The position numbers and the translations under genes are program-made. Below, one piece after another: positions 1 through 64,000 of a DNA stretch of 64,000 nt. The notes under the pieces are model-generated. The model did not search any database, was not told where the DNA came from, and saw nothing but the letters and a program-made list of their open reading frames with translations. Origin of the DNA: Dioscorea cayenensis subsp. rotundata (Eukaryota > Streptophyta > Magnoliopsida > Dioscoreales > Dioscoreaceae); assembly GCF_009730915.1 (NCBI RefSeq), contig NC_052477.1:28220420-28284419 (forward strand), given 5' to 3'. Every line of letters begins with the position of its first letter. Position 1 is the stretch's first letter.

Positions 1-1
1 A

Positions 2-181
2 CAAGAACGAAATTGCCCGTGGCAAAAGCTGGGTACAGTCGATTGTCCAGTCTATGTCATGCGCTTTATAGAGCAAATACTCGCTGGCGAGAAACTAAAA
101 CTTCCCCAGACGGACATTCCACACTTGCGTCTATGTTTTGTGGGTCGAATATTGATGGATGGCATTGCCCGTGGTCGCTGA
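2..181 (+). CDS. C-terminal fragment of a ULP1-like (C48) cysteine protease carried by a MULE
   Basis: The frame starting at base 2 is open to a TGA at 179-181 and gives about 59 residues. It contains VDCPVYVMRFIEQILAGE, which matches the region around the catalytic cysteine of ULP1/SENP proteases (D-C-G/P-x-Y/F-x-M). The N-terminal His and Asp of the triad would lie upstream, outside the window. In the host, this family removes SUMO; inside MULEs its role is not established. The sequence ends ILMDGIARGR before the stop. It is partial because of the window edge, so whether the full gene is intact is unknown. Confidence 0.6.
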   Translation, partial: QERNCPWQKLGTVDCPVYVMRFIEQILAGEKLKLPQTDIPHLRLCFVGRILMDGIARGR

Positions 182-360
182 ACTTCCGGAGAATCAAAGA
201 GCTGTTAGGATATGTTTAGCAATATATTCTCATTAACTTGACTTTTCTTCTATTTTGAGTTCTGGACAAGTACTTATTTGCATATCACTACGATGCTTTG
301 AACAAGAGTTGTTTGTCATGCACGTATATGCTTGTCTACTTAAAAAGAATCGTACTTAGT

Positions 361-490
361 TAAAATTAGTTCATACTGCTTAAATGTCGCTCATACTGCT
401 TAAATTTAGTTCATACTGCTTAAATTTCGGTCATACTGCTTAAAATTAGTTCATACTAGTTAAAATTTGTTGTTTTCACTTAAAACTAAA
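361..490. repeat. Short tandem repeats of about 20 bp, 3' of both MULE genes
   Basis: About six copies of a unit around TTAGTTCATACTGCTTAAAT lie in the spacer between the converging protease and transposase reading frames. Units vary by a few bases. They share the CTTAA core with the minisatellite inside the transposase intron at 1100-1440. Confidence 0.8.
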
Positions 491-538
491 ACATACCGCT
501 TTTCTTGTGGCAAGCTACATGTAAATAACATCATGTAG

Positions 539-1717
539 TCAGTCAGCTATCGATGCATTACAGGATCTACAGTTATGACTAGCATCATGCCAACGGCTGC
601 ATCGTAATTCGCGAACGATTGATGCTTGCGACTCCATACGCTTCCGTCTTGGCCGACCAACTGACTTCTTGGTGATTGGAGGGCGCACAAGCAGTTCACG
701 GTTGATATCATCTGGTTTGTCATTATTTGGTACTAGAAATATGGCTTCTGCATATGCTTGTCGGTAAGAGTCCAATGTGAAGTAGTCATCGACATATCGA
801 TAAATATTTGTGTCTGTCTGCAGTATTGCCTCACATGCATGTTTGTATGGAATGCCATATACCTGCCACCTACGACATGAGCATGTCCGAGCGTTCAAAC
901 TGATGCAGTAGTTCTTCTGGTCAACCACTTCAAAATGGTCATTGTCGGAACGGCCGATTAGTAGGTTGTGTGACTTTTCAACAAGTTCCTCAATCTTTCG
1001 ATGTATGACAGGACATAGACGTCTCTCCCATCTGTGAGATTGTTCACGTCGATGACACAACATGCCCATCAGCTTAAACCTTTGTACAAAAGACAAGTCA
1101 TGAAATAATAAGCGGTAATATTAAAACTTAATCGGAAACACTATAATTTAATCGTAAACGATGTAACTTAAGCGGTAACAATCAAACTTAAGCGAAATAT
1201 TTGAAACTTAATTAGAAAAATTATAATTTAATCATAAACGATGTAAGTTAAGCCAGAAATCTTAATATTAAGCGATAAAAATTAAACTTACACGAAAAAA
1301 TTTAAACTTAATCGGAAAAATTATAATTTAATCGTAAACTATGGATCTTAAGCGGAAACAATTAATATTAAGCGAAATCATTGAAACTCAATTGGGAACA
1401 AATAAATTTAAACGGTAACAAATAAATTTAAGCGAAATGGTGCGTACCTTATCGAGTCTACCATGTTTGTGACAGGGAGGTGGCGTGCCTCTTTTATCCA
1501 TGCACTAAATGACTCCACCACATTTGAGTACATCTCCCCCCATCTCTCACCTTTGAACATGTAGTTCGCCCAGTGCGCCAGATCGGATTTCTGCATCAAC
1601 CATTGATGTGCATCCGCCGATGTGTTTAACAGATCGGCAACAACGTCATCGAATTCTTTTTCAGCACATGAAAACGCAATTCTCGATAATATAGACCAGC
1701 ACCGTTCTTTCAATGAC
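539..1717 (-). pseudogene. Mutator-like transposase, C-terminal half, two exons
   Basis: Exons 1448-1717 and 539-1079 join in phase (donor AAG|GTACGC, acceptor ACAAAG|GTTTAAGC) into one frame that reads through to a TGA. The upstream part has the conserved transposase region with WANYMFKGERWGEMYSNVVE and NMVDSIR. The downstream part has a SWIM zinc finger: CSCRRWQVYGIPYKHACEAI (C-x-C-x(n)-C/H-x-H/C type). A basic tail GRPRRKRM follows. The DDE catalytic core would be upstream but is missing, because homology stops at about 1717 where a different repeat begins. The remnant is open but truncated, so it is treated as a broken gene. The family acts by cut-and-paste transposition. Confidence 0.85.
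1100..1440. repeat. Minisatellite inside the MULE transposase intron
   Basis: The whole intron (1080-1447) is built from degenerate AT-rich units of roughly 15-30 bp, such as AAACTTAATCGGAAAAAT, TATAATTTAATCGTAAAC and TAACTTAAGCGGTAACAA. A CTTAA-type core recurs about every 15 bp, more than 20 times in all. Splice sites remain at both edges. Confidence 0.85.
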
Positions 1718-2748
1718 TTGCCATGTCGCACTCCATCCTCACCTACTCCACCACCTAACACCCCCCACATGGGCTTTTCTGACTTTGACTCCAATCCTAA
1801 CCGTCCATCCAAGCAAGTCATTCTTGCACATTTTGATGCTTGTGGCTCCTAGTCTTCTGGGCTAAAAATTTGCCAGTTGTAGGCTTGTTTCTCTTTCAAG
1901 AAAATGATGATGAGTATGCCTTAAAATTCAATGTATCTCAAGGCCCTATCAATACATGTGGAAAATTCAATGTCTCTAAATAGTAAAATAGCATCTTATT
2001 CTCATAGTGAACAGTTCCCTTAGGTTCTAAATTTGTTTTAGAAAGCTCATTGTAGCCCTGTTTCGGGACTCTAGAGTTATTTTTGCATGGATTGAAGGTG
2101 TGCCTTAGTTGTTGTATAACTAGCTAAATAAAATTTGGTAGCAACGTTGGGTTGTCTGTGGACATTGTTTTAGAAAGATCATTGTAGCCCTGTTTCGGGA
2201 CTCTAGAGTTATTTTTGTATAGATTGAAGGCGTGCCTTAGTTGTTGTATAACTAGCTAAATAAAATTTGGTAGCAACGTTGGGTTGTTTGTGGACATTCT
2301 TAAGTGAATTGGTTGGTTTAATTTGAGACCTACATCCCCTTAAGTTTTGATGGCTTTCTACCTGAAGGATATTCTGCATTTCTGTTTTATTCTTTATTTT
2401 TACGTTGTGAATGTTGGGAGGGGTTGCTTATTCATGAGGGAGCATAATTGGCTAATTCATTTTGAAGTGATTGGTTTAGGTGTAGCAAAATAAGGTTTTG
2501 GTTTATATGTTAGGTGGGTGCCCTAGCTAGGGAGACCATCATGAGAACTTAATGATTGATGATATTTTTCCTTTTATGACCTTTCCAACTGCCCCTGATC
2601 TCAATTTTAAAATACTAGCAGTCTTTGAAATTGTATAGCTTATCTGTTATTTTAATTCTTTAGCTAATGCAATTATTGTTACCGAGAATGAAGGTTAAAA
2701 TCTAAGTTTGGAATATTTCTATGACTAGTTGGTGGCCATTGTGATTAC
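1718..2748. repeat. Duplicated segment, copy A
   Basis: This is homologous along its length to 12166-13030 (copy B) in the same orientation. It starts at CATGTCGCACTCCATCCTCA, directly abutting the MULE, and ends at 2748 where LTR-like sequence starts. The first 100 bp also match 41721-41815. No coding frame with recognisable homology is present. In copy B the same DNA continues into an RPT3 pseudo-exon, so much of this may be old RPT3 upstream or intron sequence. Confidence 0.85.
2035..2298. repeat. 132-bp tandem duplication inside copy A
   Basis: Units 2035-2166 and 2167-2298 differ at only a few positions; both begin GTTTTAGAAAG. Copy B (near 12460-12590) has a single unit, so the duplication happened after the A/B split. 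Confidence 0.9.
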
Positions 2749-3424
2749 TGTTGGGGATTTTCGGGTTTTTGGAACAGTGAAAACTACAGAAGTTGCTGTA
2801 GCAATTCATTGTTCACCATATTGTAGTGATTTTACTATTCACACACGACCTGTATACGGGCGCACACCTGCCCGTGAATCTCATTGCGATCTTGTGCGGG
2901 CGGTATGCGGGTGCAAGCTTGCCCGCATGTCTCTGTCACAAGTACTGTTCACAGATAGTGTTCATTGGTAATGTAGCAAATCACTATTTATGTGCGGGGC
3001 TCATGCGGCCACAAAACACCCATACACTTCACTGGCGACCTTACGCGGCCTGTGTACAGTCTGCGTAAACTGCAAACAACCTTGAACAAGATCCTTGAGG
3101 CTTCAAAAGTCTTTCCAAATATTTTACAAGTCTTTAAAGCTTCAAAACAAGCTCAAAACACTATTGAACCCCTCAGTTTTTGTTAGAATGATATAAACAA
3201 GCATACAACGATTCAAGACAACGATTTTTAGCATAGAAAACCTACAAATCGAGGGAAAACCACGGGACTCCTTAGAGCCTCTTAAACTTGCATCCACTAG
3301 GTCAATAATGAGTTACAATGGATCTTCTCTAGCTAACTAGAGGTTTACATGCATGAAGGGAATAACATTCATAGAGAGGTATTTGTATGACATTATCACC
3401 ATCATCATCAACAAGGATGGATAA
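2749..3424. mobile_element. LTR-like insertion (start TGTTGGGGATTTTCGG)
   Basis: Homology between copies A and B stops at exactly 2748/2749, and the new sequence starts with TGTTGGGG, the TG expected at an LTR edge. The sequence alternates phrases such as TGTTCACCATATTGTAGTG and GTGTTCATTGGTAATGTAGC, typical of plant LTR retrotransposon ends. No coding domain is seen. The right edge is unclear because another LTR-like sequence starts at 3425. The class assignment is inference. Confidence 0.45.
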
Positions 3425-4455
3425 TGTCACGCCCCGACCCGTAGGCCCGCTATGTGACAACCGCCACGACAATCCCGAGGAGGGACATACACCACTCAAC
3501 CCTTGAGTCATCTCAAGGCTCACAAACTCCTGCTAAACAACACCACAACAACAAAGATACCAAAAGCAAGACTTTCACTCAAAAAGTCAACCGTGTAGTA
3601 AAAGACATACAAGTCATAGACACAAAGTTAAGAACACTAGTGGATCCACTGCAATAACACAATGCAACCTGTTTAACAGTAAATAAAACAACCTGACTTG
3701 GGATGCAAATTGCCAAGCACTTCGCCTCGCTATGACGACCCAAACCACTAAAAAATGGAAGAGAGTAGGGGGTGAGTAACCATAATTACTCAATGAATGG
3801 GTTAACACAAATCTAAAAGAATATCAAAACAAATTGATGAATTCCAATAAACACGTTTTACAATAACATAAATGAACTGAAACATTTCACATTTGCAACA
3901 CAATGAAAGTACAAGATATGAAACCTTGGTATTTAAAAACTGAAATATAGGTTCTCACGAGTATAGACAAAACATCAACATGTATAAAACAATTGCCTGG
4001 ATATAAGTTCCCAAATGAGTAGAAATTCCAACTTAAACAAATAAAATCCTCGATAATCACAAATCCTCAATTCTGCATAATACATGTTCGAAAAACATTA
4101 AGATATAAAACATGTTATGCAAGAGATGACACTTCGAATATACCAATTGCAAGAAAATATGATTAACCGCAAATACTAAAATTTCATTTCGATCAAATAA
4201 GTAATGGCCTAAAAACACTCTCTCCAACATTAGTCGCCATCGCGATTAAGTTGAGAGCCGTCAAGGTCTTCGCACCCTTGACGTTGTCCTACCGGTCCCC
4301 GTGTGGTGACCCCGGGATCCCGATGTATCATCCAATCAAGACTCTACTCTCCCACCTGATCTGGACAAATCAACACTCAGGTCCACCATGTCATCTCTAA
4401 AAACTGGCCCGTGGGGACTCACTACTGCAGTAGTCGGGCCTTAGCCCGCTGTTAC
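3425..4455. mobile_element. Probable solo LTR, Ty3/Gypsy-like
   Basis: It begins TGTCACGCCCCGACCCGTAG, a common start of Gypsy-type LTRs in plants. It contains GGGGGTGAGTAACCATAATT and CGGTCCCCGTGTGGTGACCC. It ends near TGTTACCA at about 4455, just before an (AT)n run and the duplicated block. No internal retrotransposon coding sequence is found, so a solo LTR is the simplest reading. No target duplication could be recognised with confidence. Confidence 0.45.
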
Positions 4456-4499
4456 CATCCAAACCCTAGATGATGGATCCTCATATAAATATATATATA

Positions 4500-4776
4500 T
4501 ATATATATAATTATATTTTATAAATAATTATAACTCAAAATACTAAAGAAATGTAAAAACCGATAGTAGTACCAACATGAGTTTTACTATTAGAGCTAGT
4601 CCTACATGTACGAAACTCTTTTAACTCTTCTCACATCGACCATTAAATTGCACTGTCATTTGCAAATGAATGGTTGGTGTTCATTTGTTCTATTTAAATC
4701 AATCTTTTCCATCACTCATTTGATGTATCACCTTTTCAAATAATCAAAATAAAAGTGTGTTTGCGCAAAATTTTCT
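4500..4776. repeat. Duplicated block, left copy, left piece
   Basis: From the phrase ATAATTATAACTCAAAATAC to AAATTTTCT this matches 39530-39740 with scattered substitutions and small indels. In the second copy the sequence continues directly with AAAATATTTTAATG, which in this copy is found only at 9746 and beyond. The two halves of the block are therefore separated here by about 5 kb containing the NLR gene. Confidence 0.85.
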
Positions 4777-4781
4777 GCGGC

Positions 4782-5435
4782 CAGTTTGGTTACTTATATG
4801 TTAATACTAAATAGTTGTAATATAAGTTATTGTACATGTAAATGATTATTTAATTTGATGTAAAAGCTTCATATAAATGTAATTAGATTTGCATTTTAGT
4901 CAATTTTTACAATATTTTAATTTAGTGTAAAATTTATTGTAAGTTGAAATGTAATAAAGTAAGTGTTATCCACTCACCATTATATTCATTTTATATTTAT
5001 TTAAAAATATTTAATACAATAATTATTTTTAATTTTAATTATAAAAATATTTTAAAGTAATAAAATTAAATAATAAATATTTTTTATAAATTGAAAATAT
5101 GATAAAAATAATTAATAGAGTAAGTGTTTTTAAAATTAATTATAATTTTTTTCAAGTAATAAAATTAAAGAAATATTAATTTTTTTAAATTTAATGAATA
5201 ATTTATTAAATTATTTAATCAGTTTCTATTAAGTTAATTTTTATGTTAATAATAATAATAATAATATTGGGTAATCTCAACATCTTATTTACATAGTAAC
5301 TATATTTTTAAATTTACATCAAACTAAATAAAAAAAATGCGTTTTTTCAAATTACAACAAACCAAACAACAATTATGTAAATTAAAATATAACAGTTTTA
5401 CCTACACTGTATTTTTATTTATAGACAACCAAACA
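4782..5435. mobile_element. MITE-like element, left of the NLR gene
   Basis: The ends are an imperfect inverted repeat: CAGTTTGGTTACTTAT at the left and the complement of CTGTTTGGTTGTCTAT at the right. The AT-rich interior shares phrases with the element at 8845-9745, including ACAACAAACCAAACA near both right ends, ATGTAAATTAAA/ATGTAAATTGAA, and a (TAATAA)n run. No coding capacity. A clear target duplication was not found. Confidence 0.55.
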
Positions 5436-5969
5436 GTTTTTATATGAAAGTTCATTGTCACGTAGATTTGTTGAATTTGCTCATTGCTTTGGAAATAAAT
5501 GTTCTTAAAAAATTTGAATTAAATAACTAAAACAAATGCCCATCCCTAATATTTTTAATGAGACTTGGTCATTATTTATTGTTGGAAGGGAAGCATGTCT
5601 CATTATTTATTGTTGGAAAGAGAAGTTGAAGTAAAAAAAAAAAAAACAGATATGGTCCTTTAATTTCAAGGGTGTAATTAAAGAAGACTTTGAAAATAAT
5701 ACAATTGAGAACATGAACTCCGATTTAATAAAATGCTAGTGGGCTATAAAGAATTCGGAATAAAATGAGAATGCCTGTCCGACACCGACGGCATGGCGAA
5801 CGGATTCTCTAGTCTGGCACTAATAAATTATTATTATTAGTAATTGACTTGTATACTTAATGGCCTCACTTGGTGACAAGGTGGACTAAAAAAATAACAA
5901 ATACAAGTAAATTGTAGTAGCTTGATATATAGCTATTAGCTAACATGGGAGGTCACCGCTCACCAGCAT

Positions 5970-5974
<5 letters not shown>
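5436..5974 (+). promoter_or_regulatory. NLR upstream region with TATA-like box and a short upstream reading frame
   Basis: This stretch matches nothing else in the window. A TATATAG lies at 5926-5932, about 70 bp before the NLR start. An ATG at 5945 opens a frame of nine codons (MGGHRSPAF) ending with TGA at 5972-5974, immediately before the (GA)n run. If the transcript starts near the TATA-like box, this would be a translated upstream reading frame. Whether it is transcribed is not shown by the sequence. Confidence 0.35.

Positions 5975-6003
<29 letters not shown>
5973..6003. repeat. (GA)n microsatellite at the NLR start codon
   Basis: About 15 GA units run directly into the ATG at 6004. 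The repeat is in frame with the gene and would encode alternating Arg-Glu, but no in-frame ATG lies upstream, so it belongs to the 5' leader. Confidence 0.85.
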
Positions 6004-6010
<7 letters not shown>

Positions 6011-8742
6011 CTATAGTTTCCTTGGCTGTGACGAAGCTGGCTGATCTCTTAGCACAAGAAGTTGGGTTTCTCAAAGGAGTAGATGATGAGCTGAGATCCC
6101 TTCATGATCTTCTCCAATGGATTGAAGCACTCCTTAAAGATACCGATATTCACAGCAACAAAGATGATGAACGTGCTAAGCTTTGGGTGAACCAGGTACG
6201 AGATCTTGCTCATGACTCCGAGGACATCATCGACGACTATGTCTTCAAAATGCATAAACACAAGTCCATCCGCGGTTACTTCTCTTCCTTAAGAACATTT
6301 GTTGTTCTTCCTTCAAAATTAGTAATCCTCCATGAACTTCACAATAATATTGGCAAGGTCAAGGGGAGAGCTCAGGAGATCTATAATAATCGTACGTTTG
6401 CCTATGGGAGCATTGGAGCAACTTCTTCAGATCCATTTGCCAATAAAGAAAGACAACCACCACCATTGATGAGCAGGAGACCAATTGCAAGTCCAGTTTT
6501 GGAGGAGGAGGTGGATGTTCTGGGCTTTGATGCGCATTTCCAGTCATTGGCAAGGATGCTGATTGGGGATGATGTGAATCAGCTGAGGCGTGCTGTGGTA
6601 TCGATCACTGGCATGGGAGGTGCAGGCAAAACCACTCTCGCCAAGAAGATCTTCTCTGACTCTGGCATCAGGAGGCACTTTACCTGTCATGCATGGATCT
6701 GGGTCTCACAAAAGTATCGACCTCGAGAAGTATTAGAGACCATTGCTAAAGATGTGATTAGTATGCCTAAGAAAGAATCGAAATACCTAAGCGATGAGGA
6801 GTTGAATCAGGAGGTTATTAAGTACTTGAAAGAAAAGAAATACTTGGTGATCTTAGATGATGTATGGAGCAAAAGAGCTTGGGATAGCATCAAAAAAGTG
6901 CTACCAGACATGATGAATGGAAGTCGAGTGTTGTTAACCACTCGCAACCATGATGTAGCATTGTATGCAGATAGGCAGAGCCCTCCCTACGATCTCAGGT
7001 TCTTGGGAGAAGAAGATAGCTGGAGGTTGTTTTGCAGAAAGGCAATTCCAACAAAGTGCAGCAATGATTGTCCGCCAGACTTGGAAGATATAGGAAGAAA
7101 GATGGTAGCGAAATGTTGCGGTTTGCCGCTTGCCATCATTGTATTGGGAGGGCTGGTGTTGACTAAACGGCAATCAAAGGAGGAATGGAAGAAGATGCTA
7201 AAAAGCGCCAATTGGCAACTCAGGCAGGGTGAAGAGCAGATCTCAGAAATGCTAGCTCTCAGCTACCATCATCTCCCTTACTATATCAAACCATGCTTTC
7301 TCTACTTTAGCATCTTCCCCAAGGGCTCTCTGATCAGTGCCAAGAGGCTTATGCGAATATGGATTGCGGAGGGGTTTATCCAACCCAGAGGCCAGGAAAC
7401 AATATTGGAGGAAGTCGCAGAGGATTACCTGGAGGATTTGGTGCATTGGAGTATGATTCAAGTGGTGGAGAGACATGATCATGGCGGCATCAAGATTTGT
7501 CAAATCCATGAGCTTCTCCATGACCTCTCAATCTCTCTTGCCCAAGGTATGAACTTCATGCATATTTCTAGTAATGACAATGAGAAGAATATTTTACATA
7601 AACCCCGTCGACTTGCTTTCCATGATGACAAGAGTACTAGTTTCATTGCTCAATTGAAGTCTACTGACTCCACTTCTCGTTTGCGCACTATAACTTTGAT
7701 AAGCATATATAAGAGGACCTCTGAATTGGAGAAATTCTTCCATAATATTAAGTTGCTGAGAGTTATAAATATTCAGGGTACAAGAATCAAGTCATTGCCG
7801 AATGATATAGGAAAGTTAATCCATTTAAGGTACTTGGGTTTGCGTTGTACAGATATAAGAGAGCTGCCATCCTCCATCGGCAAACTCACTAATCTGCAAA
7901 CTCTTGACGTCAAAAATTCCATGTATATCAGTGAGCTACCAAGTCAAGTGTGGAAGATGCAGCGCAATCTAAGACATTTGGAAGGCACTGGTTTTTCCAT
8001 CAAGGGACAACCAAGCACTGAGAGCCTGCCCAATCTACAAACTCTGTCAAGTGCTAAAGGTGACACATGGTTGGAAAATGGTTTACAAAAGATGACAAGT
8101 CTAAGAAAACTAGGAGTTCATGATGTCACTGGCACTTGTAAAGTGGCATTGTTAGATTGTCTTAGCAAACTAGACAATCTCAATAAATTGGCATGGAAAG
8201 CCGGGCAAGATGGTATGGTACCTAGCTCAATACTCTCCACTAGTCAACACAAGAATAAACTCCAAGTTCTTTATTTGCATGGCCGATTGGAAGGGCTGCC
8301 AGATGTTACTTGCATGCCTGCGAGCCTCACCAAGTTGACCTTTGAATTAACAATGCTTCGAGAAGATCCCCTATTGAAGTTAGGGAAGCTAGATAACCTT
8401 CAGGTTCTTAGATTAAGACATCATGCTTTTGTTGGAAGGGAGATGATTTGTTCGGAGAAAGGATTCCCTCAATTGAAAGTGTTAGAACTGAATTCCTTAC
8501 ATGAATTGAAGCTGTGGAGTATAGAGGATGAAGCCATGCCAAAGCTTAGAGAACTGGAAATAGAGAAATGTCCTCTGAGGATGCTTCCCCAGGGCCTTCC
8601 AAAGGTTACCAGTCTACAAGAGTTAAAAGTGATAGGCATGAATGATAACTTCTGCAAAAGGTTGAGACCAAATGATGGTGAGGATTGGGAAAAAGATCAA
8701 ACACATACCTTCAGTCGCCATCATACCTGCTCGTTCTGTTAA
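6004..8742 (+). CDS. CC-NB-ARC-LRR immune receptor (CNL type), intronless, apparently intact
   Basis: A single open frame of 912 codons with all hallmarks of an intracellular plant immune receptor. Residues 1-150 form an Rx-N coiled coil with an EDVID-like motif DSEDIIDDY (71-79). The NB-ARC domain has the P-loop GMGGAGKTT (203-211), RNBS-A with HFTCHAWIWVSQ, kinase-2 YLVILDDVW (280-288), RNBS-B GSRVLLTTR, GLPL (373-376) and RNBS-D CFLYFSIFP. The MHD position reads IHE (501-503), a variant. Leucine-rich repeats fill about 550-890. W at the end of kinase-2 supports the CC rather than the TIR class. The ATG at 6004 is chosen because the frame upstream is only (GA)n with no ATG. The gene sits in a 5-kb segment absent from the other copy of its surrounding block. 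It would sense pathogen effectors and trigger cell death; its ligand cannot be read from sequence. Confidence 0.95.
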
Positions 8743-8844
8743 GATGAGCCCGTTGTCTGGAAAAGTAACAACGAGGAAGAGATTTTCAAAAAACATCGGA
8801 ATAAAAACTATATTTGGTTGAGAGAATTAAAAAAAAAAAAACTT

Positions 8845-9745
8845 AGGGGTTATTTGATTATTTGTAACTAGCTGTAAATAAACTGTAATATAAACTACTT
8901 TTTATTCTAGAAAATCTTGATTGGTTTCTTATAAAATGAGTTTTATATGTCAATAGTTATGTAATTTTTCAGTACTTTTTGCGATGATTAGTAACTTTAC
9001 ATCAAAACAACAAAATATTTGGGTTAAAATCATCATCATTCTTCACTCTCTTCGCTCTCCACGTTATGCAACAAAAGCAAAAGAAAACTTATATAGTAAT
9101 CAATTGTTAATATAATTAAACTTATAGTTATTTATATTTTATTTTAAAAATACCAAATTTATTTTAATTTTGATTAAAAAAAATATTTTTTAGACATAAA
9201 ATTAAAGAATATTGCATATTTTTAATTTAATAAGTTATCATTAAATTAATTAAATCATGTCTCCTACATTAGTATTGACACTGTGAATGTCGAATATTGT
9301 ATTTTGGATGAAAGTTAACCCTTAATTTGATGCTTAGTTATTTAAGTTTCTGATTATTATTTGGCATTCTTGTTATTTTTATTCAAATTCAATACTAAAA
9401 ATATATTATTTTTGTTTAAAATTATATATTTTTAAATGTAATCAATATTATATTAAATCAATTAATTAATTTAAAAATTAAATTAAATGAATTATTTTAT
9501 TTTTTTGAAATTTATTAAATAATTAATAATAATAATAATAATATGTAATCGGATAATCTCATCCATCCACTTACACAGTGACCATATCTTTTAATTTATA
9601 GTAAACAAAACAGACAAAAAGTAAATACAGCGTTTCCAGTTACAACAAACCAAACAGTAATGATGTAAATTGAATTTCAGTATTTTCACTTACACTATAA
9701 TTTTATTTACATGTAATTTCACTTATATGTAATGAAACAACCCCT
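8845..9745. mobile_element. hAT-like MITE, right of the NLR gene
   Basis: The ends are AGGGGTTATTTGATTA and the complement of AGGGGTTGTTTCATTA, flanked by imperfect 8-bp direct repeats AAAAACTT (8837-8844) and AAAATATT (9746-9753; 6 of 8 match). Short TIRs starting AGGGG and 8-bp duplications fit hAT-type elements. The interior is AT-rich with no coding capacity and resembles the element at 4782-5435. Confidence 0.65.
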
Positions 9746-9821
9746 AAAATATTTTTCTATATTATTATTAAACATTTTAATGACCCATCCTTTTCTTCTC
9801 ATCTTCTAAACTAATGAGTTG

Positions 9822-10263
9822 CTTTTTTTTTTTTTTGAGGTAGATGTGGATAAACCACAGATTTATTGAAAAGTAAAGGAATGACAGTGCAGAGATAAGA
9901 GCCTCTCTCACGAGTGAGGGGTACAAAAATACAATGAAAAAAATACATGAAAAGAGCATAAAATAAAATAGGGGTAAAGGAAGTCTAGAAAGGTGGAAGA
10001 CACCATCTGACATCTCAGGCCTGCCCAAACAAAAGTAGGAGCATCTACTCCTAAACTATATCATGAGCAGGATCGCCAGCAGGATTGCCAGCAGGATCGC
10101 CAGCAGGATCAGAGTCTCTAGCGCTAAGGAAACTGAGGGAGCGGTTAATTTTCTGAGATACTTCATTGAGTGATTGTTGATGTTTATCAGCAGCTGTTGA
10201 AAACCAAGAGAGAAGTATATTAGCAATTTTAAAGATAATATTAATGTGTGACACAACATTTTA
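9822..10263 (-). mobile_element. 5'-truncated LINE tail, 442 bp, with target duplication
   Basis: A run of about 14 T at the left edge is the poly(A) tail of an element inserted on the minus strand. It is flanked by 9-bp direct repeats AATGAGTTG (9813-9821 and 10264-10272). The second block copy has the uninterrupted site ACTATGGAGTTGTC. The first bases after the tail, GGTTTATCCACAT on the minus strand, resemble the 3' end of the larger LINE at 21.3 kb. A 12-bp unit (AGGATCGCCAGC) is repeated about four times at 10071-10112. Confidence 0.8.
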
Positions 10264-10474
10264 AATGAGTTGTCTTTTCAGTGTCCCAAAACAAAGAACT
10301 TTGAACTTTGATCTATATTTCTAAATTATTCCCTAAGTTAAATTAAATGAATTTCTCTCATTCAATGCTTCTTCTGTTAATTTTTATTATTTTTAACAAC
10401 TCCTTAATGAATGAATCATCCAGTATTTCATTTATTGTGTGGTATCGAAGTATTGAAAGTGGTAGTATGACTAA

Positions 10475-11347
10475 GGCCTTGTTTGGATTAGCTTAATAAA
10501 AAAGTGCTTTTTTGAAGTTTGGTAGAAGGACTTTTAAAAAAAGTGCTTATGAGAGTAAGTTAAGTGCTTTTCTATATTTTATGTTTGGATATGTTAATGT
10601 AGAAGTACTTTTATATATGTAAAGTTGTTTGGATATGCATTCTTGAAAGGACTTTTTTCAATGTCAAATTACTAAAATGGTCCTTCATTAGTTTATTATA
10701 ATAACACTAATTCTAATACTAATATACTAACATACTAATATTAATACAAATATAATAATAATATTAATATGAATACAAATACTAATTGATATACTAATTA
10801 TAATATATGAATACTAATATGAATACTAATATACTAATACAAATACAAACATACGAACATACTAATATTAATACTAATATACTAATAATAATATTAATAT
10901 ACTAATATATTAATAATACTAATACGAATACAAATACTAATATACTAATAATAATACTATTACTAATATAAATATACTAATATACTAGTACTAATACTAA
11001 TATACTAACATACTAATACTAATATATTAATGTACTAATTCTAACACTAATACTTATGTAATTATAATCATAATTATTATTATTGAAAAAACAAAAAATA
11101 TAAAAGCATAGTCATTTCTTTATTTGATAAGGGTAACTTAGTAATTTAATAACTCCAAAATAGCTTCTAAGAAGTGCTTTTTCTAAAAGCACCACAAGAC
11201 TAGCTTCTCAAAAAAGCTATTTTCAGTTTTTTTATCAGCTTCTGCTTTTGCAGAAAAGCTAATACAAACATGATTTTTTGAGCCCAGAAGTGCTTAACTT
11301 ATAAAAAAGCACTTCTGGGCTTTTTAAAAGCCAATCCAAACACCCCC
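10475..11347. mobile_element. Tourist-like (PIF/Harbinger-type) non-autonomous element, 873 bp
   Basis: The ends are GGCCTTGTTTGGATTAGCTT and the complement of GGGGGTGTTTGGATTGGCTT, flanked by the 3-bp duplication TAA (10472-10474 and 11348-11350). The second block copy has the empty site GTATGACTAAGAAGGT, so the boundaries are exact. The centre (10690-11060) is a long run of ACTAAT/ACTAATAT units. No transposase is encoded. Confidence 0.85.
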
Positions 11348-12165
11348 TAAGAAGGTGAAGTTTTTCCTTTACCGTTGTAAGTGAAAATTACTTTTATTAG
11401 GGTATACAAAATCTATTAAGAAAAAATTCCAACAAAACACGTCTATTTATTTATATTTTATTATAGTTGAAAACCAATTTAAAGTTTTATAAACAACACT
11501 TATTTACTATTGACTATTATATTTTTTACGGAGTATTTTGATATTTATTAATTGTTTTTAATAAATATTAATTAAAACCATAAAAATAAATAATACTAAT
11601 TTATAAGGGTATCAAGTCAAATATAATTTTTTATAGCTAAAGGCTTCATAGCGAAAGGTAAGGCATGGTGTGAAATGTCTCCGGTTTAAGTCTCGCTAAA
11701 ATAACTTCCATTAAAAAACCGTCTCCGAGTGGGTTGGTATTATAATTTGTTTATATTTATTAAAAAATAAAAATAAAAAGTATATTTTTATTAAATAATC
11801 CTTTGAAAATATTAAAATTACATATAAGACCATTTTTAAGATAATAATAATCAAAGTTAACTATTTGATAGTCTGGTCTCTGGAAAAGAATCAATTTAAG
11901 ATATATATTAAAGTTAAGGAGGCATGAGTAATAATCACTCAACATCAACTCATCTATCTTCCAAAAATTAATCATGAGTCAAACCATTTGAGATGTTGAA
12001 CATTGATGCCATGAGTCCATGACTCATTAGCTCAACTTTTGATGCTGTTCATTTATCTTCATGTAATTAATGTTTATAAATTAGACCTAAAAGTAAAAAG
12101 TCCCAAAACCGTAGCGCAGCGATCACGTGAGAGTCACAATCGCGAGGCAACCCGATTGCTGCCAC

Positions 12166-13030
12166 GTCGCACTCCATCCTCACGTACTCCAACACCAAAC
12201 ACCCCCCCGCATTGCCTATTCTGACTTTGACTTCAATCCTGATCGTCCATCCAAGCAAGTCATCCTTGCACATTTTGATGCTTGTGGCCCCTAATCTTCT
12301 GGGCTAAAAATTCGCCAGTTGTAGGCTTGTTTTTCTTTCAAGAAAATGATGACGGGTATGGCTTAAAATTCAATACATGTGGAAAATTCAATGTCTTTGA
12401 ATGGTAAAATAACATCTTATTCTCACAATAAACAGTTCCTTCAGGGTCTAAATTTGTTTTAGAAAGCTCATTATAGCCCTGTTTCAGGACTCTAGAGTTA
12501 TTATTGTATGGATTGAAGGCGTGCCTTAGCCGTGTTGTATAACTAACTAAATAAAATTTGGTAGCAACGTTGGTTGTCTGTGGACGTTGTTAAGTGAAAT
12601 TGGTTGGTTTAATTTGAGACCTACATCCCTTTAAGCTTTGATGACTTTCTACCTGATGGACATTCTGTGTTTCTGTTTTATTCTTTATTTTCTCCATTGT
12701 GAATGTTGGGAGGGGTTGCTTAATTATTCTTTAGGGAGCATAATTGGCTAATTTATTTTGAAGTGATTGGTTTAGGTGTAGCAAAATAAGGTTTTGGTTT
12801 ATAAGTTAGGTGGGTGCATGAGAACTTAACGATTGATGATATTTTTTCTTTTATGGTCTTTCCAACTTCCCCTGATCTCAATTTTAAAATACTATCAGTC
12901 TTTGAAATTGTATAGCCTATCTGTTATTTTAATTCTTTAGCAAGTGCAATTATTGTTACTGAGAATGAAGATTAAAATCTATGTTTGAAATATTTCTATG
13001 ACTAGTTGATGGCCATTGTGGTCACTAGTT
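12166..13030. repeat. Duplicated segment, copy B
   Basis: Homologous to copy A (1718-2748), without A's 132-bp tandem repeat. Its first 100 bp also match 41721-41815, so it joins the end of the duplicated block to the unique A/B sequence. It then continues through about 340 bp of unassigned sequence into the RPT3 pseudo-exon at 13374. The shared breakpoint in A and B means the fusion existed before the A/B duplication. Confidence 0.85.
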
Positions 13031-13373
13031 GTCGGACTTAAAGGTTTTAAATAAGTTTCTTGATGCCCACTAGAATATTTGTAAATAACTGACTGAAAAA
13101 ACAAGGTGATCAGATTTACTTGTTCATGTAACTACTAGGAGAGCTGTGATCTCTTATGTCTATTTTTAATGAATAATATTGGTTGGATATTAAATATTTA
13201 TGGGTTTTTGCAAGTTTTTTAATTTGTTTTTTAGTTATGCCGTCAAAATTCTGGAGATTTGACAGGCAATTATGTGTTTGCTAGTTCTCTACAGTATAAA
13301 TTCCTTCTATTTTCCAGGTACATAACCATATTTTATAGTGGACATTTGACTTGCATTTATTTATTGTAATTAG

Positions 13374-13558
13374 GATATAGGAGGGTGTGATATTCAAAAA
13401 CAGGAAAATCTTGAAGCTGTAGCCAAGGGGTGTCCTACTTCTTTATGGTCCACCTGGCACTAGTAAAACTATGCTTGCCAAGGTTGTAGCCAATCATACA
13501 ACTGCTGCATTTATACGCGTGGTCAGTTCAGAATTTGTTCAGAAGTATTTGGGTGAGG
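13374..13558 (+). pseudogene. RPT3: RPT3 (26S proteasome ATPase) pseudo-exon with intron flanks
   Basis: An acceptor (GTAATTAG|GATATAGG) leads into DIGGCDIQKQE, a conserved RPT3 stretch. After EAV about 17 residues are missing out of frame; the match resumes at [20 protein letters not shown] and then [12 protein letters not shown] up to KYLGEG. The Walker A motif is GTSKT instead of GTGKT, and a Leu codon is inserted. Splice-site flanks are kept, so this is a DNA-level duplicate, not a processed copy. No other RPT3 exon is seen near it. It covers the exon immediately upstream of the one that emerges from the gap at 34 kb. Confidence 0.9.
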
Positions 13559-14251
13559 CATGTCTAATAAATATTCCACATGCATTTGATTCCTCTGTGT
13601 ACCTCTTTCTTTCTAATGGTTTAGATTGTTGGAATATGATTGAAGATGGTGCTATGATGAACAGAAGTGCAAGGAGATTGACATCCCACCCTCAGAAGAT
13701 ATGCCGGTTATGGGAGAGTATGTTGAAGATCTATTCATGATGAATGCTTTTTTTGAAGGTGTCTTGTTTTGTTTTTAATGAGCACAGTACCATGCATTAA
13801 TATGCACGTACGGTGTGAAGTTTGCAATGTTATGCTTTTACTCTGCTTTGGTTGTATTGTTTTTTTGAGTTTGAATTTGAAGCTAATGTAGTTTTTTTGC
13901 AGCTACTTCTCCATAACAAGTGTGTGTGTGTGCTGTGATGTGTGCGAGTGTGTTTGCACCTGAAGAGTTCTACATAGATCACTGATGTGGCAATTTTTAA
14001 GTAATTCTACTTGAGCAGAAATACTATGGTGTAATTGTCCTTATAATCTTACTGAGGATTCAACCTGGATTATTTATTTTTATTTGTGTGTGTGTGTGTG
14101 GTGTGTGAGCATTGGTAGCATTCAGCAATCAGTTGGCAAGTCCTGGACTTCATCATTTCATGTAGAGCATACTTTCTTATTTTTCTTCATCCTAAGCAAC
14201 TTCTCTTGTTTCTGTATGCTGGTGTCACAGGATTGCTTTCTTGGCTGTTCA
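13559..14251. other. Spacer between the RPT3 pseudo-exon and the Copia element
   Basis: Holds (TG)n tracts at 13921-13932 and 14087-14107. A short frame with [20 protein letters not shown] occurs at about 13660-13720; I do not recognise it. It may be a relic of another exon, but no splice context supports that. Nothing else is supported. Confidence 0.4.
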
Positions 14252-15050
14252 TGATAATCACTATATAGATAGTTCAGATCTATCTGATCGAGTTTCTTAT
14301 AGAAAGCAACTTGAAAAACTCAAACACTTGATCAGGAAAATTCATGCAAGCTCAAGAAAACCAGAATAAAAGTAAAACAGAAGCCATGTCAAAAGAATAA
14401 TGATACCAGATCATATATAACTCAAATGCTTCTCAAATTTCATACATATGAAGTTAAGATCAAGTACATAAACTCTCTTATATAAACTTCAGATCAAAAC
14501 ACACTTAAAGAAGCAGGAAAATTCAAACATCAATCAACTCTCAAAGAAAAACATAACCATTCTTACATAAGAACCCATAATATATCACTGTGAAAGTTCA
14601 GTGACTGAATTGAACTGAACCTGCTCAATCACACCACACGCGTCAGTTGTTCCTCAGCTGCACCGCTTGAGTCGTTTCCTTGCCTCGAACTTGATACAAA
14701 GCCCTTGATCATCAAATCTCAGCCGTTCAGAACAAACACAATCTATATCTCTCTAAATGCCTCGAACTTAAACCTCTTACCATGATGGATGAGATCTTGG
14801 CCACACGATCTCTGGCTAATCTTGTTGCTGAGATTGTTTTTCCCTGCCTCAAACTATGTACTCACTTGATCTTCAAATCCTGACCATCCATCACATTCCC
14901 ACCGATTCTTCAACTGACTTAACAGACTTTCAAACATGGGAAAAGACTAACATACCCTCGGCTTCTTAACAAATGACACCAGGACACACTGAGCTGCAGC
15001 TTCACTGCTTCCTCTCTGCAATTGTACTTGATCTTCAATCAATTTCAACA
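14252..15050 (-). repeat. Copia 3' LTR
   Basis: Its 799 bp begin on the minus strand with TGTTGAAATTGATTGAAG, right after the purine-rich tract, and end with GTGATTATCA. It aligns along its length with 19401-20215. Confidence 0.85.
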
Positions 15051-15172
15051 AAATCTCCCCTTGATTGAAGATGACAAACATCCATTTCACCTCTGAACTG
15101 TTTGTGCTTTTGGACACTTAGACATTTGGTAAATATATCTGCAACTTGTATATCAGTGGAGCAATAGTTCAA

Positions 15173-15832
15173 CTAAATTTTCTTCCTTGCTATAAGTTCT
15201 CGAACATGATGATATTTAACATCCATGTGCTTTGTTCTTCTATGAAGAGCTGGATTCTTTGCAATAGCAATGCAAGACTTATTGTCACACCAAATCTGAG
15301 TTGCTGCTTCACAAATTAACCCACAATCATATAAGATTTTCTCCATCCATAAACTCTGACAACAAGCTGAACTTAATGATATGTATTCAGCTTCAGTAGA
15401 TGATAAGGCCACAATTTCCTGCTTCTTTGAAGCCCAACAAACAGCACCTGAACCTAGATTAAAGACATAACCTGATGTGCTTTTCCTGTCCTCCTTATTA
15501 CCACACCAATCACTATCACAGTAACCTTCAAGTACACACTCAACTCCACAATTATACTGAATTCCAAAATTTAAAGAACCAGCAACATACCTCAGTACTT
15601 GCTTAGCAGCCCCCAGATGAATTCTTGTAGGATTTAGCATGTATCTGGATAATTGGTTTACAGCAAACACCAAATCAGGTCTAGTATGAGTTAGGTATAG
15701 CAATTTGCCAACTAATCTTCTATAATTAGTTGCATCTGTGCCTTCTGCTTCTTGAGTAAGTTGTAATTTTGTACACTGACTCATTGGCACATTCACTGCC
15801 TTACATTCCTGCATATTAAACTGCTTCAACAT
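15173..15832 (-). pseudogene. Copia RNase H domain and end of reverse transcriptase
   Basis: The longest open piece of the element, about 219 residues. It has YRRLVGKLLYLTHTRPDL typical of the RT thumb and connection region, then the RNase H core with GYCDSDWCGNKEDRKSTSGY, LSSTEAEYISLS, WCDNKSCIAIAKNPALHRRT and KHMDVKYHHVRE near the C-terminus. It degrades the RNA strand of the reverse-transcription hybrid. It is open here but disconnected from the upstream RT by stops and frameshifts. Confidence 0.9.
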
Positions 15833-15868
15833 CTCTTTTGCATACCTCTTCTGTGAAACATGTATACC

Positions 15869-16504
15869 TTATGCCTTTGATATATTTCTAGCCCCGAGAA
15901 AATATTTAATTAGACCCAAATCTGACATCTCAAACTCCTGTTTCAATGTTGCTTTGAATTCTTCCACCATCTCCATTGATGATCCTAAGCAAATTAAATC
16001 ATCAACATACACACATATCAACAGCATCTCTCCTTCATTTTTTATCTTCCTATACAAGGTATGTTACATCTCACCTAGCTGAAATTCGTGACTCAAACCA
16101 TCCATCTAACCTTTCATACCGAGCTCTTGGGGGCTTGTTTTAAACCATACAAAGCTTTAAATAATTTATACACTTGATTTTCTTTTCCCTGCACTTCAAA
16201 TCCCTTGGGTTGTGAAACATATACTTCTTCTTCAAGTGTTCCATTCAAAAAAGCTGATTTAACATCTAAGCTGAAAAAAATTGGCGAGCCTCTTTTGTGC
16301 TCCAAGTGCTAAAAATCATCCTCCTTTGTCTCCATTCTTGCCACGAGGAGCAAAGACCTCTTCATAGTCAATCCCAAATTCTTGAGCATAGCCTTTAGCA
16401 ACTAGCCTGGCTTTATGCTTGTCAATCTCACCATTAGGTTTCAATTTGGTCTTGTATATCCATTTGACTCCAATTGCCTTCTTTCCTGCTGGTAGTTCAC
16501 ACAA
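15869..16504 (-). pseudogene. Copia reverse transcriptase, frameshifted
   Basis: Three pieces in different frames keep the family motifs in order: KWIYKTKLKPNGEIDKHKAR and VAKGYAQEFGIDYEEVFAP (16316-16504), [20 protein letters not shown] with [10 protein letters not shown] (16114-16305), and CVYVDDLICLGSS with the catalytic YVDD box (15869-16057). The element cannot make a full polyprotein as sequenced. Confidence 0.9.
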
Positions 16505-16702
16505 CTTCCAAGTATAATTCTCTGAATTGCATCAATTTCTACTGTCATTGCTTGTCTCCAATGTTCTAATTTTTCAGCCTCTTCATAACAGCTTGGATCG
16601 AGTTACATTTTAATGCAAATGAACAACTCTCATACAAATCTTTTTCAATGCTCTAACTTTTCGGGTTGGAGACTCATCAATCTTGGAATCGATTACGAAT
16701 CC

Positions 16703-17834
16703 TTACGAGCTGCAGAATTTACCATTCCCACTATTTCTATCAACTCCGAGTACTTGATTCAGATTGATTCCTAGTTTCTTGAGTTTACTGCAAATGCTTC
16801 GATTTTTCTTTTTACGTAAAACAACCATCTTTGATGTTTGATCATCCAATCTGTCATCCCTTTGCCGAGTCGACTCCACAAACCTCACATCTCTGCTAAT
16901 CAGTACCTTCCCTGAATCTGGCAAATAAATTCTGTAGGCTTTCTCATTTAAGCAATAACCAATGAAAATCCCTTTTCACTGGCTCTATCATTCAACCTAC
17001 GTAATTTTCTGTATGAGGCACATGTACCATAGCTACACAACCAAATACTCCTTAAATGAGAAATTTTGGGCTTTCGACTTTCAAACCAAGCTTCATAAGG
17101 TGTTCTTCCCCAAGCTGCAAAAGTTGGTGATACATTGGACGAGATACACTGCTTTATTAAAATTGCCTCACCCCAGAAACTTTTGGGTAAGTTACTAGTC
17201 TTGAGCATACTTCTTGCCTTCTCCACCAAAGTCCTATTCTTCCTTTCAGCTACACCATTCTGCTGAGGAGTAAGGAGGCGATTAATTCATGCTTTATACC
17301 CCTCGATCATAGAAATCACGAAACTCTTTTGACATAAATTCTCCACCTCTATACGTGCGAGAATCCTCAGCTGATTCCCACGATCGTCTTTCCACCATTG
17401 TGACAAATTTTTTAAAACAACTGAGTACTTCATACTTGAATTTCAGAATGTACACCCGCACATCCTTGAAAAAAATCATCAATGGCGAGAAAATATGCTT
17501 ACCTCCACCATTAGATTACGTACTGCATGGGACCACATACATCAGCATGTACAAGATGAAGTCTTCTTCTAGCTCTCTAAGACTTGTCAGACTGAAATGG
17601 ACACCTTGTTAGCTTTCCAAATATACATTCTTCACAATGATTTTTCTTTTTCAACTTGAGTAAACCCGGAACCATCTCCTTACATGCAAGCGACTTCATT
17701 CCCTGAAAATTCAGGTGCCCATACCTTCTATGCCACAACATTGCCAATTCTTCATTTTTGGCTAAATTGATCTGCTCTTGACTTGAAAACTCCACATGAA
17801 ATAAATTGTTGGTATTCTTCTGAATTTTGAACAA
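16703..17834 (-). pseudogene. Copia integrase, frameshifted
   Basis: The GAG-pre-integrase zinc region LWHRRYGHLNFQGMKSLACK and HCEECIFGKLTRCPF lies at 17577-17834. The core shows RGGEFMSKEFRDF (17294-17400) and FWGEAI with AAWGRTPYEAW (16948-17229). The C-terminal part with KVLISRDVRFVE is at 16830-16924. Several frame changes separate these pieces. Confidence 0.85.
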
Positions 17835-18074
17835 AATTCTGCCAGTCCTTCCATCTCTGATGACACAGCCATCTTCTTTGCTAAAATTAACATCATAACC
17901 TCCCTCAATTAACCGTCCTACACTCGATTAGATTATGTGCCAACAAAAGGTACATCACGCACACCATCAATCAATCTCAAATCGCCCATCAAACATTTTT
18001 ATTGCAAGTGATCCTACGCCACATACATTCAATTCTTTATTATCACCTAGTCGACCTTGTGTTGTAGTGTTTCA

Positions 18075-19390
18075 TCAAGGCTGTGAAATAATTCTCTTCT
18101 TCGAGTCCTTATGACTAGATGTTCCACTATCCAACAACCAAATGGATGAATTCTCCACACCTTGCCCATCATGTACCATGAACAAATGCCCATAATCTCC
18201 TTCAATTACTACATTAGATGAGCTTCCTGCTTCATTTGTATTTCTATTCTGTCTGAGACCGGCAATGAGACTGATAATGCCCATATTTCTTACATTTAAA
18301 GCATTGAATATTTTTGCGGTCCTCCTCTACTAAATCCCTTCCAAAGCTGCCTTTGACCTCTTCCAAATCGCCAAAAGCTCTTGTACCACCTCTCTTTGAA
18401 TTCTCTCAGATTATGTTGTGCTTGCATACTTGCTCTTTGATCACCAAATCTGGAACTCTCACCCGACTCTTCCTCTACCTCTAAACCTTCCAACTCTACC
18501 TCTTCCTCTCCAATTAGTTCCACCACTCACGGAACCTCCACTGCATCACAAAAGCTTCATGTCTTTCGGCCTTTTCGATGGAAATTGATTAAATACGGCT
18601 TCATGAGGCTTGAAGAGAGCCACTCAATTCATCAAGAGTCACCTTTGACATATCCCTTGCCTCTTCAGATTGAAGTCACTACATGTACAAAATCTTGATG
18701 ATAGGCTCCTCATCACCTTCAAAAACCACTTGAGTCCTTCAACTCACTTCCCATACCCTCTAATCTGATTTACCACTGCTAATACTCTTGTAATATAATC
18801 TTTGAGCTGTTTCATCTTCTTTCATCGTCAAAAGATCAAATCTTTGCCTCAAAGTTTGCTGCCCTAGCTGACACCATCCTTGATGTCCCTTGATTCTCAT
18901 TCTTGATATGATCCCAAGCCTCCTTTGCGAGAATCAAACCTCACGATTCTATGCAAAATTGTCTCATCTGACTGCTTTAACATGGGAAATAGAGCATTTG
19001 CATCATCTTCACTTTCTTTTCCGGTTGGTTTTATGCACTAATGCCTTCCTCAATCACTTTCCAAAGCCTTTGGGATCTAAAAAGGTCTTCATTCTATAGC
19101 TCAGATGCTCATACCCATCTCCTCTGAAAATAGGCAGAAGTGTGTGAGATATATCAGTGTTGAGTGCGGATGATGAGCTTGAAGCCATTGGTGAGTGGTT
19201 TTTACTTCCCTCCCTTACTCATCAATGCCTTCTCAAATCACATCACCTGACCACACAAATCAACAAAAACAATACGAATCAGCTGAGCAAGACAAACAGT
19301 GACAAACAACAACCTCGAAACTTCTCAACACGGACACAGGCAAAAACTGCAATCGCCAAGCTGAAACCCGGATCTCATACCATACGGCTA
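18075..19390 (-). pseudogene. Copia gag and protease region, decayed
   Basis: The protease active-site motif WLLDSGTSSH is at about 18120-18150. Just upstream on the minus strand is a CCHC zinc knuckle, CFKCKKYGHYQSHC, at about 18258-18301. The remaining stretch up to the 5' LTR has the position and length of gag, but stops and frameshifts break every frame and no further motif is certain. Confidence 0.75.
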
Positions 19391-19400
19391 CGATACCCGC

Positions 19401-20215
19401 GATAATCACTATATAGATAGTTCGGATCTATCGATCAAGTTTCTTATAGAAAGCAACTTGAAAAACTCAAACACTTGATCAGGAAAATTCATACAAGCTC
19501 AAGAAAACCAGAATAAAAGTAAAACAGAAGCCATGTCAAAAGAATAATGATACCAGATCATATATAACTCAGGATGCTTCTCAAATTTCATACATATGAA
19601 GTTAAGATCAAGTACATCAACTCTCTTATATAAACTTTGAGATCAAAACACACTTAAAGCGGGAAAGAATTCAAACATCAATCAACTCTCAAGAAAAACA
19701 TAACCATTCTTACATGAGAACCCATAATATATCACTTTGTGAAAGTTCGGGTAGTGAATTGAGCTGAACTCAGCTCAATCACACCACCGCCGCAGTTGTT
19801 CTTCAGGTGTCAGCGCTTGAGTCGTTTCACTTGCCTCGAACTTGATACAAAGCCCTCGATCAGTCAAATCTCGATAGATTCGAGAACAGAAACCCCAATC
19901 CGCATCCTCTCTAAATGCCTCGAACTTAAACCTCTTACCCATGATGTATGAGATCTTGACCACTGCGATCTCGGCTAATCTTGTTGGGCTTTGAGATTGT
20001 TTCACCTTTCGAAACTATGTACTCACTTGATCTTCAAATCGACCATCCATCACATTCCCCATCGATCTCCTTTCAACCGACCTAACAGACTTTCAAACAT
20101 GGGAGAGAGACTAGCCTGTACTTTTCGGCTGCTTAACAAATGACACCAGATATTATCGTGTTGCAGCCTTTCATCGGCTTCTTCTGCAATTGTAATTAAT
20201 CTTCAATCAATTTCA
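19401..20215 (-). repeat. Copia 5' LTR, cut by assembly gap
   Basis: It aligns with 14252-15050 over its whole length, but carries many small insertions and substitutions, for example in 19740-20110. The last three bases expected at the outer end are replaced by N. Confidence 0.85.
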
Positions 20216-21215
20216 NNNNNNNNNNNNNNNNNNNNNNNNNNNNNNNNNNNNNNNNNNNNNNNNNNNNNNNNNNNNNNNNNNNNNNNNNNNNNNNNNNNNN
20301 NNNNNNNNNNNNNNNNNNNNNNNNNNNNNNNNNNNNNNNNNNNNNNNNNNNNNNNNNNNNNNNNNNNNNNNNNNNNNNNNNNNNNNNNNNNNNNNNNNNN
20401 NNNNNNNNNNNNNNNNNNNNNNNNNNNNNNNNNNNNNNNNNNNNNNNNNNNNNNNNNNNNNNNNNNNNNNNNNNNNNNNNNNNNNNNNNNNNNNNNNNNN
20501 NNNNNNNNNNNNNNNNNNNNNNNNNNNNNNNNNNNNNNNNNNNNNNNNNNNNNNNNNNNNNNNNNNNNNNNNNNNNNNNNNNNNNNNNNNNNNNNNNNNN
20601 NNNNNNNNNNNNNNNNNNNNNNNNNNNNNNNNNNNNNNNNNNNNNNNNNNNNNNNNNNNNNNNNNNNNNNNNNNNNNNNNNNNNNNNNNNNNNNNNNNNN
20701 NNNNNNNNNNNNNNNNNNNNNNNNNNNNNNNNNNNNNNNNNNNNNNNNNNNNNNNNNNNNNNNNNNNNNNNNNNNNNNNNNNNNNNNNNNNNNNNNNNNN
20801 NNNNNNNNNNNNNNNNNNNNNNNNNNNNNNNNNNNNNNNNNNNNNNNNNNNNNNNNNNNNNNNNNNNNNNNNNNNNNNNNNNNNNNNNNNNNNNNNNNNN
20901 NNNNNNNNNNNNNNNNNNNNNNNNNNNNNNNNNNNNNNNNNNNNNNNNNNNNNNNNNNNNNNNNNNNNNNNNNNNNNNNNNNNNNNNNNNNNNNNNNNNN
21001 NNNNNNNNNNNNNNNNNNNNNNNNNNNNNNNNNNNNNNNNNNNNNNNNNNNNNNNNNNNNNNNNNNNNNNNNNNNNNNNNNNNNNNNNNNNNNNNNNNNN
21101 NNNNNNNNNNNNNNNNNNNNNNNNNNNNNNNNNNNNNNNNNNNNNNNNNNNNNNNNNNNNNNNNNNNNNNNNNNNNNNNNNNNNNNNNNNNNNNNNNNNN
21201 NNNNNNNNNNNNNNN
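20216..21215. other. Assembly gap (exactly 1000 N)
   Basis: A run of 1000 N of conventional length; the true distance is unknown. It starts at the outer end of the Copia 5' LTR. Confidence 1.
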
Positions 21216-21269
21216 GTTATAATTCAAACCACAAGTCCCAAATTGATAAAGAGTCAAACCATAAGATAC

Positions 21270-22680
21270 TTCAGCAAATATTTCTTTTTATTTATTTATC
21301 TATTTTTGATAAATATAGATAAACCACTGCATCAAAAAGAAAATATGGGAAGCACAAAAGAGTTCAAACACATTTAGTACAAACCACAAAAAAGAAGTCC
21401 ATTAGAAGTGACTGAGAAAACAATAACAACGTAACATACAAACTCTAAAACACGAAAATAAAACACTGATACAACCGAGAGGAGTTCCACAATAAGAGCA
21501 TGCAATTAAGCAAGGAGAAGGACGACTCTCTCAGTAAGGAAGAAGGAGCTTTACTTAGCCTGAGTTAGTGCCAGTATTCATCTTTGTAGGGACTCTCGAG
21601 TTGTCCATATGGGAGTTTAAAAACTCAAGGCTTTTCTTGGTGGTGCTGATTGATCCTTCAAACCCATGGAGGTTCTACTTTGGAGCTATAGACACCGATG
21701 ATTAGAAATAAATGAGTAATATTAATGACCAAAGATAGATGCGACGAAGATAAAGCATTAAAAATTTGACTGTTCCTCTCTAACCATATACTCTATAAAA
21801 TGGCTTTGACCAATATATCCCATGTTTCCTTGATCAGGCCTCTAAGGTGAGACCTCTAGGTCCCCACATAGTAGAAATGGTGGTGAAGAGTTGGTTAAGG
21901 CCAAACATCTGACTTAAGTGATTCCAAATGCGCATTGCATACATGTAATAAAAAAAGAGGTGGTCGACTGACTTGAACTCTGTAGTGCAGATTGTGCAAG
22001 TGGCAGATGGAAGCATGTTGCACTTAGACAGTAATCCTCCCAGATAGTAGGACTGGTTTGACATTGAAGTCTTACATCATTAAGGAAATAGTAGATGGAT
22101 TTAATTGAGAAAATACCGCTAAGTGTATGATTCCACCTTTTGTGATCAATAGAAGTTGGGGAGGAGCTAGTTGACCTGAGCAAGCTATCTACCTGTGTAG
22201 GGTTAACTTCTAGGAGTTCAGGTAGTAAATAGGATGCAATGGCCTTAACTAATTCAAAAGGTTGGTGGTGACAATAGAAGCCAGTAGATTAGAATAGTCG
22301 GGGTGTTCGTCGGCCTATCCATCCATCATGCCAAAAGAGGGTAGATGTGCCATCTCATATGATGTGGGCAATACACACCATGAAGCGTATAAGACACCTC
22401 ATGATGCCTCTCCAAAAGTTGGATAGTTTCTCGAGCGGTTTGGAGAACATGTTCCACTTTGGAGTTGATGGAAATAGTTGAAATTGAGGATTTGAGAGCC
22501 ACACAAATTTTCTTTTGTTATCGAGGCTAAAGTTATCAAGGTTAAGAATGCCCTACTCTCTTTGATCTTTGGGTTTGCAGAGTCTCTTGTAGTTGACAAG
22601 TCAAAAACCACTATCGTTGATATCTAGCCTTCGTTTCGCGTTGTATCCTATTAAAGGTCTTGACCACCTAAGAAGGGAGT
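21270..22680 (-). mobile_element. LINE (L1-type) 3' part, decayed ORF2
   Basis: Minus-strand conceptual translation across several frames gives the C-terminal part of plant L1 ORF2. First comes FWRGIMRCLI...IRDGTSTLFWHDGWIGR at about 22300-22430. Then comes the zf-RVT domain CNMLPSATCTICTTEFKSVD followed by HLFFYYMYAMRIW (21900-22030). The left edge is T-rich (21273-21310) and includes the motif that reads GGTTTATCTATAT on the minus strand, like the smaller LINE tail at 9.8 kb. Stops and frameshifts are frequent. The 5' end is not defined. Confidence 0.85.
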
Positions 22681-22689
22681 CTGAAGATC

Positions 22690-23726
22690 ATTATCCAGTA
22701 TGTGGGAATTGAAGTTATGACTGAATTGATTATAGTTAATCTTCCTTCTAAAGATAGAAGATTGGATTGCCAAGATAAGAGTCTTATCATGAAATTTGTG
22801 ATTTATATATATATATATATATTTTTAATCTTATTTGTTTGTAAAGTACACAACATTGTAGCTTATTTTTTATATATTGTTTTCAAAACTAAAAGAAAAA
22901 AAATTAAAAAACAATTCTAATTTTTGAAGGGGAAAAAACTCAAAACATTTATGTGAATTCATTTTTACCATTACTGTCACAAACTCAAATTATTATTATT
23001 ATCATTTATCTTAAAATTTTGTATACATTGATTTTTTTTTTCTTTTGTGTTTGTAAAAATCATAAGTAATGTTTTTTTTTATAAAAAATACATATGATTT
23101 TCACTTGTTTAGTTTTAAAATATTAAAACGTCAAGGTCTGATTTTACTCTCTAATCCTTAGAACATCATTAATGAGCGATGTGGTGATTGAGCAGCCATT
23201 AGAATCGCTTAGTGGGCATTGAGCGTTCAGTTGGTGAAGCCCACCAAATTTTTTATTTTAAAAATATTTTTAAATTCAAATAAAGAGTATGAATCCACAT
23301 ATTAATTTTTTTAAAAAATATATTTTTTATTATTTAAAATATTTATTTTGAAATTTAATTTTTTGAAAATATTATATTAAATAATCATTATTATTATTTA
23401 ATATTTTATTAAATAAATATATTTTAATTAAATATATAATATAAATAGTTGAAAAGACAATAAAATAATTATGGGTTATAGAGTATAGTATAACTGTGTA
23501 TGAGTTTAATAGGTTAATGAGGTGGCATGAGCATCAAACTATAGCCTATAGGATAGTATAACCACTAAAATTGCCCTTATGTCACTGTCTTTATTTTTGG
23601 AAAGTGAAAATCATAAGACAATTATATATAATGTTATGCTACATTAATATCATATAATTATTTATGATTATTTTATAAAAAAAAATAGTTAAGTAGTGGT
23701 TGTTGTTGTTATAAATATTATATATG
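22690..23726. other. AT-rich spacer
   Basis: No gene or clear transposon is recognised. It contains (TA)n at about 22803-22822 and long A/T tracts. A slightly GC-richer stretch at 23150-23260 (GAGCGATGTGGTGATTGAGC) and one at 23515-23580 could be the ends of a small element, but the inverted match is too weak to call. Confidence 0.5.
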
Positions 23727-23971
23727 AGTAATGATACACCCACTGAAACCATTGCCCGAATTACTTCCGGAATGACGTGGCTGACCACTCTCTCTCCTCA
23801 TCAGCTCACCCCACTCATTCTCTCTCCTAACAAACAAAATTCTACTCTCTCTCTTCACTGGCTGAAAAGCAACTCTCCATCCTCTTGCTCTCATCTCCAA
23901 CTCCTTGCTCTCATATGTCCCTCCTCTTCACCTTAGTTCTCAAAGCTAGCTGCCATGACAAACCGTTGTTT

Positions 23972-24117
23972 TTCATACTCCGCCCTACTCCGGTATCCCT
24001 TGCCCCGACTTCCGTTGTGACCGATTTTGCCCTCTTGGTGACGCCTGCAACCTCGGCCACGGTGTCTTCTAGTCCTAGCTCCATCCTGCGCGTCACTGTA
24101 CTTTGCAGAAAGACGAC
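23972..24117 (+). pseudogene. Captured fragment of an RR-TZF (tandem CCCH zinc finger) gene
   Basis: The frame reads YSGIPCPDFRCDRFCPLGDA then CNLGHGVF, two in-frame stops, then LHPARHCTLQKDD. The spacing C-x8-C-x5-C-x3-H and the following HGVF-x3-LHPAR are diagnostic for plant RR-TZF proteins (TZF1/SOMNUS type), which bind AU-rich mRNA. The stops replace the conserved E and W of the linker. The second finger is missing. It lies wholly inside the TIR element, so capture by the transposon is the best explanation. Confidence 0.8.
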
Positions 24118-24303
24118 AACTATCTGGTGGGGGTTTCCAAAGTGGGTTGGACAATGGGGAGAAGGGGGTTCGATGTTGAGGTGAGGGATGCACTGAAGAT
24201 GTTCGACGATTTGTTTAGTGCTTTGGAGAGGATGGAGTTGGCCGAGAATTCCTATTTGCTATTTATGAGTGTGAATTTTGAATTTATTTGTTGGATTTGT
24301 TAA
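24118..24303 (+). pseudogene. Unidentified open stretch inside the Pack-MULE
   Basis: About 60 open codons read NYLVGVSKVGWTMGRRGF, then DVEVRDALKMFDDLFSALER and MELAENSY, before low-complexity sequence. The GC content suggests a second captured exon. I do not recognise the family. Confidence 0.4.
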
Positions 24304-24524
24304 TTGAGATTTATTTGTATAGATTTTGGATTTATTAGTTGGATTTTGTTATGAAAGATCATTTTTTTTGTAAGTGTGTTTTGTTACGAGAGAGTGTGTG
24401 TGTGGTGAGTTTTTTTTTTAAAAAAAAATTAAATGAAAGAAATTATCTGATGAGGAGAGAGAGTGGTGAGCCACGTCATTCGGAAAGTAATTCGGGCAAT
24501 GGTTTCGGTGGGTGTATCATTACT

Positions 24525-24833
24525 TATATACCGTGGATGCACTGTAGTTGGATCATAGCAGATGATGTCATTGTAGTAAACTAGTCATCGATGATTTTAC
24601 TATAGCAATTGTTATATTGTAGTAACCACAAATTATTATTCTATCTATTAATGTATTTTGAACCGTTGATTGAATTAATTTTAATTATTCATTTTTTTTA
24701 GTGGTTATAAATATCTCTTATTTATTTTAAATGATATAAAATGAAAAAAAGAAATAAGAAGATGTGAAGTAAAAGTAAGAGTGTTTCGTATATACTTTAT
24801 TTCTTTTATTTTTATATTATTTAAATTTTTATA

Positions 24834-24873
<40 letters not shown>

Positions 24874-25200
24874 TGAGGATGAAATATTTAATAGTCTTTA
24901 CAATAGTTGTGGCATATTTTACTTTTTCAATCCTGGCTAACGCTAACATAATTTTATAAATTTCAGGGGCCAAAGCGAAAAATTGACCGCCTTTAATGAT
25001 TTTTATTATACTAAATATTAAGGTTGAAACTGAAAAAGCATTTGCATTTGAGAAGCGTTTCCAAACCATGCATGTAGCAGCGCGCTGTGTCCACGTGGAC
25101 ATAACTGAGATTTGACGGCGTTACTTCTCCGTTAAGAATTCAAGCTTTGGGCTCAACGAGAGCCGTTGGATCAAAACACGATGAATCACTAACCGCCCGA
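24525..25200. other. AT-rich spacer upstream of RTNLB
   Basis: Contains (TA)n at 24837-24868 and no coding homology. The last 120 bp become GC-richer, including CCACGTGGACATAACTGAG with a CACGTG G-box at 25092-25097, and probably belong to the RTNLB promoter. Confidence 0.5.
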
Positions 25201-25215
25201 TTATTATGGGGGCGT

Positions 25216-25225
25216 TTATATATAA
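25216..25225 (+). promoter_or_regulatory. TATA box of the RTNLB gene
   Basis: TATATATAAG is followed about 30 bp later by a pyrimidine-rich CCCTCTCCGTTCGCC stretch expected at a plant transcription start. The leader (about 25250-25350, ending ATCGAG|GTTTTG) appears to be spliced to the acceptor TTGAAG at 25520, giving a 5' UTR intron of about 170 bp just before the start codon. Confidence 0.6.
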
Positions 25226-25529
25226 GAGCCCCGTCTTTCCCTCTCCGTTCGCCAGTTTCTCTTTCTCTTTCGAGAGCGAGCCCGAAGAGCCTTCGAATTC
25301 CAAAGAACTCGAAAGGGAAACCCTAACCCTAGTTTTGCCCTCATTTCGATCGAGGTTTTGATCTGTTTCTCTTGGTTTTTTTATTCTATGATTGTGTTTG
25401 AAATGATGCTTTTTCCTTGTTTAATGGTGTGATTGAATGGAATTGTGATTATGTTTGTGATTTTTCTGGGGTTTTTGTTGGTTTTTTATGGTTTCGAGAT
25501 CGATTTCGTTTGATTTGAAGGTTTTGAGG

Positions 25530-27596
25530 ATGGTGGAGGCTGTGGAGCGTGGATCTTTCATGGAGAAGATCAATGAGAAGATTCACGAGTACAAGGAGTC
25601 GTCTTCTTCGGATTCTGAAGGCGAGCCGCCGAGTTTCCGGAAGAAGCGCTTGTTTGGGAGAAAGGAGCCTGTGCATGCTGTTCTCGGAGGGGAAAGTGTA
25701 AAAAAATTCTTCTCTTGAAAATCATTTCTTTTGTGTGCTGTGTGCATATGTCTTGATCTCTGCTTCGGTATTATCTAATGGGAAATTCATGCTCTAAAAC
25801 CAATTTCTAGTTGCGAAAGATACAATCATGATGCACATGATTTATTTTTTTCTTCTTCTTTCCTACGTGAATTTTATTTTGATTTTGCAGGATGATTTAG
25901 TTATGCTTGTAAAATAAGAATATTTAGTTAATTCATCAGTGTAATTGATGATTTGAACGTCACAGAAGAGTATACATGATATTCATGGGGGAAATGCACC
26001 TCAGGTTTATGCAATATCATTTTTTAGTGAAATTACAAGGGTGCTTCTTTCAGTTATTTTGCATTAAGGGCATATGAATTATGTAGGAATTATTACCAAA
26101 CTGGGAATGTCAATTTGTAGGGAATGCTCAGCATCATTTGGTCAGAAAAATTACTGCTATTGCTTTCAATTACCTCTTTCATTGGTGTGGGATTCAATAT
26201 TTTTTACCTAATTAGCTTTTCTAGAGGAAATTTCTTGCTCTGCATTGATGAAAAACATTTAATCATTGCATAAAGATTAACAAAGGTCTTTAGTTAATTG
26301 ATTTTTGTTTTTTTGTTTTTGAGAACTTTCTAAACTTAACCATTTTGTATAATAAGTTTATCCTTTCATGGTGTTTTCAGCTGCTGATATTGTATTGTGG
26401 AGAAATAAGCAGTTATCTGCAAGCATACTTGCTGGTGTGACCGTTCTCTGGCTTCTTTTTGAATGCATGGGCTACCACCTACTTACTTTTGTCAGCCATT
26501 CTCTTATACTAGCGCTGGCAGTGTCATTTATCTGGTCCAATGCAGCTGCATTCTTGAACAGGTAAAAACCGAGCCTTGCATTCACAGTTCTTTCAAAATT
26601 GAAGGATAGTTTCACAGATTTATATTTTACCATACTGAGACAACCCAAGCTACCCAACTACCTTGGTTTTTTACTTCATACTCTATCTTCCAATATTTCC
26701 CTGCATTTAGAAATTCTTTGCACATGACATGAAGAATCCATGTAGAATGATTTTATGTGATTGAAGCATCATGATGTGTTTCATAGGACCTCTTTTTTTT
26801 GTTAATGTGCCTGTAAAAGGAACTCCATTGGCCTAATTTGTCACCTCCATAGCTGTTTGATTAGTTTCTTGAGGCCTTTATTATCCTGTTAATCTTTTTT
26901 TACGCTCTGCAATTTCCTAGGCTATCTACTTGCATTAATTTCATTCAATTATCATAAAAAGAACTGTTGAAATAAGTGCTATGAGATCTAATATTCATTT
27001 GATTTGTTAAATGCAGAGCTCCACCAAAATTTCCAGAGGTTATGTTGTCTGAGGAGTTGTTTCTAAGCATAGCTCATACTATTAGATATGAAATCAATGA
27101 GGCTTTTGCAACCTTTCAGTATGTTGCTTCTGGAAAAGATTTAAAGAAATTCTTGATGGTATGATACTAGGAACTAGTTTATTCTTTCAGCTTCTATTTT
27201 TTTTTTCCTAAATGTTTTAATAAAGTCTGTTTGTTCTGCAGGTCATTGCTGGCTTGTGGATTGTTTCTGTAGTCGGTAGTTGGTTTAGTTTCCTAACTCT
27301 ATCTTACATTGGTCAGTCTCCCTTCATTTTTTATTGTTTCAATTCTAGTTTTATCATCAATGGTTTGTTCATACATTTGTAATTACTGAATTTGTATTTG
27401 TCAATGTTTTTCTCTTTGTTATGCAGTTTTTGTTCTTCTCTACACATTGCCTGCACTCTATGAGAACTACGAAGATCAGGTTGACACCGCTGCTGAGAAG
27501 GCCATGGTCGAAATTAACAAGAAGTATGCAATTTTAGATGCCAAGTTTCTCCAGAAGATTCCTCGAGGACCATTTGCTGATAAGAAACAGCAATAA
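25530..27596 (+). CDS. RTNLB: Reticulon-like protein of the RTNLB family
   Basis: Five exons join in phase: 25530-25695, 26381-26561, 27017-27158, 27242-27311 and 27427-27596, giving 242 residues. The acidic/serine-rich N-terminus ([13 protein letters not shown]) is followed by [15 protein letters not shown]-type sequence at the start of the reticulon domain, then [13 protein letters not shown]. Two long hydrophobic hairpins follow (about residues 69-116 and 155-195). The C-terminal part has [18 protein letters not shown]. Plant reticulons insert as W-shaped hairpins into the ER membrane and curve tubules. The ATG at 25530 is chosen because an upstream in-frame ATG at 25488 lies inside the likely 5' UTR intron. 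The stop is 421 bp from the stop of convergent LCAA. Confidence 0.93.
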
Positions 27597-28017
27597 GTAA
27601 CTGATGAAATTTCTGTTTGATTTCAACCCTCTTTCGAGATTATATTCAACATCCTTTCGGTACAACCATCTCATGCTAATTTTTTGGTAGTTTTTCTGGT
27701 GAACATTGATAAGGGATGTGATTTGAACTTTTACCTATATATATATAGTCTAGTCTTTACATTCTAAGAAATGGTACATGAGAATATCTCAAAAAATAGG
27801 TGCAAAACAAAGAAAACAGGGAAGAAGACATTAAACATGGATGAACACCATCTACTGAAACTGAAAGCCGCTTGCACATTAGAATTATTAATACAAAGTA
27901 ATGCTCATGAACCTTAACAGCATGGAAGTTCCAACATATGATACAAATAACAACAACATAGTCCCCTAAAATACAATCTATCTAAAAATTGGGTTGAAAC
28001 GGGAAATGAAAACTGAC
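27597..28017. other. Convergent 3' regions of RTNLB and LCAA
   Basis: Non-coding. The two genes point at each other across 421 bp; 3' UTRs probably lie here. A (TA)n run is at 27737-27748. Confidence 0.6.
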
Positions 28018-29950
28018 TTATGAACTCGTTTTGCTGTTCACTGGTGGTAAAAAGGGTTCCCACCATCCAAACTCATACTTTGGATATGGCGCAACCCACT
28101 TCTCTGGTTTGTCAAACTTCAAATCAACCGGATTAAAATCTAAAGCTTCTTCGAGGCTGTTTGCGTCGAAGTTATCTGCCAAAACTCTATCCAATCTCAG
28201 CTTCATAAACCTGTCAAATCAATTTCAAACTATTAAATATTACAACACTAAATTAAGAATAACCAAAATAGAGTTCAAGATGACATCTAGTGTCCTTTTC
28301 AACTTTTAAACTTTGCAAATGACAACACTAAATTCACCTGAAAAAATAGTAAAATATCTATCTGCAAACAACGTTGCTATTAGCAAAGTATAAGATAATA
28401 CAGACAAACAACAAAAAACCTAATCTCCCATATAAATTAGTAGAAACAATGTCATTTTGATAATAGTAAATCGAGAGAGACATCATCAACACTGATAAGA
28501 AGCCTTGCTTGATTATTAATAACTAAATCTTCTACCATGCTCGAGATTATTTCTTCATCCTTCCAAATAAATTATCTTCCAGATAGATCATATATATAGT
28601 ACTTTAATATATATCACCATATAAACAAACAAACATTCATGTAATGCTCTGTTCTTCATTGCATTCTTTGGTAAATTATCTTTCATCAGTGATATACAAT
28701 GCGCATTAAGAATTATTATTCATGAGCAAGGAAAAACAAAATAAGGAGAATAAGTTCATCGACATGGCTTACGTAATCCAAGGGCCATTGGTGGAGACGA
28801 GCGCAACAGCAGGCCTATTCAATCTCTTGGTGATGTTTGGAAACTTATCCAAGAACTTGGGCTCAATGACAAGCCAGAAATCTTGTTCTTTGTCTCTCTC
28901 ACCAAAGAGTCTCAGCCTCTCAAACAACAGCTCCTTGAAATGCTCCTCCTCATCAAGCATGAACTTTGCATTTGCCACCACAAAGTAATATTTCATAGGT
29001 TTCTCCTAAAGATTCAATAACAACCATCACAAAAACCCTTCAACATAGACATTTTTGAAGTTTGCATTTTGCATTTGGATCTTCATTTCCTCACACATTT
29101 GGTTAGAGTAACTGATAATATCACATCAGTTAATTTGGAAAACATGGATTTAAATATATAAGTTTGGATTCAATCATGCTCAAATAATATATCTGGGTTT
29201 GCATCAAATATATTTTAATTTTAATTTTTTTTTTCCAAATTAAACAAACACAAATGCTTAATTTTTTATCAATAACCACCAAAATCAGGCCCAAAACCAA
29301 AGTTTTATATAGCTAGAGATTTGAAGATTACATTTCCTTGTAAATTTTGGTTAAATTTCTAAATTAAAGAAAAAAATAAAAATTCCTTAATAAATGGAAT
29401 CAATAAGCGCAAAATTTACACACAATTGCATTTCCTAACAAATCTACAGCAATCAAACACACACAAAACCCTAATCAAATTCAAAAATCTCCATCTTACA
29501 ACTAGAGGTTTGAAGATTACATTTCCTTCCAAATTTCAGTTAAATTTCTAAATTAAAGAAAAAATGAAAAAAATTCCTAGATAAACGGAATCAATAAGCA
29601 CAAAAATTACACACAATTGCATTTCCTAACAAATCTACAACAATCAAACACACCAAACCCTAATCAAATTCAAAAATCTCCAAGAACAGAGATTGATTAT
29701 GGGTACAGACCTTCTCTTCAGTCTGGATCGATCCAGACTGATCTGAATCTACAGCGACGGCCGCGGGGGAGAAAGACAAAGCCCTGCGATTACGGAGGAT
29801 GCACGACTTGGGCAGAGACGAAGCAGAGCTCTGAAGGTGCGGAGAACCAGGAAGCACAAGCTGCAGAGTTCTCCGGGCCTTCCCAGCCACGGTCGCCGCC
29901 GGCGGAAGCGCGGCGCATGGGCCGAGGGCAAGCGTCGCCGGAGCTACCAT
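28018..29950 (-). CDS. LCAA: Ycf54-like protein (LCAA), chloroplast chlorophyll-synthesis factor
   Basis: Three exons join in phase: 29711-29950, 28773-29005 and 28018-28210, giving 221 residues. The first exon encodes a Ser/Ala/Arg-rich transit-peptide-like N-terminus. The Ycf54 domain starts with KPMKYYFVVANAKF and contains DFWLVIEPKFLDKFPNITKR, PAVALVSTNGPWITFMKLRL and DRVLADNF. Ycf54/LCAA is needed for the Mg-protoporphyrin monomethylester cyclase step of chlorophyll synthesis and interacts with its catalytic subunit CHL27. The C-terminal extension ending in the WWEPFLPP motif is beyond the cyanobacterial length as I recall it. Intron 1 carries a 189-bp tandem duplication. Confidence 0.92.
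29313..29683. repeat. 189-bp tandem duplication in LCAA intron 1
   Basis: Units begin CTAGAGATTTGAAG (29313) and CTAGAGGTTTGAAG (29502) and are similar to ...TCAAATTCAAAAATCTCCA. The second unit ends less than 30 bp from the exon 1 donor site. Confidence 0.85.
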
Positions 29951-30438
29951 TCGCTTCGCAGTGATGAGTAGAAGTCCAACAAGACGAAGGCCTTATCTAG
30001 TTTATCTTTTCAGGATTCTTTATTATATATATATTTACTCTTCTTGCAGATAACCCCCCATTGTTTTTCATAATATCATATTCCTCACTAAACTTTTTTT
30101 TGTTTATTTTTCTCTGAAATCTTATATTTAAAAGTGATTTTTATTTTTCATTTTCAGAAAAATACACTAAACAATTCTTCCTGCTTATAAAAAAACACCT
30201 AAACTGATTAAAAATTATATATATATATATATCAAGAATATGTCATTGTTATTATTTTTAATATTTTTTTAGTAATTTTTAGTAGTTTTTATAAAAATTA
30301 CCCTATTTAATTAGTAATCCATGCAAATCTCCCAAATTTCCCCTTCTTTTAACCCCTTTTTTTAAAAATTATTATTATTAATAATAACAAAAAAAAACAC
30401 CAAAAAAATCCCTACGGATCCAAAAAGATTAAAAAAAT
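29951..30438. other. Spacer between LCAA start and the CML stop
   Basis: AT-rich, non-coding. It holds the LCAA promoter; a TATATATAATA (minus strand) at about 30023-30033 lies some 75 bp upstream of the LCAA ATG. The right part contains the CML 3' region and A/T tracts. Confidence 0.5.
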
Positions 30439-31004
30439 TCAAGAGCTCTTGACGGCGATGCTTCTCATCATATCCTTGAACTCGAGAAAATCCACCCGTC
30501 CATCGTGATTCCGATCAACGGAGCAAATCATCTCCATCACCCTCGCCATGCTCTTCCCCTCCGGCAACCCTAATTTCGCCAGCACCGCTTGCAACTCCGC
30601 CGCAGAGATGAACCCATCCCCATCCTCATCGAACACCTTGAAGGCCTCCTCCATATCCTCATCCTCCTCCTCTCTCACTCCCGCTTCGTCGTCACCGACT
30701 ACTTCCTGCCCAAACAGAGCTTCTCCGAGAGCCGAGTGAAGCTTCTCGAAGTCCTCGTATGCAAGCCCTTGATGGCCTGGTTGGATGTAGCCATCGATGG
30801 TGGCGCGGAGATCGGTGAGGTCGGCTCCGAGCCCCTAGGGCGATCTAAGGCTAGGGCGAGCTCCTCAACGGTGATCTCGCCGTCGCCGTTGTGATCGAAG
30901 AGGTCGAAGATGCGGCGGAGCCGCACGGCGTTGAGGCTCGCGCAGCGGAGCCGGAACGAAGGCGATGGCCGGGAGAGCAGCGCCGGCTTCTTCTCTCCCT
31001 CCAT
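30439..31004 (-). CDS. CML: Calmodulin-like EF-hand protein; frame broken by two single-base insertions
   Basis: An intronless gene that would give 187 residues if two extra bases in the run GATCGCCCTAGGGGCTCGG (about 30830-30845) were sequencing errors. EF-hand 1 [12 protein letters not shown] is at 37-48; a degenerate second hand follows in [22 protein letters not shown]-hand 3 [12 protein letters not shown] is at 125-136 and EF-hand 4 [12 protein letters not shown] at 163-174. Residues 1, 3, 5 and 12 of the canonical loops are all Ca-binding types. As read, the frame shifts after ALALDR and the protein would end early. Both changes sit in short homopolymers and everything else is intact, so an assembly error is more likely than a pseudogene. 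It would act as a Ca2+ sensor. Confidence 0.88.
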
Positions 31005-31050
31005 TGAAGACGAGGTCGGAGCTTGGGCCTTGGGAGGGACTAAAAAAGAA

Positions 31051-31057
31051 TTATATA
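31051..31057 (-). promoter_or_regulatory. TATA box of the CML gene
   Basis: TATATAA on the minus strand, 47 bp upstream of the ATG at 31004. Confidence 0.45.
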
Positions 31058-33000
31058 GGAAAAAAAAGGTTTTTTGAAAATATTTTGGTCGAGTTGAAGC
31101 CCTTGAGGGAGTTATAAGGAATTATTTGGGTGGATTTGGATTTAGAGTGACGATTAACCGACAAAAGTGGCGGGGAATATGGAAAACCGTGTGGTTTTAT
31201 TATTATTAATAATTATTTTTTAAAAATATTTATTTGAAAATTTTCTATTTTAAAGAACTGCTATCTATATGACTGGGGTGTATATATAAATATATATATT
31301 TTTTTCTTTTTGTTTTTATATGGTTAAAATAAAATTAAATTAATGATGTGAGAAAGACTCCAAAAATATATATGGGAGTCTTGTTCCTTCAATCTTTGGG
31401 AAGAGCATGTTAGTATGTTACACTTGCCTTCACGTCTGGGAAACCATGCTTGCCATTATATATAATATTTGGAAAAAAAAATAAAAAAAATAATTTTCAA
31501 CGAGATAATTTTTGTATTTTAGAATTTTTTTAATTAGAGATAAATAATGATCATATAAGTAATATGTTTTTAAATTATAAATTAATTTTATAATTTATTG
31601 AAAAGTCATATGTAAAACAAAAAACTATAGTACTTATAATTTTCATCCATATGTATGAGCAAGTCACTGGATTAATAAACAATGTTTTACTATTTTTTTT
31701 TGAAATACAATGTTTTACTATTACAATCAAATTTTGGCCTTACCAAAAAATTGGAAGAATGTTTGGGGCGGTCAAACATGGGCTAAGGAGAGTGTGTTGA
31801 CTTTGATTTAACCACAATGGGGTCAAGTCATGGATGTTCTTTTCTCGGGTCTTCATAATGACTCTTTCTTTCGTTGAATATTCTTTGATTTTTATTTAAT
31901 TTTTGTAATGCTCAAGTTAGGCAAAAATTTTTATGGAGGGTCACTTAACTTCAGTTGTGTATCAAATTGGTCATCGAATTTTAATTTGAATCAAATTTGT
32001 CACTTTGCTTTTAATTTCATTACACCGGCAAGCCATTGAGCGTTTTTCCCGAACCTCTTTGATTACGTGGCGGTCGGAGCAGTCCAGTCAGCGTCTCCCT
32101 TGCCAGCTCAAGTTGCTCTGTTGGCGCCTCCACGTCAGCAACTGATGAAAAACCCCTAGCAAGCGTTGTCCACATATCGAGATTACCGCACCGATCATCG
32201 GCATCATTCTCGAGGTGAGATGTAAGACCTTGAACACAAAACCTCCGAGGGTTTCCATCTATACCCGACTCCGATCTTCATTCTGAAACACTGTGTAATT
32301 TGAAGGGGTGAGGGAGCATTGTAACCACCGATAAGGCGAGATTGAGTTTGGGAAGCACTGATCATTGCATGATGGCAGTGAGTTGGGAGAAACGGCCGGC
32401 GGGGAGAAAGCTCCGGAGTATTGTAAGTGTTGCCTTGAAACCCCTAATATGAGATTTTTGTTCTTATTTTTCCTTTTCATGCTGTGGTTGTACTGGTAGG
32501 AGTTGCATTATGTCAAGGTGAAGGTCGTATGAGTTAGGGTTTTGTCATTAGCTTGTGAGGTGTTTTGATGGGGGTTCTGCTTCTTGTTTTTGATCTTGTA
32601 TTGTCTATGGTGAAAATTTACTGCCGATGGTGTAATGCCTTTTATTGTGGTCCCTGACAGGGACAAATTTAAAAATTGCTTGATATGATAATATAGATTG
32701 TTGGTATCCATGTTTTTAATTGCAATATAGTTATGTTGGCTGTACTTTGGCTGGTAGGGCATATAAAGAAGTGGAAGAATTAATTTATACCTTGTCTCTT
32801 TTAGTGTTTTTTGGTATGTTTATTTTGTTGGGTTTTTTTCTTTTTAACCAAACAACCAGAAAGTCATAACTTTGTTTATTGGGTGCACTGCCTTTGTTCA
32901 TTATGACTTGGTGTTTCCTGGTAAAAATACATGCATTAATGTCATAACAAAAATAGAGATAGCCTACTGCAGATAGTTCTTATAGTTGGTGTTCCCATGT
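31058..33000. other. Intergenic region between CML and RPT3
   Basis: No coding homology recognised. 31900-32120 contains GGAGGGTCACTTAACTTCAG and TGTATCAAATTGGTCATCG, phrases common at the ends of plant MULE-type elements, but the partner end was not found. 32120-32490 is GC-richer (CGGCCGGCGGGGAGAAAGCT) with no recognisable product. RPT3's promoter and first exons could lie here or in the gap. Confidence 0.45.
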
Positions 33001-34000
33001 NNNNNNNNNNNNNNNNNNNNNNNNNNNNNNNNNNNNNNNNNNNNNNNNNNNNNNNNNNNNNNNNNNNNNNNNNNNNNNNNNNNNNNNNNNNNNNNNNNNN
33101 NNNNNNNNNNNNNNNNNNNNNNNNNNNNNNNNNNNNNNNNNNNNNNNNNNNNNNNNNNNNNNNNNNNNNNNNNNNNNNNNNNNNNNNNNNNNNNNNNNNN
33201 NNNNNNNNNNNNNNNNNNNNNNNNNNNNNNNNNNNNNNNNNNNNNNNNNNNNNNNNNNNNNNNNNNNNNNNNNNNNNNNNNNNNNNNNNNNNNNNNNNNN
33301 NNNNNNNNNNNNNNNNNNNNNNNNNNNNNNNNNNNNNNNNNNNNNNNNNNNNNNNNNNNNNNNNNNNNNNNNNNNNNNNNNNNNNNNNNNNNNNNNNNNN
33401 NNNNNNNNNNNNNNNNNNNNNNNNNNNNNNNNNNNNNNNNNNNNNNNNNNNNNNNNNNNNNNNNNNNNNNNNNNNNNNNNNNNNNNNNNNNNNNNNNNNN
33501 NNNNNNNNNNNNNNNNNNNNNNNNNNNNNNNNNNNNNNNNNNNNNNNNNNNNNNNNNNNNNNNNNNNNNNNNNNNNNNNNNNNNNNNNNNNNNNNNNNNN
33601 NNNNNNNNNNNNNNNNNNNNNNNNNNNNNNNNNNNNNNNNNNNNNNNNNNNNNNNNNNNNNNNNNNNNNNNNNNNNNNNNNNNNNNNNNNNNNNNNNNNN
33701 NNNNNNNNNNNNNNNNNNNNNNNNNNNNNNNNNNNNNNNNNNNNNNNNNNNNNNNNNNNNNNNNNNNNNNNNNNNNNNNNNNNNNNNNNNNNNNNNNNNN
33801 NNNNNNNNNNNNNNNNNNNNNNNNNNNNNNNNNNNNNNNNNNNNNNNNNNNNNNNNNNNNNNNNNNNNNNNNNNNNNNNNNNNNNNNNNNNNNNNNNNNN
33901 NNNNNNNNNNNNNNNNNNNNNNNNNNNNNNNNNNNNNNNNNNNNNNNNNNNNNNNNNNNNNNNNNNNNNNNNNNNNNNNNNNNNNNNNNNNNNNNNNNNN
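33001..34000. other. Assembly gap (exactly 1000 N)
   Basis: Second 1000-N run; real length unknown. It replaces the RPT3 exons coding for the N-terminus through Walker A. Confidence 1.
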
Positions 34001-37593
<3,593 letters not shown>

Positions 37594-39514
37594 GAGACCT
37601 CAGTTTGTGAAAACTTTCAACTTTCAATTTACTTGGTACCATTCCACTACTAAATTTCATGTAATTGCACCTCAAAGTTTCATATCTGGTTTCCTCTCTT
37701 TTACCCAGTTCATTCACATTAGACAGTGACTGCAAATGACTTGGCTAAGAACTGAACAAGTATTTCAATATGATGTTCATGAGTTTAAATTTGTTATGAT
37801 TGCTGATTTATAAACAACCAATTCAATGTCATGCCATCTGTTAGTTGTTCATGGCTCTTGTGAGTTGATCACAATTTCAATTCTTGACATATAAAACGGA
37901 GGATTCGTTCATATATGCGAATCATTCATAGATGGTCCTTAGCTGTACATTCATTGAACACTATATTGAAGTGCAGTCTTGTCGTTCGAACTCGCTCTCA
38001 ATGCCATGAACTGTCCTGTTCCATTGAAACCCCAGTACACATGATTTCTTATCCATCTATTTTGCACTATGAAAACCATTTCAAATTCTTTGTGACCCTA
38101 CTTCTCAATGAAGGTACAAACATTTTATTTGTGGTTTTATTCTACTTTGCCCTACTATGAGAGTAATGGCTCTTGCTCCCCATGTGTGTCATGACTTACT
38201 TTTCAATGCTCTTCTTGATGATATTTGATGACTCATGCCTGTTTTAGATCTATAAGCTTTTGCTGAAACTTGAGGAAAAAAAAAAAATGTGTGGCTCAGT
38301 GGCTATTCTTGAAAGGTATGTAGGGATCACATCCTCTCATTGTGCCATTCATATCATGTTTCTTGTCTTTTCAATTTCTTCATTCAAGCAATCACTCCTG
38401 TTGTCCATCTCAAAGCATTTCTGATTGAAATGTTGCATGATTAAGCAATGCATTTGGATGTGATTGTAAGTTTGGTGGCATATTTACATCCTGACGTCCA
38501 TAGAAATCTATGGACGTCCAATTATCAGCCGTTGTATCACGATCCAAGAGCCGATATTGATGAACAATATTATTGTTTATTATACTGTTTTAAACAGTAA
38601 TTATTGTATATATTATTATTATATATATTGTTCATCAATGTTAGTCGTTGGATCTCGATCCAATGATTAATAATGAATATTTATAGATTTTTTATTTATC
38701 GACGTTTATAGAAAAATGGTCCTCATATATATATATATATATATAATGGAATAGGATCATCATATGCTGCCATTCCAATGGCAAAGTAGGTCATAACATG
38801 CAGTGCATAGTGCATGGTGATGGTATGATGGTAAATATAGAAAGTAATTGGGTGGTTGTTGGTCTTTGTTTGTCTGGTCTTGGGACCCCAACTTTGGTGT
38901 TTGTCACACCTTCCTTGGCCCTTTGCTTTTGCTCCCTGAAATGTTGAAACCCAACTATGAAAATGATGGATTTTCAATCCATCTTTTATTTTGAGTTCTC
39001 AAAAGATCATTTTATCAGTTAGGTGTTTTCCTTTCTTTTATTTATTTATTTTTTTATTTTTGCATACCTCTTGCAAAAATTAGAATCCTTGGTGTGAAGC
39101 ATTTTTTAAATATTCCATTCATGGAGTATTTGTGCAAAGGAAATTCTTGTATTGATAATCTCACATATATACTTTTGCATGGGTATATATAATTTATTTG
39201 GGCTTTATATTTGTGTTTTTTTATAAAATTTAGAAATTTCTTCTTTTGTGTGCCTATATATGTGTGTATTATATATATTTGATAAAAATACTAAATTAGT
39301 CACAAACCCTTGATTTTTGGCTTAAGAAAAGAATGAAATATTAATTCTTCTATCGTAGAGGTATATATATATATATGCTTATGTATTTGTTCGGCATAAA
39401 TTGTTATATCAAAATATCAAATAACTTTAGGGGAGATTTTTTTCCTTTTGTTTAGGAACTTCAAAATTCTAATTCACATTTCATTATCAGATATATAAAT
39501 ATAATAACTAATAA
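37594..39514. other. Intergenic region downstream of RPT3
   Basis: No gene is supported. The first 200 bp probably hold the RPT3 3' UTR. A foldback element (38490-38720) and (TA)n runs at 38727-38745 and 39362-39377 are present. Confidence 0.5.
38490..38720. mobile_element. Foldback/MITE-like inverted repeat element
   Basis: The left half (GACGTCCATAG...CGATCCAAGAGC...TTGATGAACAATAT) is inverted in the right half (ATATTGTTCATCAATG...GGATCTCGATCC...CGACGTTTATAG). Near the left end is a further perfect hairpin, GACGTCCATAGA/TCTATGGACGTC (38493-38518). No coding capacity. The target duplication is unclear. Confidence 0.6.
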
Positions 39515-40214
39515 CATATATATATATATTATTTTTTTATGAATAATTATAACTCAAAATACTAAAGAAATGTAAAAAAAAACTGATAATAGTACCAACA
39601 TGAATTTCAATATTAAAGCTAGTCCTACATGTACCAAACTCTTTTAACTCTTCTTACATCAATCTTTTCCATCACTCATTTGATGTATCACTTTTCAAAT
39701 AATCAAAATTAAAGTGTGTATTTGTGCTAAATTTTCTAAAATATTTTAATGATCCATCCCTTTCCTCTCATCATCCATTCTAAACTATGGAGTTGTCTTT
39801 TCAGTGACCCCAAAAACACAGAACTTTGATCTTTGATCTATATTTCTAAATTATTCTCCAAATTAAAATAAATGAATTTCCCTCATTGAATGCTTCTTCT
39901 GTAAATTTTTATTATTTATAACAACTCATTAATGAATGAATCATTCAGCATTTCATTTATTATGTGATGTCTAAGTATTGAAAGTGGTAGTATGACTAAG
40001 AAGGTCAAGTTTTTCCTTAGTATTTGTAAGTGAAAATTACTTTTATTACGGTATATAAAATCTATTAAGAAAAAATTCCCACAAAACACTTCTATTTATT
40101 TATATATTTTCATAGTTGAAAATCAATTTAAAATTTTATAAATAAGATATATTTACTATTATTGACTATTATATTTTTTAAGGAGTATTTTGACTTTTTA
40201 TAAATTTTTTTAAG

Positions 40215-40506
40215 TACTCCCTCCATTCCTTTTTTTTATCTATCACAAATCCATGTTATTTTTTATCATCATTTTCTTACATCGCTTTTATTATTATTTT
40301 TTTTTCCAAAAATTACTTCTAACATTAATATTCAACTCTTTTCTTGGAATTAAATATGAGAGAGAAATATGAAGATATAAAATATGGGTAATTTTGGAAA
40401 AATAACTAATTTTTTATAAAATTTTGTGAAATAACTAAGTTTCTTGGTATGTGAAATTCGGTTAACCACGATAGATAAAAAAGAACGAAAGGTCAAAAGA
40501 GTAGTA
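40215..40506. mobile_element. Stowaway-like MITE
   Basis: Starts TACTCCCTCCATTCC and ends with the complement of TACTCTTTTGACC, with the TA target preference of Stowaway elements. It is absent from the left block copy (near 11560-11580). It shares TTTTTTATCTATCACAAATCC with the right part of the element at 62073-62347 in inverted orientation. Confidence 0.75.
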
Positions 40507-40759
40507 ATTAAAAAATATAAAATAAATAATACTAATTTATAAAAATATATATTCAAATATAATTTTTATAGCCAAAAGGCTTCCTAGTGGCATTGGCTTC
40601 ACGACGAAAGACATGAAGTAGAATATTTAAATTCAAATTTTGCTAAATCTAATGGTGATAAATGAGTTCCTAGTAGGAATTCATGTTTATGGTTCGGACC
40701 CTACGTCACCAAATGAGAATATGGGTTAAACAATAAATTACCTCTCTGCATCTAAAGAG

Positions 40760-41151
40760 TCATTTTGTTCGTCGTAATGGCATATTATCACATAACAAAA
40801 TTATCATGGTAATATTAGTAGAAATATTATATGGTTGAGAATATTGCGGTAATTTGATATAACCATGTTTGGTTAAATACTCTTATTACCAGGAATAGTT
40901 CATTACTGTGTTTGGTTGTCATGATAATCAATTTGCTAAAATATAAAAAGTTATAAAATTACCACGGTAATCCAAGATAGACATCAAATTTGGTGGTAAT
41001 AGAATTACTAACTTTTTTTTGTAATATTTATAAGTTGGTAATGTGATATTACTATCAAGATTACCACCGGTGTAATGCCAAACGTGGTAATATTTTCAGA
41101 TTACCATGTAATATGTGGTAATCTTTCTATATTACTGTGGACCAAACGACC
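40760..41151. mobile_element. MITE-like element
   Basis: Ends GTCATTTTGTTCGTCGTAAT and the complement of GTCGTTTGGTCCACAGTAAT form an imperfect TIR, and the interior has repeated TGGTAAT/ATTACCA motifs. The left block copy lacks it. No clear target duplication. Confidence 0.55.
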
Positions 41152-41176
41152 CTTAACTGATTTTGCTGGTCATGGT

Positions 41177-41209
<33 letters not shown>

Positions 41210-41681
41210 TACATCAATATAAAAGTATGAATCAATATTTATATAACTTCTCAGTTAAAAAACAACTTTTAATATAAAATCATCTTCACGAGTTGGATTT
41301 CATAGTTGGTTTATATTTATTAAAAAAATAAAAAAATTCTATATTTACTAAAAAAAAACCCTTTGACAATATTAAAATTACATTATGACCTAAAATAATA
41401 ATAATAATAATAATAATAAGCAAGCATAACTATTTGAGAGTCTGAAAAAGAATCAATTAAAGATTTTTTATTTTTTTTAAAGTTAAGGCATGAGTAATAA
41501 TCACTCAACATCAACTCATCAATCTTCCAAAAATTAATAATGAGTCAAACCAATTGAGATGTCGAACATTGATGCCATGACTCATTAGCTCAACTTTTGA
41601 TGCTGTCCATTCATCTTCATGTAATTAATGTTTATATATTGGACCTAAAAGTAAAAAGTCCCAAAAACGTAGCGCAGCGAT

Positions 41682-42475
41682 CACGTGTGAGTCACAATCG
41701 CGAGGCAACCCGATGGCTGCCACGTCGCACTCCATCCTCACCTACTCCACCACCTAACGCCCCACGCATCGCCTTCTTTGACCTTGACTTCAATCCTGAC
41801 CGTCCATCCAAGCAGTCATCCCTCGTTCCGCCACGTGTCAAAGATTAAATGTCCATTTAATTCCGCCGGATCACCAGAACACCATAGTCCAATTAATTAA
41901 ATATAAAATATTGGTATAATACTCGGTCCCTCTATTGTTTTTTATTCCTCCTACTCATAAATTCTTCCAATTAATTCTTTTACTTTTAAAAATATACTAA
42001 AAATAGAGAGATTAAATGTATCTATTTTTAAAAATATAGAGATTAAAGGGCATTTATGAATAGAAAGAAAAAAAAATATATGAGAGGAAAAATAGTAAAG
42101 TGATAAATTTGGGTATTATATTTAAAATATTAAAATACTTTCTTGAGAAACGCATTTCACCCAAACAATTGCGATTCCCAAAAAGGAGTTATTTTTAAAT
42201 TAGAGAAAATGAATTGAAAATTTTCATCAGATAAGGAATTATATTCAATCATGACCATCCATTCAGCAACTGTGACCCGTGTTCTTCCACGTGGCCGCTT
42301 GACCAGCTTAGCTTAATTATCATTAATCCGTCGGATCACCAGACCAACGACCCGAAAGCCAGTAGTAAAATGGTTTCTTAGAGAAACGCGTTTCACAGAA
42401 CTGAGATATTTTTCCACTAGGAGTTCTATTTTTAAATTTAAGTAAATAAATAGAAATTTTCATTAGATGAATAAT
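41682..42475. promoter_or_regulatory. Promoter-like stretch with three G-boxes, no gene attached
   Basis: CACGTG motifs occur at 41682-41687, 41832-41837 and 42288-42293, in GC-richer surroundings with GCTGCCACGTCGCACTCC. The part 41797-42250 is loosely repeated at 42251-42475: CCGTCCATC/CCATCCATT, CCGGATCACCAGA/TCGGATCACCAGA, GAGAAACGC-TTTCAC. G-boxes bind bZIP and bHLH factors, but no reading frame with homology follows in 41.8-43.6 kb. It may be the relic promoter of a lost gene. Confidence 0.4.
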
Positions 42476-43620
42476 TATTATATTGATTAGATTAGGAAGG
42501 AGAGGTTCTAACTGAAAGCTAAGTTATATTAATAATTAAAGCTTAATTAATAAAAAAAGTATAACTTAAAACTTGCTCTTGGTTGTCACATCAGTTCTAA
42601 AATTTAATCATTTTAATGGTAAATTATTATACTTTGTTTCTTCAAATTATACTGAAAAATTAGTTTGGTCCATCTTTTTGGGCTTACTTTTCCTTCTCAA
42701 CTTTGTTGGACCATTCAGATGGACACGTCTATTCTAATTTATTATCATTATTATTTATTATTATCGTTGAATTTTATTTGCTAGTTATTCTAATTAGTAT
42801 TTTTTTTTAATTAATGCGCATAGAAGTCATAGCAGCCAAGTCATAACTAATCTCTTGGTATCTTGGGGGAAGGCCACTGTGCAGTAAATTCATTAACTAA
42901 CAGTACTAAATTACATAATGAAGCTTACCAACCAAAATTTTACTATAAAACAATTGGAGCATAACCCAGTCGATAGACGATAGATGGTTCCCATCATTCA
43001 TTACAGATTGAGATGTCTCAAATTTGAACCTCTTAATTTATATACATAAAATTTTTTGTGGGAGATTTGTGTAAAAAATACTTTCCATCCTATTCAGGGT
43101 TGTATGATATGAGCTTTATTCTCAAAAAATTTACAAGCCACTATAACTGATACATCTACTTACCAATTTGTTCTTGATTAATAGCATTTATCACTTTCGG
43201 AAAAAAAGCCCCTATTAATTTTTTTTTTTTTTAACAACTTAGTCATCTCTTTTCATACGTAATAAATAAAAACAAAAAAAAAATATTAAACTTGGCGTTT
43301 GGATGAGGGGATTAGACACTATTAGCATGAGATTGATTGCTAATAGGAATATATATCCATGTTTGGATATTTTACTATTAGCTTAATAATGAGTACTGTA
43401 GATAATTGCATGGTGTACAGTAAAGGGATTTGATTACCCCCAAAATTGAGAGGCATAGAGGGGAATAAACACCATTGATAGCAAAATGGCATTTCTGCCC
43501 CTGGTTGAAATTTAATTAAATAATAATTATTAATTTAAATAACTAATTATAATAATTAAAGTAAATAATAATGAACATATATTGAATCATTAAAATATTA
43601 TAATAATTAAAAAATAATAA
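42476..43620. other. AT-rich spacer
   Basis: No gene found. 43295-43500 begins GGCGTTTGGATGAGGGGATT and includes repeated ATTAGC motifs; it may be a decayed MITE but the second end was not located. Confidence 0.45.
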
Positions 43621-43627
43621 TAGTGGA

Positions 43628-43735
43628 GACGGATGAGACCTGTAGCTCAGAGGATTAGATCACGTAGCTACGAACCACAATGTTAGGGGTTTGAATCTCT
43701 CCTCATCCACAATCGGCAAAAAATGGAAGGATCTT
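43628..43735 (+). pseudogene. trnR-ACG: Decayed plastid trnR-ACG (nuclear plastid DNA fragment)
   Basis: CCTGTAGCTCAGAGGATTAG, CTACGAACCAC with anticodon ACG, and a T-arm AGGGGTTTGAATCTCTCCTC follow the plastid trnR-ACG sequence as I recall it. Nearly all differences are C to T or G to A, including TTCGAAT changed to TTTGAAT. That is the pattern expected from deamination of methylated nuclear inserts of plastid DNA. About 25 bp of downstream sequence (AATCGGCAAAAAATGGAAGG) also resembles the plastid flank. The acceptor ends GGATGAG/CTCATCC would pair, but the span is 79 nt and the T-loop is altered, so a working tRNA is unlikely. Confidence 0.75.
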
Positions 43736-44123
43736 TCATGGGTTGAAAAAAAGACCGGAAGAATTTTTTTATTCAAATATTAAATTGGATAATTTTTTTG
43801 ATTTAAATCTTTTAAAATAAAAATATTTCCCCCACCAAAAGCCAGTACTATTCCACTCCACATCAACTTAATATATATATATATATATATATATTTATTT
43901 TTTAAACATATATAAAATAATATTTCAAATTCTAAAAAAAAAAAAATATCACCCAACCCAACCACAAGCCAGTGCTACAACAACATCGTTTCCCTCCACC
44001 GAGTGAGGGAAACCGTTTCCCATTTCTGGTTAGGATGGCGTTTCCCAAAAGCAGTAGTAAAAAGGAGAGTCTCTAACAACATACACTTCTCGAGTCTCGA
44101 CCTCACTTTTTATACTACGCTTC

Positions 44124-44136
44124 TTCTTCTTCTTCT

Positions 44137-44170
<34 letters not shown>
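44124..44170. repeat. (CTT)n(CT)n microsatellite in the BPP-like 5' leader
   Basis: About seven CTT units followed by 12 or more CT units, about 100 bp upstream of the start codon. Pyrimidine-rich leaders of this kind are common in plant 5' UTRs. Confidence 0.85.
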
Positions 44171-44172
<2 letters not shown>

Positions 44173-44269
44173 GGATCTGAGGCTCTTTGGCAACTCCGAT
44201 GCTCCAATGGAGGTGGAGGTTTGGGCCCAGGACCTTGGATCGAGATGATGATGGCGTCATAGGATGGCC

Positions 44270-47200
44270 ATGAACCGGATCTATAGGGAGTCTCTCTTTG
44301 GTGGGAGCTCCGCACGCGCTGGAGACTTCATGGATGGAGATGAGAACCTGGATCTCTTCTCGAGGAGACGACGCACTCATTTGATCTCATCCCCCGCTGA
44401 ATCAAATGGCCATGGAGGTCTGAATGCATTCTGATGTGTTTGTTTTGATTCTTTTGTGGAATTAGGGTTTGTTTCTGGATTTCTGTTTTTTTTTTTAAAA
44501 TGTTTTTGATGATCTTTGATGGGGATTGTGATTTGTAGAGATGGGGAAGTTGGATGGCTTATCGGTGGGATCGGGGAAGTTGAGGAGCGGATTGGATGAT
44601 CTCATGGCTTCTGAGCTTGGGAAACATGATTATGATTGGTATTCATCTTCTTCGAATTTTTGCCTTATTAAAAGAAGATTTTTTTTTTTGGGTTAATTTC
44701 TCAAAGTACTGAAAAAACCATGGATTTTGATTGAAATGGGAATGAAATTTATGACTTGATTAGGAATTTTTTTTTTTTTTTTAAAGGCTTTGTCTTGGTT
44801 ATTTCACCCACCTGTTTTGATTAAAAAATTAATTAATTTTTGCAAGTAAATACATGAGTTTCAGATCTGTGGTGATTTGTATTTGCAATAATGAACTATT
44901 TACTATTTTTCTAAAGGCTACACTTGATTAAGTCATCTGACTTTGTGCATATGTATTTCTGTGTGAAATTTAGGATTTTCTTTCCAATTCTAGCTAGTAT
45001 TTTCATATCCTGAGATCAGATAAATTCAATTAATGGGACAATGCTAGTTGTAACAAGTTAACCAATTCTAGATTATCTGAGTGTAACAAGGTAGCCTGTG
45101 GAGATCGGATCAATATGTCAAACTGTATCCAAAATCAGCTACTCCTTTTAGTAGGAATGTTAGTCAATTATGCTTAACAAGGAAGCTATAGAGCGAAAAA
45201 TATTTATTGGTGTTCATCCTTAACTCAGTCATCATGAAAATGACTGGAATTCATCAACCATGTGATAAAGGAAAGGCTTATCAATGAATTTTATCTTGTG
45301 ACCGTGGCTAAAGCTTTTGTGTGGGTGTTGCTTATCAGGGCAGATATGAAGTTGTCTACTTATTGATTCGGACAATAAACAAGTTGTAAATTGATTGAAA
45401 ATACACATTTGTTTATAAGGTCTTTTACCTAGCAAATTATTATGTCTGCTATATAATTTGATGTTGTGGGATCCAGTTTAATTAAGTGCTAATTTGTAGT
45501 TTTCTTTGTATATCTGTCACTCTGATATAAGAAAATTTGGGAAGCTGAGGTAAGTTCTTATTTGTCTTATTTTTGCAGGCTTCTGACACCACCTGGGACC
45601 CCACTTTTCTCTTCTCTGGATGTGAGCGAGCCCAAAATAACAACAACAGCAGCTCCAAAGAACAAACCCAATGTTAGATCAGTCTCAACCACAAAAGCTT
45701 CAAGGGTATGGTTCATCTCCAGTAGCTATTACAAGGACATCTTCCAGCAGAAAAATCAAAATTATGACTCGCAACTTCATTCTGACCATGGTTTACTATA
45801 AATTTTATTCCTTGCACAACTCCATTCTGAATGTTTTTTAGTAGAACATTTTAGTCCAGTTATGTTATATCAGGAACTCTGCACTATCTAATTATGATTC
45901 ACAAATTCATTCTGACCCTGTTTTACTATAAATTTTATTCCTTGCACAATTCCATTCTGAATGTTCTTTACTAGAACATTTTAGTCCAGTTATGTTATGT
46001 CAGAATCACAAAGCTCTGCACTTATCTATCATGTTATCGGGGGCATTTTGTTCTTATTTTTCCCTGATAGTTTAACCGCATAGCTACATCAATGTTTTAA
46101 GTTTTGATGTTTTAGGATTTCTCCCTTTGGTTCTTGCACCAGTGCTGTGAAGTCATTAGTTTAATGAAAATTCACCATCATTGTTTTCTATTGTAGCTTT
46201 CTGTGTCACATACAGAGAATGGCCATCCCACAAGACCAGCTAGAAGTGTTTCAGCAATGCGCCCATCTATCTCCACTACACATTCATCCAGTTATCTCTC
46301 CAGTAACAATAGAACATCGGTGCTTAACACTAGTTCAGCCTCAGTCAGCTCCCGACCTTCAACCCCTGGCAGCCGCTCCACCACTGTATCTTCTACAAGA
46401 ACATCAGTTCCAACCTCTCGTCCAGTGCCATCACGCTCATCAACTCCAACACGAACACGCCCATCTACTCCAACACGAACACGACCGGCACCAGCTTCTT
46501 CAGGGGATAAACCCAAACCAGCACACAGTTCAAGGCCTTCAACTCCAACTTCCCGGCCTCAGATTCATACCAATTCAATCTCAAATTCTTCTGTACCAAG
46601 TTCCAGATCATCAACCCCTACTCGTCGCACACCTGCAGCCACAGCAACCACGAGTATAACTCGTTCTCCCTCTGCTGGCAGAGCTGTGAATAGACCCGCA
46701 TCCCCCTCCATTGGACGGCCCTCAGTGACAAATAAACCTTCATCACGTCCGAGTTCGCCAGCCCCACGAGCCCGAGCTCCAGTTCATCCGATCACCCTCC
46801 CTGATTTCCCACTTGATGCACCTCCAAACCTTAGAACTAAACTGCCAGAGCGGCCAGCATCAGCTGGTAGGACACGACCAGGAATGGCATTGACTGTACG
46901 GGCAGCTACAAACACTGAGCCAACCCCTCCTATGAGTTCAAACCGTAGGAGTTCTTTACCCATTGTCACAAAGGGAAAGTTCCCGGAGAATTCACCAAAG
47001 GGTCGGTTGCATAGCAACGGACATGAGGTCACACCTGCTGATGTCCAAAAGGCCATGGCTTCAGAGGCTGCATCTCGGAGGACTGCGAAGCCAGTTTCAA
47101 CGACAGAGAGTAATGGATTTGGGAGGACTATCTCCAAGTCATCACTTGACATGGCTCTCAGGCATATGGTAAGGTTTCTTTTCAGAAAGTTATATGTTTC

Positions 47201-47922
47201 AAGTTAATTTGGTTCTTTTGGTCTTACGTTTGCAATACTGAAAAATAACAGCTGCTTCAAAACTAAGCTATGCATTCCGTCTTTCATCATATTGATGCTT
47301 CAGTCTAGCTAAATGTTAAAATGCCTCCATAAAATTATATGCGAAGCCCAGACCGTCTTGTTATTAACAAACTTTATACAATGAAAAGGAAATCTATAGC
47401 TAGAACTTTAAGACAATAATAGCTTTTGTGTCATCTATCATAGAGATTCTATGGAACCTTGTACTCTTAAACCTGTAAATGTATACTTGTGTTAAACCCT
47501 CTTGCTTCTTGGTATTCTAGGACATTCGACAACATATTGGAGGTATTCGCGGCACATCACTCTTCCCTCATAGCATTCGCTCAAGTCCAAAAAGCCGAAC
47601 TGCACAGACCTCAGATACGAAAGTCCCAGTTGTTGACATCCGAGCTAATACGAACTCAAATGGTCATGGAATGGGCTCCGAGGAACACAACGGAGCCATG
47701 CTAGAGAATGGAGACAACATGCTTCGGTCACCAGATGGCGAATCTTTCATGACAAGAGCTAATGAGCCAGACCCCTATGGGAGCTACCGTTACGATACCA
47801 TTCTGCTAAAAGAAGACTCCAAGAACATGAATTGGCTGCATAGTGTCGAAGATAAGTCCGACCAGAGCCCTGAATTTGACCACCGTTTTGAGCCATTGCC
47901 GGAGCCTTTCGCCCCCGTATGA
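44270..47922 (+). CDS. Basic Ser/Pro-rich protein, plant BPP (basic proline-rich) type
   Basis: Five exons join in phase: 44270-44417, 44539-44638, 45579-45705, 46197-47168 and 47521-47922, giving 582 residues. It starts MNRIYRESLFGG, has the conserved motif DYDWLLTPPGTPLFSSL at about 78-94, and then a long region of low complexity rich in Ser, Thr, Pro and Arg (RPSTPTR-type repeats, exon 4). More conserved blocks follow: PVHPITLPDFPLDAPPNLRT, RPASAGRTRPG, SGFGRTISKSSLDMALRHMD-like sequence and near the end DSYRYDTILLKED-like sequence. Family members bind and organise cortical microtubules in Arabidopsis (BPP1 group); others are annotated only as flocculation- or mucin-like because of composition. 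No signal peptide is visible. The ATG at 44270 begins the conserved N-terminus. Confidence 0.88.
45759..46018. repeat. 130-bp tandem duplication in BPP-like intron 3
   Basis: AATTATGACTCGCAACTTCA at about 45760 and AATTATGATTCACAAATTCA at about 45890 begin two units with about 130-bp spacing. Both include TTTACTATAAATTTTATTCC and TTTTAGTCCAGTTATGTTAT. Confidence 0.85.
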
Positions 47923-50403
47923 TTATTCTAATGACATATATAAACTTCAGTGATTGTTATGATTTTTTCCATTTGTTATTAGTGTTGTTGGGTAATGTTT
48001 TCAATTGATGAAAGAAGTGATGTTGAAGTTCAAGACTGTACTGTCTGTTGCATCTTTTGAAGCTAAGAAGTACCGTATCACTTGTTGATGGATTAAAGGT
48101 CTGGAAAGAGTGGACTTTATTTTTTTATTTTTTTTATTTTTGGACAGGAAATACTTATCCATGCCCTTGAACGGGTTCTTTTTACTTTTTTCTTAATTTT
48201 TGGGTTGACCCCATAAATCTTTAATCATTTATTTTGTTTTTAAAACATTGTAATTATCGCTCTTTGAAATACCAAAAAGTTTAATTATTATAAAAATATT
48301 TTAAATTTTGAATTCCTAAGCCATATTTATCTTTATTTAAAATTATAAGTATTTTTTTATATGATTTTAACACTTACTAATTTTATTTGAAATAGATAAT
48401 TTATTTAAGGCTGCACAAAACTGGTTAAACTAGACCATTTTGAATTGAAAATCCTAAATCAAATTTCTGAAAAAAAAAACTTTTTAATAATTGGTTTTTA
48501 AAAATCCAGGGACCATATAGAAAAGTCATAAATGTTGAGGGGGTACAATCACCTTCTACAGAAAAAAAAAAAAACATGCTTGGAAAATCAAAGGAAAATT
48601 TAAGTCCATGTGAAGCTAAGGAACAAGAAAGCACAAAAATGGTCCACTCTAACCATCTGAATCAGCTCCTTTCCTGTCTTTTTTTATTTTTATTTTTTTT
48701 ATTAAGGATATGGTTAATGATCCCCTATATGAATTCTCTCAATTCCCATTGGGCACCATTTCAAACATATCTAAATAAGTTAAACTGGACCGCTATATAC
48801 AATGTCAGGTCATGGCTTAACCAGCTTAGATCAATGGCCCACATTGAACATGGTCCTTGTTGATTCCCTTGCCAAAAGAAGTCCAGTTTTAATATAGTCA
48901 CACATGCAACCTGTGACAAAAAAAATATTCAAAAAATCTCTTTGGGTAAGTATATGATTTTAACCACCTTAGCTACATGGTCCACACTCCACACTGCACA
49001 TGGTTCACACCATCCCAAAAGGGGCGGGTCCAATTTTCTAGTCACACAAAAGATCATGTCTCCAGTCTGGTGGTGGTTTGTGATTCTGCAAGGATTTTTT
49101 TTTTTGTATTATCATTATGAACTCAGAGTGCATAGATGTAGAGTTACTGTCTCAATACACCTGTGCCCTCATTCTATATGAATTCAGATTTAAATCTGTC
49201 TCATAGGCAGAATACAAACACCTCATGTCATATATAAGTAAAAATATGGAACTTTGAGTTTCCAGAATTGGTTTAGGGTTTAGCCAGCTGAGATAAACGA
49301 TCCACACCTAACAGTGAACACAGTCCTCATGAACTGATTTCATGCAAAAAGAGGTCCAGTTTTGTTTCCTAGTCACACAAGGTTTGTAACCATGGTGATT
49401 AGAGTTGCAGATAACTACAGTTACTTTTATAGGGCATAAGTTGAAACAGTAAAACACAGCTCATGGTTTAGCCAGCTTGGATAAATAGATAACATTCAAT
49501 ATGGTCCTCACTAGTTGATTCCATGACAAAAGAGGTACAGTTTGCCGCACAGAAGCATAAAATTTAAGAGGGTCTTCATCTCAGAACATGAGAGTTTGGG
49601 ACCCCTGCATCTGATTATGTTGGTCAACTGGAAACTAAATTATTGATGTTGTGGTCCTCATTCAGCCAAAATATTGCAATATCTCCTCCAAGAATACTCT
49701 TTTTCTATAAAATTTTTACATTTAAAAAACATTATTTGTGTGAACTAATATTTTGGCCATTTTATAAAATCCGAAGCAGAATAAGTCCATTACTTTTCTA
49801 CTATTCATTTTCCGATCGACAACATCCTATGTGTCATCATGCAGGCAATAGTAAGGCCACAAAATCCCAAACAATGAGTGAAGCCAAGTCACCAATCAAG
49901 ACCATTTGATAAAATTAAACTTGATTGTCTAATTAAAAACATGCTGATGTAAATTGAATAATACAATCAAGAGAGACATTTTACAGTATATTAAAAAGCA
50001 CAAAGAAGGAATGTTAATGCATTATAGCAGGATGAATCAAGGAGGGCAAAAAGTAGCTGTGCAGTTCTAGTATATGACGAATGGTTCATTATAAATATGA
50101 ACACACCTCTCAATACATACCGTGTGGTTATCAGCGATCAGGCACCAGTCATGGACTATGAAATAATGAAGGCCTCATTGAGAAGTTTTTATGTCAGGTC
50201 TTGGAGCACATACTTCCGAACATAGAAGCTTTATCTCAATTTCCACAACAATTCTTAAAATGCAGATCTCGATAATATGGAACTGTGTATCAAAACAAAC
50301 AAAGCCATACAATGAATTCAATTGGTTATCGGGAAGCAGCAGAATGATGAGAAAGTAAACTTGGAAAAAATTGGCTATTCACTTACCTCTATCAACTATA
50401 GAG
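47923..50403. other. Intergenic region between the BPP-like gene and SUFC
   Basis: The two genes converge. About 200 bp after 47922 probably form the 3' UTR. 48811-49548 holds a degenerate long tandem repeat described separately. No other gene is supported. Confidence 0.5.
48811..49548. repeat. Degenerate tandem repeat, about four copies
   Basis: Related blocks occur at about 48811-48910, 48955-49055, 49272-49382 and 49464-49548. Each has, in the same order, GGTTTAGCCAGCT-like, GATAAA-GATCCACA-like, CACAGTCCTCATGAACTGATT-like, AAAAGAGGTCCAGTTTT-like and usually CTAGTCACACAA-like motifs. Copies have diverged strongly. The unit is not one I recognise. Confidence 0.6.
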
Positions 50404-53400
50404 TTATGCATTAGAAATCTCTGCATAACCCCCCTTCTCAACCAGTTTTGCGAGTGAACGGTCGCCTGTCCTTTTAATCACCCCATCTTGCTGAACACAT
50501 TCAAGGCAGAAAAAAAAAAAGTTATAATGTAAAATGAGGACTAATCTGGTTGGTTGGAGCTTAATAACAGTTCAAAGTCAAGTAGATGATTATGGATGAA
50601 TCCCTGTTGTTTCAATAATCATACTTCGGTTATTAATTAGATATTCCATTTCAGCATGGAAAATTACAAAATTGTCACACTAAAACAACCATCAAGTGAA
50701 ATAGTATGAATTGGATCTGAAATCACAAGTTACACAATTATCTAATGAAGTAATACCCTTCACTAAAAATGAAATCTTTCCGACTAACACCATGCAATAT
50801 TGTGGTAGATGTTTCAAAGATTTTGCTTACACTATAGGATTATACAACCACTGGAAATGTTTCACCAATCAAGCCATAATGACTGCAAAATTGAGCGAGT
50901 ATCATGCACTTATTTCTAATCAAAACAATGGATTCTGTCATATCTAACTTGCTATTCCTGTGGAAGAGGAAAACTCAGAAGACAAGTGGCAGATTCAAAT
51001 CCTACATGAAGGTATATGCAAGTCAAACTAGTGGGCAAAAATGCAACACCATGAACAAATGTGAAGTCCGCTTCTAAACTAGTAATATGTGTCTGAAATG
51101 CATGCATGTCACCCCTTGCTACGTAGCACCCTTTATTTCTATGAACTACAGCTACAAAAGCCGCAAGTCTCATATGAACTGGAAGAGCAGAGAAGACAAT
51201 TTATTGATTTGACAGCAAAATTTGACCAGTTGAAAAAGCAGTAAAGTGATTCAATGCTGTTTGGAATCTCTTACCATTATATGAACAAATCCAGGCTTGT
51301 TGATGAGGTCCAACAGAGTCGGGTAATGAGTAATCATCAAAATAGAATTCTTGGGAGTCATGAGGCCAAGAAGTGCTTTCGCAACATCTTGAAGAGCATC
51401 AACATCTAACCCAGAATCAATTTCATCTAAAATAGCCAAATCAGCCTCCAGTACCTGAGATGACATGGCAAATATGATACCAATAACACTTTCAGCATCA
51501 ATAGCAAAATTGGAGTAGAAAAAATACAGATACATGTGTAAAACAGATACCATCCTAAATTCTCCCAATTTGTTATGAACCTATAAGCATCAGTTTGCTA
51601 AAGGCACGGAAGTATGGTTTCTGTGCACTTACCCAAAGGCCCCATATAGCATAAAAAGCTTTATGAATGAAAACACAAAAAATAAAAAAAATTAAATAAA
51701 TCACAGCTGAAAACTTGAACTTTGGAGCCATACAGGAAAGTGGCTCACCTAGTTAGAATGGTTAAAAACATGCTTCTGTGTGCAAATAGAAAGTATATCG
51801 CAGCTTTTGAAAACAACAGGACAATTGCCAGAAGTAGAGCAAAAATCAAAGTGGCTCATTATCGACACAAATTATATGACCAACATTTATATTAATGATG
51901 AGACTGAATTTTTAAATGTTAGATGAAGATGAAGGGACTAATTGTATTTAAGGCCAATTTTCTTGAGATAAGCAGATTTTCAATAATAGTCAACCACAAT
52001 CAACACTACCACTACGGTTTCTAAATAAAAAAAGTAGACACTTTGGCCATGCAGATTCAAAGCAAAGAGTATCACATGGCAGCATGTATCACAGTGAAGT
52101 TGATTGTCCAATAATGACACCCTTCCTATCACTCATACTTTACATGTCCCTAGCTCGATTTAACCTCTGCCACCCAAACCACCTTTATCTTCTATTCGAA
52201 CATATCTTTTTGGTATTTGACTCCTACTCTACTCAATTATTCCAGCACCAAACGGTGATGCCCAAAGTCTAGACTTGCTATCTATGTCTCAACAGGACGC
52301 AGAAAAAATGGACTAAATGGGGAAAATGATAAAATACAGAAGAACAAAATAAAATAAAAAAAAGGCAGTATACGGATTAGAATTGATGTAAGAGAAAAAT
52401 GGCAAGATAAGTTTGATCACAAAATGCTCAGCTGCCTCCAAAGAGCACAGGTGATTGGCTTAATTGCACATCCAACCACTAGCAAAATCATCAGGGAATC
52501 CACAATAAAAAGTATACCTGCTATTCTACATAATGACCTTATAGCAAGAAAATTATCTAAAGAGTTGAAAGTAAGCTAGAAGAGTTTGATGGCATAAATT
52601 ATTAGTAGGGAAGAACCTTGTGGCAGAAATAAGAAGTACTATATTAGTGATGACTGAGTCAGAATTAATGAGAAAGCAAAGGCGCAAAATATGCATATTA
52701 AACAAATCAAGTGGATTCAATATTCATATTATAGAAGTTACAGATGAACACAAAACCACAAGAGAAATAAAAGCATCATATACATGATAGACATGAAATC
52801 ATACCGCAAGTTGCAGAATTTCATTTCGCTTCTTTTCACCTCCACTGAATCCTTCATTTACATTCCTATCTAAGAACCTTGGATCCATCTTCACAGCTTC
52901 GAGCTTGGGGAGTAAAAAATGAAAGAACTGCAAAAGAGAAAAAAAGGGTATAAAAAAGGTATAAACTTTGTGTTTGCAAACATAGATAGGCATATACAAG
53001 CTTTTGAAATATTTTAATAGTTCTTTTTTGAGCACATAGGATGTGATTTGATGTAGGGTATAAGCTCAATTGATGGAATTGCACTGCAGTTAAGAGTATG
53101 GCAGGTGATTTAGGTCACAAGTTTTAAATATTGTTACATACATGAGGAAGTTCCCAAAACAAAGTTGCTACAACCAACCAATATAAAACAAAGGTTATAT
53201 ATAACACACCTCAATAGGAGAAATTTCTGTTTTTTTTCGAGCATTATATGCCATGCGTAGAAAATCCATGTTGCTTACACCTGGTATCTCAACTGGAGAT
53301 TGGAAACTCATAAAGAGGCCAGCATGAGATCTTTCCTCTGGATCCATCTCAAGCAAATTCTCGCCTTTAAAGACAATATCACCCTTAGTTACCTCATAAT

Positions 53401-55606
53401 CTGGGTGACCAACAAGAACCTGTAAAAAATAAAATCCCACGAAGGGAAAACAAAAAAAGACAAAACAATTTGAGCAAAGAAATGGAGCAAGGTTACCTTC
53501 TCAACCTACTTCCAGAACTAAAACAAACCTCTAATCAAATAATTGGTGCAAATCAACATCCTTGTCTTTCACATGAGTATTCATCTTGTGTCCTTTCAGA
53601 AAAATTGTTACAGCACATCATGTATGAATCACATGCATTAATTTTATATTTTAATTGTAATATTATGCTCATCAAAGTGCAAACGACACCAGCATTCACA
53701 TGTTTGCACAACCAGTTTAGCTTCAGCAAAATAGAAAACCTTAAAAAAACTTTAGAGAGTTTAAAGTCTATATGAAACTAATCAACTGAGTTATGTGAGA
53801 GCTCCACCATTAAATACTTTCATTGAAGTTAACCTCCGAAATAAATTTCGAGGCATGGATAAGATTATGACTCAAAATCCATCGCCAGTGATCAATAATT
53901 TCATGTGTGAAATCTTGAAGTACAGTATGCGTGTCTTCCTTCTGTTTAACCTTAATGTGGGAATGGATAAGAAATTGTTGCAGAAACAAGACACAGTCCA
54001 TGGCAATGGGTTACAAAGCCAATTAAATAGAAAGATATTGAAACAACAGGAAGTATGAAAAATCAAGCATGTTTCAATCAACGACCTTGAATATGCTCTT
54101 AAAGGTTGGTCTAGGTTACCTCTTCTTGCTAGTCAAACATGCATTAGCTATGTTCAGACAAATTGCTTGATTCATTTATATCTAGATGATCACTTGTGCA
54201 AATTGCATAGATTGTTACCCAAATCATATTTTCTATTTCCTTGTGATCATTACACAATTAGGATTTAGTAGGTGTGAATACTAGTTCAGCAGAATATATC
54301 CGATCTATCAACAGTAACTTTCAAAGCCATGAATAATATACCTAGATAATGAAATCATATGTGTTAGCTTCAATGTTTGTCAAGGAAAAAGCACGATAGA
54401 GACCCAAATGCCATTTGTTCTACTCATAATTCTAATCCTAGCATATGCACGTAATGAATGGTGTCATACCAAACTGTTATGCAAAATGTAGGTGCACCGT
54501 GAATCTTAGTTCAGCCTGAAGCTCAGCGCCCCAAGAACTTGGAATTTAAATTAGGATAAGAGAACACCTCATTTCTGTCAGAGCACACTAGTGAGTTTAT
54601 CTTGATCATTATAAAGAACTCATCGCCCAATAGCAAGATCAAAATTCAAGACAAGCCCTACTAAGCACTATTACTTCACTATTACATCTAAATGATTCCT
54701 TCACTTAGAAAACTCTAATCACTAATAACATTAACACATCTTCACCATTCAATCACTTTCATCCAACTGCAGCAACGGCTCAACAAGATCTCCATGAGCT
54801 AAATATCATCAATTTTCTACAAGCAATCTGCACTGGAAAGTGATCATGGACCGATCTCAACTCTCAACACAACCTTACTTTGGCTCCGTAGCAGTAAACA
54901 GATTGTTTTTTTAATCATGTTAAATATTCCCGGATCAATTTACCAAAAAATAATAAACTACAACTAATGGATGCCCTTGAATTTGCTCCCAAAAGATAAA
55001 TTAATCAATAAAACCTAGTGCCACCTGAAATTAGCATGAAGTAATTCGAGTCTCCAACAATCAAACAGATGAAACTAGAACACAAAAAGCTAAACTCTGG
55101 ATTGAATTATAAACATTTCCATCAAATATTTCATCTTAAATCCTTAAAACAAGAAACTATACTAAACACAAGAGAACGATAACAAAAGTTCACCTTCGCA
55201 AAGGTACTTTTCCCGGATCCATTCCTCCCCATGATCGTATGAATCTGCCAAAATTCCATCAAAATAAGTCAACAGTATCAAAACAAATCGAGGGAAAAAG
55301 GGCGGGAGATACCTCGCCCTCATTGATAGTGAGATTGACGCCCTTGAGGATTTCCTTATCAGTGTCCTTAATCACAGCCCTAAGGTCGTTGACCTCAAGG
55401 AGCACGTTTGGGCTCTCCACCGGGAGGCCACCACCCTCCGCCGATGGGGAGTCGACGGCCACCGCCGCCTTCACTCCACGGCGGAGGCATCGCCGGAGAC
55501 GATGAGGGGTTGGGACGGTAATTAAGAAGGAGTTCGAGGGCGAAGTATGAGGAATCGATGGGGAGACGGCGAAGCGCGGCGCCGGAGAAGAGAACGCGAG
55601 AGCCAT
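50404..55606 (-). CDS. SUFC: Plastid SufC, ABC-type ATPase of Fe-S cluster assembly (ABCI6/NAP7)
   Basis: Six exons join in phase: 55313-55606, 55194-55244, 53210-53419, 52805-52927, 51275-51454 and 50404-50490, giving 314 residues. The N-terminus is Ser/Arg/Ala-rich and looks like a chloroplast transit peptide (about 1-55). Walker [10 protein letters not shown] is at 104-112, Q-loop FMSFQSP at 151-157, signature FSGGEKK at 212-218, Walker B LAILDEID at 232-239 and the switch histidine in ITHY at 267-270. The C-terminus [20 protein letters not shown] is diagnostic of SufC. SufC partners SufB and SufD as a scaffold for Fe-S clusters in plastids. It is divergently paired with the ATP synthase epsilon gene, 261 bp between start codons. 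Confidence 0.95.
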
Positions 55607-55867
55607 CGATTGCGGATGCGATGGTGGTGCTGGAATGGGTTTCGGGTCGTTTTATTGAGGATCCGAAACCCGTTATAGCTCCGGGTTTTGATCCGTTTTA
55701 ATTGGAATCCGAAACCCGCTAGCTCCGTCCGGGTTTTGACCCGTTTAAACTAGGATCCGAAACCCTCTGGCTTTAGATCCGACCCGATTAAATCGGGGAA
55801 AAAGAGGGCTTTGAAACCCTAATCGCAGAAGAAGAGGAAGAAGAGGAGAGGTTGGAGATTTGCGACG
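55607..55867. promoter_or_regulatory. Shared bidirectional promoter of SUFC and ATP synthase epsilon
   Basis: Only 261 bp separate two divergent start codons. Most of it is three tandem units of 46-48 bp (55637-55682, 55683-55730, 55731 to about 55778), each self-complementary: CGGGTTTTGATCC at the left and GGAATCCGAAACCCG at the right can form a hairpin. No TATA box is obvious, as is common for divergent housekeeping pairs. A related two-unit copy lies at 59839-59935. Confidence 0.75.
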
Positions 55868-56657
55868 ATGTCGTCGGCGGTGCCATTCTGGAGAGCGGCG
55901 GGGATGACCTACATAGGTTATAGCAACATGGTGGCCGGCGCGGTGCGGAAGTGCCTCAAGGAACCCTATCGCTCTGAGGCTGTCAACAGGGAAAAGGTTC
56001 ACTTCACAATCTCTAAGTGGTCTCAGGGGAAGCCTGAGAAACCAAGTATGTATTATTTTCATTTCAGCTTCGCTTCTTTTGATGTTTTTTGTTTGTGAAT
56101 TCCTGGGATTTGTGATTTTGGTTAATTTTGTGATTTCATATCTTTTGGGTTGATTTTTTTCTAGCGAATAGGTTTCTGGATATGGTGTATGTATAATGTT
56201 GGACATTCTTTCTGAGAAATAGCCTAATAACACTTGTTGAATAAAAGATATCTTAGAAAAAAAACACATTTTTTTTTTTAATGAAATGTGGCAAACTAGT
56301 GTTAGAGTAAATAAGATTTTATTATACAAGTTAGGATTTGGACTTGATGCATGCATTATATCGTATTATCGCATTTTGTATTAACTATTAAACATTTGAA
56401 GATTATTTTGCATGTTATTATGCACGTTTTTTTTTTTTCTAATGTCTTATTGTCTTCTATGATATTAATCTTTAGGATATTTTAAAATTTTAATACAAAT
56501 TAATCTTTAGTACAGCTATTTTTTATTTTTCAATTTTCTTTGGTAGTGACTTGGTGCGCCTAGTGTCAATCAGATGCGCGGCTGCGCCTAGGCCCCAAGA
56601 CCCCTTGCACCTAGATGCGCCTTATGCCTATGACAACCTTGATCATCACCATCATCA

Positions 56658-56706
<49 letters not shown>

Positions 56707-58429
56707 GACTCTTGTATTTTTCCCATGAGATCTATCTTGTATGCAGTGTATGTCATAGCCAATCGCTATTGCTGTCAGTATAGGGATTTTGATAGTTCTG
56801 TAAATAGCCAGATCATCTCTATCATCTATGTAACTTATGTGCTGTTGCAGTCCAATTAGCAGTGACTTTTTTAAATACTATGAACTTTTATCCTCTAGAT
56901 TCCCTTCCATCAATTGAATTATTTGGCTTGTTGGCAGTTTGATTACCTGCTGCTAATTTTTCTTCTGCTTCTGGTAGATCAAAAGGTAATCTCTCACAGT
57001 CTGCCAGAGAAGAAAGTTTTTTTTTAACTATAAGGAGGCACAAATAGGGTAATCTGATCCTGTCATCCCATTTTGACTTATAAACGAAAGATTACAGTAA
57101 GGCTGGCTTTTGAAGGTCGATATTATATATCATATGCCATTTGGATGATTTTGGCTATTCCAACCATGTTGTATGATTTGTTATAGGTCCAATATGCTTT
57201 GGTTGATTCAAACAACCTCTTGGAACTCTTAGAAATACTTGTCCCTCAAGAGTGATGATTTTCATGTTAGTCTCTCAAAGAGCTATCCGGGCTATGAGGT
57301 TGTCAAACTTTTTGTCTGATTTTTTTAATTAGTCAGTTTCTTGTTGGACATTGCCATATTTAGGTTGTCAATTTTTTTATTAATTAGAAGTCTGTTTATA
57401 AATTTATTAGTAAATAATCTTTGTTCACTTTTTGTTTCTCTTTTGAGCATCTGTTGTTTCCACCATATACTAATGTGAGTGCTATGGCAGTTTGTCTTGA
57501 GTTTGAAGCCGTAATTCTTATTGTCTCCCAATAGACAATTTCTTTCTCCACTGTATTAACAACCTAAATACTTGCAGAACTGGCTGTTGTCCTCGAGTCA
57601 GGTACACCAAATTTGAAGTCCCTTTAAGAACTCTATAACGGTAGATAGGGTTATTTGTCATGCTTAAGCTTGTATTATGTGAAGCTGTTCAACTGGCACC
57701 AATTAAGGTTTTTGAGACATGCAGATCTTGTGGGTAAAATGTAAATTCATCCAGAGTCAGATGGTCAGACACAGCAACAACAAATGCCTGTTATGAAGGC
57801 GCACCTTAGGGTGTTATAGTTCACCAAATGCCACTACTCAAGGTGCATACCAGCTAACCAATCATTTACCTAAACTAGGAGAGAACAATAACCTAAATTT
57901 TTTCAACTATAGCTAAAAATTTTGACTTGGTTACAATAGGTTCAATGACCTATAGGTCTATAATATCGGATCCAGCAGTGGTAAAAACTAATCAGGAGAG
58001 ACCTCTTTATACTACATAATTCAAGCACACTAACCAAGCCTTTCTTCAGCTAAGCTCTTAGGATTTTATTTGTCTGCATTCTTCCCAACTACATTTATGC
58101 GCATTACTATTTAACTTATGTGGTAGTTATATGACAATACATTTGAAATCTTCAAAGAGTAATTATGTGATGCTTTGGTTCTTGGTGAGAAATTACTGCA
58201 TTAATCATTGCTTTGGTCTTTTGTTACTGCTGCATTATTTCCTTCAGAATCAAATTCTGTGTTTTTGTTCAACTGAATATGTTCTGCTGTGGCATGCAGC
58301 TTATTATCTGGATTATAAGAAGGGGGTATCCTATGAAGTTGCTATTTGCTAATTATTTTAATTGATTTTATCTTGTCTAATTGCGTGCTTGTTTCATCAG
58401 GTACCCGCACGGACTCACCTGAAGAATGA
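55868..58429 (+). CDS. Mitochondrial ATP synthase epsilon subunit
   Basis: Two exons, 55868-56045 and 58401-58429, join to a 68-residue protein. It starts [20 protein letters not shown], has [20 protein letters not shown] and [11 protein letters not shown], then ends STRTDSPEE. These match the small epsilon subunit of the plant F1 part (about 70 residues), which belongs to the central stalk and has no cleaved presequence. The second exon has only 29 nt after a 2.36-kb intron; the donor CAA|GTATGT and acceptor CATCAG|GTACCC fit. The intron contains a long (ATT)n run. It shares its promoter with SUFC. Confidence 0.92.
56046..58400 (+). other. Large intron of the ATP synthase epsilon gene
   Basis: 2355 bp, AT-rich, no gene recognised. 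It holds (ATT)n at 56660-56706 and, just before it, a short GC-rich phrase GATGCGCGGCTGCGCCTAGG (about 56572-56591) that may be a small mobile-element remnant. Confidence 0.6.
56660..56706. repeat. (ATT)n microsatellite
   Basis: About 15 uninterrupted ATT units following a short (ATC)n run, inside the ATP synthase epsilon intron. Confidence 0.95.
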
Positions 58430-58832
58430 GACTGCATCAAGGCTCTATTTTGGTTTTATTCCTGTGATGATTTTGGTTCCAGGACTCCAACAATAATGAT
58501 GTGCTTGTTTGTCATATCTTGCCACATAGAGACAGTATGTTTTATCTACTATCATAACCATCCGCACAATGCTGTAGTTTGATCTCCAAACTTGTTTGAT
58601 TCATCAACAACTTTTTTAATGGTTGGAATGTTGGATGCTCTTCAAAGCAACAATCTTATCAATATAGAAGTTGAATCTGGGTAGCTATACCTTGATTTAT
58701 TTTGTCCATTTGTTAGAAGTGCAGACTACAGAGAGTTTGGAACAAGATAACCTGCTGTTTGATACTGGTCCACAATGTGCAACAGATTATTATGTTTCAA
58801 ATAACCAATAAGACTAGTGTTGGTCAATGTTG

Positions 58833-59514
58833 TCAGACCCGGACCGGTCTGATCGGTTTGACCGGAAAAACAGGGAACCGGCCATAAGGCTGGTTTAGTT
58901 ATATTTTTTAACCCGGCTTTAAAAAAACTTGGCCAAAATAAGGTGACTCGGCCGGTTTGCCCAGGAACCGGGTGACTCGGCTGGATTTAACGGGTTAGAA
59001 AAACAAGATTTTTAAACAACATGAGAGGAGAGGAGGTGAAAGGAGAAGTGCTGCAGTGAGAAGTGGCCGGCTAGAACAAGTGAGGAAGAAGAAAAAAGAA
59101 GAGAGAAAGTGAGAAAGAGAGAAAAAGAGAGTATATGTGCTTTTTGGTGAGTCCCGAGAAGAGCATTGGCCAAGGGAACATGATAACATTTTGGTTTTAT
59201 TTATATAGATATATATATATATATATATTTGCATTTCTAAAAAAAATCAACGACAGTAAAAATTAAAAATTAAAAATAATTATATTTCAGATATTTTAAA
59301 AATTATGAAAATATATATATAATTAAAATTTAAATATTATATTTTAAGTTTTTAAATTATTAAAATAAAAGTTATATTATTTATTATTATTAATTATTAT
59401 AATAGATTTTTTAATATTTTATTATTGACCCGGTTCAACTCCGGTTTGATCCGGTTGAACCCATCGACTCTTGATCCCTGGGCTTGGTCGGGTTAATGTT
59501 CGGACCGAGTCTGA
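58833..59514. mobile_element. Non-autonomous TIR element with CCGG-rich ends, hAT-like
   Basis: Left end TCAGACCCGGACCGGTCTGA and right end complement TCAGACTCGGTCCGAAC, with further CCGGTTTGACCGG / CCGGTTGAACCC motifs inward from both sides. The outer 8 bases CAATGTTG and CTACCTTG match at 5 of 8, a weak target duplication. The AT-rich centre includes a purine tract (GAAGAGAGAAAG) and has no transposase. Confidence 0.6.
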
Positions 59515-59720
59515 CTACCTTGGTGTTGTTTGATATAGTGAATAGGTTTTTCTGGACCAGTATGAAGAGGAGAAGGATCCACCAACTATGCATATTGAAG
59601 TAAATAACAATAACATAATGTTGTTGAACATTGTGGCTGGCCTTAACTCTTTTTAGTAAAGATGCATGCATGCATGCATGGAGCAAAAGAGGAACAGGAA
59701 GCACAGCTGTTGAATAAGAG

Positions 59721-59945
59721 GCATCACCGGCGATGAGGAGGGGTAGGGACGGTAATTAAGGAGGAGTTCTGTGGGAGAAGTATGAGAAAGCAACGGTGAG
59801 AAGAGGATGTGAGAACCATTGATTGGTGGTGCTGGAATGGGTTTCGGGTCATTTTTATTGGGGATCCGAAACCTGCTGGATCCGGGTTTTGATCCGTTTA
59901 AACTGGGATCCGAAACCTGCTGGATTTAGATCTGGCCCAAATGGA
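59721..59945 (-). pseudogene. SUFC: Truncated copy of SUFC exon 1 and its promoter
   Basis: Matches 55484-55790 in the same orientation with internal deletions. It includes the region around the SUFC start codon (minus-strand ATGGTTCTCACATCC, CTCCTTAATTACCGTCCC) and two of the three hairpin repeat units (59839-59883, 59884 to about 59935). The coding frame shifts and ends quickly; the rest of SUFC is absent. It sits about 1.3 kb beyond the end of the ATP synthase epsilon gene. Confidence 0.85.
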
Positions 59946-60123
59946 TTCGCATGGTATGGTCATCGAAGCCCAAAGCCCAAACCAAATCCCTCGTTTTTGG
60001 CCAGTACACCTTTTCACAACCACATTTTAAATTAATTAAAAAAATTAATATTCTGAAAATTATGTTAAATAGGCTTTAGAGAAATACATATACAGAGGAC
60101 TACATATACAGAGGATTGGTAAT

Positions 60124-60230
60124 CTAGGGGTGTCCCACAATAATCATTAGATCATTATCTAACGAGTTGTTGTTTTACATCTGACATCCATTAAATGAAT
60201 AATCTAACGGCTATTGTGGGGATGTACCAA
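60124..60230. mobile_element. Short MITE-like inverted repeat
   Basis: GGGGTGTCCCACAATAATCA at the left and the complement of GGTACATCCCCACAATAGCC at the right form an imperfect inverted repeat in about 107 bp, with TTAGAT next to both arms. Confidence 0.45.
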
Positions 60231-61310
60231 AAAATATATTGTCATATATATATATATATATATAATTTCTTTTCTAAGAGGGGTATGTTTGTCATTTTAC
60301 ATATTATAATTATGAGCGACTCATTTTATATAACGTAGACAAATGCTAAGAAATGATATTTAAAAAAAAAGGAATGACATGTATTGGATGGAGAAAGTAA
60401 AATTATTCATTATTAGGTAGTCCTAATATATAAATTTAATATAAATTTTTAAAATTTTTTAATAAGCCCACCAAAGCAAAATTGACCACCACCCTCACCA
60501 TTACAATGCATGAAAGCATTGTTTAATTCTTGGAAACCTTCATGAGTCTATTGAGAATTGAATAGAAGAATCCTCCAACTAAAAGACAACCTGGATGATG
60601 TGCAAAAGAGACAAGCATCATTAAGAATAGGAATTAGGCTTAATTATTATTAATTAGAATTAGATTCTTCCAAGTTGCCGAAGCCACATAGAAGTATGAC
60701 TAAAAGATAATGCATAATTAAGGAAGATGAACTTTAATTTTTTTTTTTCTTTGAAATTTCGGTTTGAAGATTATTTTTTTTTTAAACCATGATGCCAAAT
60801 CTAATATAATATTTGACAATTTTCAGGCTATTATATAAATTAAAAACTTAAGAAAATTGTATGGGATGAAATTGAGGATTATATTAGTTTAAGAATTTTT
60901 TTTTTTGAATAATAGACGACAAACGTCCTTTTTTATATGAATATAAACAGTACCAAACAGTGCTGAAATCCGGATATACAGTGTATATATAGTATGAGAA
61001 TAATATAAAAATCCCAGGATAAACAGATGTATTATGTGATGGTAATATTATTCATATATTTTCATAAGAATCACATTTACTCATATATTTTAAAAAGTAT
61101 AAATTTTTTTGTTTGTTTATATGCCATTGTGTCAAAAATCAATTTACAATTTTGATTAAGATGTGAATTTTTTTTTAAAGTAAAAGTACCTAGAGATCCT
61201 TGCAAGTTGCAAAAAAGATTTGTAAGTTCCAATACTATTTAAATGACCATTAATCCTTTAGGTTTTAAGAAAACTATGGCATCAATCATTCATTTTTGTA
61301 AAGTTACTAT

Positions 61311-61553
61311 TTTATCCCTATCATTTTTGGAAGAGGAGCGGAGCGAATCCACTAGAGACCCAGGGACATGCACAAGCCTCGGTGGAACAAATGGGAACGG
61401 GGCCGTGCAACCACCCGTACACAACCACTATTTATGATACCCAGAAATGTGCCCTCAGCCGAAAATCGAACTCTCACCACTCGATGAGAAACTCTATCAG
61501 TGATCCATGTACCAATAGACCCTAAAGTCGTTGGCTTTATCCCTATCATTTTT
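61311..61553 (-). mobile_element. tRNA-derived SINE with 18-bp target duplication
   Basis: The element (61329-61535, 207 bp) is flanked by identical TTTATCCCTATCATTTTT repeats (61311-61328 and 61536-61553). On the minus strand it starts GCCAACGACTTTAGGGTC and has box-B-like GAGTTCGATTTT (about 61466-61477), preceded by GAGTGGTGA, as in tRNA-derived plant SINEs. It resembles the Au family in layout; family naming is inference. The 3' end lies against the A-rich target on the left. Confidence 0.88.
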
Positions 61554-62072
61554 AAAATTATATCTCCTTTAACTCCCAGAGATATGTAAGGCATTTGACT
61601 TTTCCAAACTCTTATTGGTCTATGTAACTTTCCCAAGGACATGAGCCCGTTTCTCTTATTTATTTATTTAATGAAAGAATGAGGGAATTTTTATAAAATT
61701 CTTTTAATTGATTTTTGGTTGAGAAATTATGTAAACAAATGAGAATGATTTGTAAAGAACTTGCCACTCTGCAGGGACATGCAAATTAAAAAAATCTTAT
61801 TAGTTTTATCAAATGTTTGTTTAGTGTCTTATTTAAGTATGATTAGACAGAAGAACCACCATGAATTAATGGTTAAGTGGAAATTGTATCATATGGTATA
61901 TGATGTAATATCAATAACTTAATTAATTAACTATGACGTTGAAGATATAATATTGTATTGTACTTTGAATTGTACGAAGTCAATATGTTTACTTGTAATT
62001 ACCTAAGCAAGTTCATTAGGCAAAACATACACTCAAACTCCTTTAGGTTCAAAGACTTAAATTAATCTTAAT

Positions 62073-62347
62073 TACTCCCTTTGTTTTTTATCTGTTGTGA
62101 TTAACCGAATCTCATATACAAATAAACTTAATTATTTTACAAAAATTTATAACAAATTAGTTATATTTCCAAAATTACCCTTAATTTATATATTTACATT
62201 TTTCTCTTATATTTAATTCAAAGAAGAGAGTTGAATAAAGTGATAAGGGTAATTTTGAAAAATAATAATAAATGCTTTTTGATGTTAAAAAATAATAGAT
62301 AAAAAAGAATATGGATTTGTGACAAATAAAATGGAATAGAGGAAGTA
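62073..62347. mobile_element. Stowaway-like MITE, second copy
   Basis: 275 bp from TACTCCCTTTG to GGAAGTA. The right end complement TACTTCCTCTATTCCATTTT is related to the left end of the element at 40215. TA ends fit Stowaway. Both carry ATCTGTTGTGATTAACCGAA / TTCGGTTAACCACGATAGAT in inverted positions. Confidence 0.75.
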
Positions 62348-64000
62348 TTTATTTTGAAAAATTAAACCAATGGTATGCCATAATTAAGATATTTCGTTAA
62401 AAGCTAAATGCATGATTTTTTTTTTAGTAGCATGTACATTTATACACACACTTAAGTCAACTAATGAGTTAACCTAGTTAAATTAGTTTGGCTTAGAATA
62501 ATTTAATTTAATGCAATCAGTTCATTTAAAGTTTTACAAAAGGTCATCGTGCATAAATATCAAGTGTTAATTAGTCCAATTAATCGATTTATTAAGTAAT
62601 TTTTTATACTTGAAAAATGAATATTATGAATTATAAGTATTAACAAAAGCTATTGCATATGATGTATTTCATGTATTACATAATTTTAGTTTTAAAATAA
62701 GATAAGATTTATTTCTACTAAATTTATTTTGATGAGTTCATTAAGTTTAATTTGTAAAAGTGTACCCTTCCATGTTTAATATCTTCATTTATTATGGTCT
62801 ATTAACCTTTTTGAAAAATAATACATGAAATAATAAAAACAAATTAAAGAATCACTTGTTCTCAAAAAGTGTGTCAACTTTCAACCATCACTTTGGAGTC
62901 ATAAGTAGAAATGATAATTTTGTCAAACAATAGCCTTAAAGCCAATACAAATTGGCCCTTTTACTTTATGAGGTACCATGCATTCTTTACCTTTATTCCT
63001 CATCTAATTATGTTCATCTGCCACCTAATTATCACCCAAGATCCAACCCATTAAAAAAAATATTTAAATATATATATATAAAAACAAGCATGCATTGTTA
63101 TTCTTTCATGATGAATGATGAATTATGGGATATATATATACATCTACACTATCATTATGATAGTCGAATAATTAAGACATTTAATTTCATACAAGATGTT
63201 GAGTGTTCATCTCTCACCCAATACATAATTGAAAGTATAAATACAATATATGTACCAATTTGTCCACTTATAAAAACCATATATATATATATATAATACT
63301 CACTCTGAATAAGTTGTCAATCTCTAAAACACTCTTCATTCATTATATATGATCTAATATATATATATATATCCTTCCTTGAAGCATAATCTTATGAATT
63401 ACTCAATGTTATAGGTTGGTGAGAATATTCATGAGCAAAGATAGACCATCTTTTTTATAAGTTATTAACACCATAATTAAGGTTTTGTTGCTTGCTTTAA
63501 GTTAGTGATTAATTATTTCATGATTTCATCATGCTAGAAACAAATACAAGCACACTTTTCTTGATGGTGAATATAAAGTTGTTTAAGTTTTTGTGCTTGG
63601 TTCTTAGTCCATTGATCAACCTAATTTATATATATGCTACAAGATTAGTTTAATCTGTTTGGTAATTTAAAATTTAAATTAAGTTTCATAATTTGGATTA
63701 AATTAATGTTTTCATCCTTAATCTTTCCTCTTATTTCTCACTATAACTTACTCTTTTTTAAAATTGATTTATTTATTTATTTGTCGCTTTGCCTGTGATA
63801 AAATTTGTACGTTTGAAAAATAAAATGTAATATTGAGTTATTTTTTAATTCTCATTGTATTTTATATTGAAACCTAATTTTTTTTTCTTACTTGTTTGGT
63901 AGTTCCCCATCCAAAAAGATCCTTTTTTCCTTTTCGTTCTATTATTTTATTATCTCTAATATAATTATTTTAAATTTATAAAAACTATTTTAGCCTTTAA

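Follow-up and report, generated by a model that had tools for sequence, protein, structure and literature searches.

An NLR gene between two Tourist-like MITEs and a paralogous site that lacks all three, in one tandem array of Dioscorea cayenensis subsp. rotundata

Introduction

Clusters of NLR genes evolve by birth and death, through tandem duplication, truncation and loss of copies. Presence/absence variation of these genes is common, but subsequent change usually obscures where the breakpoints lay. Transposons can also carry gene sequence, as in Pack-TYPE elements, each of which is one element with captured sequence. Excision of Tourist-like elements is generally precise according to a study of mPing, a PIF/Harbinger element with 3-bp TWA duplications whose excision usually leaves one copy (PMC4561436). 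There, several unequal mPing duplications mostly left one of the two copies; repaired sites were recovered less often with unequal duplications, repair of TTA/TAA was less precise, about 14% of the TCA/TGA cases kept both copies, and TGC/TAA was not among the pairs assayed (PMC4561436). Other reports describe maize Ac/fAc macrotransposons, in which two nearby elements can mobilise the intervening DNA as a unit and excision of a 28-kb unit was recorded (PMC9910405); a 29.8-kb inversion in Brassica napus with which two MITEs of opposite orientation are linked (PMC12595863); Acinetobacter composites, in which two MITEs of the same orientation bound resistance genes and were inferred to move them (PMC3934969); and the Pack-TYPE elements themselves, with gene sequence between transposon termini (PMC8903248).

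The locus described here, an NLR gene flanked by two MITEs (hereafter the cassette), resembles each of these systems in part. Its MITE family makes the same 3-bp TWA duplications as mPing, but mPing moves alone and the cassette comprises two MITEs with a gene between. As in Ac/fAc, two elements enclose DNA that may have been mobilised as a unit; however, Ac/fAc elements are active, produce 8-bp duplications and a footprint, and were observed to move, whereas the cassette is bounded by an old Tourist-like pair with 3-bp duplications whose movement is deduced. As in B. napus, a plant MITE pair is tied to a structural change of the DNA between, the differences being orientation (same, not opposite) and outcome (absence, not inversion). 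The Acinetobacter composites are bacterial, with identical MITEs and matching 5-bp target repeats, none of which applies to the cassette. Classification as a Pack-TYPE element was rejected: there are two complete MITEs, four termini and a full-length gene with its promoter. Duplication, truncation and loss are all seen in the array, as expected of NLR birth and death, but one loss or gain in this array coincides with the ends of MITEs. Because a filled and an unfilled paralogue, three further copies and a well-defined MITE family are found within about 80 kb, that event is open to rough dating and to tests of its mechanism. A literature search made mostly without subscription papers brought to our notice no precedent for an NLR gene moving as a unit between Tourist-like MITEs.

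The tandem array and the break

Comparison of the window (the whole stretch of 64,000 nucleotides analysed) with itself showed that the blocks at 4.5-12.3 kb (copy R2) and 39.5-41.8 kb (copy E) are diverged paralogues, with BLAST pieces 82-92% identical (Table 1). The initial annotation had called them collinear, and matches do lie on both sides of the break, but other indels interrupt them. It had also noticed that in E AAATTTTCT directly abuts AAAATATTTT, while in R2 the two are separated by 4.97 kb; this was confirmed, and the intervening stretch, MITE-NLR-MITE, is absent from E, so that a unit bounded by related MITEs is missing en bloc from one paralogue. Piecewise alignment of E and R2 gave differences at 156 of 1,280 sites, and the two blocks diverge by about 10-12%, which amounts to 5-6% for each lineage. 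Around 4635-4697, R2 has some 63 bp that are absent from E. An insert of about 440 bp, which its poly-T edge and flanks suggest to be a retroposon, is shared by R1 and R2 and absent from E, and a second Tourist-type MITE is found in R2 and in neither R1 nor E.

Both blocks are members of a tandem array on C7 that extends leftwards beyond the window by 48 kb or more, and the left flank occurs in five array copies. R1, which lies 32.8 kb upstream, and R2 carry the whole cassette; Q1 and Q2 retain the left MITE and the NLR promoter without the NLR body; and E has no part of the cassette. Loss of NLR sequence thus occurs in the array, although the break behind the missing body of Q1 and Q2 differs from that of E. 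When this genome was searched, the block flanks gave beyond C7 only short matches over one part of the query, of about 110 bp.

Table 1. Position of the features and of the BLAST pieces in the window
Feature	Position	Strand	Remark
Left flank of cassette, R2	4495..4776	+	BLAST, alignment; flank in five array copies
Outer-left 3-mer TGC	4776..4778		Family norm TWA
MITE-L	4779..5440	+	Tourist-like, high-copy family; left end decayed
NLR upstream region	5441..6003	+	Alignment with C8 relative L014 extends close to inner end of MITE-L
CC-NB-LRR gene (predicted)	6004..8742	+	Single open reading frame, 912 aa, ATG at 6004
Inner 3-mer TTA	8843..8845		Adjoins MITE-R
MITE-R	8846..9744	+	Shares orientation and superfamily with MITE-L; both ends recognisable
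Outer-right 3-mer TAA	9745..9747		E junction has a single TAA
Right flank of block, R2	9748..12265	+	Interrupted by two later insertions
Insert, about 440 bp	9822..10263		Poly-T edge; AATGAGTTG flanking both sides; sequence read
Second Tourist-type MITE	10475..11347		Minisatellite core; TAA at 10472-10474 and 11348-11350
Segment P3	34001..39384	+	Leads into E; copy P1 leads into Q1, partial P2 about 4 kb before Q2
Left flank, E	39516..39736	+	BLAST, alignment
Cassette-less junction, E	39729..39747		AAATTTTC-TAA-AATATTTT
Right flank, E	39738..41821	+	BLAST; carries its own inserts
BLAST piece, left of break	4495-4637 and 39516-39660		88%
BLAST piece, left of break	4694-4776 and 39654-39737		92%
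BLAST piece, right of break	10267-10475 and 39790-40000		91%
BLAST piece, right of break	11347-11561 and 39996-40213		88%
BLAST piece, right of break	11566-11651 and 40502-40587		84%
BLAST piece, right of break	11698-12265 and 41259-41821		82%, 562 bits

The MITE family and the edges of the missing stretch

From their sequence, MITE-L and MITE-R are assigned to an abundant Tourist-like (PIF/Harbinger) family, for which first searches gave 560 and 611 candidates, the best 40 of each being scored. A terminus profile built from 48 termini of 27 family copies was run against the block in 15,802 combinations of position and strand: it is matched by both ends of MITE-R, by the inner end of MITE-L and, weakly, by the outer end of MITE-L. 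Within the block, the outer MITE-R terminus ranks 2nd and the outer MITE-L terminus 6th, the latter in its best register at 4778, where R2 has a 1-bp deletion relative to Q1 and Q2. The left side of the break therefore coincides with a transposon end, and so does its right side, either exactly or at a distance of 23 bp. More precisely, the missing stretch starts on the left where MITE-L has its outer end, while its right edge is ambiguous: a single cut 23 bp beyond MITE-R scored 124.5 and cutting at the two MITE ends with a separate gap 121.9, so that the former is slightly preferred under the scoring used. Both outer ends are decayed, with profile scores of 7.0 and 23.4 compared with at least 24.6 for 46 of the 48 family ends.

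The family is flanked by TTA or TAA at 39 of 48 termini, and among the 27 copies fetched the 3-mers are identical on both sides in 17 of the 21 with both ends readable (the exceptions being L045, L050, L051 and L063). These 3-bp TWA duplications eliminate a hAT-type reading with 8-bp duplications, and the weak 8-bp duplication that the initial annotation ascribed to the right MITE is not the signature of this family. Its observation that no matching target duplication surrounds the whole cassette was borne out, with TGC outside on the left and TAA on the right. The 3-mers around the individual MITEs do not match either (TGC/TAT for MITE-L, TTA/TAA for MITE-R); old MITE copies can lose their matching duplication. 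An 8-bp pair, AATTTTCT/ATTTTTCT, is present near the cassette, its right member lying a few bases off the MITE end.

The distance from the family consensus is 20-22% for MITE-R and 15-18% for MITE-L, values which could be inflated by subfamily structure. Since this decay exceeds half of the E-R2 divergence, the MITEs probably predate the split of the copies; with transversions only, the excess is less clear (0.054-0.07 for MITE-L versus 0.038 for half of the E-R2 value). Fast mutation within the MITEs was considered as a source of the apparent age and set aside, the R1-R2 mismatches in MITE-R (55 of 880) being patchy around indels and saying little about rate. Matches to DDE_Tnp_4, a Harbinger-type transposase, are plentiful in the genome (at least 154, from the best 150 of 2,044 candidates), many of them without internal stops.

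Loss or gain of the cassette

Gain and clean loss had initially been judged equally likely; seen across the whole genome, the evidence makes loss the likelier of the two, short of proof. We consider that the cassette was probably lost from E rather than gained by the other copies, because the decay of the MITEs and the TGC common to R1, R2, Q1 and Q2 point to MITEs that were resident before these copies split. If the MITEs are two old and separate insertions, their outer 3-mers are expected not to match, as with TGC/TAA. Under a simple model, the probability that at least two of the three bases changed is about 0.001-0.003 if a short stem is assumed (0.018-0.03) and about 0.05-0.08 for the age that the MITEs appear to have (0.15-0.2); had TGC arisen only after the split, the duplication argument would lose its force.

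The scenario we put forward is as follows. Two Tourist-like MITEs would first have come to flank one NLR gene, ahead of the separation of the block copies, and segmental duplication would then have built the array. Later, E would have lost MITE, NLR and MITE together, the outer ends of both MITEs being the likeliest cut points, so that the pair was excised as one large unit, a macrotransposon, perhaps by a Harbinger-type transposase. Joining of the broken ends would have left the single TAA, with or without the loss of 23 bp on the right. In full, this sequence of events is tentative, at a little under an even chance. The broader proposal, that the MITE pair made an intact NLR gene and its promoter a movable unit which left or entered the site whole, appears evenly balanced. 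Were it true, MITE pairs would offer a route to all-or-none presence/absence of immune receptors, and the abundant non-autonomous elements in the neighbourhood of NLRs could remove or relocate entire receptors, leaving little if any scar; were it false, the locus would still illustrate clearly how NLRs turn over in a tandem array.

An unlikely but serious alternative is an ordinary microhomology deletion or replication slippage in E, in which no transposase took part and the MITE ends did no more than mark the site, for instance by forming hairpins. The break does share CT or T, as had been noted; the best single-gap alignment takes the 23 bp beyond MITE-R in one event, and Q1 and Q2 show that the array can lose an NLR body by another break. 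In our judgement, however, it would be an improbable coincidence for the edges to fall, in a 7.8-kb block, at the outer end of MITE-L and within 23 bp of that of MITE-R.

Slightly more doubtful is a gain, in which E would be the original, uninterrupted site and a MITE-NLR-MITE composite transposon would have inserted into its TAA in the progenitor of the remaining copies. Consistent with this, E has a single TAA at the would-be insertion point and TAA also follows the cassette; segment P beside E is an outlier (in the longest pieces, P3-P1 identity is 91.6% and P1-P2 93.5%); and at two other inserts, the one of about 440 bp and the second Tourist-type MITE, E has retained the earlier state, which runs counter to loss. 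Close NLR relatives are found only in the array and on C8, another chromosome, where the closest beyond the array (Ks about 0.3) occur, and five C8 stretches showed neither block flanks nor a clear flanking MITE. Against a gain, all four copies on the cassette side have TGC as the left 3-mer, the MITEs look older than the split, and no donor unit was seen at an unrelated site in the five C8 stretches read around close relatives (more distant ones lie on C8, C15 and C3), although a donor of cut-and-paste transposition could be gone. Moreover, the NLR tree places the C7 pair beside the five C8 copies, as their sister, and not nested among them (support of 52 for the C8 grouping), which gives no support to transposition from C8.

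Assembly effects, with some copies being haplotypes or misplaced in an array joined from contigs with 1-kb N gaps (20216-21215 and 33001-34000 in the window, and another of 1,000 upstream) and with R1-R2 differences in MITE-R clustered around indels, are very improbable, as the E junction lies inside the ungapped stretch 34001-64000 and the E-R2 differences exceed those of ordinary alleles.

The NLR gene

The open reading frame of the cassette is intact, and the frame 5998-8742 matches Rx_N, NB-ARC, WH_DRP (winged helix) and an LRR region, which predicts a CC-NB-LRR receptor (CNL). Its best relatives of solved structure are NRC3 and NRC2. The P-loop (GMGGAGKTT), kinase-2 (VILDDVW) and GLPLA motifs are present, and IHE replaces MHD in all four proteins translated (R2, R1, L014 and L018). 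Finally, compared with R1, the R2 gene carries a 1-bp insertion near the C-terminus.

Array layout and the empty copy

The assembly searched comprised 584 Mb in 2,249 contigs. The upstream sequence and the window were merged into one coordinate string for repeat comparison, and the repeated segments were found to form a tandem array. The order flank, MITE-L, NLR, MITE-R, flank is present in R2, the copy in the window (1-14252), and in R1, a second full copy lying 32.8 kb upstream. Two other copies, Q1 and Q2, present the flank, MITE-L and the NLR promoter up to 5885, followed by an insert and two further pieces, one corresponding to 5887-5929 and the other to 5375-5558; the NLR body is absent. 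In the copy at 39.5 kb, called E, the two flanks abut with nothing between them. The initial annotation had described E as collinear with R2 on both sides of a break; self-comparison of the window and reading of both stretches bore this out, with six collinear pieces covering both sides and AAATTTTCT directly abutting AAAATATTTT at the junction. Another repeated segment, P, leads up to Q1 and E, and a partial copy is found some 4 kb ahead of Q2. Genome searches returned five matches for the left flank, all on the chromosome of the window (C7), and two C7 matches for the close NLR, both within the array. The structural difference is real and its setting well resolved, which makes the array useful as an example of how NLRs turn over.

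The two block copies, R2 and E, lie in different ungapped stretches of the window, which contains two runs of N. For a high-copy repeat within E there were 1,947 candidates, and the 40 that were scored included 37 other places at 87-89% identity.

Features of C7:28,220,420-28,284,419, in window coordinates
Feature	Position	Strand	Remark
ORF with SWIM zinc finger	539-1096	minus	Probably remains of a MULE transposase
MITE-L	4779-5440		Same orientation as MITE-R
NLR open frame	6004-8742		912 aa; matches Rx_N, NB-ARC, winged-helix and LRR
MITE-R	8846-9744		Same orientation as MITE-L
Insert of ~440 bp	9822-10263		AATGAGTTG on either side
Tourist-type MITE	10475-11347		TAA on either side; minisatellite core of ATACTAAT
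AAA ATPase-matching fragment	13423-13737		Tail of duplicated unit; probably a pseudogene
N run	20216-21215		1 kb
EF-hand (calmodulin-like) ORFs	30442-31121	minus	
N run	33001-34000		1 kb
Inverted repeat pair	40211-40485 / 62081-62351		80% identity; relatives in Q1 and Q2
High-copy repeat	40752-41156		Within E

Family and age of the cassette MITEs

The family of MITE-L and MITE-R has hundreds of candidates in the genome. Among 48 termini read by script from 27 fetched copies, 39 were flanked by TTA or TAA, and the 3-mers were identical at both ends in 17 of the 21 copies with both ends readable. According to the mPing work, Tourist-like PIF/Harbinger MITEs are marked by a 3-bp duplication (PMC4561436). 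The cassette MITE family carries this signature. A transposase source in the genome is plausible, and the at least 154 DDE_Tnp_4 matches (150 scored of 2,044 candidates) say nothing beyond this, because the model also covers host genes.

MITE-R lies at 20-22% and MITE-L at 15-18% from the consensus. Between E and R2, mismatches occupy 156 of 1,280 aligned sites, counted over six of seven pieces with the 51-site junction piece excluded; halved, this gives about 6% per lineage, or about 5% from BLAST pieces. With transversions only, the gap was narrower (MITE-R 0.107, MITE-L 0.054-0.07, half of E-R2 0.038), and the MITEs could seem older than they are because of subfamily structure. Taken with caution, these distances make the MITEs look older than the E-R2 split, so that the ancestor of E probably carried both of them. 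Left-flank distances (6.6-7.5% for E versus the others, 3.4-7.8% for R versus Q) do not root the copies. For segment P, the copies tied to Q1 and Q2 are 93.5% identical over 2.4 kb; that adjoining E shares 91.6% with the first over 3.8 kb and 78-79% with the second in short pieces, and by identity it is the outlier, as read from pieces covering different stretches.

Position of the break

A family terminus profile, scanned across 15,802 position-and-strand combinations, ranked the inner end of MITE-R first, its outer end second and the inner end of MITE-L third; ranks four and five fall within the MITEs, and the outer end of MITE-L came sixth (register 4778). TTTTC-TGC stands ahead of MITE-L in R1, R2, Q1 and Q2, TAA-AATATT follows MITE-R in R1 and R2, and the junction in E reads TTTTC-TAA-AATATT. 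In a scan of cut positions, cutting at each of the two MITE ends, which requires an extra gap, scored 121.9, versus 124.5 for a single cut reaching 23 bp past MITE-R; these scores vary with the chosen penalties, and we judge the two models not distinguishable.

Loss or gain of the cassette

Taking both kinds of loss together, we consider it fairly probable that the cassette was lost from E. Our first choice, a tentative one, is that the MITE-NLR-MITE unit would have left E, most likely via its outer ends, a preference drawn from mPing excision and maize macrotransposon work combined. The former indicates that Tourist-like MITEs generally excise precisely, that with unequal duplications the majority of repaired sites retained one copy, and that TTA/TAA repair was less precise, both copies being retained at some sites (PMC4561436); the latter shows that element pairs can excise together with intervening DNA (PMC9910405). 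Plain deletion of the cassette from E is our second choice, and an unlikely one.

Composite gain of the cassette by the other copies, which we find less likely still, is kept as a candidate mainly because of the older state of E at two later inserts: the ~440-bp insert is missing from E, and the Tourist-type MITE at 10475-11347 is present in R2 and missing from R1 and E. Both have a clear direction, so that E retained the older state and the R lineage gained sequence. A fresh composite insertion is, however, opposed by the mismatch of the outer 3-mers (TGC/TAA), whose modelled probability is about 0.001-0.003 if the stem is taken as 0.018-0.03 and 0.05-0.08 for 0.15-0.2; the argument fails if TGC is a chance change that postdates the split. 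Joining the transposase-driven part of unit loss with gain, we regard the chances that the MITE pair left or entered the site as one piece as evenly balanced; the composite-transposon reading is possible, if unproven.

The NLR gene and its relatives

The NLRs of R1 and R2 are separated by a Ks of 0.004 and a Ka of 0.004, and the R1 gene shows a compensating pair of 1-bp indels, a 6-bp gap and the absence of a C-terminal 1-bp insertion; part of these indel differences may be assembly error. The coding sequences are much closer than parts of the adjoining MITEs, whose differences cluster at indels, pointing to gene conversion or assembly error. The relatives on C8 have a Ks of 0.29-0.34, and the promoter alignment with one of them (L014) extends nearly to the inner end of MITE-L. 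In five C8 stretches that were fetched (9.9 kb each), the block flanks were not found except for (TA)n matches, and queries with the MITE family gave AT-rich matches only, the top one (93 bits) lying 3' of the L014 NLR. Another C8 relative has its NLR split by an internal Tourist-type MITE (L017:3063-3972) with ATA on either side, which is 71% related to the MITE at 10475-11347 and differs from those of the cassette. All four translated proteins, including those of the window, L014 and L018, present IHE where the canonical MHD is expected.
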